From assembly GCA_964017045.1 (NCBI GenBank), contig OZ024809.1, positions 11,414,307 to 11,478,306 of the forward strand: 64,000 nucleotides of DNA. Reading direction: 5' to 3'. This stretch comes from Omphiscola glabra (Eukaryota; Mollusca; Gastropoda; Lymnaeidae). The translations under genes were made by a program, and so were the position numbers. Every line of letters starts with the position of its first letter. Position 1 is the stretch's first letter. Of this stretch, positions 1 to 64,000 are shown piece after piece. Under the pieces are notes generated by a model that did not search any database, had not been told where the DNA came from, and worked only from the letters and a program-made list of their open reading frames with translations.

Positions 1-1285
1 CTTTCAAAAGGAACAGTTGAGGCGACAACACTTGACTCATTTGCATCTATTGCCTCAGGCCTTCCAACCCCCAGTGTATGATACCCTCACACAGTTACTC
101 TTGTAACCAGTGAAATATCCTGATCAACACCAGGCTCAGAAACATTGCAAATCCCATCTACATTCAAAGGAGCCATAATGATCAATAAATTGATCGTGGG
201 CCCTTAATATATAGAAGAAGAAGAATTCGAATGATTAAAATAGACACTGGCCCCGCTCATCACCCAACACCAGCTCTAGACCAAATTATACATATATAAA
301 TATATATTAAATATATGTATTTAAAATAATGTGTGGGGCTTGTGTGGGGCTTGTGTGGGTGTGTCTGCGGCCGTTGGTAACGAGCATCACTCTGTTCATC
401 TGATTTGCGAGGGCTGGTTCTGTCTAAGGGGGAGACAAGTGATGTCAATTTTTACGTGGGCTTTGCAGTAGTAGCCAGGGACATCTCCAAGGGGCAAATA
501 TTGGACGGGACATCTGCCAGAGCGAGGGGGTTGACCTGGCTAGTGGGAACGTGACGGGACAAACAATAAACTAACGATGCTGTCTAACGTAAACGCTTCT
601 TCAAAACAACAACCCGGTGATTTGCAACAGCTTAAACGCAACACAACACAACCAACAATTCCACCGACAAACGACAATTTGGAAGGCCAGCTGTTGGCAC
701 GTTTGGCGAACTTGTTTCGCTCGCCCCGAGGGGACCGTGCGTTAATGGAGAAAGAAAAAAAGCCACGGTTCGCATTAGACCACTTAATAGTCACAGGCGG
801 CCGTCTGCATGCTGAACGGTGTCAGTGTTGGGTGATCCAACTGGTCCAAGTTCTCAGGGCTGCGTCAGATTTAAACCTAACAGTATACCCGGTTATAGTG
901 TTACTGGTTATTAACCCCCCCCCCCCCCCACCCAAAAAACACTTTTTTTTTTTCAGATGTAAATCTCGAATGTTATTTGAAACAGATGTGCTCAACTTAA
1001 CACGATTGGGTTAGGGACAGTACAAGCAGGGGTGTGACGAGCAAGGGGGTGTAAGGGGGGTGGGGGTGTTACAAGCAGGGGAGTTATACAAGCCTTACGC
1101 GAGATGTAGACATTCAATATACGCGACATTGTTTTAATTGAAGGGCGGGACTGCAAGTGGGGTGTCCAAGTGTGAAAAAGAGAGTAGAAAATGAAGATAG
1201 CCTCGAAACGTGATAAACATTGATTTTAAAGTGGCTTGTTGGCTATGCGTGCATTCCACGTCGCAGTAATATTCAATGTGTCTAA
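1..1285. other. Unassigned DNA at left edge
   Basis: Contains a SINE tail (about 165-230), a GC-richer block at 380-860, a C11 run followed by A and T runs near 916-956, and G-rich sequence near 1020-1080. An open stretch at 577-1014 has no recognisable domain and ends in homopolymers. Confidence 0.3.
165..230 (+). mobile_element. SINE tail fragment
   Basis: GAGCCATAATGATCAATAAA, then GGGCCC and an AGAAGAAGAA tail. It matches the 3' end of the fuller copy at 1293-1496. Confidence 0.5.
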
Positions 1286-1292
1286 AATATCA

Positions 1293-1496
1293 TACCACCC
1301 ACGGGACTCCAAAACAAAAAGCTGGTGATCTGGGGTTCAATCCCCACCAAAGCCAACACCCCAAGCACCCCGGTGGATGGAGCTCGTTAGCCTTGGACGG
1401 CAACTCATTTAAGAGAAGACAAACTCTGAATTCAAACCAGGAGCCAGAATGATCAACAAATTGATGGTGGGCCCTCAAATATAAGAAGAAGAAAAC
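1293..1496 (+). mobile_element. tRNA-derived SINE, most complete copy
   Basis: Holds a B-box-like GGGGTTCAATCCCCACC, as in a tRNA T arm, then a body with CACCCCGGTGGATGGAG and TTGGACGGCAACTC, and ends in AATTGATGGTGGGCCC plus an AAGAAGAAGA tail. Fragments of the same family lie at 165, 1505, 7482 and 28262. Confidence 0.65.
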
Positions 1497-1504
1497 TCCA
1501 TCTC

Positions 1505-1600
1505 CGGGTTTCATTTCGGAGTTAGCCTTCACTTAGATGAGCTTCCATCCAATGCTAACCACTCCCATCCACCCGGGCTGCTGGTTTCGTTATTGGTCAT
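1505..1600 (-). mobile_element. SINE body fragment, reverse orientation
   Basis: Reverse-strand match to the GATGAG...CCATCC...CACCCGGG body of the 1293-1496 element; tail absent. Confidence 0.45.
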
Positions 1601-1842
1601 CTTTCCTTTAGCTGACTCCAGTCCACAGGCTTGAGATTGACTGACTCCAGTCCACAGGCTTGGGATGGACTCAGTTTAGACAGCTCGGCCACCCAGCACC
1701 TAAAATACCACCATTTCGGCCCCTCCACACAACTTGCATATTGAAAATATATTCTGAGCCAATCTATTAATAGATTTTTAAACAATAATTTAATACCAAT
1801 GACCCATATCAGAAAACTCAAGGAAATTAACCAGTCCATGAT

Positions 1843-2045
1843 ATACTACATGTGTAGGCCCACATTCGATTAATACTACACATAGGCCCACATTCCACTT
1901 ATACTACACAAAGGTTCACATTCCACTCATACTACACATAGGCCCACATTCCCCTTATACTACACAGAGGCCCACATTCCACATATACTACACATAGGCC
2001 TACATTCCACTCATACTACATAATTAGGCCTACATTCTACTCCAC
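1843..2045. repeat. Tandem array, about 29 bp x 7
   Basis: Units of the form ACTACACATAGGCCCACATT with substitutions; non-coding. Confidence 0.8.
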
Positions 2046-4409
2046 TATCCTTATGGATATAGATTAACATTTGGCATGGGAGAAGGGGTGATTGAGCCAT
2101 ATAGAATCAACGCAACAGAAAGGATGTTTAAAAACAACTGGAAAGGCTAATTACAATTCAACTGGTTTACCCCAACATAGATTTCTTGCCTTTCGTTTCT
2201 CAGGTACAAACTGTTAAATCTGACACTATTTCAATATTGATACAAGACAAGTCTTGTTTTTTTTAAAATATCTTTTCTAAAACATATTTTTTCAACAAGG
2301 CCCAGAAACTTTCATAAAAAACAAAAAAATTGGCAATATCTTCAATAGGGCCTGCCTTGCTGTGTGCTTTCACATCTTAAACTTAAATATTTTGTTACTT
2401 AATCGATAATGTGAAAAACTCAGTTTAAAAGAAACAATCATGAACAGATGAATTGTAAATTATTCAGATGGAATCCATTGATCTGCCTGTTTCTTCATGT
2501 GAAAAATAAGAAAATAAAATATATAACAGATTTTATTTGAAAAATAAAAAAATAAATGTATTCATTTATTGAAAAAAAAAAAAAAGTTAGTTTACAAGGG
2601 TAAATTTTAAAACCTACAGGTTTTTGTGGAAAAATTAAAAGAATGATATGGAAAATAATTATTATAAAATGTATAAATATATACATTGAAAATTATTTTA
2701 GGTATATATTCATAGAAAATAATTTTAGGCGGTGAGTAGATGTGATTGTGTCCATGTTATAGTCTAGACATTGTTTATGAAAAATATAATTTTGCATTTT
2801 TTCCAAGCATTGGTCCCGCCACCTGTGCCCCAGTGAGGAAAGGACAGCAAAAGTTTTCACTGCAGTTGAGGTGTAAAAAATATGTTTCAGATCATAAGAG
2901 CCTAGAGATAGCAGCACAATAAAGTGATTTCCCTGCATCATTTTGTGTATATTCATGACAGGTTATTTAAGGGTAGAAAATGCATCAATGTATTTTATTT
3001 AAATTTCAGAACATATCTGCTGTTTTTTTGTTGTTTTTTTGGAGTTTTTGTAAGTGAATTCAGTAGCTTGCACAATAAATTATTCACAGAAGGTTTCAAA
3101 AACATAGATTTTGTAGTCTCGCATAACAATCAGCAGTTTTTGTGTCGTTGGTTCTTACTTAAAAATCACTACATTAAGACTTTGATTGTTAGGCAATTTG
3201 ACAATTTCAGTCGTTTCCAAAATAATTTAAAGAAAAGAAAGCATTCATTAGGTTGTCCAGATGTTGGTTAGGGAAATAGAAGTATCTGCAGAGGGAGGTT
3301 TAGGGTGTTGAGAGATGGAAAAATAAGAATGAATTTTTTTTTTTTTTTAAAACCTTTAGAAAGAGGATAAGAGGGGCCATCCATAAATAATGTCATGCTA
3401 TTTTGGCTGTTGGACAGCCTCTAGTCCACCCCATCACAAAATGTTCACAAAATTAAATTATAAATGTCATTTTTCCATTGAATTGTCATAGGCCTACAAA
3501 TATATAAAATTTATATAACAGCAGGCTGGGATGACAACTTTTTTCAAATTTAAAGCCAAGACCTTTTAAAACTCATGACTAGCCATGACAAATGTCCCAA
3601 AACTAGCACTGTATTGGTAAAAAAAGTATGAATGGTAACTTTATCCATAGTATGACTATCTATTGATAGCAAACAAGTTGTATAATTATGAGCCGTCAAC
3701 CTCAATTAAATTATTAACAGCTACTAAGACGTTACTAAGCAATATCTATACTAGAAGAAACTATGATACATTTATTGCTCCTTTAACTCTTAATCTTAAT
3801 TCTTAATATTCAAGAGATGAAATTTAAATTGTTTTACAATTACAATATTAATTAATTCTAATTTACTTTAAATTAGGTTGATCCAGCAGTCCAAAAATTA
3901 TTATTTTTTTAACTACTGGCCTACTGGAGTTTAAGGCTTCATCATCAATTCAGTTAGATTAACTCATTAAGCCAATTAAATAATTTATTATAAGACCACT
4001 CATTTTTATAATAATAATTTTAAATTCGTTTATTTGCTTAACTTTTAAGATTACGTAATTTTAGTAAGTTAACCAGTAGGCCTAAATAAAATACTAAATA
4101 AATGAAAATGGCAATGATGGGTGTTTTGATAATGAATAATGATAATGAATGAATGGTAGGACCAGTCACTCTCACTTTACTTGTATTCCACTTAATAGTA
4201 AACTAACTTTTGTGTACTGTAGGCCTATATATCAAGTTTTATCAACTAGCTATTTTTGTATGTAAATATGCTTTAGTAAATAGTATATATTTAGTTTAGA
4301 CACTTCACTGTAGACTGTAGAAGTAGAGTGTAGTCGTCGTAGTCAAGTGAAGTTTTGATTAGCAACCGGCATACACGATTTTTTTACATATACATTTCAA
4401 ATTACTTAC
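2046..4409. other. AT-rich DNA without a recognised gene
   Basis: Long A/T runs. A stretch at 2693-2956 is open on the minus strand (YDLKHIFYTSTAVKTF, GHRWRDQCLEKMQ) and could be an old coding fragment; no family was recognised. It may be an intron of the gene starting at 4559. Confidence 0.3.
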
Positions 4410-4559
4410 GGCTGTTTTGATATCCCTATTAGTAGAAATACGCCTATGAAATATCCGAGCAGGCTCTGTTTCACCGTCACTATCCGAAGATTCTTCCTGT
4501 GCAGTAAAATCCACTACTTTTTCGTTCGAATTCAGATTTCGGTGCCTGGACGCGGCCAT
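4410..4559 (-). CDS. Possible first exon of an unidentified gene
   Basis: Open from ATG for exactly 50 codons to a strong donor (GCC|GTAAGTAAT), phase 0. The peptide starts MAASRHRNLNSNEKVVDF, has an acidic stretch QEESSDSDGETE, and ends RDIKTA. Low-complexity acidic N-termini of this kind are common in nuclear proteins. No partner exon was recognised between here and the window's left end. The plus strand at 4200-4360 is AT-rich and looks intronic. Confidence 0.4.
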
Positions 4560-5348
4560 GTTGATAGGCGCCTGTAGCTCTTCAGTTCAAAGGTCACAGT
4601 TCCAGTTTCGTGTAGCCAGATTACTGTCACCTTTTGATATAGTCGATTTGTTGATGTTATTATTATTATTCTTTTTTTAGAAATCGTTTCAATTTTATTT
4701 TATAAACCAACACTGCTGTATTAATCCGCATTGATCAGGTTTAAATTGATGTGGACCCTGAGTGCGATGAGTGATGATGCTAAACATGAGTGTGTAGCGA
4801 ATGAAAGTCCAATGGAACAGTTGTCGAGCAGTAGGCCTATACTATAATTTATACCCATTACGTCGATGGCGCCGCGCGCGCTGTTTAACGGCTGGATAGA
4901 AACTGGCAGACGGGATGGAGAGACACACATCTAGTACTAGTTGGAGGATAGTGAACACTGAAACTGAAGTGATTGATAGTGTATGAAATTAAAGGGTATG
5001 GACATGGTGGGAATAACGCCGTTGGATTATCATTATTTGTGAAATATTGTCATTTAAATCAGTAGGCCTGCGGGTGATTTTTAAATTATAATTTTAATAC
5101 ATTAATGCTTTATAGTACATATACAGTATAGGCCTACTCATGCCAAAGCAAAGCATACATACCAACCTGTACGTTTAGCCAGTACTTTGTACAGGCGCAC
5201 GGTCATAAATGGGTTTATACAGTATTTTCTCGTAATTAAAGGAACGAAGTGGCTATTGGTACACGGGTACCAGAATTGAGAGGTTGGGATTAAAAAATGA
5301 TTTAAAATTTTATTGTTGGGTTTGTAAGACCAAATGAGGTATCAAATG

Positions 5349-5583
5349 AAAGATAATTGAATGTACTATACGTTTGTAAACTTAATTCTTCATTTAAAAT
5401 AAAATAAACTACTACAAATGACATCCGAATAGCATTAGTCAAAATGGACCCTTACACGAAGCGCCGCAATTCGCACCCGGGTACCATTAGACTCAATGCT
5501 ATTCGGATGTCATTTGTGGTAGTTTATTTTAGTAAAAATAAAGAATTAATATTTCAAACATATAGTACATTCAATTATCTTTG
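5349..5583. repeat. Fold-back element with about 92-bp arms
   Basis: Arms 5349-5440 and 5491-5583 are inverted copies (AAAGATAATTGAATGTACTA ... ATGACATCCGAATAGCATT) around a 50-base loop containing CACCCGGGTACC. Structure fits a MITE or fold-back element; no transposase is present. Confidence 0.7.
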
Positions 5584-5587
5584 ACTA

Positions 5588-5885
5588 ATTTAATCTGTTT
5601 GATGATGCTCAATGTTTGAAGCTCAATGTTTGTTTGATGCTCATTGTTTGTTTGATGCTCAATGTTTGTTTGATGCTCAATGTTTGTTTGATGCTCAATG
5701 TTTGTTTGATGCTCAATGTTTGTTTGATGCTCAATGTTTGACGCTCAGTGTTTGATACTCAATGTTTAATGTTCATTGTTTGATGATGCTCAATGTTTGA
5801 TGCTCATTGTTTGATGCCCAATGTTTGTTTGATGCTCAATGTTTGATGCTCAATGTTTGATGCTCAATGTTTGATGATGCTAAAT
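5588..5885. repeat. Tandem array of TGATGCTCAATGTTTG, 15-18 bp
   Basis: About 17 units with small length changes. Confidence 0.85.
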
Positions 5886-6092
5886 ATTTGATGAAGCTTT
5901 GAGAAGTGAAAAGCCTGCGAGAATCATCCAGTTGTTTGCACATATTATTAATGAGTTCTGCCCACCTCTTAAGGCCAACAAGTTAATGTGCAAGGACAAC
6001 TTCAAAGAATAGATTTTGTAAATATTACTGTCTCGATTGGACAACAACAACAACAACAGCCGATCAACATTGTAATAAACAATTTTTAAAAC

Positions 6093-6380
6093 CCCATACA
6101 TCTGAACGTACCCCATAAATCTGGACGTACTCCATAAATCTGGACGTACTCCATAAATCTGGACGTACTCCATAAATCTGGACGTACCCCATAAATCTGG
6201 ACGTACACCATACATCTGACCGTACCCTATACATCTGGACGTACCCTATACATCTGGACGTACCCCATACATCTGACCGTACCCTATACATCTGGACGTA
6301 CCCCATACATCTGGACGTACCCCATACATCTGACCGTACCCTATACATCTGGACGTACCCTATACATCTGGACGTACCCC
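6093..6380. repeat. Tandem array, 18 bp x 16
   Basis: Unit CCATAAATCTGGACGTAC with CATACATCTGACCGTACC variants. The same family recurs at 25270-25700. Confidence 0.85.
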
Positions 6381-6419
6381 ATAAATTTAGAATAAAAGAA
6401 GGAGAGGAAAACGCTGGCT

Positions 6420-6845
6420 GCGAAATGGCCCGGTAGTGAAATGGTTGGTGATGAAATGACCCGGTAGTGAAATGGCTGGTGGTGAAATAACCCGGTAGTG
6501 AAATGGCTGGTGATGAAATGACCCGGTAGTGAAATGGCTGGTGGTGAAATGACCCGGTAGTGAAATGGCTGGTGGTGAAATGACCCTGTAGTGAAATGGC
6601 TGGTGGTGAAATGACCTGGTAGTGAAATGGCTGGTGGTGAAATGACCCGGTAGTGAAATGGCTGGTGGTAAAATGACCCGGTAGTGAAATGGCTGGTGGT
6701 GAAATGACCTGGTAGTGAAACGGCTGGTGGTGAAATGACCCGGTAGTGAAACGGCTGGTGGTGAAATTATCCGGTAGTGAAACGGCTGGTGGTGAAATGA
6801 CTCGGTAGTGAAACGGCTGGTGGCGAAATGACCAGGTAGTGAAAC
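6420..6845. repeat. Tandem array, 31 bp x 14
   Basis: Unit GTAGTGAAATGGCTGGTGGT plus GAAATGACCCG. Because 31 is not a multiple of three, three units make a 31-residue peptide period, which explains the long spurious minus-strand reading frame here. Confidence 0.85.
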
Positions 6846-7343
6846 AACCAGTTGTCACGGCTGAGACAATACATTACACAACTATTAGATACCAATAAGA
6901 GAGTGCCTATATATAGGGACAATGCTTTAAAATAAGAGGAAAATTGGGGGGGGGGGGGGGGGGGAATCGGGTCTTTTAATATGAATGCGGTTGAGGAAAA
7001 AAAAAAGGGGGGGAGGGGGGGAATCGAGGATGCGAAGGGTCCCTAAAGAAAATGGTTGGCAAATTTAAAATTCATCGATGGATTATTTTCTTTTTTGGCG
7101 CATTCCTGAATTTAGATTTTCATCACTCTACATCTAACGGGAGTCCAACAGGAGAGATGCTGATGGTAAGTAAGGTTGCTATTTTTTTTCATCTTACTTT
7201 TCCCAAACAATCTGTTGCTTGTATTCAGTAGTACCATGGGACTTATGAGATACATAATTACTATCTCCATTCGTTCAAAGAGTGATAAAATTCAATTATA
7301 TATATATATGTGTGTGTGTGTGTGAGTGTGTGTGCTAATCATG

Positions 7344-7478
7344 ACATATATTATTTCATGAGATTAAATACAACCCTATCAACCATGACATAGATTATAT
7401 CATAAGAATACACACAACTATATCAACCATGACGTAGATTATATCATAAGAATCTATACAACTATATCAATCATGAAT
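7344..7478. repeat. Short tandem repeat, about 46 bp x 3
   Basis: ATCATGACATAGATTATATC-type units, preceded by a (TA)n(TG)n tract at 7296-7336. Confidence 0.6.
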
Positions 7479-7481
7479 TCA

Positions 7482-7607
7482 TAGTTGCCTTCTCTTAGAT
7501 GAGTTGCCGTCCAAGGTTAACGAGTCCCATCCACCCGGAATGCTGGTGGTGTTTTTGCTTGACTGGGCTTTGGTGGGGATTGAACTCCAGACCACGAGCT
7601 TGCTCTT
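7482..7607 (-). mobile_element. SINE fragment, reverse orientation
   Basis: Contains TTGCCGTCCAAGGTTAACGA and GGTGGGGATTGAACTCCAGA, the reverse of the body and B-box region. Confidence 0.55.
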
Positions 7608-7877
7608 TATAATTCTTTATTATTATTTTTTTATTAATAGCTCCCCCCCCAAAAAAAAAAGCCCTGTCCTATTTGTCCTATTTCATTTCGGCCCGCACAA
7701 GTTTTTCATAAAAGATTACTAATGGTGCCTTAGATTATTTATAGCACTACATTCAACAATATTAATCATGACATGGATTATTTCAAAATAATACTTTCAG
7801 ACATGCCATGCCGCACATTCCATATAAGATATACAAAATTAGGAAACATAAAGATGGAAAAAAAAAACCACATTGAA

Positions 7878-8041
7878 AATTTAGGCTCAAGTCAAAACAA
7901 CTTCCGCACCTATTGGAACAGTCAATACAACGGTGCGCACATTCATTTAACCTCTTGCCTTTCTCCCGAGCCGCTGTCTGTGTCGATGGTTGGTTTATTC
8001 GGTTTGAAAGATTGATCGGTGTTGTCTAAAGAGCTTAGAAT
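7878..8041 (+). promoter_or_regulatory. Proximal promoter / 5' UTR block of the Ig-cassette gene
   Basis: This block directly precedes the signal exon and recurs with scattered substitutions at about 59998-60163, ahead of a second copy of that exon. Shared stretches include ACTTCCGCACCTATTGGAAC and GTTTGAAAGATTGATCG. Conservation between the copies reflects duplication and does not by itself prove promoter function. An in-frame TAG two codons upstream of the ATG supports the chosen start. No convincing TATA box was assigned. Confidence 0.4.
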
Positions 8042-8078
8042 ATGAAACGCTTCTATATCTTTTGGTTGAATGTATTTG
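8042..8078 (+). CDS. Exon 1: signal peptide
   Basis: Encodes MKRFYIFWLNVF plus one base and ends at a GTAAGT donor (phase 1). The Lys-Arg start followed by an aromatic, hydrophobic core fits a short signal peptide completed by the first residues of cassette A. A TAG lies in frame two codons upstream. The same exon, with Arg3 changed to His, exists at 60164-60200. Confidence 0.7.
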
Positions 8079-11000
8079 GTAAGTGTGTCCACAGTTTAAT
8101 TTAAGAAAGGCAGACATTCTTATTAGTTTATTAATCTTCTCATTTAAAACTTTGCAGCTCCATGGAATTTGAATTGGGGAAGAACTTTAAGAAAATATAC
8201 AGAAAGAAGGATTGGATAAAAATTTGTTGACTTATGTACAGTTGACACGATCAAATTTTCATACAATTTCAGTCAAATTTTCGTCAAATTTCTTTTTTTT
8301 AAAATGCAATATTTAGTAACCCAAAAGGCTATTGCGAAAAGATATCACCATGGCGTCATTTGCGTGCATTGTTAAGGTGCTGTTTTGGATTCACTCCCTT
8401 TATCTTTTTGTTAATAGGGCTACATTTTCATTAATATGACAATGGCAAATTTTTATTGGTTGATTAATTATAATTTTATTATTCATTGGTTGGTTTATTA
8501 TAATATTTTTTATGTTTTCCGTCATTTTGAAACGACTTTTTCATGGGAGATCTTTTATTTTATTCATTTTCTGGATATTCCTTTCGTTAGAACCTAAAAT
8601 AAAGTGTGTAACAATGTATTCCATGAAACTGTAAGTTGGGTTTTCATTATTTCTTTCTTTTTTTTTTTTTTTGGCAATTTTCTTGTGTTTTTGTTCATTT
8701 TCCTAGTTTTTAGTGTCAAAACCTTGGTTAGGGAGAGGGTCAAACCCTGGTTCTGATAGGATCAAAACCCTGGTTCCGATAGGGTCAAAACCCTGGTTCC
8801 GATAGGGTCAAAACCCTGGTTCCGATAGGATCAAAACCCAGGTTAGGGATACATTTAGGGTTCAGGTTAGGTTTAGTAACAGATTTAGGACGTTTTTCAT
8901 TATTTTTAACTTTTTATTTGTAGCAAACGTGAGTTATTTTTTTTCCACGGCCGCCATCTTGGTTGCCGCGACCTGAGACACCGTTAAAATTCACGGGCCG
9001 CGGCAATCAAGATGACGGCCATGATAAAAAAAAAAAAAACCCGGTGATATCTCTTCATATTTACCAAACAGGCTAACGTGTTCAAAAAAAAAAAAAATTG
9101 CCTCAAATTTTTCGCAGATTTTAACGAAAATTTGATCGTACGAACCGTGCGTTAGAACTGTTTGATTGTTCTTATCAGAGTCATGTTCAACAGCTTGTCG
9201 GCAGAAAATAACTAGTTCAACAGTTCATCAACGTGTCGGTATACAATCGCTTGGTAGACAGTTCATCAACGTGTCGGTATACAGTGTCTAGGATAGACAG
9301 TTCATCAATTTGTTGGTATACAATGGATTGGTAGACAGTTCATCAATGTGTCAGTATACAATGGCTAGGTAGACAGTTCATCAAGTTGTCGGTATACAAT
9401 GGCTAGGTAGACAATTCAACAAGATGACCAAATACAATGGTTGGTAGACATTTCATCCAATTGACCGTATACAATGAGTAGGTAGACAGTTCATTTACCT
9501 GTAGGTATACAATTGCAGGGTTGAACACTCTTGCTAGGTCGATCAGTATGTCTGCCGACGGTCGTTAGCGTACTACTGAAAACTTTGCTGTTGCGTTAAA
9601 GCAGAGAACTAAGAATAAAATATCACGAATGAAATCCCCCCCCCCTCTCTCTCTCTCTCACTCAAACACACACTCCCACTCCAAAACCCAAGTAATTATA
9701 ATTAACGTCATTGTCAATGTTTCCCCAGTCTTTGGTGGTCAAAGCGTTGTGGACAAGACTACAGTCGAAGAGGGTCAGATGTTCACCATTACATGCGATC
9801 ACCTCCATGTAAACGGAACCGTTCCAAGTTGCCGCTTAGTTACCTTAGAAGTGAATAAGCGTATTGTTCCGGACGGCATCTCGCTACTCCTTTCTCTTCC
9901 CAACGAACACCCTGACGCAGTAAGAACATTTTGTAAATATCTTGGAAAAATCTTTTAATAAAAAAAAAACCGAATTATGGTTTGTATAGATCAGCAACAT
10001 TTTATAGTTAAACAACACATCACACTACTAACAAAACATCTAACATATTTCACAATGCAACAGATAGCATACCCAACAAAACAATCACACACTCACACAT
10101 TGCACTGTGTAATACGTCATACATTAAAAAAAAAATTAAGTATCACATTTTTTTGCAATGTATTTTGTAGATGAACATCCCTAATCATTGGATGAAAGAT
10201 TGCGAAAACCCAAATCCTGGTGTAAACGCCACACAGGTTTATTGCAAACTAATTGTCAAAGATGCAAAGATTTCCGACAGTGGTCAGTATGGATGTGTAA
10301 TTGGCGTTAGTTGCAATGAAGGTCCGGTCGCTCATTTTGATGGCGTCTCCCATGTTGTCGTCACGAAAGGTAAAGTGCGAAAAGACTGTCTTTTCAAAGG
10401 CACGTTATTTAGCTTTGACTTGATTGGATTTTGTGTGTTTGTCGTGTTTGGACATCTTTATTCTGAGACGTAGTAGCATTGGGACAGTGGGCATCTTTGC
10501 TCCGAGACGTAGTTTAGAATCGGGGACAGTAAACATCTTTGTTGTAGGACGTAGTCTAGCATGTGGACAATAGACATCTTTGTTATGGGACGTAATGAGC
10601 ACAATGGACATCTTTGTCATGGGACGTAATGAGCACAATGGACATCTTTGTTATGGGACGTAATGAGCAAAATGGACATCTTTGTTATGGGACGTAATGA
10701 GCACAATGGACATCTTTGTTATGGGACGTAATGAGCACAATGGACATCTTTCTTCTGAAATGTAGTTTAGCAAGTGGACAGTGAACATCTTTGTTCTTAG
10801 ACGTAGTTTAAAATGGGGGACAGTGCCCGCACTGATAAACTATGAGAGATGGGTAAAAAAGGCTAATAAAAAAATATGATCGCCTTCTAATATCATAGTT
10901 CATGGGATATTTGTTCTAAACAATATGAGCAATTGCTACTGTCGAGCAAACACGTAGTTAACGTATATACGTAATGCGTGTGAATGACGTTGTATCATCT

Positions 11001-14000
11001 CTCATCTTATGTCACCTGGAGATGAGAGACGCAATGAAAGACAGAAAAGGAGACATAATGAGAGACATAATGAGTGACATAATAAGAGACATAATAAGAG
11101 ACGTAATGTTAGACATAATGAGTGTCATGATGAGAGACATAATGACAACATAATGAGAAACAATCGAGACATAATGACAGACATAATGGGAGACATAAGA
11201 AAAGGCAAAATAAGACACATAATAAGGTGACTTGAGAGATGTAGTGCGAGCCATAATGAGAAACATGATTAGAGACATCAGGGTCGTAATGAGAGCAACA
11301 ATCAAAGACGTAGTGAAAAGAGACAAAATGTAAGACATAATGAGACAAATGAGAAACATAATGTGACACATAATGAGACACACGAGAGACATAATGTGAG
11401 ACATAATGAGACACATGATACACTTAATGTGAGACATGATGAGAGACATGATCGGAGACATAATGACAGACGTAATCTGAGGTATATTGAGGCACATTAT
11501 GAGAGACATAATGAAAGATATAGTAAGAGACATAATGAGATACATAATCCGAGAAATAATGAAAGTCGTCTTGAGAGGCATAATGATTGACCTAATCTGA
11601 GGCATATTGAGAGACATAATGAGAGACATAATGAGAGACATAATGAGAGACATAATAAGTGACATATTGAAAGACATAATGAGAGACATGATGAGTGACA
11701 TGGTGACAGACATAATAAGAGACACAATACGAGTATATGGTACACAATTCATTAATTTGTCGGTATAATTGGCTAGGCAGACAACTCATCAACTTGTTGG
11801 TATACAATGGCTTGGTAGACAGTTTATCAACTTGTCGGTATACAATTGCTTGATAGACAGTTTATCAACTTGTCGGTATACAATGGCTTGGTAGACAAAT
11901 TATCAACTTGTCGGTATACAATTGCTTGGTAGACAGTTTATCAACTTGTCGGTATACAATGTATTGGTAGACAGTTTATCAACTTGTCGGTATACAATGT
12001 ATTGGTAGACAGTTTATCAACTTGTCGGTATACAATGTATTGGTAGACAGTTCATCAAGCGGACCGTATACAACGCGTATAACGTAGACAGTTTATCAAG
12101 TTGATTGTATAACATGGGTAGGTATGTTCATTTACTTGTCGGAACGCAATGGCTAGGTTGAACACTATGGCTAAGACGACCAGTCTGTCTGCATACGGTG
12201 GCTAGGTTAAACACTATGGCTAAGACGACCAGTCTGTCTGCATACGGTGGCTAGGTTAAAACACTATGGCTAAGACGACCAGTCTGTCTGCATACGGTGG
12301 CTAGGTTAAACACTATGGCTAAGACGACCAGTCTGTCTGCATACGGTGGCTAGGTTAAACACTATGGCTAAGACGACCAGTCTGTCTGCATACGGTGGCT
12401 AGGTTAAACACTATGGCTAAGACGACCAGTCTGTCTGCATACGGTGGCTAGGTTAAACACTATGGCTAAGACGACCAGTCTGTCTCCATAAGGTGGCTAG
12501 GTTAAACACTATAGCTAAGACGACCAGTCTGTCTGCATACGGTGGCTAGGTTAAACACTATGGCTAAGACGACCAGTCTGTCTGCATACGGTGGCTAGGT
12601 TAAACACTATGGCTAGGACGACCAGTCTGTCTGCATACGGTGGCTAGGTTAAACACTATGGCTAAGACGACCAGTCTGTCTGCATACGGTGGCTAGGTTA
12701 AACACTATAGCTAAGACGACCAGTCTGTCTGCATACGGTGGCTAGGTTAAACACTATAGCTAAGACGACCAGTCTGTCTGCATACGGTGGCTAGGTTAAA
12801 CACTACAGCTAAGACGACCAGTCTGTCTGCATACGATGGCTAGCATACTACTGAAAACCTTGCTGTTGCGTTCAAGAAGACAACTAAGAATAATATATCG
12901 CGAAAAAAATCCACTCTCACCCACACTCCCACAACCACACACCCATACACATACCGACACACACACACAACCTCCAACTCCCTCATCAGAGTAAAACTAA
13001 CGCATGCCAGTTTCAATGTTTCCCTAGTCTCTGGTGGTCAAAGCGCTGTGGACAAGACTACAGTCGAAGAGGGTCAATCGTTTAACATTACATGCGATCA
13101 CCTCCATGTAAACGGAACCGTTCCGAGCTGCCGCTTGGTTACCTTAGAAGTGAATAAACGTATTGTTCCGGACGGCATCTCGCTACTCCTTTCTCTTCCC
13201 AACGAACACGCTGACGCAGTAAGAACATTTTGTAAATAACTTGCAGTCATGCCAATTAAAAATTGCTGCACGTCATGCTTCTCATCTTATGCTCAAGTTA
13301 AAAATAATAAGTGTTGTAAGAAATCTTTTAATAACGAAAAAAAAATTATGGTTTGTATAGATCAGCCATATTTTATAGAGTAACAACACATCACCATGGT
13401 AACAAAACATCTAACATATTTCACAGTGTAAGAGATAGCACACCCACTAAAACATCACACACACACACACATTGCACTGTGTAATACGTCATACATACAA
13501 AAATATCAAAGTATTAAAAATTTTGTTTTAAAATGTAATTTGTAGATGAACATTCCTAATCATTGGACGAAAGATTGCGAAAACCCAAATCCTGGTGTAA
13601 ACGCCACACAGGTTTATTGCAAACTAATTGTCAAAGGTGCAAAGATTTCTGACAGTGGTCAGTATGGATGTGTAATTGGCGTTAGTTGCAATGAAGGTCC
13701 GGTCACTAATTTTGCTGGCGTCTACAATGTTGTTGTCAGGAAAGGTAAAGTACAATAAGACTCTCTTTTCTTAGGCACGTTATTTAGCTTTGACTTGCTT
13801 GGATTTTCTGTGTTTGTCGTGTTTGGACATCTTTATTCTGAGACGTAGTCTAGCATGTGGACAATGTACAAAAAGTTTTCCGAGACGTAGTTTAGCATGA
13901 GCACAATGGAATATTTGTTCTAACACGTAGTTTTGCAAGTGGACAGTGCACATCTTTGTTCTGAGATCTTATAGTTTAGCAAGTGGACAGTGGACATCTT

Positions 14001-17000
14001 TGTTCTTAGACGTAGTTTAAAATGGGGGACAGTGCCCGCACTGATAAACTATAAGAGAGGGGGGAAATGGCTATATAAAAAAAATATCATAGTTATTGGG
14101 GATATTTGTCCTAAATAATATGAGGTCTTGTTACCGTCTAGCAAACACGTAGTTAACGTATGTACGTACTGCGTGTGAATGAGGTTGTATCATCTGTCAT
14201 CTTATGTCACCTGAAGATGAGAGAAACAATGAAAGACATAAAAGGAGACATAATGATAGACATAAAAATAGATGTAATGTGAGACATAATGAGAGACATA
14301 GTGAGAGGCATAATGAGAGACATAATGAGAGACAAAATTTAAATGAGAGACATAATAAAAGACGTAATGTGAGACACAATGAGAGACTTGTCTGTATACA
14401 ATGGCTTTGGTAGACACTTCATTTGATTGTCGGCAGAAAATGGGTAGGTTTAACATTATGGCTAGGACGATCAGTCTGTCTGCCGAATGTGTCTAGCGTA
14501 CTACTGAAAACTTTGCTGTTGAGTTAAAGAACACAACACAGAATATTATATCGCAAATGAAATCCCCTCTCACCTACTCACACACTGTCACACACCCAAG
14601 TAAAATTAACTCATGCCATTTTCAATGTTTCCCCAGTCTTTGGTGGTCAAAGCGCTGTGGACAAGACTACAGTCGAAGAGGGTCAATCGTTTAACATTAC
14701 ATGCGATCACCTCCATGTAAACGGAACCGTTCCGAGCTGCCGCTTGGTTACCTTAGAAGTGAATAAACGTATTGTTCCGGACGGCATCTCGCTACTCCTT
14801 TCTCTTCCAAACGAACACCCTGAAGCAGTAAGAACATTTTGTAAATAACTTGCAGTCATGCCAATTAAAAATCGCTGCACGTCATGCTTCTCATCTTATG
14901 CTCAAGTTAAAAATAATAAGTGTTGTAAGAAATCTTTTAAAAACGAAAAAAAAAAATATGGTTTGTATAGATCAGCCATATTTTATAGTGTAACAACACA
15001 TCACCATGGTAACAAAACATCTAACATATTTCACAGTGTAAGAGATAGCACACCCACAAAAACACCACACACACACATTGCATTGTTTTATGCATCATAC
15101 ATACAAAAATATCAAAGTATCAAATAATTTTGTTTTAAAATGTATTTTTTAGATGAACATTCCTAATCATTGGACGAAAGATTGCGAAAACCCAAATCCT
15201 GGTGTAAACGCCACACAGGTTTATTGCAAACTAATTGTCAAACGTGCAAAGATTTCCGACAGTGGTCAGTATGGATGTGTAATTGGCGTTAGTTGCAATG
15301 AAGGTCCGGTCACTAATTTTGATGGCGTCTCCCATGTTGTTGTCATGAAAGGTAAAGTACAATAAGACTCTCTTTTCTTAGGCACGTTATTTAGCTTTGA
15401 CTTGATTGGATTTTCTGTGTTTGTCGTGTTTGGACATCTTTATTCTGAGACGTTGTTTATAATGGAGACAGAGGACATCTTTGTTCCGAGACGTAGTTTT
15501 TAATGGGGGACTGTAAACATCTTTGTTGTAGAACTTAGTCTAGCATGTGGACAATGTACAAAAAGTTTTCCGAGACGTAGTTTAGCATGAGCACAATGGA
15601 ATCTTTGTTCTAACACGTAGCTTTGCAATTGGACAGTGCACATCTTTGTTCTGAGATCTTATAGTTTAGCAAGTGGACAGTGGACATCTTTGTTCTTAGA
15701 CGTAGTTTAAAATGGGGGACAGTGCCCGCACTGATAAACTATAAGAGAGGGGGGAAAATGGCTATATAAAAAAAATATCATAGTTATTGGGGTTATTTGG
15801 CCTAAATAATATGAGGACATGTTACCGTCTAGCAAACACGTAGTTAACGTATGTACGTACTGTGTGTGAATGAGGTTGTATCATCTGTCATCTTATGTCA
15901 CTTGGAGATGAGAGAAACAACGAAAGACATAAAAGGTGACATAAAAATAGATGTAATGAGAGACATAATGAGAGACATAAAAATAGATGTAATGTGAGAC
16001 ATAATGAGAGACATAAAAATAGATGTAATGAGAGACATAATGAGAGACATAAAAATAGATGTAATGTGAGACATAATGAGAGACATAGTGAGAGGCATAA
16101 TGAGAGACATAGTGAGAAACATAGTGAGAGACGTAATGAGAGACATAATGAGAGACGTAATGTGAGACACAATGAGAGACTTGTCGGTATACAATGGCTT
16201 GGTAGACAGTTCATTTGATTGTCGGCAGAAAATGGGTAGGTTTAACACCATGGCTAGGACGACCAGTCTGTCTGCAAAATGTGTTTAGCGTACTACTGAA
16301 AACTTTGCTGTTGAGTTAAAGAACAAAACACAGAATAATATATTGCAAATGAAATCCCCTCTCACCTACTCACACACCGTCCCTATCCAAATTAATCTAA
16401 CTCATGCAATTTTCAATGTTTCCCTAGTTTCTGGTGGTCAAAACGCCGTGGAAAAGACTACAGTCGAAGAGGGTCAGATGTTCACCATTACATGTGATCA
16501 CCTCCATGTAAACGGAACCGTTCCGAGCTGCCGCTTAGTTACCTTAGAAGTGAATAAACGTATTGTTCCGGACGGCATCTCACTACTGCTTTCTCTTCCC
16601 AATGAACATCCTGACGCAGTAAGAACATTTTGTAAATAACTTGCAGTCATGCTTCTCATCTTATGCTCAAGTTAAAAAATAAGTGTTGTAAGAAATCTTT
16701 TAATAACGTAAAAACATATTATGGTTTGTATAGATCAGCCATATTTTATAGTGTAACAACACATCATACTAACAAAACATCTAACATTTCACAGTGTAAG
16801 ACATAGCACACCCAACAAAACATCACACACAAACATAGCACTGTGAAATACATCATACATAAATTTATTTTTTTTTAAATGTATTTTGTAGATGAACATT
16901 CCTAATCATTGGACTAAAGATTGCGAAAATCCAAATCCTGGTGTAAACGCCACACAGGTTTGTTGCAAACTAATTGTCAAAGAGGCAAAGATGTCCGACA

Positions 17001-20000
17001 GTGGTCAGTATGGATGTGTAATTGGCGTTAGTTGCAATGATGGTCCGGTCACTAATTTTGATGGCATCTCCCATGTTGTCGTCATGCAAGGTAAAGTAAG
17101 AACTGAATGTCTTTTCTAAGGCACGTTATTTAGCTTTGACATCTTTGTTCCGAGACGTAGTTTAACATGGGGGACAGTTCCCGCACTGATAAAATATGAT
17201 ATAGGGAAAAAAATGCTAATAAAAAAAGGAGCATTGTCTTCCACATTTGGGGACATATGTCCTAAACAATATGAGTAATAAAAGTATTTCAGAACTGCTT
17301 TAGATTTGGTAGTATGAGCTGTTGTCTTACGCCACAAGGAGATGAGAGAGACAGTGAGAGACACAGTGAGAGACAAAATAGGAGACATAATGAGAGACAT
17401 GGTGTCAGACATAATGAGAAACGTAATGTGAGACATAATGAGAGACATAATGAGAGACATAATGAGAGACACAATGAGATACATAAGAGGGGACATAATG
17501 AGAGACATTATGACAGACGCAATGTGAGATATAATCAGAGACATAATCGAGACAAAATGAGAGACATAATGAGAGACATAATGCGAGTCATAATGAGAGA
17601 CATAATAAGAGACACAATGCGAGACATAATAAAAGACATAATCAGGGAGATAATCGAGACATAAAGTGAGGTATAATGAGAGACATAATGAGAGACATAA
17701 TGAGTCATTGAGAGCCACAGTGAGAGACATACGAGACACATGAGTGACATAATAATAAGAAACGTAATGTAAGGCATAATGAGAGATATGATGAGTGACA
17801 TAATGATAGACATAATGAGAGACGTAATGAGAGATTTAATGAGAGACATGACCAGAGACATAATGAGACTCATGAGAGACATAATGATAGACTTAATGAG
17901 AGGCATAGTGAGAGACACGATCAGAGACATGAGAGATATAATCAGAGACTTATGAGAGACATAATAAGAGACATAATTATTGACGTATTGGAGACATACT
18001 GAGAGACAAGACAAGATACGGTTTACCTTCACCTTGATCACTTTTAATCAATTAAATTTAAATCAACAAAACTGGATATGCTTTGTAAAAGTATAAGAAA
18101 TATGCATGCTGCAATGTAATAACAACTAAGCCAGCTGATTTTAGGTGATGAACACAATTTCCAAATTTCATTTGACTTCTAACCAACTAATCGCAATCGC
18201 GTGAACTGTCACTGAATACAAAGTGTTTATTCACTGGATTACGGAGTTCATGATATTATTGCTACAGTTTTCATTGAACATCCAGCCATATTGTAAAGCT
18301 GCCTGCCAAATGATAGAGAAACAAATGTAAAAAAAAAACAGGGATATTTGAGTTTTGAATTTTCCCACAACGTTGCTCCTATTCCTTCATCTGCTGATTA
18401 ACGTAAAAAAATTATATCGTTTGCATACCGTTATGGTTTTAATGATTTAGTCTCATTATGCAAATAAATGGATACCTATGGTGGTGATTCAATTTATTGA
18501 CACTATTGAATTTCTATAACAATACAAATTCGAATACGGGCACAGAACCAAAAAGCTATATCATCTTTCAGTACAAAATTGCTAGTGAAAAGGTACAATC
18601 CTCAAAAATTACACCCGTACTAGCTTACACACTCAAACGGCTCGTATATATAAATACTAAATACCGATATACCCAGCATTTGAAAATGATAAGAAAATCA
18701 AATTTAGGTTCGGTGACTTTTGTCAAGCATCGGTTGCTAATGAAGAAGGCTACGACACTGACATGTCACCAACTATTTTAATTTAGTAGATGTCAGTACA
18801 GGATCAAACCACTCTGCCATTACATGTTAGGCATCTAGGCGTTGAGACAGACAAAAGAGCAGCGTCTAATTCATAGTTGGGCCGAAATGGATCGCCCTAT
18901 CAGAGCTCACTTGTTTTGCTTAACAATTATTTCCAACATACAAAAAACGTTTGAAGCTATAAATTGTGACAAATTAAATCCTTGACAATTTTGTCTCAAA
19001 AATAGTCCCCGTGGTTCTCTACAACTACTAACACAGAATGACATATTCAAGTCTATTTTATTTAAGAAGGAGCTTTAAGCCTATAAAACTTCTTCTTTTT
19101 TTTTTTTTTTTTTTTTTTTTTTTCAGCTACGAGCAAACCAGCAACTGAAACCAAAGCATCTGGTCCAAGCGGTGAGGATACACATCTTCTTATTAAACAA
19201 TTTAAAAATTGATTCATTTATATTTTATATTACCTTCCTTATCGATGGACCCCCGTCAATTTTCTCTCGAGAATCCGTTGGCGTCTGCTCGTCATAGCGA
19301 GGTTCCCAGAGTTGAAACACCGACACAGGGGCGCTGAAACCAATTGAGAAATAGGAATTTGACAGTTCTTTCGAGTTGTTTTCAGAGCAGTGCTCAGTTA
19401 AATTAATACAAGAACGTGGTGCCAAAACATCAGGGTGCTACCACATCAGTGTGTCGCCATGTCAAGTTGCCACCAGAGTAGGGTGTCACCATGTCGGATT
19501 GCCATAGAATAAGGTGTCACCATGTCCGGTTGCCACCAGAATAAGGTGTCACCATGTCCGGTTGCCACCAGAATAGGGTGTCACCATGTCCGGTTGCCAC
19601 CATAATAGGGTGTCACCATTCTTTTAGCTTCTTTAAGAAAAGAATGAATAAGGAACAATTCTTTTGACCGCCGGTCTTCTTAATCTTCAAATACAATACT
19701 CGTTGAACTGACCTCGCAACCTTTGGGTGTTTACAGTGTGGGCTACATACAACTTGCACACGTTCACACTATCTAACACAACAATCTAAGTAAGCCACAT
19801 ACTACATACAACCTGTACACGTTAACAATATCTATCACAGCCATCTAAGTAAGCTTGAAGATTACGACGTCAGAATTCTTACAATCACCTGATTACTTAA
19901 CATTTAAATGAGGCCCACTCTGTATTTGAGAGGCGTCTATACAGATCACCAACCAAACATAAACAAAGTCACTTCTTTACAGAGTTTTCAACATCATTTC

Positions 20001-23000
20001 AATGTCCTATAACATTACATTGTTAGTTCTATTATAAAAATCAGTAGATACAATATATGGCCAGTTTATGGCTGTGTGATCACCAATTGCCAGTTTATGG
20101 CTGTGTGATCACCAATTGCCAGTTTATTGCTGTGTGATCACAAACAGCCAGTTTATGGCTGTGTGATCACAAACAGCCAGTTTATGGCTGTGTGACAACC
20201 AATTGCCAGTTTATGGCTGTGTGATCACAAACAGACAGTTTATGACTGTGTGATCACAAACAGCCAGTTTATGACTGTGTGACAACCAATTGCCAGTTTA
20301 TGGCTGTGTGACAACCAATTGCCAGTTTATGGCTGTGTGACAACCAATAGCCAGTGTATGACTGTGTGATCACAAACATCCAGTTTATGGCTGTGTGACA
20401 ACCAATAGCCAGTTTATGGCTGTGTGACAACCAATATGGCCGTGTGATCACAAATTGCCAGTTTATGGCTGTGTGATCACCAATTGCCAGTTTATGGCTG
20501 TGTGATCACAAACAGTCAGTTTATGGCTGTGTGATCACAAACAGCCATTTTATGGCTGTGTGACAACCAATTGCCAGTTTATGGCTGTGTGACAACTCAT
20601 TGCCAGTTTATGGCTGTGTGACAACCAATTGCCAGTTTATGGCTGTGTGACAACCAATTGCTAGTTTATGGCTGTGTGATCACAAACAGCCAGTTTATGG
20701 CTGTGTGATCACAAACAGCCAGTTTATGACTGTGTGACAACCAATTGCCAGTTTATGGCTGTGTGACAACCAATAGCCAGTGTATGACTGTGTGATCACA
20801 AACAGCCAGTTTATGGCTGTGTGACAACCAATAGCCAGTTTATGACTGTGTGACAACTAATAGCCAGTTTATGGCCGTGTGATCACCAATTGCCAGTTTA
20901 TGGCTGTGTGATCACCAATTGCCAGTTTATGGCTGTGTGATCACAAACAGCCAGTTTATGGCTGTGTGATCACAAACAGCCAGTTTATGACTGTGTGACA
21001 ACCAATTGCCAGTTTATGGCTGTGTGACAACCAATAGCCAGTGTATGACTGTGTGATCACAAACAGCCAGTTTATGGCTGTGTGACAACCAATAGCCAGT
21101 TTATGGCTGTGTGACAACCAATAGCCAGTTTATGACTGTGTGATCACCAATTGCCAGTTTATGGCTGTGTGATCACCAATTGCCAGTTTATGGCTGTGTG
21201 ATCACAAACAGCCAGTTAATGGCTGTGTGACAACCAATTGCCAGTTTATGGCTGTGTGACAACCAATTTCCAGTTTATTGCTGTGTGACAACCAATTGCC
21301 AGTTTATGGCTGTGTGACAACCCATTGCCAGTTCATTCTGGACAGTGCGAATGGCTTAGAGCTCGGTACCATTAAGGCGATCCGTGCAGCGCCGTACCAC
21401 GAACCATTACGAATCTTTGGCAATGGCGCGACATGGTCACTGAAGACAAACGACCCACAAATTTATATTTGTTTCTCAATACTCACACTACGAAGTTGTT
21501 CTTTCTTCTTTGCCTACTAGTAATAGGCAAGGTATTTAAAGTCTCAATGAGAAAATAACTAAACAAGCAGGTGCTATACATTTATTTTACACCGAATTTT
21601 AATAATAATCTGACTTACACTATTGTCACCCTGGTTCGCACGCCAAGGATCGGTTATTAATGAGGAAGGCTACGGCCCTGACATGTCACCATCTTATTTT
21701 ATGTAATAGTTGACAGTACAGGCTCACTCCACTCTGTTATTTGATGTTGGATATCTAAGCGTTGAGACAGACAAAAGCATAACGTCAAGACCGAAAAAAA
21801 AGCAGAAAGTTGAGATAGATAAATGAAGAAAATCAAAGCTGGTCAAGTCACAAGGAACATTTTTTTACATAACAATTATTACAGCGAACTTGTTTGACAT
21901 AACAATTATTACAGCGAACTTGTTTGACATAACAATTATTTCCAACACACAACAAACGTTTGAAGCTAATAACTGGGAACACTGAAATCCTTGACAATTT
22001 TTTTTCTCAAAAATATCCTCGTGTGTTTCTACATGTAATAACACAGGATGAAATATTCTAATGTAGTTTAATTAAGAAAAAACGTTATGCATATAAAACT
22101 TTTTTTTTTAATTTTTAGATACGAGAAAGACAGAAACCATAACCTTCGTCCCAACAGCCGGTCCAAACGGTGAGGATACAAAATCTACTTATTAAAAAAT
22201 TATGAAATTCATTCATTAATATTTCCTTCCCTAGGAATAAAAACAAAAGAAATGATACAGGGAAACCGAGAAACATTAGTCAGAGAGTATTTGATTAATT
22301 AATACCATATGGAGATATGGCGCCGTTTTCATTCCATAGATTTTATGTATCTCTAAATAGTTTGTTCCGTTAAGATTTCTACCTTATTTTTCCACATTAA
22401 AAATATCTATATTCTTTCACTGCCTGTAATCCTGCTTCCGGCAACAACAAAGGAGTTCTCTAAAGTTTTTTTTTAACTGTGCTCTGTTTCTTGTCGTTCT
22501 TCTATTTGTCCTGATCGATCAAGAAGGCTGTAAGGCAAAACGTTCATAACTTATTGCGCTGTCTTTTGATTCAAGCTTCAACATACCTTGTTTTACTATT
22601 TCATTCCCATACCTTGAATGCAGACCTTCAATTAGTAGTTATTAATAAGGTGTCACCATATAATGTTGCCCCCTGAATAGGGTGTCACCATACCAGATTG
22701 CCCCTAGAATAGGGCGTCAACACATCAGGTTGCCCCCAGAATATCGTGTTACCCTATTAGGTTGCCCCAGTATAGGGTGTCACCATATCAGGTTGCCTCC
22801 AGAATAAGGGGTCACCATATCAGGTTGCACCCAGAATAGGGTGTCGCCATATCAGGTTTCCCCCAGAATATCGTGTCACCATATCAGGTTGCCCAAGAAT
22901 ATCGTGTCACCATATAAGGCTGTCCCAGAATAGGGTGCCACCATATCATGTTCTGCCCAGAATAGAGTGTCACCATATCAGGTTTTCCCCAGAATAGGGT

Positions 23001-24275
23001 GTCACCATATCAAGTTGCCCCCAGGATAGAGGGCCACCATATCAGGTTGCCCCCAGAATAGGGTGTCACCATATCAGGTCTTCCCCAGAATATCGTGTCA
23101 CCATATCAGGCTGTCCCAGAATAGGGTGTCACCATATCAGGTTCTCCCCAGAATAGGGTGTCACTATATCAGGTTCTCCCCAGACTAGGGTGTCACCATA
23201 TCAGGCTCTCCCCAGAATAGGGTTTTACAATATCCGGTAATCCATAGAATAGCGGGTCACCAGACAAAGTAGATTGCCATCAGAATAGATAACAAACAGA
23301 ACAGGCTGCAAACTAAGCAGGGTGCCGCCAGAGCAGGGGCGCCGAGAATCTCGATTTTTTTTTTTAAGGCCTACACTTATTTCTCACGATCTATGTGTGT
23401 GTGTGTGTGCGTGTGTGTCTTCTTCATGTGAGTGAAACTTTTAAAAACTGAATTTGACAAAGAACTCTGCCATGGAGTTATATGCTCTCTGCTCTTGTGA
23501 TTTTTTCAACTGAAAGTGATGAGAAGAATGTTGGTTTTGATGAAGTGATTGACATGTTAGCATCTTTAAAGACCATGAAAGTTAAGTTTGAAATTTCAAT
23601 ATGTAATGTTACAGTAAAAATACATTTGTTGCGTTTTTAAAGAAATGGTCGTTACCATACCTCAAATTCTATGTTTACTTCAAATGTCTTTTGTTGATTT
23701 GGTAAGTAATTGTCTAAATAATACTTTTTGCGGTATTGCATTAATTACTTTGTTTTGGTTTTGTGGGAGGGGGGTTGGGGGAGTAAAGTAAGGGAGCGGG
23801 TAACACCATGAGTTTAACGCGCAAAGGTGTCACCAACTCTTGCATCGCCTCTAGTATTATACTTTTTTGTATTACTTGCACCTGCGTGGACGACTGATAC
23901 GACGAATCCTCTAGAGCCAGGTTTGACTTCGATTTTTGAAACAGAACCTTGAGTATTGCTTTACTTCTCCATTCAGTTTGGCTCTTACTTTTACAAGGAA
24001 TTCTTTCTGCGGACCCTCTAGATTTTGACTCCGTTTTCGCAGCTGTACACCAACAGTAAGCGTTCGTCTTCCATTCATTAAGGAATGCTGAATTTAGATA
24101 CTAGATTACAGATAAATGGTGTGTAAATATACGCAAGAATACTTTTCTTTGAAAGTCAAATAAAAGTTATTTGTCAATTTCAGATAACACTACAAAGTCA
24201 GAATCACCCAGCAGCTTCGGCGAGAAGACCATCATTGGATTGTGTCTCTTGATGATAGCTGCAACTCAGCTATAA
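8042..24275 (+). CDS. Multi-exon gene for a secreted or GPI-anchored protein with four tandem Ig-like cassettes
   Basis: Gene model built from exons 8042-8078, 9729-9919, 10171-10369, 13028-13218, 13546-13744, 14637-14827, 15153-15351, 16428-16618, 16892-17090, 19127-19171, 22119-22169 and 24184-24275. Every junction is AG/GT and every phase fits; joined together they give 1785 nt, or 594 residues. Order: short signal peptide, four copies of a roughly 130-residue Ig-like domain (strand-B Cys in ITC, strand-F signature DSGQYGC, six Cys, sequons NGT and NAT), a Ser/Thr/Pro/Lys stalk from two small exons, and a hydrophobic C-terminus ending in ATQL with no basic residues after it. That tail resembles a GPI-attachment signal. 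Each cassette begins and ends in phase 1, so any number may be spliced in; a one-cassette form would be 204 residues. A role as a cell-surface recognition protein is inferred from the domain type. I cannot name a known gene. Introns are minisatellite-rich. Confidence 0.75.
8243..9140. mobile_element. Roughly 900-bp terminal-inverted-repeat element in intron 1
   Basis: Ends carry ACGATCAAATTTTC and its inverse GAAAATTTGATCGT, with related sequence further in (GATATCACC / GGTGATATC). An inner palindrome pairs GCCGCCATCTTGGTTGCCGC (from 8950) with its inverse near 9001-9020. The duplicate of this intron at 60.3 kb lacks the whole block, so it is probably an insertion. Confidence 0.55.
8735..8850. 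repeat. Tandem array, 23 bp x 5
   Basis: Unit GATAGGGTCAAAACCCTGGT plus TCC, inside the TIR element. Confidence 0.8.
9190..9515. repeat. Tandem array, about 37 bp x 8
   Basis: Units contain AGACAGTTCATCAACGTGTC and GGTATACAATGGCTAGGT. The same family lies at 11740-12140 and as single units before cassettes C and D, so it belongs to the duplicated cassette block. Confidence 0.75.
9729..9919 (+). CDS. Cassette A, first half of Ig-like domain
   Basis: 191-nt exon, phase 1 in and phase 0 out, after a TTTCCCCAG acceptor and before GTAAGA. It carries the B-strand Cys (FTITCDH), a second Cys in PSC, the sequon NGT and the block LEVNKRIVPDGISLLL ending PNEHPDA. Mature residues follow directly on the signal exon. 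It differs from cassettes B and C by Met-Phe-Thr instead of Ser-Phe-Asn before ITC, and so lacks the extra NIT sequon. Confidence 0.8.
10171..10369 (+). CDS. Cassette A, second half of Ig-like domain
   Basis: 199-nt exon, phase 0 in and phase 1 out, between a TTTTGTAG acceptor and a GTAAAG donor. It contains KDCENPNPG, the sequon NAT, VYC, and the Ig F-strand signature DSGQYGC followed by a second SC. The residue after IVK is Asp here and different in each cassette. Cassette A also has Ala-His where B to D have Thr-Asn after GPV. Confidence 0.8.
10470..10815. repeat. Tandem array, about 34 bp x 9
   Basis: Units with GGGACGTAATGAGCACAATG and GACATCTTTGTT. Related copies follow cassettes B (13810-14035) and C (15430-15720). 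Confidence 0.75.
11012..11735. repeat. Array of GAGAGACATAAT-type 10-14 bp units
   Basis: Imperfect short units; the source of several spurious open frames on both strands. Sister arrays lie ahead of cassettes C and D and after cassette D. Confidence 0.85.
11740..12140. repeat. Tandem array, about 37 bp x 10
   Basis: Same family as 9190-9515 (AACTTGTCGGTATACAATG). Confidence 0.8.
12150..12845. repeat. Tandem array, 49 bp x 14
   Basis: Very homogeneous unit containing GGCTAGGTTAAACACTATGG and GACGACCAGTCTGTCTGC; a single unit stands ahead of cassettes A, C and D at the equivalent place. High identity suggests recent expansion before cassette B. Confidence 0.9.
13028..13218 (+). CDS. Cassette B, first half of Ig-like domain
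   Basis: 191-nt exon, phase 1 to 0, acceptor TTTCCCTAG. Nearly identical to the other copies. It has the substitution giving FNITC, a third sequon next to the B-strand Cys, and Ala in place of Pro in NEHADA. Reading through its donor gives VRTFCK and a stop. Confidence 0.8.
13546..13744 (+). CDS. Cassette B, second half of Ig-like domain
   Basis: 199-nt exon, phase 0 to 1. Variable residue after IVK is Gly. The G-strand region is the most altered of the four copies (NFAGVYNVVVRKG), while DSGQYGC and the other Cys residues are intact. Confidence 0.8.
14205..14395. repeat. GAGACATAAT-type array before cassette C
   Basis: Short-unit array equivalent to 11012-11735 within the duplicated cassette block. 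Confidence 0.8.
14637..14827 (+). CDS. Cassette C, first half of Ig-like domain
   Basis: 191-nt exon, phase 1 to 0, acceptor TTTCCCCAG. Has FNITC like cassette B, and NEHPEA at its end (Asp to Glu). Flanking intron sequence is also close to that of cassette B, which points to recent duplication or conversion. Confidence 0.8.
15153..15351 (+). CDS. Cassette C, second half of Ig-like domain
   Basis: 199-nt exon, phase 0 to 1. Variable residue after IVK is Arg. All cysteines and DSGQYGC are retained and the exon closes with VVVMKG. The acceptor is a T-rich tract ending TTTTTTAG. Confidence 0.8.
15905..16175. repeat. GAGACATAAT-type array before cassette D
   Basis: Short-unit array with an additional AGACATAAAAATAGATGTAA higher-order unit repeated four times. 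Confidence 0.8.
16428..16618 (+). CDS. Cassette D, first half of Ig-like domain
   Basis: 191-nt exon, phase 1 to 0, acceptor TTTCCCTAG. Starts with SGGQNAVEKTT (Asp to Glu and Ser to Asn) and then returns to the cassette A form MFTITC, without the NIT sequon. It therefore looks like a mosaic of the other copies. Confidence 0.8.
16892..17090 (+). CDS. Cassette D, second half of Ig-like domain
   Basis: 199-nt exon, phase 0 to 1. The conserved VYC is VCC here, which adds a seventh cysteine. Variable residue after IVK is Glu. It also has KMSDSGQYGC and CNDGP. An odd Cys count could permit disulfide-linked dimers, or mark relaxed constraint. Confidence 0.78.
17335..18010. repeat. GAGACATAAT-type array after cassette D
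   Basis: Longest of the four sister arrays. No further Ig cassette follows it, which suggests either the end of the expansion or loss of a fifth cassette. Confidence 0.8.
18016..19126. other. Intron sequence between cassette D and stalk exon 1
   Basis: AT-rich. From about 18700 it is similar to 21640-21990 (shared GACATGTCACCA, GTTGAGACAGACAAAAG), marking the stalk-exon duplication. Ends in a long T tract. Confidence 0.5.
19127..19171 (+). CDS. Stalk exon 1 of the Ig-cassette gene
   Basis: 45-nt exon, phase 1 to 1, after a 27-base T tract ending CAG and before GTGAGG. Encodes ATSKPATETKASGPS, a Ser/Thr/Pro-rich linker suited to a membrane-proximal stalk. The exon and about 400 bases upstream resemble 21650-22169, so the two stalk exons arose by duplication. 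Confidence 0.6.
19430..19625. repeat. Tandem array, 31 bp x 6
   Basis: Unit GGTGTCACCATGTCCGGTTG plus CCACCAGAATA; related to the arrays at 22640-23260 and 28990-29160. Confidence 0.85.
20055..21338. repeat. Tandem array, 29 bp x about 44
   Basis: Unit GCCAGTTTATGGCTGTGTGA plus TCACCAATT or CAACCAATT variants. Alternation of variants indicates higher-order blocks. It lies in the intron between the two stalk exons. Confidence 0.9.
22119..22169 (+). CDS. Stalk exon 2 of the Ig-cassette gene
   Basis: 51-nt exon, phase 1 to 1, T-rich acceptor and GTGAGG donor. Encodes DTRKTETITFVPTAGPN. Its ending (GPN before Gly) parallels GPS in stalk exon 1, and flanking DNA matches as well. Confidence 0.6.
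22335..22615 (+). mobile_element. Penelope-like 3' end, duplicated copy
   Basis: Shares GTATCTCTAAATAGT..., CACTGCCTGTAATCCT and the ATCAAGAAGGCTG...AAACGTTCATAACTTA motif with 28700-28960; carried along by the segmental duplication. Confidence 0.55.
22640..23260. repeat. Tandem array, 32 bp x about 19
   Basis: Unit GGTGTCACCATATCAGGTTG plus CCCCCAGAATAG. Shorter partner at 28990-29160 in the duplicated segment. Confidence 0.85.
24184..24275 (+). CDS. Terminal exon with hydrophobic C-terminal tail
   Basis: Acceptor TCAATTTCAG, entry phase 1, stop TAA at 24273-24275. Encodes a polar segment with sequon NTT and SPSSFGEK, then TIIGLCLLMIAATQL to the end. Small residues, a short spacer and a terminal hydrophobic stretch with nothing behind it match the layout of a GPI-attachment signal better than a transmembrane helix with a cytoplasmic tail. 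Confidence 0.7.
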
Positions 24276-24473
24276 TGGCACGATCATCTTCTTAGTGGCT
24301 GAACAAATATTTATTTGGATTATAAATAGAAGAATGTTTTGTAGAGTATTTTGCCAAAATTCATTTCGAAGCTTATAAGTTATAAGTTACATGTTATTTA
24401 ACATCGTAGTTTTGTTCAAATTGGATTGTGTTTTATTGGTTAATAACTTTACAGTTACCTTAATCTCGATGGA

Positions 24474-24652
24474 AACAACAACAACAGTAACACCAGCAAC
24501 AACATCAGCATCACCATCAGCAACAACAGCAAGATCAGCATCACCATCAGCAACAACAGCAGAAACAACATCAGCAACAACATCAGCAACAACAGCAGAA
24601 ACAACATCAGCAACAACAACATCAACACCATCAGCAACAACATCAGCACGAT
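24474..24652. repeat. CAA/CAG/TCA trinucleotide repeat in the 3' UTR
   Basis: Open in several frames because of its period of three (Thr/Ser/Ala-rich when read forward). It lies after the stop codon and is matched by a similar tract at 30285-30365. Confidence 0.8.
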
Positions 24653-24673
24653 GAAGAATGCGCGTATAGACTA

Positions 24674-24679
24674 AATAAA
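24674..24679 (+). terminator. Polyadenylation signal AATAAA
   Basis: Canonical hexamer about 400 bases after the stop of the first terminal exon, just past a trinucleotide-repeat 3' UTR. A T-rich stretch follows. An equivalent hexamer follows the duplicated terminal exon. Confidence 0.55.
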
Positions 24680-25269
24680 GAGTATTTTATTTACCGCAAT
24701 TGAAATATTTGTCAATTTTATTTTTTCTCTTAATTACTCTGTTGATTATTCTTCATTTATATTTCTCAGTTTATTTAATAACTTTTCAAAGACACATTAA
24801 AATATATGAGGAGCCCTGAGACTTGGTTATGTTTCAGTTCGGTAGACAAAAAGTTCCTCTCAAAAGACCGTGTAAAGAAGTTTCATATAACAGCCCCGAC
24901 ACTTTTCCTAGGTGTTTCCTATCGTCTCGTTAAACATATGTGTACATGACGTATAACTTCTTATAAAATTTAAAAGAATGTTTCATTGGACATTACAAGG
25001 AATATCAACATCTGGGTTGAATTGTCTAAAGGATTTCAGATTGGTGAAGCCTAAGACAAAGATTCACTTTATTGTCTATTATATAACCTAAAATGAGACT
25101 CACTTCCTTGTATGTTATATAACCTAAAAGGAGACTCACTTCCTTGTATGTTAAATAACCTAACTTTTCAGTTACACAAATTGAAAAAAAGTAGGCGACA
25201 ACCTCGAGCTAGCGAATGTGTTTTACAAAAAATTTTAACAGCCCCAATAATACTGGACTTACCACATAA

Positions 25270-25700
25270 ATCAAAACTTACTACAAAATCTTGACGTACC
25301 CCATACATCTTGATACATATCCCATAAATCTGGACGTACCTCATAAATCTAAACATACTGCACAAATCTCTTGACTAACACCAAAAATCTGGACTTAACC
25401 CAGAATCTAGACAAGTGGTTCTCAATCTTCCTAATGCCACGACCCTTTAATACAATTCCTCATGTTAAGGCAACCCCCAAACACAAAATTATTTTGTTTG
25501 CTATCTTCATAACTGTAGAGTATCTGTTTTCCGATGGTCTTTCCGATGTGAAAGGATCGTTCGACAGGTTGAGAACCGCTGATTTAGACATACCCCATCA
25601 TTCTGGACGTACCCCATAAATCTGGACGTACACCTTAAATCTGGACTTACCCCCTAAAACTGGACATACAACATAAATCTGAATGTACTCCATAAATTTG
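25270..25700. repeat. Diverged array of CCATAAATCTGGACGTAC units
   Basis: Same family as 6093-6380, more degenerate and interrupted by the hAT-like element at 25413-25581. Confidence 0.7.
25413..25581. mobile_element. Non-autonomous hAT-type element, 169 bp
   Basis: Terminal inverted repeats AAGTGGTTCTCAA and TTGAGAACCGCTG, interior GCCACGACCCTTTAATAC and GTTAAGGCAACCCCC, a consensus seen in small hAT elements of many animals. Flanks ATCTAGAC and ATTTAGAC look like an 8-bp target duplication, but host array units read ATCTGGAC, so that part is not decisive. Confidence 0.6.
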
Positions 25701-25926
25701 ACATATTTAAGACATTTATAATAAAAGACAGATATTTCGCGACATGAATAAAAAGAATTCATAGCTGTCACTTTATTACGTTTGAAATATTTGATGATTT
25801 GCACTAAGTTATTTTATCTATAAGAGTTGCATACTGCTATGGTTTTAAAAAATATAAGATGTCTTAAGATGTGGCTCGTGCAATGAAATAAACAATTCAT
25901 ACCAACCCATTTCTATAAAAATACAT

Positions 25927-26240
25927 CTCGCCACAGCCATTCAGCCGATGCTATTGGCCCGATGCTATTGGCCCGACGCCATCTCACCACAGCCATTCAG
26001 CCGATGTTATTGGCCCGACGCCATCTCACCACAGCCATTCAGCCGATGCTATTGGCCCGACGCCATCTCGCCACAGCCATTCAGCCGATGCTATTGGCCC
26101 GACGCCATCTCGCCACAGCCATTCAGCCGATGCTATTAGCCCGACGCCATCTCGCCACAGCCATTCAGCCTATGCTATTGGCCCGACGCCATCTCGCCAC
26201 AGCCATTCAGCCGATGCTATTGGCCCGACGCCATTTCGCT
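25927..26240. repeat. Tandem array, 42 bp x 7
   Basis: Unit CCGATGCTATTGGCCCGACG plus a 22-base remainder containing CATCTCGCCACAGCC. GC-rich compared with its surroundings; 42 is a multiple of three, so it reads open in two frames. Confidence 0.9.
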
Positions 26241-26550
26241 GACGCCACTTTGCCGACGTTGATAAAGAAATTATTTTAAGAAAAAAAAAAGGTGACAATT
26301 TAAAAATATATTTGAATATAAAAGTGTTGACAATTTAAGAACATTTATCTATGTCAGGGGTCCCAAACTTTCTGCCTGTGGGCTTTTTGAGGCTCGAAAG
26401 ACGATATTTAGCTGCCCGATACCTGACAGTTTATTGTTATTGCTGCCCGGGCATTTTTCACATTCTCATATCTTTAATATGACCCTCCGCGACGGTTTCA
26501 ATCGAATCTCACCGACTAGTCTAATTTTGATTTGTTTTATGTTTGTACAG

Positions 26551-26571
26551 GTTTGGACGTTGATTATAATG
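26551..26571 (+). CDS. Possible 21-nt microexon
   Basis: Between TTTATGTTTGTACAG and GTAAGA lies a 21-nt, phase 1 to 1 segment coding GLDVDYN after the joining base. Phase and signals suit an extra stalk microexon leading to the downstream terminal exon, but so short a match could be chance. Confidence 0.25.
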
Positions 26572-27219
26572 GTAAGAACAGTTTTAAAATCTGACTCAAG
26601 TTTTATTTATAGCATTTTATGATAAAAACGTGGCCAAAGTGCGGTTCTGAGAAAAGTTTTAAAAAGTCAGTTCGTGGATAATGCACAACCATGATTGTGT
26701 AAATCGAAGCAATCTGACACAGTATCAAAGAGTCCCTACTAAAATTGCCGCTAGTGCGTACGAGTGACGTAAATTCCCAGGCTGTCAGCGTGGTCACTTT
26801 CAAAATAGGGTTAGTCAAAAAGACCATTTCTAAGACCAAAAAAATAAAAATATCAAAATTCATTCTCCAAACAATAGCACCTTCCTTCGCATCAATCTAT
26901 CTCCATGTATGTGAATAAAAGTAGGTATGTATGTATGTCCCGTATGCGCACCTACACCGTTAATGCAATTGCAATGAAACTTAGGTGAGTTGCAATTGTC
27001 CACAAGCCCGAACATTTATCTGAGTCATTTTAACTCTTTTAATATATTTAGTTTCGGGCCGTTGTCCCTAAAATCGCTTTTTTTTCCTATTATGAGCTTT
27101 GTAAAAATAATTTCAAACCGTTTACGGTCCTACACCATTCACGCTATTGTGATAAAACTTTAGAAAGTTGTTGAGCGCACGCTGGCAAAGGTTTATCATG
27201 CATTTCTGATGTGAAATGC

Positions 27220-27993
27220 ACGACAAGATATCCAAGAGATTTACTTGCGAAGAATATCACTGGCAGCGACAGATATCCACTCTATCGTCGTCGATCAACT
27301 TAATATGGTGGCAAATCCATCACTTTAGAAGTACGACACAATAATGTTGAAGTCGATATTCGTTGGGTATACAGTATTCACTGTTACTCTCAAAAACTTT
27401 CAAAGCACACATCGATGTCTTGTTTTGCAATTCAGTGAAATCTATCAAGTACATTTGCAAATATGTTAACAAAGGAAGCAATGTGGCAGTTTGTGGAGTG
27501 GAAAACGCAGGCTACTGGATCCTTCGATGAAGTCTACCATTATCAAATTTGACGCTTCATAAATAGCAACAAAGCAGTATGGCGCATTTGATCATTTCCG
27601 ATGAATGAACGCCATCCAACAGTTGTTCATTTGGCAGAGCACTTTTAAAATGGACAGCGCGTGTACTTCACAATAGAAAATGCACGCGTAAGAGTACTGT
27701 CACCTCGGCCAACAGCGTTAACTGAATATTTCTCATTGTACTGGAATGACATTTTTGCAAAGACGCTACTTTACTCTGACGTGTCAACATATTACAGATG
27801 GAATGTATCAGCGAACAAGTTTCAACGTCGCAAACAGGGTAGAGCATTTGAAGAACACCCCAATTTATATTCAACGGATGCATTAGGCCGTCTATACATA
27901 GTTAACCTAAACAATGCAGAATGCTTTTACTTGCGATTATTGTCAATCAAAATACGTGGACAGACATCCTTCCAAGAATTGAGAATTAAGTAA
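27220..27993 (+). pseudogene. Helitron replication-protein fragment
   Basis: Several frames together give the order typical of the Helitron-like N-terminal region: a segment with Val-Val-Asp-Gln, one ending VHLQI and a CN/KGS-like stretch, then an open 110-codon part with WNDIFAKTLLYSDV, KFQRRKQG, LGRLYIVN and AECFYLRLL followed by TSFQELR. Frameshifts and stops in the first half show it is dead. Non-coding DNA from about 26885 may belong to the same element. Confidence 0.7.
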
Positions 27994-28182
27994 ATCAAAT
28001 AAAATATAAGACTACATATACAACATAACCATATAAAGTGATTTAAATAATTGTATTTTTACTGTTCTCACTAAATTCAATTTGACAATGCGGGTCATAC
28101 CTAGCTTAAACCAGATGGCTAACTACGTTGGGCTAAATTCTGATTTTATCATTTAAAAGAATTCCATATTTTTTTTCCACAG

Positions 28183-28222
28183 CTACACCAACTACGATAC
28201 CTGAAACAGCATCTAGTTCACG
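28183..28222 (+). pseudogene. Decayed third copy of the stalk exon
   Basis: After TTTTTTTTCCACAG the sequence reads ATPTTIPETASSS, clearly related to stalk exon 1. One base is missing near the 3' end, the donor has become GTTTCT, and reading through meets TAG. It is probably an inactivated exon that belonged to the second 3' end at 30020-30111. Confidence 0.45.
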
Positions 28223-28261
28223 GTTTCTCAGTTAGTGGACTATTTACTGTAAGAAAAATTG

Positions 28262-28337
28262 CAAAACTCCTCTACATACATAGGAGCCAAAATGATCAAT
28301 ACATGGATAATGGGCCCTTCATATGTAGAAGAAGAAA
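28262..28337 (+). mobile_element. SINE tail fragment
   Basis: GGAGCCAAAATGATCAATAC, GGGCCC and an AGAAGAAGAA tail, just upstream of the Penelope fragment. Confidence 0.5.
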
Positions 28338-28392
28338 TATTATTTTTTTGAAATAGTTACGTAGTTTTCAAGGATTTGTAAATTAATATCAA

Positions 28393-28590
28393 ATGAGTCG
28401 AAATGTGATATATGTGATTGTATGCCGTAGATGGCATTCTAGTTTTATAGGCGAAACTGGGAGAAGATTGGCAGATAGGTTCACAGAACATCTTCGGGGT
28501 ATTGAAAAAGATAAACTTTCCCCAGTCTCTTCACATTTCAACAGGGAGCATCATAATGGTGCTCTAAATTCCACTTTATCTCTAAGTGGA
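28393..28590 (+). pseudogene. Penelope-like element, GIY-YIG endonuclease fragment
   Basis: Encodes NVIYVIVCRR, then IGETGRRLADRFTEHLRGI and PVSSHFN with HHNG, the conserved region of the GIY-YIG domain found at the C-terminus of Penelope-like retroelement proteins. The reverse transcriptase is absent. A matching 3' end (CCTGAAGAAGACTATGAGC with AAACGTT) follows at about 28860. Confidence 0.75.
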
Positions 28591-28989
28591 AAACATATTT
28601 ATTTAGCTTTTCGGCACCATATCTCCATGTGGTATTGGATAAATATTCTCTTACTATGTTTCTCAATTCCCCTGTATTGCTTTCTTTATTTTTTTAAAAT
28701 TCATTAGATTTTATGTCTCCCTAAATAGTTTTGTCCGTTAAGATTGTCTGACTTATTTTTCACTGTAACATTTTTTTATTTTCGTTCACTTCCTGTAATT
28801 CTACTTTTGGAAAAAAAAAAGATCTGCACAGTCTTTAACTGTGCTGTTGTAATTCTATTTGTCCTGAAGAAGACTATGAGCAGAAACGTTCTTATCTTAT
28901 TGTGCAGTCATTTGATTGAAGCTTCAACATACCTTGTGTTACTAGTTCACTCACATAGTTTAAATGCAGCCCTTCAATTGTTATATATT

Positions 28990-29160
28990 AATAAGGTGCC
29001 ACCATATCAGGTTGCCACCAGAATAACGTGTCACCATATCAGTTTTCCACCAGAATAGGGTGTCACCATATCAGGTTGGCCCCAGAATAGGGTGTGACCA
29101 GATCAGGTTCTCCCCAGAATAGGGTGTCACCATATCAGGTAACCTCTAGAATAGCGGGTC
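28990..29160. repeat. Tandem array, 32 bp x 5
   Basis: GGTGTCACCATATCAGGTTG family, the partner of 22640-23260. Confidence 0.8.
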
Positions 29161-30019
29161 ACAAGACAAATTAGATTGCCATCAGAATAGATTACAAACA
29201 GAACAGGCTGCAAAATGAGCAGGGTGCCACCAGAGCCGGGGCGCCGAGAATCTCGCCAAATAATCTCTTTAAGCCTACAATCATTTCTCACGATCTATGT
29301 GTGTTTGTGTGCGTGTGTGTCTTCATGTGAGTGAAACTTTTAAAAACTGAAATTGACAAAGAACTCTGCCATGGAGTTATATGCTCTCTGCTCTTGGGAT
29401 GTTTCAATTGAAAGGGATGAGAAAGTAAAGTTTGAAATTTCAATATGTAATGTTACAGTAAAAAGTAAATTTAGTGCATTAAAAAAAAAATATTACCGTT
29501 ACTCAAATTCTATGTTTTCTTCAAATGTCTCTTGTTGATTTTAGTAAGTAGTTAGAAAAATACTTTTTGAGGTATTTCATGATTTTCGGTGAATGGGGGC
29601 GGCGGAGTTGGGATTCGGGAGTCGAGACAAGGGTGCGGATGACACCATGAGTTTAACGCTAAATGTGTCACCAACCCTTGCGACGCCTCTGGTGAGGCAT
29701 AATTTTTTTTTACTACTTGCACCTGATTGGGCGACTTACATGACGAATCCTGTAGAGTCAGGTTTAACTTCAAATAAAACAGAACTTTGAATATTGCTTT
29801 ACTTCTTCATTCAGTTTGGCTCTTACTTTTACAAGGAATTCTTTCTGGGCATCCTCTAGATTTTGACTCCAATATCGCAGCTGTACACCAATAGTATGCG
29901 TTCGTCTTCCACTCACTACGAAATGATGAATTTAGATTCTAGGTTATAAATAAATGCTGTGTAAATATACGCAAGAATACTTTTATTGAAAGTCAAATAA
30001 AAGTTAATTTTAGTTTCAG

Positions 30020-30111
30020 AATCCAATACTGCGTCAGAAGCGTCCAGCAACTTCGGCGAGATGACCATCATTGGATTGTGTCTCATGATGATAGCTGCAA
30101 CTCAGCTATAA
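30020..30111 (+). CDS. Duplicate terminal exon with hydrophobic tail
   Basis: Acceptor TTAGTTTCAG, entry phase 1, same 92-nt length as 24184-24275. It encodes ESNTASEASSNFGEM followed by TIIGLCLMMIAATQL and TAA. Open frame, acceptor and tail hydrophobicity are all kept. It may be an alternative last exon of the cassette gene or the remains of a duplicated gene whose upstream exons decayed. Confidence 0.5.
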
Positions 30112-30387
30112 TGGCACGATCATCTTCTTAAAGGCTGACCACATATTTATTGGATTAAAAATATAATGTTTGTTACAGTACTTTGCCAAAATTCTTTTCG
30201 AAGCTTATAAATTCCACGTGATTTAACATCAAATACAATCGTGGCCATAACTGTACACTGATCTCAATCTTGATTAAAACAACAAAAGCAAGAACAACAG
30301 CAACGACAACAGCAAAATCAACAGCAAAAACAACAGCAAAAACATCAGTATCAACAACAATAAAATTAAGAATACAGTTAAAGCTAA

Positions 30388-30393
30388 AATAAA
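30388..30393 (+). terminator. Polyadenylation signal AATAAA of the duplicated 3' end
   Basis: Hexamer about 280 bases after the duplicate stop, in the same context as 24674-24679 (CAA/CAG-rich UTR before, ATTATTTTATTTAC after). Confidence 0.45.
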
Positions 30394-30764
30394 GATTATT
30401 TTATTTACAGCAAGTGAAATATTTTTCAAATTTATTTTGTCCGTTTATTATTCTTCATTTATATTTCTCAGTTTATGTAATAATTTTTCAATGTCACATT
30501 AAAATATGTGATTCAATGCGGTAGACATATGTTCTTCTCAAAAGACTGTGTAAAATAGTTTCATATAACTCCCCCAAAACGTTCATTAGGTGAGTCCTAT
30601 AGTCCAGTTAAGCTCCATATTTCTACATGACGTGTACATTTGTTGGGTACGCCAAGATTATAATAAAACTTTAAAAAACAGATATTTGTGACGATACAAG
30701 TAATATCTTAAACTGGGTTTAATTGTGAACCGACCCTTAGACTAAGCCTAATACAATAAGACTC

Positions 30765-30905
30765 ACATTTTTGTATATTATATAACCTAAAATGAGACTC
30801 ACTTTCTTGTATATTATACAACCTAAGATGAGACTCACTTTCTTATATATAATACAACCTAAGATGAGACTCACTTTCTTGTATATTATATAACCTAACT
30901 TTTCC
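30765..30905. repeat. Tandem array, about 33 bp x 4
   Basis: Units with GAGACTCACTTTCTTGTATA and TATAACCTAA; two to three units are present in the partner at 25060-25160. Confidence 0.75.
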
Positions 30906-31830
30906 GTTACGTTACATGTTTTAACAAATTTAGTTTGTTTACAAAGGAATCGTTATAGAAACAGTTCGAAACAATGAACTGCAAAAAAGAAAGTAATGAA
31001 ATACAATAATAATACCACATCTATTTATATGAACAATAAACATTTTAATTTATTCCAGTATGTCACATACGAAATAAAACATCAACTCTATACAAAGTAG
31101 TCTCTATTTACTTACAGTATAATGGTGACAGACAAAGGGCAGGGGCAAATATTGAAACTCCATATCACATATACGAACACACAAGGTATAGTCTCGTAGT
31201 GTCGTAATGTTTAGTCACCAGGTGAAGCTACCAGGTCCAGTATGTAGTAAGGTATCGCTATCTACGTTATAGACTCTTCAGAAAGAAAAATCTTTTTACG
31301 TTGACGTCTATCACGTTAAAAAAACTTGATTTCTAGAATTGATTTTGAACTTTCTTGTGTGTAGGAAAAAATGATAAAAGTTAATCCATTGCGTCGACCC
31401 CAAGGCCAGAGAAAAAGAAAAAGTGGGTTGGTGGTGGGGGGGGGGGGTTAAAAAAGTCACATACAGCGAAGATAACACTCACAATGTCTTAAAAGTCATG
31501 GGGGTGAACAAAAAAAAAAAAATGAAAACTAGAGGTCACCTTTAGATCGTAACACCTTCCGTCTTTGAAAAAATAATGGTTTATTTACCAAATTACCAAA
31601 ATGGCGTTCTTTGTTTCCTCCACATAGTTTACACTAAAATAAATTACTAGATATTGAAAACAATATAAAATTTAAAATTCAGTAATAGTCATTTTATGAA
31701 TAATTTTTTAGAAATACCATTGTGGTCGCCTCTAACATGATTCGTGTCTAAAATATATACTTGTAAGTATCCTTAAAGTATTGGAGACCGCCTTGTTAAA
31801 GAAATCTAATGGGAATATTTTCAGCAAACA
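30906..31830. other. Intergenic DNA between the convergent genes
   Basis: AT-rich with a G-run near 31436 and an A-run near 31510. No gene or recognisable element. Confidence 0.4.
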
Positions 31831-31995
31831 AACAGGCCGAGACCAAGCTAAGGCAAGAAGCAGGCCGAGACCACGATCAAGCAAGAAGCAGGCTGAGACC
31901 ACGATCAAGCAAGAAGCAGGCTGAGACCAAGCTCAGCTAAGAAACAGGCCGAGACCAAGTTAAGGCAAGAAGCAGGCCGAGACTAAGTTCAGGCA
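31831..31995. repeat. Tandem array, about 32 bp x 5
   Basis: Units with AGAAGCAGGCCGAGACCA, ending at the start of the LINE fragment. Confidence 0.8.
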
Positions 31996-31996
31996 A

Positions 31997-32985
31997 ATGA
32001 ATTTCAAAGCCGGCGACATCAATGCCATTTACGCGAAGTTTACTGGCGAAGTCCTGGGCATCGCACACAAGGGAATTCACAGGTCAAACAGGAAGCGAAC
32101 ATTCAGACCCTACTGGAACAAGGAGCTGTTAGTCCTTCTTAAGCGAAAAGCAAAGGCTCAAGAAAGAAGTCACCAAGAAGAAAACACCTGCTGTTCGTGC
32201 ACAGTACAATCAGCTGACAGCAGAATTCCGGGGCATAGTTTAAAATGCGAAAAAATTAAAAGAGAGTGTAAGTATTTGAAACGCTCGATCTTCAGGATGC
32301 TCTAAAATTGTGACGACTGCTAGGCATGTGAACACAGAGGAACCCCCAGCTGCTAAAGACCGGAAATGGTTGGAGGCAAAACGAGTACGGACGCTCAACA
32401 AGCACTTCGCAAAACAGAATACGTAAGCCGACTTATCCAAAACCTGAGGAAGTATGGAGCTCGTGCCCACCGAGTTGCACCCATCAATAATTTTTCATAG
32501 CACCCTTCACAGTGCAAGAATTGCAGACAACACTCAGACAATGCAAAACGGCTAAAGCACCAGGGCCCAATATGATTCACAATGAAATATTAACCCACCT
32601 GGGGAAACACTGAAGAGGAATACTGCTGGCTCTCAAAAACATAACCAGGACTACAGGCATTGCCGAAAGCGTAGAAAATAGCCATAGTCATTCCCATTCC
32701 AAAAAATGGGAAACCAGGGCACTTACCAGCCAGCCACCGTCCCATTTCCCTAACATCTTGTGGGGAGAAATTGGCGGAACGTTTGGCAAATTGGTGACTC
32801 TACTGGTTTCTCGAGAAGAATAACCGCTTACAACCGACGCAAGGTGGGTTACGTAAGGGTCGCAAACCTGTAGACCAAGTAATACGTGTATTTCAGTCAA
32901 TGACAAACGAGCTGCAATCGCGAAAGTACACCCTGGCTGCGTTCTTTGATCGCAAACAGCAGACGAGCAAAGAAGTTTTTTTCTG
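31997..32985 (+). pseudogene. LINE reverse transcriptase fragment
   Basis: Begins with the linker region (FRPYWNKELLVLLKRKAK), then after frameshifts TVQELQTTLRQCKTAKAPGP and NMIHNEILTHLG, the opening of a LINE reverse transcriptase domain. Stops and shifts throughout; the catalytic part is missing. Clade not determined. Confidence 0.7.
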
Positions 32986-33013
32986 ACATTGTATGTAGTT
33001 GTAATTCTCATTT

Positions 33014-33019
33014 TTTATT
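33014..33019 (-). terminator. Possible polyadenylation signal of the receptor gene
   Basis: AATAAA on the minus strand about 225 bases after the stop; a second lies nearby at 33066-33071. The site overlaps the end of an opposing LINE fragment, so the transcript end may be transposon-supplied. Confidence 0.4.
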
Positions 33020-33243
33020 AAATATTCATAATGCATGTTTTTTAGCTAAAGTTATTAAATTTAAATTTATTGAAAAATATTAATGTAATTTATAATTGTA
33101 ATTTTTGAAAAATCCACCTTCAAAGGGTTGCATTTAATGCGATAAAAAAAACATTGGTCTTTGAGTCTCTGGTCGTAATGGTTATCTTGAAGGAGATGCT
33201 GTGGATGTGATAAGTGTTGATATTTCGGGGGTAATTGACATGG

Positions 33244-34150
33244 TTAGATGTTCGCCTTGGAAGTGATCGTTGTTTGGGAAACTGTCAAACTAGTTGCAAT
33301 GGCGAGGTTCGCAGTGATGTTGGGATTTGTTGTGTTGATGGGGCTAACGGCAGTGTTGAGTTTAACAGTGTTGGTAGGAGATGCTACACTTATAGATGTG
33401 CTTGAGGTGTCAATGGGTGTCAGGGTGGACTGTTTTAATATAATACCCGAAGATATTGTTTTAGTTGGTGGATGATGGGGTAATGGTGGTGGATGATGGG
33501 GTAATGGTGGTGGATGTTGGGGTAATGGTGGTGGATGTTGGGGTAATGGTGGTGGATGATGGGGTAGTGGTGGTGGAGGAGGAAATTTTGGTATTTGATT
33601 TTTTTTGAATTTTTTGCCTAAGGACATTGGAGGAGAGGTTTGGATTTGTTGGACCTCCATAGCCACTTTCGAGTAGTCTTTCTTATGTTGACAGTCTACA
33701 GCCGGTTTAGAATCGTCTTGCTCATACTGATTATCCAAAATTGGTGCATAGTTGTGATAGTCTTGAGTGTCCGAAACTGGTGAATAGTAGTGGTAGTCTT
33801 GACTGTCCAAACCTGGGGCATATTGGTGATAGTCTTGATTGTCCGAAACTGGATCGTAGTGGTGGTAGTCTTGACTGTCAAAAAGTGGTAAATACGGGTG
33901 ATAGTCTTCATTGCCCAAAACTTGCACGTAGTTGTGATAGTCTTGATTGTCTGAAACTGGTGAATAATAGTGCTGTTCTCCTTGGATGTCCCTAGCTGGT
34001 GGGACAGGGGCACAGCGCTGTTCCTGTTGGATATCAATTACAAATAGAGACGGGTTTTCTGCGCTCCTTTCGGTCAGGGCATTATGACGAGTTCGTTCCA
34101 TTTCATGCTCTGTCGTAACTTCCACTTGAGGAAAGAATCTCTCACGTACA
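33244..34150 (-). CDS. Receptor exon 6: cytoplasmic tail
   Basis: Acceptor TTTATCTCTATTTTAG, entry phase 2, stop TAA at 33244. The 302 complete codons begin VRERFFPQ. Residues about 246-333 are 12-residue repeats of the form D-x-Q-D-Y-H-x-Y-x-P-x-x. Then come lysine-rich segments (KKDYSK, GKKFKKN), FPPPPPLP and five PPPLP-type units, and a Ser/Thr/Asn-rich C-terminus. Both the tyrosine and proline blocks are coding minisatellites, so length polymorphism is likely. Confidence 0.85.
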
Positions 34151-37100
34151 CTAAAATAGAGATAAACAACGAATATAAATGCATTGGTTGATATTCTAAA
34201 AACATTCCTAATCTTAATGGTAAGTATTTAAAAAACAACATTGTTTTCCATTTCCTAGATTCAATTATAAACGGCTCAAATTTTGGCCATTTGTAAGGTG
34301 ACGTAAGTGAAATTAATTGGACATTAATTAACTTAGCAACTAAAGAATATTAAACTATATTAGTTGATCAATACATTTTTTCAAAGTTAAACTTACTTTT
34401 GGAAACGTGAATGAATTCCTAAAGAAAAATTGAGGGAAAAAAATAAAACAAGTTATTTGTTTGGATGTATCATTTGCTAGTTAACAGAGGCGTAGCTAAG
34501 GGGTGGCAGACGTTAGATCTGCTGTGGGGGGGGGGGGTGTAAACGGGCTTCGATGGTACTTAATGGTTCAAAATAATCAGTTTCAGATTTGAGCAAGGCA
34601 TAAAAATGAACTTGCCAATACATGCCAAACACTGTAGATATGATTCTGTTAGTGGCGTCGAAATAGAGTGGATGGGGTGGTCCACCCATGTGCCATTTTT
34701 TCTTTATCAGCGGATGTGGCATTTTCGGACAAATGCAGAGTTTGTATATTGAAAAGGAGGTTGCGCAAAAATATGTGCACGCCCATGGCGGCAATAATAG
34801 TGGCTGCGCCTCTAGGCAGTGTATCTATTGATACCAAAATCGGCGATCATTTTCATAGGAAGGAGGGTGGAAATTGAGGGCACTGATGAATCTTAAAATT
34901 AAAAGGGGCTTGGCAGCTTGCTCCCCAGAAAATATTTGATTATTTCAAAATCACGGGGTGTATTTTTGAGTATACTTTAATTCAATGTTTCTATTATAGA
35001 ATATTTTATACATTTTTAAGGTTTTGTGGGAGGCATTATGGCGTCTTCCGGCATACATAAAATGAATTTACTCCGTTTGTTTCGTGCCCCAGGTAATCAT
35101 TTGGCACAAGCTTATAATCTACCATATACTGTAACATTAATCAGCGTTAGTGAAGGGGTGGAGAAATTGAGTCTGTTAAAGACATTCGGGCAAATTCAAA
35201 ATGCAAGGGTTCATTTTGGCGCATACTTCAATTTGTTGTTTCTTTCAGAGAATTTTGAGGTTGCATTTCAAACTTTCGGTTGGGGAGTGCCAAAATTAGC
35301 CATAATAATGATTTAAGACATCTTAAATTCCGCACCAGTGTGATTCAAACTATATTCATTCTAGTTGTGTCACCCTTGGGGGTAACCTTTGGCCCAGATT
35401 AATATCGCCTATTACAGCTGTCCGAAAACTCATTTGTCAAAAAAGCCAAAAATCAGCAATAGGACGATTAAAAAATTGTCGAGAGCCAAAGTTTGTTGCA
35501 AGAACTTGTTAAGAACCATGTTTTTCGGAGTCAAAACCGATTTGTGGCCGCACTCAAGTGGCTAAAGAGCTGCATGCGGCTCGCGAGTCGCGGTTTGTCG
35601 ACCACTGTACTATTAAATCTTTATAGTCCAGAGAAATTTTTTGATAACTTAAAAATACAAGAATGCATTTTATAACATATCTGAATTTAGTTTTGCAACA
35701 TTCTACACCTAATTGGAGAGCAACTGAAGAGATCCTAGTTTTAAAATGTACGTGTCACTTAACCTAGAGCCATCGTGTGCACCTAGCAACTATTACAATG
35801 CTGGGTGCCTCGGATATTTTAATGTTTTAAAGATGTGATAAAAATATTTTCTTTATCATTATTTTTCAATGCAGGTTGCAAAAAAAAAAAAAAAAAATTT
35901 AAAAAGGAAAAAAAAAAGTGGGTGGGGGTCAAAACAGAAAAGTGCTTGACCTGCTTGTGTTATGCAAAAAAAATTTTTATATTGCTATAAAAATAGTGAT
36001 ATGGAATTTTTTTTTTACATTATTTTTTAGCTTCTTAATTATTAAATGAATTTTCAACACATAAATTTAAAAAAAAGGATTCCATTAAAAAAAATCTCTG
36101 CAGACATGTTTTTATATGCTGAACGCAAATGGAGGAAAAAAAATACTTATTTATAATAATTAGACAACCCTTTCTAAATATTTAATTAGGAATAAGAATT
36201 TTTTCTAAAACTAGTATCAACAATTTTTTTTTTTATAGAAATGACAATCTCAAAATTCTAGTTCACAAAAAAAAAAATTATTATTTTGTTTGTTTGTTTG
36301 TTTTTTTTTGTTTGTTTGTTTTAGCTTTCTGATAGATTCCCATCTTGAATACAAAATAATTTTTTAAAAATTCGTGCAAATAGGTGGGGCATAATATATA
36401 TAGGCTTTGCATTTCTTAAACCTCTGTTACGCCGGATTTTTATTTTACAAAAGTAGTACATTAAAAGAAAACTCAAAAGTTTTCGATATAAAAACCGATG
36501 AAATGTGCACTTTTTTTATGCGCCCGTTCAATTCTTAATTTAAAAATAAATATTATCTAATTTTTGGAAGTTTCTATTTTTTTTAAAACTCAGCACAAAT
36601 GAAATCGATTAAATTTTATTTATTTTTTAAATACTTAATCCATCACACAATTGTACGAGTTCGGCGTAAACAAACAAGTTATTAACATACTCTAAAGTGT
36701 ATCAATTTTAAGCCTACTAAACTTCAGTATTATCTGCTGGTATGGGAGTTTATCCTTTGACATCAAACACCGATTAACTAGACCAATCAAGAAAGCTATT
36801 GATATAACACAAACCAAATACCCTTTACTTAAAGAATTTGAAGAAATATTATGTTAAACTAAGAAGAAAAAAATGATACGTTAAACCCACTTCATCACAG
36901 TTGCCCAAAGGTCAGCTTGACCAAAGCCAATTCTTTCTCTTAAATATAGGACAGAGAGATACAAAAAAAATGTATTCCCCAGTCTGTACGAATTTACCGG
37001 GTTGCCCCCCCCCCCCAACCCAGCGGCTACGAAATAAAAAATGATCATTAATTAAGTAATTATTATCACTAAATGAGTTCATTGACTGATTTCTACGCTA

Positions 37101-40100
37101 GAGAAATTATTTAGGTCTTCTTTTTAAGTTGTTATAATTGTAAAATGCTGTTTTTTAAAAAAAAAAAATATGTATCAAGCTGTCCGTACTAAATACGGAC
37201 GTCTGGTAACCCTAATTACGGACCACTTTATTTCCTACGGAAAGTTTAAATATATGTTTATCGGACGGAAAAGGGTGAATTCAAAAGATAAGTGTTTGGA
37301 TTAGAGTCTTTCCAGTATTCGTACCTAGGAAAATGTGTTTGTTGAGTCCCGTTAAATTTTATGTGACCTTGTCGTACAGTTTGTCCTGTTTTGTTTGTTT
37401 TTGTACTCATACGTGTTTGACTTGCAGGTGTTTAACTTAACAGGTGTTTAACTTACAGGTGTTTAACTTACAGGTGTTTAACTTACAGGTGTTTAACTTA
37501 CATGTGTAAACTTACAGGTGTTTAACCTATATGTGTTTAATTAACAGGTTTTTAACTTACAGATGTTTACCTCACATGTGTTTAACTTACATGTATTTAA
37601 CTTACATGTGTTTAACTTACATGTGTTAACTTACAGGTGTTTAACTTACATGTGTTTAACTTACATGTGTTAACTTACAGGTGTTTAACTTAAAGGTGTT
37701 TAACTTATATGTGTTTAATTAACAGGTGTTTAACTTAAAGATATTTACCTTACATGTGTTGAACTTACATGTGTTTAACTTTTATGTTTTATGTTACATA
37801 TCTTTAACTTACATGTGTTTAACTTACATGTGTTTAATTTACAGGTGTTTAACCTATATGTGTTTAATTAACAGGTATTTAACTTACAGATGTTTACCTC
37901 ACATGTGTTTAACTTACAGGTGTTGAACTTACACGTGATAACTTACACGTGATAACTTACAGGTGTCTAACTTACCGGTTTTTGTAAGTTTTCTCCACAT
38001 GGCAATCGCTGGAAAGACAAGTGACACACATCCAAAAACTACTGACACGCATATAAGAACTGCCTCGAGATTTGAAAGCTTAAAGGTCTGAAAAAATGGT
38101 TCTGAAATAAACGAAGAATACCAAATTAATCTGTCAACTAAAACCTTAGGAAGCAATTTCAAAGCAACTTCTTTTTAGTTTACTTTCTATAGTTAAACAA
38201 CTAACAAATTACATGTGACATAAATACATCTTATAACTGTATTTATAAAAGACCAAAATGACACAGATTCATGTTAAGAAACAATGTTGTTTAGGACTGT
38301 GATGATGTTCCTTACGTCAACTTAGTTTAAGTTAACGTCCACCATCTCATCAATTAAATTCTCACCAATGCAATCGGGAACATTTCCCTTATGTAAATTG
38401 AGTAGACTATATCTATTGCGTCAAATACGTTCTCAACTTTGCTGTCGGTAACACTGCACTAGAGTATAGACTGAGTATGTCTGTCACATCAAACATGTGC
38501 TCGCCTTTGCAATCGGCAACATTGCAACTCAGTATAGAAAGAGTATGGCTTTCTCATTAAATAAAATCTCACCTTTACAATCGGGAACATTGCACCTCAG
38601 TATACACTGAGCATGAATACCTCATCAAATATGTTCTCACCCTTGACCACGTTAGCATTGCACATCTGTATAGACCGAATATGTATACCTCATCAAATAA
38701 GTTCTCGTCTTTATCTCGGGAGTTTTACACCTAAGTATAGACTGAGTATGTCTATCTCATCGAAAATATTCTCTCCTTTTCCCTCGAGAACATCGCAACT
38801 CTCTATGGACTGAGTATTCCTAACTATAACTTCAATCAAGTTCTCATCCTTAAATTCGGGAACATTGCAAATCCGTGTAGTCTGACTATGTCTATCTCAT
38901 CAAATAAGTTTTAACCTTTGCACTAGGAAACATTGCACCTCAATATAGACGGAATATGTCTATCACATCAAATACGTTCACAGCTTTGCATACGGGAATA
39001 TTCCACCTCAGTATAGACTGAGTATGATTATCTCAGCAATCAAGTTCTCACCTCTACACTCGGGAACAAGGATTTGCGTTGTATAGTTTGGCACTGTGTT
39101 CCATGTATATTCAACCACACACACATAGTTCGCTTTGACCAGGCAATCGAAGGACACGCCCACATTCACTGTATAAGTTGTTTGACGGGTAGTTCGGTTG
39201 ATGCAATACTGAAAACTAGCGTCCTCTGAGGCACCTTGAGTAAAGATCTGAAAATGCATATCTAAAGATGTATAATTTGGAATAACAAGATGTTCGGACT
39301 GCGCATTATTTCCCTTGTGTTGATGTGCGGCTCAATATTGAGTCCTAAAAAGTGATTGTTGAAAGTAATTAGCTATCGTGTAAACTGAAATATGAACTCT
39401 GCATAAACCTGTAAATATGGTACATTTCTATGAATTATATGCATGAACGAGTTAAATGCTGATTCATCATTTTAATGGAATGCTACTTACACTCCCAGGT
39501 TCTTTGTGTGTTGCGTGTATGGTAAATTATGCGTGTTGGTTGGAAAATGTATGTCTTGTGTGTTATTTAAGTTTTCATTTTTTCATGACATGTTTAAATT
39601 AAAGCGAGTCAGAGAGCAAAAGTTTCTTGATTATATATACATATTCTGTAGGTTTTTCCCCCCAGTCGCTGAGTGCACTGGGCAGGTTCATTTAGACATT
39701 CTGAGACTCCTTGTCACACATAGCGTAGTTTACATCCATACTAAGACTGATTCCCACACATAGAGAATACTTTTCACCGACCATTTAGCCTTAACATTTC
39801 ACTCTAGGCGACCATTTAGACTTAACATTTCACTCTAGGCGACCATTTAGACTTAACATTTCACTCTAGGCGACCATTTAGACTAAACATTTCACTCTAG
39901 GCGACCTTTTAGACTTAACATTTCACTCTAGGCGACCATTTAGACTTAACATTTTACTCTAGACGACCATTTAGACTTAACATTTCACTCTAGGCGACCA
40001 TTTAGACTTAACATTTCACTCTAGAAGACCATTTAGACTTAACATTTTACTCTAGACGACCATTTAGACTTAACATTTCACTCTAGGCGACCATTTAGAC

Positions 40101-43100
40101 TTAACATTTTACTCTAGACGACCATTTAGACTTAACATTTCACTCTAGGCGACCATTTAGACTTAACAATCCGCTCTAGACACTAAGCTTTGAACGAATT
40201 TCTATCACTTTGTTTTGTTGTCTTTTGTTTGTCTTGTCTGCTGAAGAAGGCTTTTAGCCGAAAAGTTCTCTCCTTTTATTGTCTTGTCTTTTTAGTTTAA
40301 GCTTTGTCGTATATTGCTCTATTTATTTTCCTTTTTATTACACGCGAAATGTGCTACATTACTTTGTAAGTTGTTTGCAAAGAATTAACACAGACCATGA
40401 ACTTAAGGACACCCGCAAGGGGCAGATTTCTTTCCATAAGCTCTCCACCCTAATCTAGGAAAAGATCATAGAAGATTTTCAGATATTACTATATATGGAT
40501 CGATCTGCTACTAACACCCACACCACAAACCAATGGATTGAAAATTAAAAGGCCAGATTGACAAAGCAGCAGAACATATAGTCCAGATTGATCAAAGGGA
40601 TAACTAAACGGAGAGTGTCAGTCATGCGTGCTCACTCAATAATTTTTTCTATGTGCATCAAAGCGTATTCCATCTACTCGTGCGACAATCTAAAACTCAA
40701 AAGAGTTCACCAGAGATGTCCGCCAAGGATCAATCTCTTTAAAAGACGGGACAAAGTGCGGCACACAAAGTTCACGGGTCGCGCCCTCATACCAAGTATT
40801 TTCTTCATTGCCAATCAGAGATACCTTCATTGAGCATTAGCAATTCGTGATCAGAAAGACACCCTGCACGGTGACCTCTCATCGGGACCCACGACCTTCT
40901 AGACTCGACTAGCGCTGAGACTGCAGCGTCTTGGCTAAGGACATTTATTTGAAAGATGTGACGGCAGACATCAACAACAAAGACTTAGTTAGCTGTGATA
41001 TTGACCGCCTGGTATTTTGCTGTCAAATAGCTGTGCTGAAGGCCACCTGTAACTTTGCTGTCAAACTAGCTGTCGCAAAGGCCGCTTGGCACTTTGCTGT
41101 CAAACTAGCTGTGCTGAAGCCTGCCTGTCACTATGATGCTAAACAGGAAGTTATGAAACGCGAAAGGATGTCCTCACCGATGCAGTTAGGAAAGTGTATT
41201 GTGCAGGCGGAGGTTTGGACATGCTACTTTCAATCTGCTTCAATGAAAACATCTAACGTCCCAAAACGTTACATCAGAAGTTACCTTATATCTGATGTAA
41301 TTTTTTTTTAACCTGCTCTGTGCCATCGGTCTGCACTTACTGACAGTTAGAACTGGTTGATATTTAAACGCGCAACAGTCATTTGTGTTCACGTTCCGTT
41401 CATGTTTGGAAATAATTTACTAGAGTCTTTTGGGACATCCTGCAAAAGACTAATTCAATTAAAAAGGTTGTTCTTGCCTTGATTGTTCGATTTAGTTTTG
41501 ATTTTTTTTTAAATGTCGCTGCACCCTTGGAGAACACCCAAGACAACATAGGACGCTATGGCGGCTCAGTTTGAAGCAATCCCTGGAGAACTCCCCCGCC
41601 CCTTTCCATGGTTACATGATATTTCATCGATGGACACATCATCAACAAACATTTAAACACATCGACATGGCCACTCCATCGAAAGACAGGACATTGACAT
41701 GTTCTTTGCAGCGAAAGACAGAACATCGATATACAACGTCAATAAAAAAATATCCCATCACATGACTTATTTTGGGGCCGGGGCCCAAGTGTATTAATTC
41801 CTTACACAAGTAAATAATTAAGAGTACAAATATAGGATACGTTTTGATTGATGGATCTACTCAAAATTTATCAGGCATTCCCCGCATTATCCTGATTTTA
41901 AACTAATAATACCCATTCCATGTGATAGGGCCCCAAATTTTTCTTGACCATTAAAAGCACCTCAAGGAACGAGCGACTCCTGAGCTGGGATGGGCTAATT
42001 GATGAGCAGAAAGGCTTTCTTAGAGCAATGAAAATATACAATGGAATCATTGAAGTCGTCAGAAGATCTGGTTATAATTATTTTTTAAATTTATCTTTCA
42101 GTCACCTGCAGGACTTCGGAATTAGTTCAAGAAGAGATAGCATAAGAATTAATGCCATAAATGCAATACGAATGAGAAAGAAAAAAAAACAAAGCCAGAA
42201 ACAATCGTACATATCGCACAAAGCACAGACATAGTATCAACATCTTAAGGGGAATTTATCACAAATATTCGATCTTTAAAGTCATGTTTTGTTGAATAAT
42301 TTCTATTTTCGATAGTGGACCTAGAGATCAAGGTTTCAAGACAAGATCAACTTATAGACGTACATTGGGACAGTTCAAGACAAGATCAACTTATAGACGT
42401 ACATTGGGACAGTTCAAGACAAGAACAACTTATAGACGTACATTGGGACAGTTCAAGACAAAATCAACTTATAGACGTACATTGGGACAGTTCAAGACAA
42501 GATCAACTTATAGACCTACATTGGGACAGTTCAAGACAAGATCAACTTATAGACGTACATTGGGACAGTTCAAGACAAGATCAACTTATAGACGTACATT
42601 GGGACAGTTCAAGACAAGATCAACTTATAGACCTACATTGGGACAGTTCAAGACAAAATCAACTTATAGACGTACATTGGGACAGTTCAAGACAAGATCA
42701 ACTTATAGACCTACATTGGGACAGTTCAAGACAAGATCAACTTATAGACGTACATTGGGACAGTTCAAGACAAGATCAACTTATAGACATGCATTGGAGC
42801 AGTTCAAGACAAGATAAACTTAGAGGGGGCATTGGAGGAGCTCAAGACAAGATCAACTTATAAACATGCATTGGAGCAGCTCAAGACAAGATCAACTTAT
42901 AGACACGTCGGAGCAGCTCAAGACAAGATCAACTTATAGACGTACGTCGGAGCAGCTCAAGACAAGATCAACTTATAAACATGCAATGGAATAGTTTAAG
43001 ACAAGATCAGCTTATAGACATTCATTGGAGCAGCTCAAGACAAGATCAACTTATAGACATTCATTGGAACAGCTCAAAGCCATCATAATGACAGGACTTC

Positions 43101-46100
43101 AAACCAGGGCGTTGGTGGAATTGGGAATTAAAGAAAGCCTACTTTCGGTTAAATTTAAAGGACTTCTGAAATTAAACAATTTTATTGAAGAATGTCACAA
43201 GCAATAAAAACCATCTGAGGGCATTGAAGTATTTGCGTCAGTCAACTAATTGACGAGAAGGAAATCTTTCTTAAAGGAATGAAAATACAACATGGAATCA
43301 TTGAAGTCGTTGGAAGATATGTTTGAAATTTTCTTCTTGAAATGTATCTTGTTTTGGTTCATCACTTCGATTCTTTAAAACAGTGATCCCCAAAGTTGTC
43401 TATATCGACCTCCAGGGGTCGAAGACAACTTGCAATGGGTCTGTGTCAGAAAATAAAAAAATTGCAGGTCCATGAAATGAAAATGGGGGTCCATGATAGT
43501 GGATCTCATGTAAGCAGGTCCTGATTTCTATTTTGGCATTCCATGAATGGAATAATCCACATACACAGTACCTATTTACTTACATAATATTACCTAATAA
43601 TATAAAGACATATATCTTCCTACATAAATTATAAACGTACCAATGAAGTAAACATTGTAAAGACATACATGTTCATGAAACGTCATGAAGAATCCTATTA
43701 AAAATAAATTCTTAGTAATATTTTCTGACATATGAATATAAATTTAAATCTTTCAGAGTAGGTAGCACCATACCGGCGGTCAGAAATACATTTGAAGTTA
43801 ATGAATTTGCATAGAATCAATATCAGGTAAGCAGGGGCTCTACCCAAAACCGAACAACATGGCAAGTGGTCTACGAGACAAAACAGTTTAGTGATCTCTG
43901 CTTTAAAATGTAATTACATTAATTACAATTTTTATCAATCGTATTGCAATTGTTCAAAGCTTTCCAGTGAATCTGTTTGATTATAAAATAAATAATACGT
44001 TTGATTCATTTATGGAAAGACTATATTGGTGATATCAGTTCCCACCTCAGTGTTAATTTATTTTTATTTTGATTAAATTTCTGTCAGTGAACTGCCTATC
44101 AATGAAATGTCTGTCAATGAAATTTGTGTCAATGAAATAGATATCAATGAAACTATTGCCAATGAAATGGATGTCAATGAAATAACTTTCAATCAAATGG
44201 CTTTCAATGAAAGGCTGTCAATGAAATGATTTTCAATGAAATGACTATAAATGAAAAGACTTTAAATGAAATAACTGTCAATGAAAAGAATGTTAATAAT
44301 ATTTATGTCAATGAAATGACTGTCAATGAAATGGCTGTCAATGAAATACCTCACAATAAAATGCCGGCAAATGAAATGACTGTCAATGTAATGAGCGTCA
44401 ATAAAATGGCTGTCAATGAAATAAATGCCTATCAAGAAAAGTCTTTCAATGAAATGGTTGTCAATAAAATGCCTCTCAATAAAATGCCTGTAAATGAAAT
44501 GACTGTCAACGTAATGAGTGTCAATGAAATCGCTGTCAATGGAGTGACTTGCGACCACCCCCCCACCCCCGCTCATAACAGTACAACAAAAGAATCACAA
44601 AAAGTTCATATTACATTGATGAAAAAAATGTACCATGACACAGATCGACTTTAAGAACAAGGGCATATAAAACAAATGCCGACAAGTATTTAAGCTAATG
44701 TATTGAAGACTTTTGGATTATACTTTTTTTGCATATTGAATTAGTGTAACAATCATACTGTTTCTATTCTCAGAACAAAAGATGTTAATTTAAAAAGACT
44801 TAATGAGTTCATTGGTGTCAGTAAAATATACTTACAGATGTGTTCTGTGTGTCGTTAGGGACGGCAGTTATCAACATGTCCAAAGTTCCGGTGATATTCT
44901 TAGCCACTTGAATGTTCGTCAGTTTATATTCCTTGTTTTGTATTAATGACACGGTGCACTCTAACGTGTCTTTTAGGTGGTTATCAGCAAGCTTCACGTC
45001 AACTTGACCTGTAGAGGAGATTTTATTAAAACATAATCAGTTATTATACCATAGGCGTGCGGTTGAAGAGTATCCAAGATAAAATTCTCAATTAATCTGA
45101 GGTTATATGAAAAACAATGTGATCTTATGAGATTTCTGGTATATCGTGACCTCATTTGAGGAACTCTGTAATTACTTGAGATTTCTTTAAGAACCATAAT
45201 GATAATCTTTGGATTTTTTTATAAACTCTGTTTTAATCTTAGTTATTTGAGGAATCATATTGATAATCTTAGGTTTCTGTGATGAACGATGTTATAATCT
45301 GAGATTATTTTAGCAACCATATTCATAATATTTGGTTTATTTCACGAACTCTGTGATTAACTAAGATTAATTGAGTAACTATATTGATAATCTTAGGATT
45401 ATATGATGAACGATGTTATAATCTGAGATTATTTTATCAAACATTGCTAATCTTAAATTTATTTCATAAACGCTGTGATAACCTAAGATTATTTGAGTAA
45501 TCATATTGATAATCTTAGGATTATTTGATGAACTCTAGGATAATACGACATTATTTCAGGAAGCATGTTGATGAAATTAGATTTATTTGATGAACTATCT
45601 GATAATCTGAGATAATTTGACTAACCATATTGATAATCTTAGGCTACTAATTGTGTTCCACGAGACAATGCTACTTGTGTTCCACGAAACAGAGCTACTT
45701 GTGTGCCACGAGACAATACTGACTCTTTGCCACGAGACAATACTGACTGTGTGACACGAGACAATACTGACTGTGTGCCACGAGACAATACTGACTGTGT
45801 GCCACGAGATAATACTGACTGTGTGCCACGAGACAATACTGACTGTGTGCCACGAGACAATACTGACTGTGTGACACGAGACAATACTGACTGTGTGCCA
45901 CGAGACAATACTGACTGTGTGCCACGAGACAATACTGACTGTGTGACACGAGACGATGCTGACTGTGTGACACGAGACAATACTGACTGTGTGCCACGAG
46001 ACAATACTGACTGTGTGACACGAGACGATGCTAACTGTGTGACATGAGACGATACTAACTGTGTCACGAGACAATACTGACTGTGTGCCACGAGACAATA

Positions 46101-49100
46101 CTGACTGTGTGCCACGAGACAATACTGACTGTGTGCCACGAGACAATACTGACTGTGTGACACGAGACGATGCTGACTGTGTGACACGAGACAATACTGA
46201 CTGTGTGCCACGAGACAATATTGGCTGTGTGACACGAGACGATGCTAACTGTGTGACATGAGACGATACTAACTGTGTCACGAGACAATACTGACTGTGT
46301 GACACGAGACAATACTGACTGTGTGCCACGAGACAATACTGACTGTGTGCCAAGAGACAATACTGACTGTGTGACACGAGACGATGCTAACTGTGTGACA
46401 TGAGACGATACTAACTGTGTCACGAGACAATACTGACTGTGTGACACGAGACGATGCTAACTGTGTGACATGAGACGATACTAACTGTGTGTCACGAGAC
46501 AATACTGACTGTGTGCCATTAGACGATACTAAGTGTGTGACACGAGACGATACTAACTGTGTAATATGCAACCAACTTAATGTGTCTGAAGCAACACATT
46601 TTTTTTACCATCTTAATGTGCCTGAAACTTATCATTATATATGTTACCATCTTTATGTGTATGAAGAAATTAATAATATATGTCACCACCTTAATGTGTC
46701 TGAAGCAACTAGTTAAATTTGTCACAATCTTAGTGTGTCCGAAGCAACTAGTTAAATATGTCATAATCTTAAAATGTCTCAAGCAACTAGAAAGATAAAA
46801 ATAATTCTTTCACTACTTTTAGAACAATCTCATTTGTAATAAAAACTATTTTAAAATAACAAATTAATGAAAAACGGGGGGGGGGGGGGGTCATTTTTTA
46901 AAAACATTATCCATTTCCACACCACTCTCACCCCTGTTTATCTGATTTCTAAATTTTAGGTCGTCAAAAATTAAACGAACGTTAAATTTCTCCAGAACTG
47001 TCCTAATGCCTTAAGTCAGATTTATCCTTATGCCTGAAGTCAGACCTGTTCAAGTGATTAAGTCAGAAATGTCTTAGTGCCTAGAGTCAGAACTGTCCTA
47101 GTGCCTAAAGTCATACCTGTAAGAGTGCCTAAAGTCAGATTTATCCTTATGCCTAAAGCCACAACTGTCCAAGTGCTTAAAGTCAGAAGTGTCCTAGTGC
47201 CTAAAGTCAGAACAGTCTTAGTTCCTAAAGTCAGAGCTGTCCTGGTGGCTGAAGTCAGACCTGTCCTAGTGCTTAAAGTCAGAAATGTCCTAGTGACTAA
47301 AGTCAGAACTGTCCAAGTGCCCAAGTCAGACCTGTCCTAGTGCCAAAAGTCAGAACTGTCCTAATGCCTAAAGTCAGATTTATCCTTATGCCTAAAGTCA
47401 GACCTGTCCAAGTTCTTAAATTCAGTAGTGTCCTGGTGCCTAAAGTCACAATTGTCCTAGTGCCTAAAGTCATAACTATCAAAGTACTTCAAGTCAGACC
47501 TGTCCTAGTGGCTAAAGTCATACCTGCCCTAGTGTCTAAAGTCAGATTTTGCCTTCTGCCAAAAGTCAGAATTGTCCAAGTGTTTAAAGTCAGAAGTGTC
47601 CTAGTAGCTAAAGTCAGATCTGTCCTTGGGCCTAAAGTCAGAACTGTCCTACTGCCTAAAGTCAGATTTATCCTTATGCCTAAAGTCAGACCAGTCCTAG
47701 CGCCTAAAGTCAGATTGATCCTTATGACTAAAGCAACACCTGTCCAAGTGCGTAAAGTCATTATTGTCCTAGTGCCTAAAGTCAGAACTGTCCAAGTGCC
47801 TAAAGTCAGACCTTTCCTAGTGCCTAAAGTCATACCTGTGAGTGTGCCTAAAGTCAGATTTATCCTTATACCTAAAGCCACACCTGTCCGAGTTCTTAAA
47901 TTCAGAAGTGTCCTAGTGCCTAAAGTAAGAACTATTCAAGTGCTTAAAGTCAGACCTGTCTTAGTGGCTAAAGTCATACCTGCCCCAGGGCCTAAAGTCA
48001 GATTTTGCCTTATGCCTAAAGTCAGACCTGTCCAAGTGTTTAAAGTCAGAAGTGTCTTAGTAGCTAAAGTCAGATCTGTCCTAGGGCCTAAATTCAGAAC
48101 TGTCCTAGTGCCTAAAGTCAGAACTGTTCTAGTGCCTAAAGTCAGAATTCTCATTATGCCTAAAGTCAGACCAGTCCTAGTGACTAAAGTCAGATTTATC
48201 ATTATACCTAAAGTCAGACCTGTCCTAGTGCCTAAAGTCAGATTCATCCTTATGCCTAAAGCCACACCTGTCCAAGTGCGTAAAGTCATTATTGTCCTAG
48301 TGCCTAAAGTCAGAACTGTCCAAGTGCCTAAAGTCAGACCTGTCCTAGTGCCTAAAGTCATACCTGTGAGTGTGCCTAAAGTCAGATTTATCCTTATGCC
48401 TGTACCTTATACCTGTCCAAGTGCTTAAAGTCAGAAGTGTCCTAGTGCCTAAAGTCAGAAATGTCCTAGTGCCTAAAGTCAGAAGTGTCCTAGTGCCTAA
48501 AGTCAGAACTGTCCTAGTGCCTAAAGTTAGAACTGTCCTAGGCCTAAAGTCAGAACTGTCCTAGTGCCTAAGGTCAGAGCTATTCTGGTAGCTAAAGTCA
48601 GCCCTGTCCTAGTGCCTAAAGTCAGATTTATACGTATGCCTAAAGACAGACCAGTCCTAGTGCCTAAAGTCATATTTATCATTATGCCTAAAGTCAGAAG
48701 TGTCCTAGTGTCTAAAGTCAGAACTGTCCTAGTGCCTAAAGTCAGAACTGTCAAATGTGCATAAAGCCAGACCTGTCCTAGTGCCAAAAGTCATACCTGC
48801 CGTATTGCCTGAAGTCAGATTTATCCTAATGCCTAAAGACAGTCCTGTTCAAATACTTAAAGTCATAAGTGTCCTAGTGTCTAAAGTCAGATCTTTCCTA
48901 GGGCCTAAAGTCAGATTTATCCTTATGCCTAAAGTCAGACCTGTCCTAGTGCCTAGAGTCAGAACTGTCCTAGTGCCTAAAATCAGACCTGTACTAGTAC
49001 CAAAAGTAAGACTTGTCCTAGTGCCTAATGTCCGATTTATCCTTATTCCTATAGTCAGACCTGCCCAAATGCCTAAGTGACAACTGTCCTAGGGCCTAAG

Positions 49101-51524
49101 GTCAGTACATTCCAAGTGCCTAAAATCAAATTCACACCTGAATTAGTGCCTAAAATCAGATTTATCCTTATTCCTATAGTTAGACCTTCACAAATGCCAA
49201 AGTGAGAACTGCCCTAGGGCCTAAAGTCAGAACTGTCCAAGTGCCTTGAGTCAGACCTATCCTAGTACCTAAAGTCAGACCTGTACTAGAGCCTAAAGTC
49301 AGATTTATCCTTAAGCCTAAAGTCAGACCTGTACTAGAGCCTTAAGTCAGACCTGTCCTAGTGTCTAAAGTCAGACTTGTCCTTGTGCCTAAAGTCAGAA
49401 CTGTACTAGTACCTATAGTCAGATTTATCCTTATTCCTATAGTCAGACCTGCCTAAATGTTTAAACGAGAACTGTCCTATAGCCTAAAGTCAGAACTGGC
49501 AAAGTGCCTAAAGTCAGACCAGTCATAATGCCTCAAGTCACACTTGTCTTAGTGCCTAAAGTCAGATTTATCATTATGCCTAAACTCAGACCTGCCCAAG
49601 TGCTTAAAGTCAGAAGTGTCCTAGTGCCTAAAGTCCAAACTGCCCTGGGGCCTAAAATCAGACTTATTCGTATGACAAAAGTCAAACCTGTCCCAGTTCC
49701 AAAGTCATATTTATCCTTTTGGCTAAAGTCAGACATTTCCTACTGCCTTAAATCAGACGTGTCCTAGAAACTAAATTTAGAACTTTTCTAGAGCCTAAAG
49801 TCACACAGGTCCTAGTGCCTAAAATCAGACCTGTTCTACTACCTAAAGTGAGAGCTGTCCTAGTGCCTAAATTCAGATTTATCCTTATGCATAAAGTAAG
49901 ACCTGTCCAAGTTCTTAAATTCAGAAGATTTATCCTTATGCCTAAAGTCAAACCTGTCCTAGTGCCTGAAGCCAGACCTGTCCCAGTGCCTAAAGTCAAG
50001 CCTGTCCTAGTGCCTAAAGTCAGACCAGTCTTAGTGTTAAAGACAGACCTGTCCTTTGGCCTTAAGTCAGATTTATCCTTATTCCTAAAGTCAGACTTGT
50101 CCTATTGCCTAAAGTCAGACATGTCCTAGTCCCTGAAGTCAGACCTGTCCTATTGCCTAAAGTCAGAACTGTCCTAGTGCCTAAAGTCAGATTTATCCTT
50201 ATGCCTAAAGTCAGACCTGTCCTAGTGCCTTAAGTCAGACCTGTCCTTGTGCTTAAAGTCAGACCTGTCCTAGTGCCTAAGTGAGACATATGCTAGTGCC
50301 TAAAGTCAAAATGAAATTTAAGAACAAAGTATGCTAAACTTGAATTCATAGACAGGACAAAAGATTCTGATTTTACGGCTTAGAGCCTTCAGCAGAAAAC
50401 AAGACAAAAAAAAGTATGACAAGTATCAGATCATAGTAAAAAAAATAGTAATCTGGTTCTACTAGTAGTGTGGACCGTGTGTAGATGTGCCGGGGGGGGG
50501 GGGTCATTAAGAGCTCGCGCTCGACTGCCTAACGACACCATTTCCTATGCGACAATTTTAGAGGTCACCAGCTTGCTTATGTTTTATTTCTTTTTGTCGT
50601 GTTTTCTGATGAAAGGGGAAGAAGGCGGTGAGAGGAAGAGTGAAATTATTAGTCGGGCATAATTATTTTGATAGTATCTTTTGGATAGTGACTGTTGGAT
50701 AGCCTCAGTAACATAGTATCAGTTGGATAGTGACTGTTGGATAGCCTCAGTAACATAGTATCAGTTGGATAGTGACTGTTGGATAGCCTCAGTAACATAG
50801 TATCAGTTGGATAGTGACGGTTGGATAGCTTCAGTAAGTTAATATCAGTTGGATAGTAACGGTTGGATAGTTTCTGTAAGATAGTATCAGTTTGATAGTT
50901 ACGGTTGGATAGTGTCAGTAGGATAGTGTCATTTGGATAGTATCTGTTGGATATTATAGTTGGATAGTATCTGTTAGAAAGTATCAGTTGGACAGCATCA
51001 GTTGGATAGTATCAGTTGGATAGTATCAGTTTGGGCATTAGCAGCTATGTTGTTATGTATGCAGATGTATAGTGATGTCCGAGATTTCCTATAATACTAT
51101 AGAAACTACATTACATCATTACATTTTAAGATGAAAAAAAAAAGTCTCCTCTCCCGAAAAATATGAACGCCCTGTCGTGAGGCCCTTAAAAAGTGCGGTG
51201 TCCCATATATTTAAATTTAAGGGGCCCCTAGACTATTGTTAATCTAGCTCTGTTTTCGTAACTCACAGTAATTATGCTCTGATCCGACTTTAACTGTATT
51301 ATTTTTTAACTTTTTACAACATAAAGTGCACGCGACCTTCTGAACTCATAATAAATTGAGTCGTTGTTATTTCACTGAGTTGAAGCTAATTGTGGTTATG
51401 AAGATGGAACATGAACAATTTTATGTCACTTTTGATGACATTTTCATGTGTAATAAAGTTAGTTACCTGCTGCATGGGCTAAGAGGACAAATGCCAGCAT
51501 AAGGTGTACGACAATAGACGCCAT
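33244..51524 (-). CDS. Six-exon gene for a single-pass receptor with Ig-like ectodomain and tyrosine-repeat tail
   Basis: Exons on the minus strand: 51524-51467, 45008-44836, 39247-39052, 38101-37976, 34418-34397, 34150-33244. All borders are GT-AG, phases run 1, 0, 1, 1, 2, and the sum is 1482 nt or 493 residues. Residues 1-19 form a signal peptide. The ectodomain (20 to about 153) has Cys at 37, 92, 112, 120 and 141 and sequons at N57, N71, N75, N94 and N131. The transmembrane helix spans about 157-178 and is followed by RKLTK. The cytoplasmic tail (179-493) holds seven Y-x-x-hydrophobic motifs at Tyr 254, 266, 278, 290, 302, 314 and 326 (302 has Gly at +3), then FPPPPPLP and repeated PPPLPxHP. 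The ectodomain is related to the cassettes of the plus gene. A signalling immune-type receptor is inferred; I cannot assign a family name. Confidence 0.85.
34397..34418 (-). CDS. Receptor exon 5: 22-nt microexon
   Basis: Between CAATTTTTCTTTAG and GTAAGT. It codes GIHSRFQ plus two bases, shifting phase from 1 to 2. It is the only segment found that joins exon 4 to exon 6 in frame, which supports it despite its small size. Confidence 0.75.
34430..37410. other. Intron 4 of the receptor gene
   Basis: AT-rich, many A and T runs, G run at 34526 and C run near 37007. At about 35475-35610 the sequence ending GCGGTTTGTCGACCACTG resembles the end of a hAT-type element. An open frame at 35026-35316 has no recognised domain. 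Confidence 0.45.
37411..37975 (-). repeat. 15-16 bp array built on the exon 4 splice donor
   Basis: On the minus strand each unit reads like CTGTAAGTTAAACAC, so it holds GTAAGT. The array abuts the real donor (CCG|GTAAGTTAGACACC), whose first 15 intronic bases are recognisably the founding unit. About 35 units. Confidence 0.85.
37976..38101 (-). CDS. Receptor exon 4: transmembrane segment
   Basis: 126 nt, phase 1 to 1. After EPFFQTFKLSN comes a 22-residue hydrophobic run (LICVSVVFGCVSLVFP at its core) closed by MWRKLTK, a basic stop-transfer signal. A second acceptor-like TTTTTTCAG inside the exon is excluded because it leads to an in-frame TAA. Donor CCG|GTAAGT. Confidence 0.85.
38341..39051 (-). 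repeat. About 68-bp array built on the exon 3 splice donor
   Basis: On the minus strand the units contain a version of TTCCCGAGTGTAGAG followed by GTGAGAAC, which is the end of exon 3 and its donor, then GATAGACATACTCAGTC. About ten degenerate units follow the real exon; some keep a good donor (GTAAAG|GTGAGA near 38572). Confidence 0.8.
39052..39247 (-). CDS. Receptor exon 3: second half of Ig-like ectodomain
   Basis: 196 nt, phase 0 to 1; acceptor TGCATTTTCAG, donor GTGAGA. Contains CINRTT, the strand-F-like NYVCVVEY, the sequon NYT and a final VPEC. Phase pattern and length parallel the 199-nt second exons of the plus-gene cassettes. Its last bases and donor are the apparent source of the downstream array. 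Confidence 0.85.
39780..40180. repeat. Tandem array, 30 bp x 13
   Basis: Unit GCGACCATTTAGACTTAACA plus TTTCACTCTA, with sparse variants alternating in blocks. Confidence 0.9.
40180..40330 (+). mobile_element. Penelope-like 3' end fragment
   Basis: Contains CTGCTGAAGAAGGCTTTTAG and CCGAAAAGTTCTC, the tail motif seen in the copies near 22.5 and 28.9 kb. Located in an intron of the minus gene. A further fragment in reverse orientation lies at 50340-50410. Confidence 0.45.
40331..41940. other. Intron 2 sequence of the receptor gene
   Basis: No gene recognised. Contains about three 39-bp-like repeats near 41005-41140 (TTTGCTGTCAAACTAGCTGT), which keep a chance 126-codon frame open. Confidence 0.4.
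42310..43075. repeat. Tandem array, 39 bp x about 19
   Basis: Unit GACGTACATTGGGACAGTTC plus AAGACAAGATCAACTTATA. Period divisible by three, so two plus frames stay open for 150-180 codons. The first two-thirds is homogeneous, the last third diverged. Direct repeats of outside DNA flank it (41990-42065 and 43245-43320). Confidence 0.9.
43381..43900. mobile_element. Non-autonomous hAT-type element, 520 bp
   Basis: Starts CAGTGATCCCCAAAGTTGTC and ends GTGATCTCTG, short inverted termini of hAT type. Perfect 8-bp target duplications CTTTAAAA at 43373-43380 and 43901-43908. No transposase inside. Confidence 0.75.
44085..44550. repeat. Tandem array, 15 bp x about 30
   Basis: Unit TGTCAATGAAATGAC; open on both strands because of the period. 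Confidence 0.9.
44836..45008 (-). CDS. Receptor exon 2: first half of Ig-like ectodomain
   Basis: 173 nt, phase 1 to 0; acceptor CTCCTCTACAG, donor GTAAGT. Encodes GQVDVKLADNHLKDTLECTV through AVPNDTQNTS. Leu49, Val54, Lys56, Ile58, Leu65, Pro70 and Asn71 sit at exactly the same residue numbers as in the plus-gene product with cassette A first, with conservative matches at 52, 53, 66 and 72. Confidence 0.85.
45110..45650. repeat. Diverged array, about 60 bp x 9
   Basis: Units with TTGATAATCTTAGGATTATT and GATGAACTCTGTGATAAT; next to exon 2 on its acceptor side. Confidence 0.7.
45650..46580. repeat. Tandem array, 24 bp x about 38
   Basis: Unit GTGTGCCACGAGACAATACT plus GACT, with GACACGAG variants and a higher-order block repeated near 45940, 46150 and 46370. 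Confidence 0.9.
46585..46795. repeat. Tandem array, about 50 bp x 4
   Basis: Units with CTTAATGTGTCTGAAGCAAC. Confidence 0.65.
46985..50315. repeat. Large minisatellite, 24 bp x about 138
   Basis: Unit CCTAAAGTCAGAACTGTCCT plus AGTG. The longest array in the window, in intron 1 of the receptor gene. Its period keeps frames open up to 362 codons with repeats such as PKVRTVLV; these are not genes. Confidence 0.95.
50660..51040. repeat. GGATAGTATCAGTT array, intron 1 side of exon 1
   Basis: Units of about 15 bp, first in a 54-bp higher-order form that includes GACTGTTGGATAGCCTCAGT. Confidence 0.8.
51467..51524 (-). CDS. Receptor exon 1: signal peptide
   Basis: Encodes MASIVVHLMLAFVLLAHAA plus one base, a textbook signal peptide with an A-H-A-A cleavage region. 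Donor GTAACT, phase 1. The sequence on either side of this exon carries the same GGATAGTATCAGTT array. Confidence 0.85.
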
Positions 51525-51564
51525 ACTGATCTGGATAAGGCTAAGGTATGGCTTTATGAATTTC

Positions 51565-51700
51565 AGTATCAGATGGATATTATCAATTGGTTAGTATTAG
51601 AGCTATAGTACCAGAGTGATACTATCAGTTATATAGTATCAGGGCGATAGTATCAGTTGGATAGTATCAGTTGGATAGTGTCAGTTGGACAGTATAGTAT
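51565..51700. repeat. GGATAGTATCAGTT array, upstream side of exon 1
   Basis: Same family as 50660-51040. It sits 40 to 180 bases upstream of the receptor start codon, so it falls in the 5' UTR or promoter. Confidence 0.75.
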
Positions 51701-52094
51701 AAATAATTTTGTTTTTAATAAATACAATTCATAAACTTCTAGATTCAGACAAATTCAGTGTAAGAATTATGGTGCCAAAGTGCGTAAATATGTAATCCAA
51801 TAGTGTCAATAATTTCGTTCATAAACAAACAGTTGAAGAAGTTCTAGATTCTTAAAGAAATTCCACTGAAATTATTAAGCAACTTTAACAGATCCAGTAT
51901 AAGAACTAAGTTGAGAAAGTGCGTCCAAATAAAATCCAATATCACTTTCTAAGCCCTGGTTTGAAACTCGTCAAAATGGGCCTCAGCAACACTGCATCGC
52001 CCACCGAGTACAAAGCTTAACACCAAACTCCCATTAACACCTAAAGTAGGTTTTGACTGCATGACAAATCTCACATCACGTGATGATGCTACCA

Positions 52095-52250
52095 AGTATT
52101 TCCGGTTACTATTTACTCAATGCATACGTTGACCAATGAAATTTTTGCATACCCAGAGCAGACTTTGACCAATGAATTACTTGCACGCGCAGTGCATATG
52201 TAGACCAATGAAATGCTTGCATACGCAGTGCATGTGATGACCAATGACTT
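52095..52250. repeat. Tandem array, about 38 bp x 4
   Basis: Units with GACCAATGAAATGCTTGCAT and ACGCAGTGCAT. Confidence 0.7.
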
Positions 52251-52384
52251 GCGTGTTTTAATTTGACATTGGATCTCAGGTATCGGTGTGACGTGAGAGG
52301 GGGAAGGAAGCGATATCCCCTCCACACGTGATCAATTAACACTAGTTTTTTGTTTAATATTATTTATTGCAAGGAATTACAATT

Positions 52385-53245
52385 AGACGCGAGAGAGGTG
52401 GAATGTGTGCATGTGAAATTAACAGATGGCGAGGGACGTGGAAAGTCTGTATTTGAAGTTAACAGATGGCGAGGGACGTGGAATGTCTGCATGTAAAGAT
52501 AACAGAATATAGCCCCCAGGAACAAAATCAGGCTGATGCGCTCATTAATCCTCTCCATTTTCTAATATGCCTGTGAGTCCTGGACATTAACAGCAGAACC
52601 TGAAAGGAAAATAAAGGCGATGGAGATGAGATGTTACAGAGGCATTCTTGGCATCTGCTATAGAGACCACATCACCAATGAGCAAATAAAAGAAAGGATT
52701 CGTCAGGCAATTGGGCAATACGATGACCTCCTGAGGTCTGTTAAAAAGCGCAAACTTTAGTGGTATGGCCACTTAACCAGAAAACAGGGGCTCGCCAAAG
52801 AGATCTTGCAGGGCACTACTAGGGAGAAGAAGAGGAAGGGAGGGAGAAGAAGAGGAAGATAAAGAAAAAGATGGGAAGATAATATCAAAGAATGGACGGG
52901 ATTACAACTAGGCGATGCTATGCGTAGGGCAGAAGACCGAGAGGAATGGAGAAGAATAGTGTACATGTCATCTGTGGCGCCCAACGGTCGAAGGACTACG
53001 GGACCTGATGATGATGATGATGATGAAGATAACAGATGGCGAAGGACGTGGAAAGTCTATATTTGAATTTAACAGATGGTGAGGGACTTGGAATGTCTGC
53101 ATGTGAAGGAAACAGGTGGCGAGGGACGTGGAAAGTCTGTATTTGAAGTTAACAGATGGCGAGGGACGTGGAATGTCTGTATTTGAAGTTAACAGATGGC
53201 GAAGGACGTGGAATGTCTGTATTTGAAGTTAACAGATCGCGAGTG
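52385..53245. repeat. Tandem array, about 41 bp, split by a LINE
   Basis: Units AACAGATGGCGAGGGACGTG plus GAAAGTCTGTATTTGAAGTT. Three units stand before and about five after the LINE insertion at 52507-53025. Confidence 0.85.
52507..53025 (+). mobile_element. 5'-truncated LINE insertion with target duplication
   Basis: Codes the C-terminal region of a LINE protein: YACESWTLTAEPERKIKAM, CYRGILGI, WYGHLTRKQGLAKEILQGT, KRWEDNIKEWTGL and DREEWRRI, with one internal TAG. It ends in a (GAT)n tail. Both sides carry AAGATAACAGA (52496-52506 and 53026-53036), an 11-bp target duplication inside the 41-bp array. Confidence 0.8.
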
Positions 53246-53269
53246 AACAAACTGGTGTTAAACAACTTT

Positions 53270-53560
53270 TTTTCCTATTTACAGTTACATCATGAGGGTT
53301 AGAGAATAAAGTTTCTATTTACTGTTAGGTCATGAGAGTTAGAGAATAAAGTTTCTATTTACTGTTAGGTCATGAGAGTTAGAGAATAAAGTTTCTATTT
53401 ACAGTTATGTCATGAGGGTTAGAGAATAAAGTTTCTATTTGCTGTTAGATCATGACGGTTAGAGAATAAAGTTTCTATTTACTGTTAGATCATGAGGGTT
53501 AGAGAATAAAGTTTCTATTTGCTGTTAGATCATGAGGGTTAGAGAATAAAGTCTTTGAAA
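53270..53560. repeat. Tandem array, about 40 bp x 7
   Basis: Unit GGTTAGAGAATAAAGTTTCT plus ATTTACTGTTAGGTCATGA. Confidence 0.85.
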
Positions 53561-54001
53561 AGCGTGAAACAAAAATACTTATCATTTGATCAGTTACCAT
53601 ATATAATAAATGTCCGATTCAAAGTCAAGTTGACTGTCTTAACGGTAACAGAAAATGGTTTTTTTTTTTGTTTTTGTTTTTTTGGGGGGGGGGGGGTTGG
53701 GGGAGGGATATAAAATGCCTAGAAACTTCCAGGGGTTATAGTTCGACACTGATGTTTAAGTACTTTACTAAATGCCCCCCCCCCCCCCCCACAAGGGGGC
53801 CACGCACACTGACAAAAAAATTCATTTAAAAATTATATATAACAAACTAAACTACCACCCGGGATGGTCGCACCCTTCGCACTTCGAACAAAATGTTGAC
53901 ATCACTACAACCAGGTAATGGAAGTTAAAAAAAAACCCAAAAATTATAATTTAAATAAAGAAACAATGACTATGATATGAGAACAACAGAGAGAACATTA
54001 C

Positions 54002-54393
54002 AATGGACTACGATTAGTCACTTCCTTGTTTTGTCACGTGATACGTACCAGCCATTAGTAGGCTTTCTGCTACACATAACAACACATAACAACAGATAAA
54101 CAGCTGATCAGCCATTGCCATTATCATTAATTCTAAAGCAAAATGTTTGTCTCCATCAGCGCTTCCCCAGTGTTTATTAAAAATTTTACTTTTCAAAATA
54201 TTCTTGAATACACGCGTTTCTTTAAATGACATTCATTAAATGTGACAATAATTATAATTCAGTCATGATTAAAGGAAGAAAGTTGTTTGAAGAAAAATTT
54301 GTGAGCGACCAGTGTGTTGCAGACAGCCTCCCGGAAGTATTACTTGTTTTTACACGTATCACGTGACAAAACAATCGACTAATCGTAGTCCAT
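54002..54393. mobile_element. MITE-like element with 43-bp inverted ends
   Basis: Left end AATGGACTACGATTAGTCAC through TTTTGTCACGTGATACGT; right end is the inverse (ACGTATCACGTGACAAAAC through CGTAGTCCATT). About 300 bases lie between with no transposase. Confidence 0.7.
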
Positions 54394-55099
54394 TAGAAGC
54401 CAGACTTTTGGAAACAAAATAAATCAATTCAAATAACTAGGATCCTTACATTAAATGAAAGATGTGAATGACAAAGATAAATACAAGAAAATATAAAAGC
54501 CGGAAACAGGACATACAACAGTAGTCAGAAAATACACAAAAGTAAAACGATTACAAGAAAAAAAATAAAGAAAATTAAGTATAAAACAGTAATCAGACCC
54601 GTTGTAACATAAGCGCAAGAGAAACTTGGATCATAACAAAAACAGCAACAAAAACAAAAAAACAAAAACAAAAAAAAATCTGTTGAAAACATGGGAGAAA
54701 AGTTATCCGCAAAATATATGGAACAACCAGGAATTGTATGGACTATGCCAGCATTGCACGCTAGTAGCAGAAATATAAAAAAAAAGGGTAGGACACTTAG
54801 AAAGTGTCACGAACTGATTTCACCAAAATTTCGATTGCTACTTTTTGTCTAGGGGTTAATTATATTAACCTCACAAACCATGGATTATTAGAATACATAA
54901 TCTTTACTAACACAATTAAACCGTCAACTGCCATTACTCGGTAGACAACACCACACAACTATATTACGTCATTTCCCCTTCCAACAAAATACGTCACAAA
55001 ATACTAAGCATAATAGGTAAGGCAACACATATAATCTCTAAACAACACGCCATCATAATATACATTGAAGTCCTTAACACCAAGTGACAGAGGAGTGAA

Positions 55100-55330
55100 A
55101 ACTGTGCACCACCAAAGCCCCAGATGAAACGGTTCTAATGCAGACCTAGGCGTAGATGGATGAATGATGTGGACAAATGATCTACAGCAGCTTGGAATCC
55201 GAGCATATAAAAGACAAGCATTAGTTTGGTCTGTAGCGTCACAGGGATGGATGGAAGGTCTAAGTGGAATATAGTGGAAAGGGTGGCCAAAGCGCTCCAG
55301 GGACTGTAGCGCCTCACGGACGAAGAGGTG
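55100..55330 (+). pseudogene. Possible LINE 3' remnant
   Basis: Plus-strand reading gives NDLQQLGIRAYKRQALVWSV, DGR and similar phrases reminiscent of LINE C-terminal regions, with shifts and stops. The minus-strand open frame over it is a shadow. Confidence 0.3.
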
Positions 55331-55799
55331 GATAAAAACTGTGAAATCCATTATTTTTAATTATTATTTACATTCATAAAAGAAATCATCGCCATGTTTT
55401 GTAGTCATCGTCACGATGTTGCTACTTGTTAACTCGATAAAGATTACAACAGTAATCACTGTGTATTCATGTGTCTCTTTATGTATCTGTATAATTTTGT
55501 ATATATTATGTATCTAGTTATTGCAACGGAATTCTGTGCATGTATCGTAATTAGCGACCTAATTATTTATTTGTACTGAACCAGACAGCAACTATGGTGG
55601 GGGAAAGTATGTGTGTGTGTGGGGGGGGGGGGATGACATAAATGTTAACACGCTTACGGCAGTGTTTCCCAGGCTTTTTTTAAACCACTTCCCAACGGAT
55701 CACATAAATGTTTTAATGACACCACCTCTCTCACACACACAAACACAAATGAGTGGCTTGATAAAATAAAAACGACCTTAAAAAAGACTTAATGTCAAT

Positions 55800-55995
55800 G
55801 TTAGGTCTCACATGTTAGGTCTCACATGTTAGGTCTCATATGTTATGTCTCACATGTTAGGTCTCATATGTTATGTCTCACATGTTAGGTCTCACATGTT
55901 ATGTCTCACATGTTAGGTCTCATATGTTAGGTCTCACATGTTAGGTCTCACATGTTAGGTCTCGTATGTTAGGTCTCACATGTTAGGCCTCACAA
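55800..55995. repeat. Tandem array, 14 bp x 14
   Basis: Unit CATGTTAGGTCTCA, next to a possible hAT end (GCAGTGTTTCCCAGG near 55661). Confidence 0.9.
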
Positions 55996-56410
55996 TCTAT
56001 CATTGTAGGATCAAACACAAAGAATTGCAATATAAGTAAAGCATAAATGGGGGTTTAAAAAATATTTCTGTTTTATCATTAACACCTTTAACTAACACAC
56101 GCAGGCAAGCAAGCACACACCCACACAAAAACACACACACACAATATTTAGCCACACTTGGTATCGAAAACCTCAGCATTTTGCAAAAAACTACGTCTAT
56201 TGATTTGAAGTAAATATCACTGTGAGCTTAGTAGTTCCTTAGTAGTTGGTGGGACTGAATGACATGTTTCGTACGCGTAGTGTGTGTTAGAGAGATTCAA
56301 TTAGCTAATGAACGCTCTTCCCGCGCTTGACCGAGCGACGTATTTGTATGCTACTTGTGACGTATGTCTAGACTGTATCGTGACGTAAGCTTTAGTCGTG
56401 CCGCAGCGTA

Positions 56411-56700
56411 TCCGGAAATTTGATCGAAAGAAATTTGGTCGATGGAAAATTGATCGACGGAAATTTGATGGAACGGAAATTTGGTCGAATCGTTTTTTAA
56501 ATTTATACGTTAAAATATTGCGTCAAATTTCTTTTTGAACGCAATGTTATGTTTTACGATATAGTATAGTGCGTTCAAAAAGAAATTTGAAGAAAATTTT
56601 AACGTCTGGACTGAAAAAAAGATTCGACCAAATTTCCGTTGGATCAAATTACCGTCGATCAATTTTCCGTCGACGAAATTTCTTTCGATCAAATTTCCGG
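56411..56700. mobile_element. MITE with 80-bp inverted arms
   Basis: Arms 56412-56491 and 56620-56700 pair over almost their whole length (CCGGAAATTTGATCGAAAG and its inverse). A second inner pair (AAATTTCTTTTTGAACGCA and its inverse) makes the element one long hairpin. CGTGCCGCAGC occurs directly on both sides (56397-56407 and 56705-56715). Confidence 0.75.
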
Positions 56701-57584
56701 TAACCGTGCCGCAGCTGTATGGAACTTTGTGACGTAAGATGTGTTTCTTTTATGTCTGATAGCGAGCTGCGCTATATCATAATATATTAATGTGTCTATT
56801 GAAGTTGCAGCCTGTAGTTATAATTAGTTATTAAAGTCATAATTATTATGAAAAGGATTTGACTTTATTCAGTGAGATTAAGAATAGTACGACGTATTAC
56901 AACGTGTTTAAGAACTTGGCGAGTTACTAAATCCAGAAGAACATAGGAGTTGAAAAGCGCCACTCAGGGTTTACTGCTTCTCCACACCACCTCCACACTC
57001 CTTTTCTTAATGTCTCAGAGACTATTATATGGCGTCCTGTAATCTCCAAGCGTGGGGTGTGCCCAAGTCAGGACAAACAGGCAGAACTTCGTTTAAGTGT
57101 ATAATACGTCATAATCTACTATTTAATGCTCAGTGTCTTTTTGTTTGTTTTTGGATGGGTCGATCATTCACAACAAAGCCGAACGATGAATTGGATTATA
57201 TTTGTTCTACTATATCTAACACATCTGCACAGCTTCGTGTCTAGATTTTTTAATGGCTAGTCACAAGCAAAACAAACTGGCTTCTGATATCTGAGTTTAT
57301 TTGATGATAACAGAAGGGAAGTAACTGTGACAATACAAGACAATGAATTTATTGCAGATTGCAGCCAAATTTGACATGGTCATTCCCCTTGTCCTATTAT
57401 TGGTTCATGGAAAGTTTGGTCATAACCCCTTATATCAAATGCTGTGGTTTTTAAAAAAATCTTAAAATGTAGTGAGTGAAGAGATTATTATTTTCAGAAG
57501 CTTCATGGGACGTTCAAGTTAAGTTATTTTTGGTGTACCCACTTCTAATAAGCTTTATTAAATTAAGATTTCAGTGAGATTTCA

Positions 57585-57775
57585 AACATCTATTACAGGA
57601 AGGTTTTCGGTGAGATTTCAAACATCTATTAAAGGAAGGTTTTTGGTGAGATTTTAAACATTTATTAAAGGAAGGTTTTTGGTGAGATTTTAAACATTTA
57701 TTAAAGGAAGGATTTGGTAGATTTCAAACATCTATTAAAGTAAAGTTTTTGGAGAAAATTGAAATATTTATTAAA
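57585..57775. repeat. Tandem array, about 36 bp x 5
   Basis: Unit GGTGAGATTTCAAACATCTA plus TTAAAGGAAGGTTTTT. Confidence 0.8.
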
Positions 57776-58054
57776 GAACGGTTTTTGTGTTCTAGCCCAA
57801 AGCAAAATTTAGTTAAACTACATCCATGAAAGGTGGATGCAGTAAATGAAGATAGCCATGTGTTAAAGGAATAATTTGTTATACGCGGGACAATCTCAGT
57901 CCACATTAGATTTCACTCTTTTAAATAAATTGTAGGCATTCAGTAATCGGCGCCCGCAGTAATTTTCTCAAAAAATGTGGGAGTGTAATCTACTTCTGAC
58001 ATTTATTTTAACATAATAAAATACTAACTTATAACTGAGAGTTCAAGAGCGTAT

Positions 58055-58645
58055 GGTATGGCATCTTTCCGTCTAAGAGAGACGATAGATTTATCTTTTC
58101 TGATTGCAGCTCTTGGTGTGGCTGGTGAGACCGATCCTCGAGTGGCAGTCTCTTTTGCACATCTTGGTGTGGCTAGTGAGACCGATCCCCGAGTGACAGT
58201 CTCTTTTGCATGTCACACACACGAATGCGGTGGAGCAGTGTTTTCTGGCCTTTCTCTGCGCTCTCTTTACAGGTGCTTCCGCCCTGTAGAGCTCCTCGGC
58301 ACGTAGTGATCTTTCCTTCTCGATGACCCGCCATGTGGATCGATCCTCAGCCAGGTCCTCCTAATTTGAGATGTTGATGTTGGCCGCCTTCATGTCTCTT
58401 TTGCATATGTCTAAGACGAGGCCGTCCAACTGACCTTTCCCCTGTCGCCAACTCGCTGTACAGCACGTCCTTAGGTATGCGACAAGGTTGCTTTCACTTG
58501 ACGTGCCCAAGCCAGCGGAGGCGTCTTTGGATTAAAATGGCTGGGACGCTGCACATATTTGTTTGAGACAGGACATCCGTGTTGGAGACTTTTTCTTGCC
58601 ATTTGATGTCAAGGATGCAGCGCAGGCATCTGAGGTGGTAGCCAT
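58055..58645 (-). pseudogene. LINE C-terminal fragment, minus strand
   Basis: Minus-strand reading gives CLRCILDIKWQEKVSNTDVL, RRLRWLGHVKRKQ, IPKDVLYSELATGE and GRPRL in order, the familiar C-terminal end of animal LINE ORF2 proteins. Frame breaks follow. The plus-strand open frame at 58058 is its shadow. Confidence 0.75.
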
Positions 58646-58811
58646 CAAGAGCGTAGGCTTATATAAATAAGAATGAGCTAATCTGACAACAAAGATAAAG
58701 AAATAAAACGATTTAAATACGTTTGGATTCTAAAAAACAATGATAAGGATTTGTTACACTATTTTTGTGAAATCGAAAATTTTTTTAATCACCAGAAGAA
58801 ATATATTCTAT

Positions 58812-59415
<604 letters not shown>

Positions 59416-59997
59416 TATCATCTAATAAAGTCTTGACACATTTCTTTCTTTGAAAATTAAAAATTCGCTTGGGTAAAATGATTTGGTTTTTATATTCATG
59501 GGTATACTTTTGTAAATGTAATTACGATTTGTTAACGTCAATTATTTTGTTAATTGTTAAAATGAGAATATAGCATCTATTTTCCACATCTGTAATATCA
59601 TTGGATTTAAAGAAATTGTCATCCATGAAAATTTGTACACAGGCTATTTCCAAACCCCATATTTTTGTACCTAAGAATGTTAATTATATGTCAAATTCAT
59701 TCAGAGTCGAATTGTGTGCTGCCTTGTGCAAATGAAACTATCGTTTTACTTCTTCCCCCTCCCCCAAACAGAGTCTTAAAGAAATTAATAAAATCATCCA
59801 CGGGATTGTAACCCCCTTATTTACGCAAAAATTATTTTTTTTGCATTTCACATGCTTTATTATTATTTGGATGAGTGATAAGTGCATTAGTGAATGTTAC
59901 GTGGATAAGTAGTTTCGCTGCTTTGATTGCATTAAACGTCATTATCGTATTAAAAGTATATTTTAATTTATTCGATTTCCGAAATAATTAGAAAATT

Positions 59998-60163
59998 ATA
60001 AATTTAGGCTTATGTAAAAATAACTTCCGCACCTATTGGAACAGTCAATACAAAGATGCGCACATTGATCCAACCTTTGTTTTTCTCTAGAGCTATTGCC
60101 TGTGTCTATGGTTGTTTTATTCTGTTTGAAAGATTGATCGATGATGTCTTAAGAGCTAAGAAT
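59998..60163 (+). promoter_or_regulatory. Second copy of the Ig-cassette gene promoter / 5' UTR
   Basis: Matches 7878-8041 base for base over long stretches, directly ahead of a second signal exon. Its activity is unknown. Confidence 0.35.
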
Positions 60164-60200
60164 ATGAAACACTTCTATATATTTTGGCTGAATGTATTTG
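60164..60200 (+). pseudogene. Orphan duplicate of the signal-peptide exon
   Basis: 37 nt coding MKHFYIFWLNVF plus one base with an intact GTAAGTGTG donor. Homology to the plus gene continues into intron 1 (to about 60405, CTTCAACAGCTTGTCGACAG), then stops at a LINE. No Ig cassette follows inside the window. It could be the 5' end of another family member whose exons lie beyond the window, or a dead fragment. Confidence 0.55.
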
Positions 60201-60404
60201 GTAAGTGTGTCCATAGTTTATTTAAAAAGAAGAGCTTTATATTAGTTTATTTCTCTTTTATTTCAAACTTTGCTGCTCACTGAAGTTTGAACTGGGGAAG
60301 AACTTCAAGGAAATGTCTAAAAATTAGGATTCGTCTAAATTTGTTAACTAGGAATTGTTTGATGGTATTTATTTTTGGAATCTTCAACAGCTTGTCGACA
60401 GAGA

Positions 60405-61405
60405 ATAGCTATACTTTTTAGAAAATATGGGTTAAATAGACACACGGGCTTCAGGCAAGTATGTGGCACTACTGAGCAGATCCTGAACCTACGTATAATA
60501 TGTAAGAACTATGCTCAACACCTGCAAAACCTAATCCACGTCGTTGTGAATTTCATGAAGACATTCGATATGGTTTAGCATGCTGCCTTGTGAGCCACCA
60601 TGAGGCACTACAACATAAGCACAATCCTAACCAGAATGATATGCAGCCTCTATGATAAGGCCACCAGTGCGGTATTCTTAAACAAGAGCATCGGATAATG
60701 GTTCAAGATCACGGTTGGAGTAAGACAAGGCTGCTTGCTCTCCTCTACCCTGTTCAACATCTTCATAGAGAGAATTATATCAGATGCACTGGAAACACAT
60801 TTAGGGACAGTCAGCATTGGTGGCAGAACAATTACCATCCTACGGTTTGCGGATGATATAGACAGACTAGCTGGAAGCGAAGAAGAGCTAGCCAACCTAG
60901 TAAAGCGTCTCGACAAGTCTTCATCGTCCTTTTGGATGCAAATCAGTGCATAAATGCAAAATTGATGACGAATAGCACCACTGGCATCGCCACTGAAATT
61001 AACGTCGGGGAGGAAAGATTAGAAACATTTGACCGCTTCTAGTACCTTGTTGCAATAGTCTCAGAAGAAGGCTCCAAGCCCGAATTAATGGCAAGGCTTG
61101 CGCAGACCACAACAGCACTAAAAAGACTTAGAGAAAATTTGGCAGTTCGAGGACCTCATTGTGTCTATAAAAGAGCACAAACTTGAGTGGTATGGCCAAA
61201 TTACCAGAAAACAAAGGCACAACTAGAGGAGGGAGAAGAAGAGGAAGACAGAGAAAAAGATGGGAAGATAAAATCAAAGAGTGGACGGGATTAAAACTAT
61301 GCGATGCTATGCAAAGTGCAGAAGACCGAGAGGAATGGAGAAGGATAGTTTTCATGTCATCTGTGGCGTCCCAACGGTCCAAGGACTAACGGACATCATG
61401 ATGAT
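60405..61405 (+). pseudogene. LINE reverse transcriptase fragment
   Basis: Contains RT palm motifs VRQGCLLSSTLFNIFIERI and the active-site FADDID (about 60845-60862), then after frameshifts the same C-terminal region as the element at 52.5 kb (EWYGQITRKQ, KRWEDKIKEWTGLKLCDAM, DREEWRRI). Stops make it inactive. It interrupts the duplicated intron 1 of the Ig-cassette gene. Confidence 0.8.
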
Positions 61406-62079
61406 CTTATAACTCAAACAATTGTTAGATAGACACATGAGCACCTCACTATACGTCAATATTGCTCACATGAACCACCCGGGACAATAATAAATTAATA
61501 CAACAAAACATTAATATTTGCACTTGGTCTCGATGAAAAGAAAATAGTTTATGAAAAAATAAATAGTATTTCTTTGTATATTTCACAAATGACAAATGAA
61601 GTCATATAAAGCTGATGAGTTTAAGACATGTTTACACTTAAATCAACGCCCTTTATAAGAAAGTAATAACAAGTTAAACAAACTAACAATATTGACATGA
61701 CCATTGTACAATTGCAAGAATTTTTCATAGCTGCGAATCCTTACCATCGGCATCACTCAAATTTGACACCAAAATATCAACACAAAATACTTTTGGTTGT
61801 GATATGGGAATAAATGATTTTGCTCTGGGTCGATGCATTCAGTCAAAATCTCAAGTGTAATATATTTTAAAATATAATTTTACTCACAAAACCATAACAA
61901 CGATTAGCCAGTTACAATTTCAGTGAGGATAGACCTGGCAAAAAAACGTTGTTTATTGGTACGTCTGGCTTGGTCGATTTTCACGGTGTCTTGTCAATTA
62001 TAGTCTTCTTCAAGGTCTATTATGTATTTTTTGTATTGTTTTCCCGCAACCCATTCATCGCGGGTAGCAAGGCAAATTT
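61406..62079. other. No feature seen
   Basis: AT-rich DNA with no open frame, array or element that I recognise. Confidence 0.4.
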
Positions 62080-63800
62080 ATAGCAAGATCTTTCACCGTC
62101 TAAGTACAATGACTTTCCTGAATCTGCTCGTATTCATGTGGAGAATGAGTGGCACAATCGTGCTCAGCAGGAGGCAACTACAATAAAAAAGCATCATTAG
62201 GAATCCATACCGACATATCATGAGCCAGATAGGCAAGTCTGTTTCTAATAATAATTTAGAAAACTGAAAAACTCTTTTGCTCACATATCCCCAATCATTT
62301 TCTTCGTCGTAAAAATAGTGATTTTGGACATTTTCATGATCTATTTTTGTTTAGAGTGGAGGCTGGTGACAAAGACCTGGATACACAGTTGCAGACTTTC
62401 CTTGGTAATTCTCGTCATACTTCTCGGATGATCAAAAAAACCAAATTATGACATCAGTAAACAAGTCTATAGAAATCTCAATGTTAGTCGATGAAAAAGC
62501 TGATACATCAGGATCAGAACATTGTCGTTGGAGGTACGTTTAGATAGTGAATCAAGAAAAGAATTAATCGGAATCCAAACACTGAAGCAGTGAATTGCAT
62601 CTGCAATTGGAGGTACTATTATGAATCATTGCAATTGATGGAGTCTGGACATGACAAAAAGTACCTGGACAAGGACATGACGGCTGCTCCACAGTTGCAG
62701 GAAATGAAGGTCGTGCTCTGTACATTTTCTTAAACCTGTTGGTTTATGATTTGAATTCATCTGTTCAAGCGCGTAATGCCATTGGTAAAATCAAAACTAT
62801 TATTAAGATTTTTAGAGAAAGCATAGAGTGAAGGTCTTTAAAGTTTAATACGGGAAGTTCCATTGTTTTGTGAAACTTTATGGTCCCCCCAAAAAAAATC
62901 ATTCGTATTTTCAGTGAGAATTTCGAGATGACATGCAATCAGTTGCACACTCTGGCAAATCATGTCACCAGTAAAACGCAATAAGATACTCCCCGGCTGT
63001 TGTTTTTATTGCTTTCGACTACATTTCTCGTATGTCTTGTGATTATCAGTACATACTGATCGTTACTGGGACGAGTAACTCAACTGTACATAAATATATT
63101 TGTAAATAAATGGACAGTTTTGGCGAACATCGTCAAGGTGTTGAAACTCAGTCTAAAGAAAAGGTATATATGAAAAAATATTGGCTCTTTAAGCTTGAGA
63201 TAGAATTAAGATGAAAAGCCCTCGTATCTGTGGCCTTGGCCTTTGCAGCGTTATAGAAGACACTGAGATGACAAGCTTTCATTTCTGTGGACAAGTATAT
63301 GGTAGCAATCCTAGAAAATCTAAAGACAAGAGTGAAAATCAAGACTCCGAAGAAGAGTACTTTAGACAAACAATATTTGTTCCGTTCTTTGACTCTATAA
63401 TATCATATATAACAAACAATATTTCTAGAGACAACAGTCCCTAGTTCCAGCTATTCAGACTTCAGTCTGCTACCATTATACGTCTTGAGGGCATTACTAG
63501 TTTGTACTCAATTGAAAATTTTGAGCTCGAAGCAATGAACTGTTTTGATTTTTGTAACATGCAGCAACAATCAGAAGATATTAAAAATTACTTGCAGCTT
63601 ATCGATTTGCTGCCAAGTACAGACTTTTTCCTATCTATTCGCCAAGCTATTCTTATTGCACTCACTTTATCAACAACATGCACCTTGGAGCTTTCCTTCA
63701 GTACCCTCAGACGAGTCAAAACTTGGCTTCGTTCTACGATGACCGACGAACAACTTTCAAGGTTGTGTTAGCTCAGTGTACATCGTTAAAGTGCGAACAG
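62080..63800 (+). pseudogene. hAT-family transposase remnant
   Basis: Scattered fragments in the right order: AGDKDLDTQLQTFLGN-like after one change, MESGHDKKYLDKDM, SPRICGLGL, EEYFRQTIFVPFFDSIISYI, and finally the dimerisation region LELSFSTLRRVKTWLRSTM near 63690-63745. Many stops and shifts. The order matches hAT transposases related to ZMYM-type proteins. Termini were not found. Confidence 0.7.
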
Positions 63801-64000
63801 AAATAAGGCAGAGTCTATGCAGAAAGTAATTGAAATATTTCGAAAGGAGGAACGTCCACTTCAGTTCCTTTTCACATGTTGAAATTAATGACTATCAAGA
63901 AATGTGTTATATATGACATGAATAATTTATATTATAAGTTCACAAATTAATTTATGTTATGAAATTATTTTTTTTTCAAAATGATTGGTTTTTTTTTGTA

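Follow-up and report, generated by a model that had tools for sequence, protein, structure and literature searches.

Tyrosine motifs in the cytoplasmic tails of invertebrate immunoglobulin (Ig) receptors are established (PMC11999971, PMC12065747, PMC6851185), and several described systems can be set beside the locus considered here. The FcoR proteins of Botryllus are presented as Ig-domain type I receptors with a long tail and a core tyrosine motif, Y-x-x-I/L/V; half of these motifs carry an upstream acidic residue, and splicing has been proposed as a functional switch at two loci (PMC12065747). The oyster CgIgIT2 is described as a molluscan protein with five Ig domains, a transmembrane (TM) segment and one classic ITAM (PMC11999971), and the tail of arthropod Dscam is described as having exons that carry motifs of SH2, SH3 and ITAM type and are included or skipped, with shifts of frame (PMC6851185). 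Serial tyrosine motifs are also reported for p130Cas, a cytosolic scaffold with a disordered, proline-rich substrate domain containing 15 YxxP motifs for SH2 adaptors (PMC3983058), and a further report deals with the docking of Nck and Grb2 on unstructured tails that bear phosphotyrosine (PMC9333988).

The locus lies in a stretch of 64,000 nucleotides from the snail Omphiscola glabra (C17:11414307-11478306, analysed whole and called ‘the window’ below), and further copies were sought in the genome to which it belongs (744.8 Mb searched, in 37 contigs).

Gene model and reading frame of the tail

The gene runs along the minus strand, and its splicing as a whole is predicted from sequence. Exon 1 (54049..54127) provides a start codon and a signal-peptide-like stretch, recognised by hydropathy and a GTACGT donor, and ends in phase 1. 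Exons 2 (44836..45008) and 3 (39052..39247), both bounded by splice sites, encode the first and second halves of the ectodomain; the former is 78% identical to its counterpart in a sister copy on C18, and the latter has nine matches (one of them the window itself) among ten scored in the genome. Exon 4 (37976..38101) encodes a TM segment with basic stop-transfer residues and ends in phase 1, a 22-nt micro-exon (exon 4b, 34397..34418) leads from phase 1 to phase 2, and exon 5 (33244..34150) encodes the predicted cytoplasmic tail, 301 codons and a stop, in the one frame of six that is open throughout. A candidate polyadenylation signal (AATAAA, 33066..33071, minus strand) is found 173 nt past the stop.

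With the micro-exon included, the predicted protein has 500 residues and is probably a single-pass type I, receptor-like member of a multi-copy snail family. Its signal peptide and TM segment were called by hydropathy, with no trained predictor; the TM segment holds the protein’s 19-residue maximum (2.66), and five N-glycosylation sequons lie upstream of it. The cytoplasmic position of the tyrosine array is predicted from these features (the signal-peptide-like and TM hydropathy, the sequons and the order of the exons). An extracellular, adhesive tyrosine repeat was rejected, the array exon standing after the TM exon in a conserved order.

The tail frame is set by the micro-exon. Exon 4 ends in phase 1 and exon 5 needs phase 2, so that joining them directly breaks the frame, and translation stops after 216 amino acids, with no array. 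The micro-exon element (ttctttag, 22 nt, GTAAGT) precedes the tail exon by 246 nt, and a search for this layout between the TM exon and the tail returned a single site in four of the five gene copies that were read and none in the fifth, where the same element is present as 25 nt in the same phase; the phase is conserved in all five. Skipping of the micro-exon is predicted to lose the array and to leave a 25-residue ending. An in-frame acceptor at 34124 and an in-frame repeat donor at 37932 were dropped for three reasons: five copies share the exon start at 34150; the TM exon of the C18 copy runs into a stop (RVSSTPVS-stop) before which a reading by hand found no phase-2 donor; and the micro-exon serves all copies. 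The splice-site weights used were approximate. That the tail frame is coding is supported by a comparison of two distant copies, in which omega is 0.36 for this frame and 1.31 and 1.69 for the others, with 12, 6 and 19 differences at the three codon positions.

Database searches with the receptor gene gave no Pfam match above the cut-off and two PDB sequence matches, both due to chance. Against a protein database that includes snail proteins, the ectodomain drew 207 candidates, none at E<=0.001, and the tail drew 214, none at E<=10; these queries came from an earlier 507-aa model that lacked the micro-exon, took 15 residues from the repeat donor, and was later abandoned. For an Ig fold of the ectodomain there was no Pfam match and no significant BLASTP result. 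Its exon phases are like those of the neighbouring Ig gene, with which its first half aligns at P 0.013 and 0.043 and its second half at P 0.50 and 0.43.

That neighbour, of a Lymnaea-like family, occupies 8042-30108 on the plus strand, with a signal-peptide exon at 8042-8077 and C-terminal exons at 24183-24272 and 30016-30108. Its Ig half-exons form four pairs in tandem (9734-17089), which would specify a protein with four Ig domains or else be alternative exons. Its closest named relatives are three Lymnaea stagnalis proteins (56-61%), each with one Ig; a model of one of these (mean pLDDT 56) matches Ig folds of the V type, with 893 PDB chains at E<=0.001. A further plus-strand signal-peptide exon (60164-60199), with 12 residues identical to a Lymnaea Ig protein, is probably the start of the next Ig gene of this family. 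The window also contains a TCTA microsatellite of about 156 copies (58807-59424) and a plus-strand, reverse-transcriptase-like fragment (60699-60950; GVRQGCLLSSTLFNIF ... FADDID), presumably a retroelement remnant, in which we take FADDID to be a reverse-transcriptase motif.

In the receptor gene itself, the introns after exons 3 and 4 carry minisatellites related to the splice donor of each exon. Diverged copies of the end of exon 3, with its donor, are found at 38344-39068 (minus strand), and a 15-bp minisatellite with 22 GTAAGT copies starts at the exon 4 donor (37413..37983, minus strand). Other copies of the gene also have the 15-bp array at the TM-exon donor, that at C17:9.82 Mb being a shorter stretch.

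The tyrosine array and its sister copies

The array (33728..33966, minus strand; found with TRF at period 36, 6.6 copies and 72% matches, and by translation) is built from a 36-bp unit with the consensus YSPVSDNQDYHH, the last position being variable. Translation of this in-frame repeat bears out the initial annotation, which had described seven YxxPhi-type tyrosines exactly 12 residues apart, followed at +3 by V, V, L, V, G, V and I, with a second tyrosine at -3 in six of the seven units (the first has Gln there); the numbering, given earlier as 254 to 326, is corrected to 261, 273, 285, 297, 309, 321 and 333 with the micro-exon included. Asp directly precedes every -3 tyrosine, and the seven array tyrosines and their six partners make up 13 of the 16 in the array stretch. 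The broader claim is likewise supported: the 36-bp minisatellite is coding, and it falls in what is predicted to be the cytoplasmic tail of an invertebrate protein that is itself predicted to be membrane-bound.

The description of the array as ‘ITAM-like’ stands as far as geometry is concerned, but does not extend to ITAM membership: YLPL and YAPI are 48 residues apart, so that the strict pattern (YxxL/I, 6-12 residues, YxxL/I) has no match in the tail, and a relaxed one (V allowed, 6-8 residues between) has four pairs. Six of the seven units fit the core motif Y-x-x-I/L/V, and the AP-2 YxxPhi sequence pattern is matched by six units and by YSKV, an extra motif outside the array (Tyr codon 33673-33675) that reads YSKA in the C18 copy. 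A p130Cas-like YxxP series was sought in the tail, which has only two YxxP, both YYSP. The tail, which is predicted to be disordered (mean pLDDT 45.6, from a single sequence), further contains two YHN, one YDPV, a single EVH1-ligand-like FPPPP (33571..33585, minus strand) and, behind it, five PPLP encoded by a 21-bp repeat (33466..33577, minus strand) that is 9 residues shorter in C18; YHN, YDPV, FPPPP and PPLP can be read as candidate ligands of Grb2, Nck, EVH1 and WW domains.

The seven motifs are not independent, as the units share one ancestor, and a treatment of them as independent hits was rejected for this reason. Across six units (15 pairs), pS is 0.29 and pN 0.22, and the differences by codon position (30, 51 and 46) show no bias (shuffle P 0.39); both tyrosine codons alternate between TAT and TAC while the residue is unchanged. 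Neutral evolution was simulated to the same divergence as that observed, with 2834 and 2448 of 6000 runs retained; both tyrosine columns were invariant in 2.2% and 4.4% of runs, at least four codon columns (as observed) were invariant in 5% and 15%, and the +3 residue was hydrophobic in at least five of six units in 81% and 75%. The signal within the array is weak and is carried by the tyrosines, with the +3 position drifting as if neutral. Given related units and similar neutral runs, the internal pattern is weak evidence, and comparison with a second copy of the gene is stronger.

Such copies were found by genome search. The tail gave at least 32 matches (150 scored of 920 candidates), of which three were taken as true from their flanks (the window, C18 and C17:10.90 Mb), the other 29 being at 19-44% identity. 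The five copies read were the window and those at C18:23.97 Mb, C17:10.90 Mb, C9:16.62 Mb and C17:9.82 Mb. All have the TM exon, the micro-exon and the start of the tail exon; exon 3 was found in every copy but that of the 10.90-Mb stretch, exon 2 in the window and C18 only, and exon 1 in the window alone, although the C18 stretch examined may not reach that far. Of the eight exon 3 loci outside the window, three were followed downstream. The C18 copy belongs to a segmental duplicate (C18:23940001-23980000) that is roughly colinear with 28-53 kb of the window and in which minisatellites are strongly expanded.

The number of array units is seven in the window and in C18, three at C17:10.90 Mb, and zero at C9 and C17:9.82 Mb, where the tail reads EQHFN-stop in place of EQHYYSPV. 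The units at 10.90 Mb (HYYSPVMDIEDDYHHYTPVLDNEEDYQHYTQVLDNE) are spaced at 13 residues, which gives no support to a need for exactly 12; a +1 indel earlier in the tail exon shifts this array out of the frame that inclusion of the micro-exon sets, and either the micro-exon would be skipped in this copy or the copy has decayed. By these readings the array is gained or lost within the family, and its spacing is not fixed. Among gene copies (compared here in place of alleles), the tyrosines and +3 residues do not change freely in a persisting repeat: C18 keeps all seven of each, the +3 residue being hydrophobic or identical in every unit, and the 10.90-Mb copy keeps its tyrosine and +3 Val in three of three.

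Between the window and C18, the 81 codons of the array differ by one synonymous and one nonsynonymous change (Asp to Gly; 1 per 189 sites; dN 0.005, dS 0.019), and the ectodomain by 34 nonsynonymous changes per 280 sites (dN 0.132, dS 0.073), a rate exceeding that of intron 4 (P 5e-6). In this one sister pair, and with comparison sets picked after looking, nonsynonymous changes are fewer in the array than in the ectodomain (Fisher 2.7e-7), in the C-terminal part of its exon (12 per 229; P 0.008) and in the rest of the tail (P 0.020), and also fewer than the intron rate would give (1 observed, about 9 expected; P 0.0012). Elsewhere omega is 0.64 for the TM exon, 0.86 for tail residues 1-60 and 1.46 for the whole tail; the proline and C-terminal parts together have dN 0.054 and dS 0.025, and neither the C-terminal part nor tail residues 142-188 (three nonsynonymous changes, no synonymous) is constrained. 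Divergence is 4.8% in intron 4, 4.7% in the 3-prime flank and 5.8% in a piece of intron 2, and gene conversion is a possible cause of the low dS in this region (0.02 in the tail versus about 0.05 in introns). With the array nearly unchanged and the outer part of the protein fast-diverged, the array has the look of a functional platform for signalling or sorting and not of repeat noise. We take it to be real, specific to the lineage and showing signs of constraint.

Explanations for the array

The explanation that we favour, and to which we give an even chance of being right, is multivalent SH2 docking on the array of a clustered receptor, coupled to actin. Ligand binding would cluster the receptor, Src-type kinases would phosphorylate the array, and the phosphorylated array would dock several SH2 adaptors at once, with unit number acting as valency; the FPPPP and PPLP stretch would recruit EVH1, WW or SH3 proteins, which would make actin remodelling the likely output. 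Inclusion of the micro-exon would give the signalling form, and skipping the arrayless one. We read the array in this way because a micro-exon of conserved phase puts it in the frame of the TM exon, because its amino-acid changes are few compared with the ectodomain, the C-terminal part and the intron rate, because the tail frame appears to be coding, its tyrosines fall mostly in motif columns and the tail is predicted to be disordered, and because YHN, YDPV, FPPPP and PPLP are present. Against SH2 docking stand the absence of the array from two copies, the +1 indel in a third, the whole-tail omega of 1.46 and the neutral-like behaviour of the +3 position, as well as the unconstrained stretches elsewhere in the tail, the possible gene conversion in the one sister pair and the empty database searches with ectodomain and tail.

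The main rival holds that the units are tandem YxxPhi sorting signals, read unphosphorylated by AP-2 mu, that would allow fast or tunable internalisation. The constraint on the array fits this equally well, as do L, I or V at +3 in six of seven units, but the conserved -3 tyrosine and the Asp before it have no known role in YxxPhi sorting, and a single YxxPhi signal is normally enough for sorting; we judge this reading rather unlikely. It is the comparison of sister genes that bears on a coding minisatellite merely hitchhiking in a minisatellite-rich region, with no specific docking function: arrays of period at least 7 make up 31% of the window and 46% of the span of the gene, unit number varies among copies to the point of absence in two, and patterns within the array are near neutral, all as such a hitchhiker would have it, yet the shortage of amino-acid changes relative to ectodomain, C-terminal part and intron rate speaks against it, and it seems to us improbable. 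Exon 5 might also not encode this receptor's tail at all, but be a separate cytosolic reading frame or a decayed exon. This would suit the in-frame ATG at 34101 (context GAAATGG) and the out-of-frame junction of TM and tail exons; however, residues upstream of that ATG are constrained in distant copies, and the order and phase of TM, micro- and tail exons are kept in five (the 10.90-Mb indel excepted), and we consider this very improbable.

Returning to SH2 docking, a tentative extension, possible in our view but doubtful, is that the DNA holds two controls of signalling strength in a receptor with a fast-evolving ligand-binding part: how many minisatellite units a gene carries (0, 3 or 7), and whether the 22-nt micro-exon is used, which through the reading frame would turn the whole array on or off. 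The indel of the third copy and the weak signal within the array count against this extension as well as against SH2 docking. If it holds, receptor valency would depend directly on a mutable DNA repeat, and the micro-exon, by setting the frame, would be a simple on/off control. The sister genes, with 0, 3 and 7 motifs on the same tail, offer a natural series for relating motif number to receptor output.

Comparison with described systems

Y-x-x-hydrophobic motifs in invertebrate receptor tails are already known. The snail tail resembles that of Botryllus FcoR in having Y-x-x-I/L/V motifs in a type I receptor; as compared by description only, FcoR differs in belonging to a chordate and in having single or few motifs and no minisatellite array (PMC12065747). 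With oyster CgIgIT2, as that protein is described, it shares a molluscan origin, an extracellular domain, a TM segment and a tyrosine motif in the tail, and differs in having seven repeated motifs and no strict ITAM (PMC11999971). Arthropod Dscam likewise has tail motifs subject to exon inclusion or skipping with a shift of frame (predicted in the snail), but in its description there are many tail exons, with single motifs and no repeat array (PMC6851185). The disordered, proline-rich stretch with many serial tyrosine motifs recalls p130Cas, from whose described form the snail protein is set apart by YxxPhi motifs, a tandem repeat and a membrane location (PMC3983058). In literature on tyrosine motifs, repeats and invertebrate receptor tails, none of the matches listed was a minisatellite-coded array in a receptor tail; as far as this literature was searched, what is new in the snail is an array built from a repeat, with a unit number that varies among copies and a dependence on a micro-exon.
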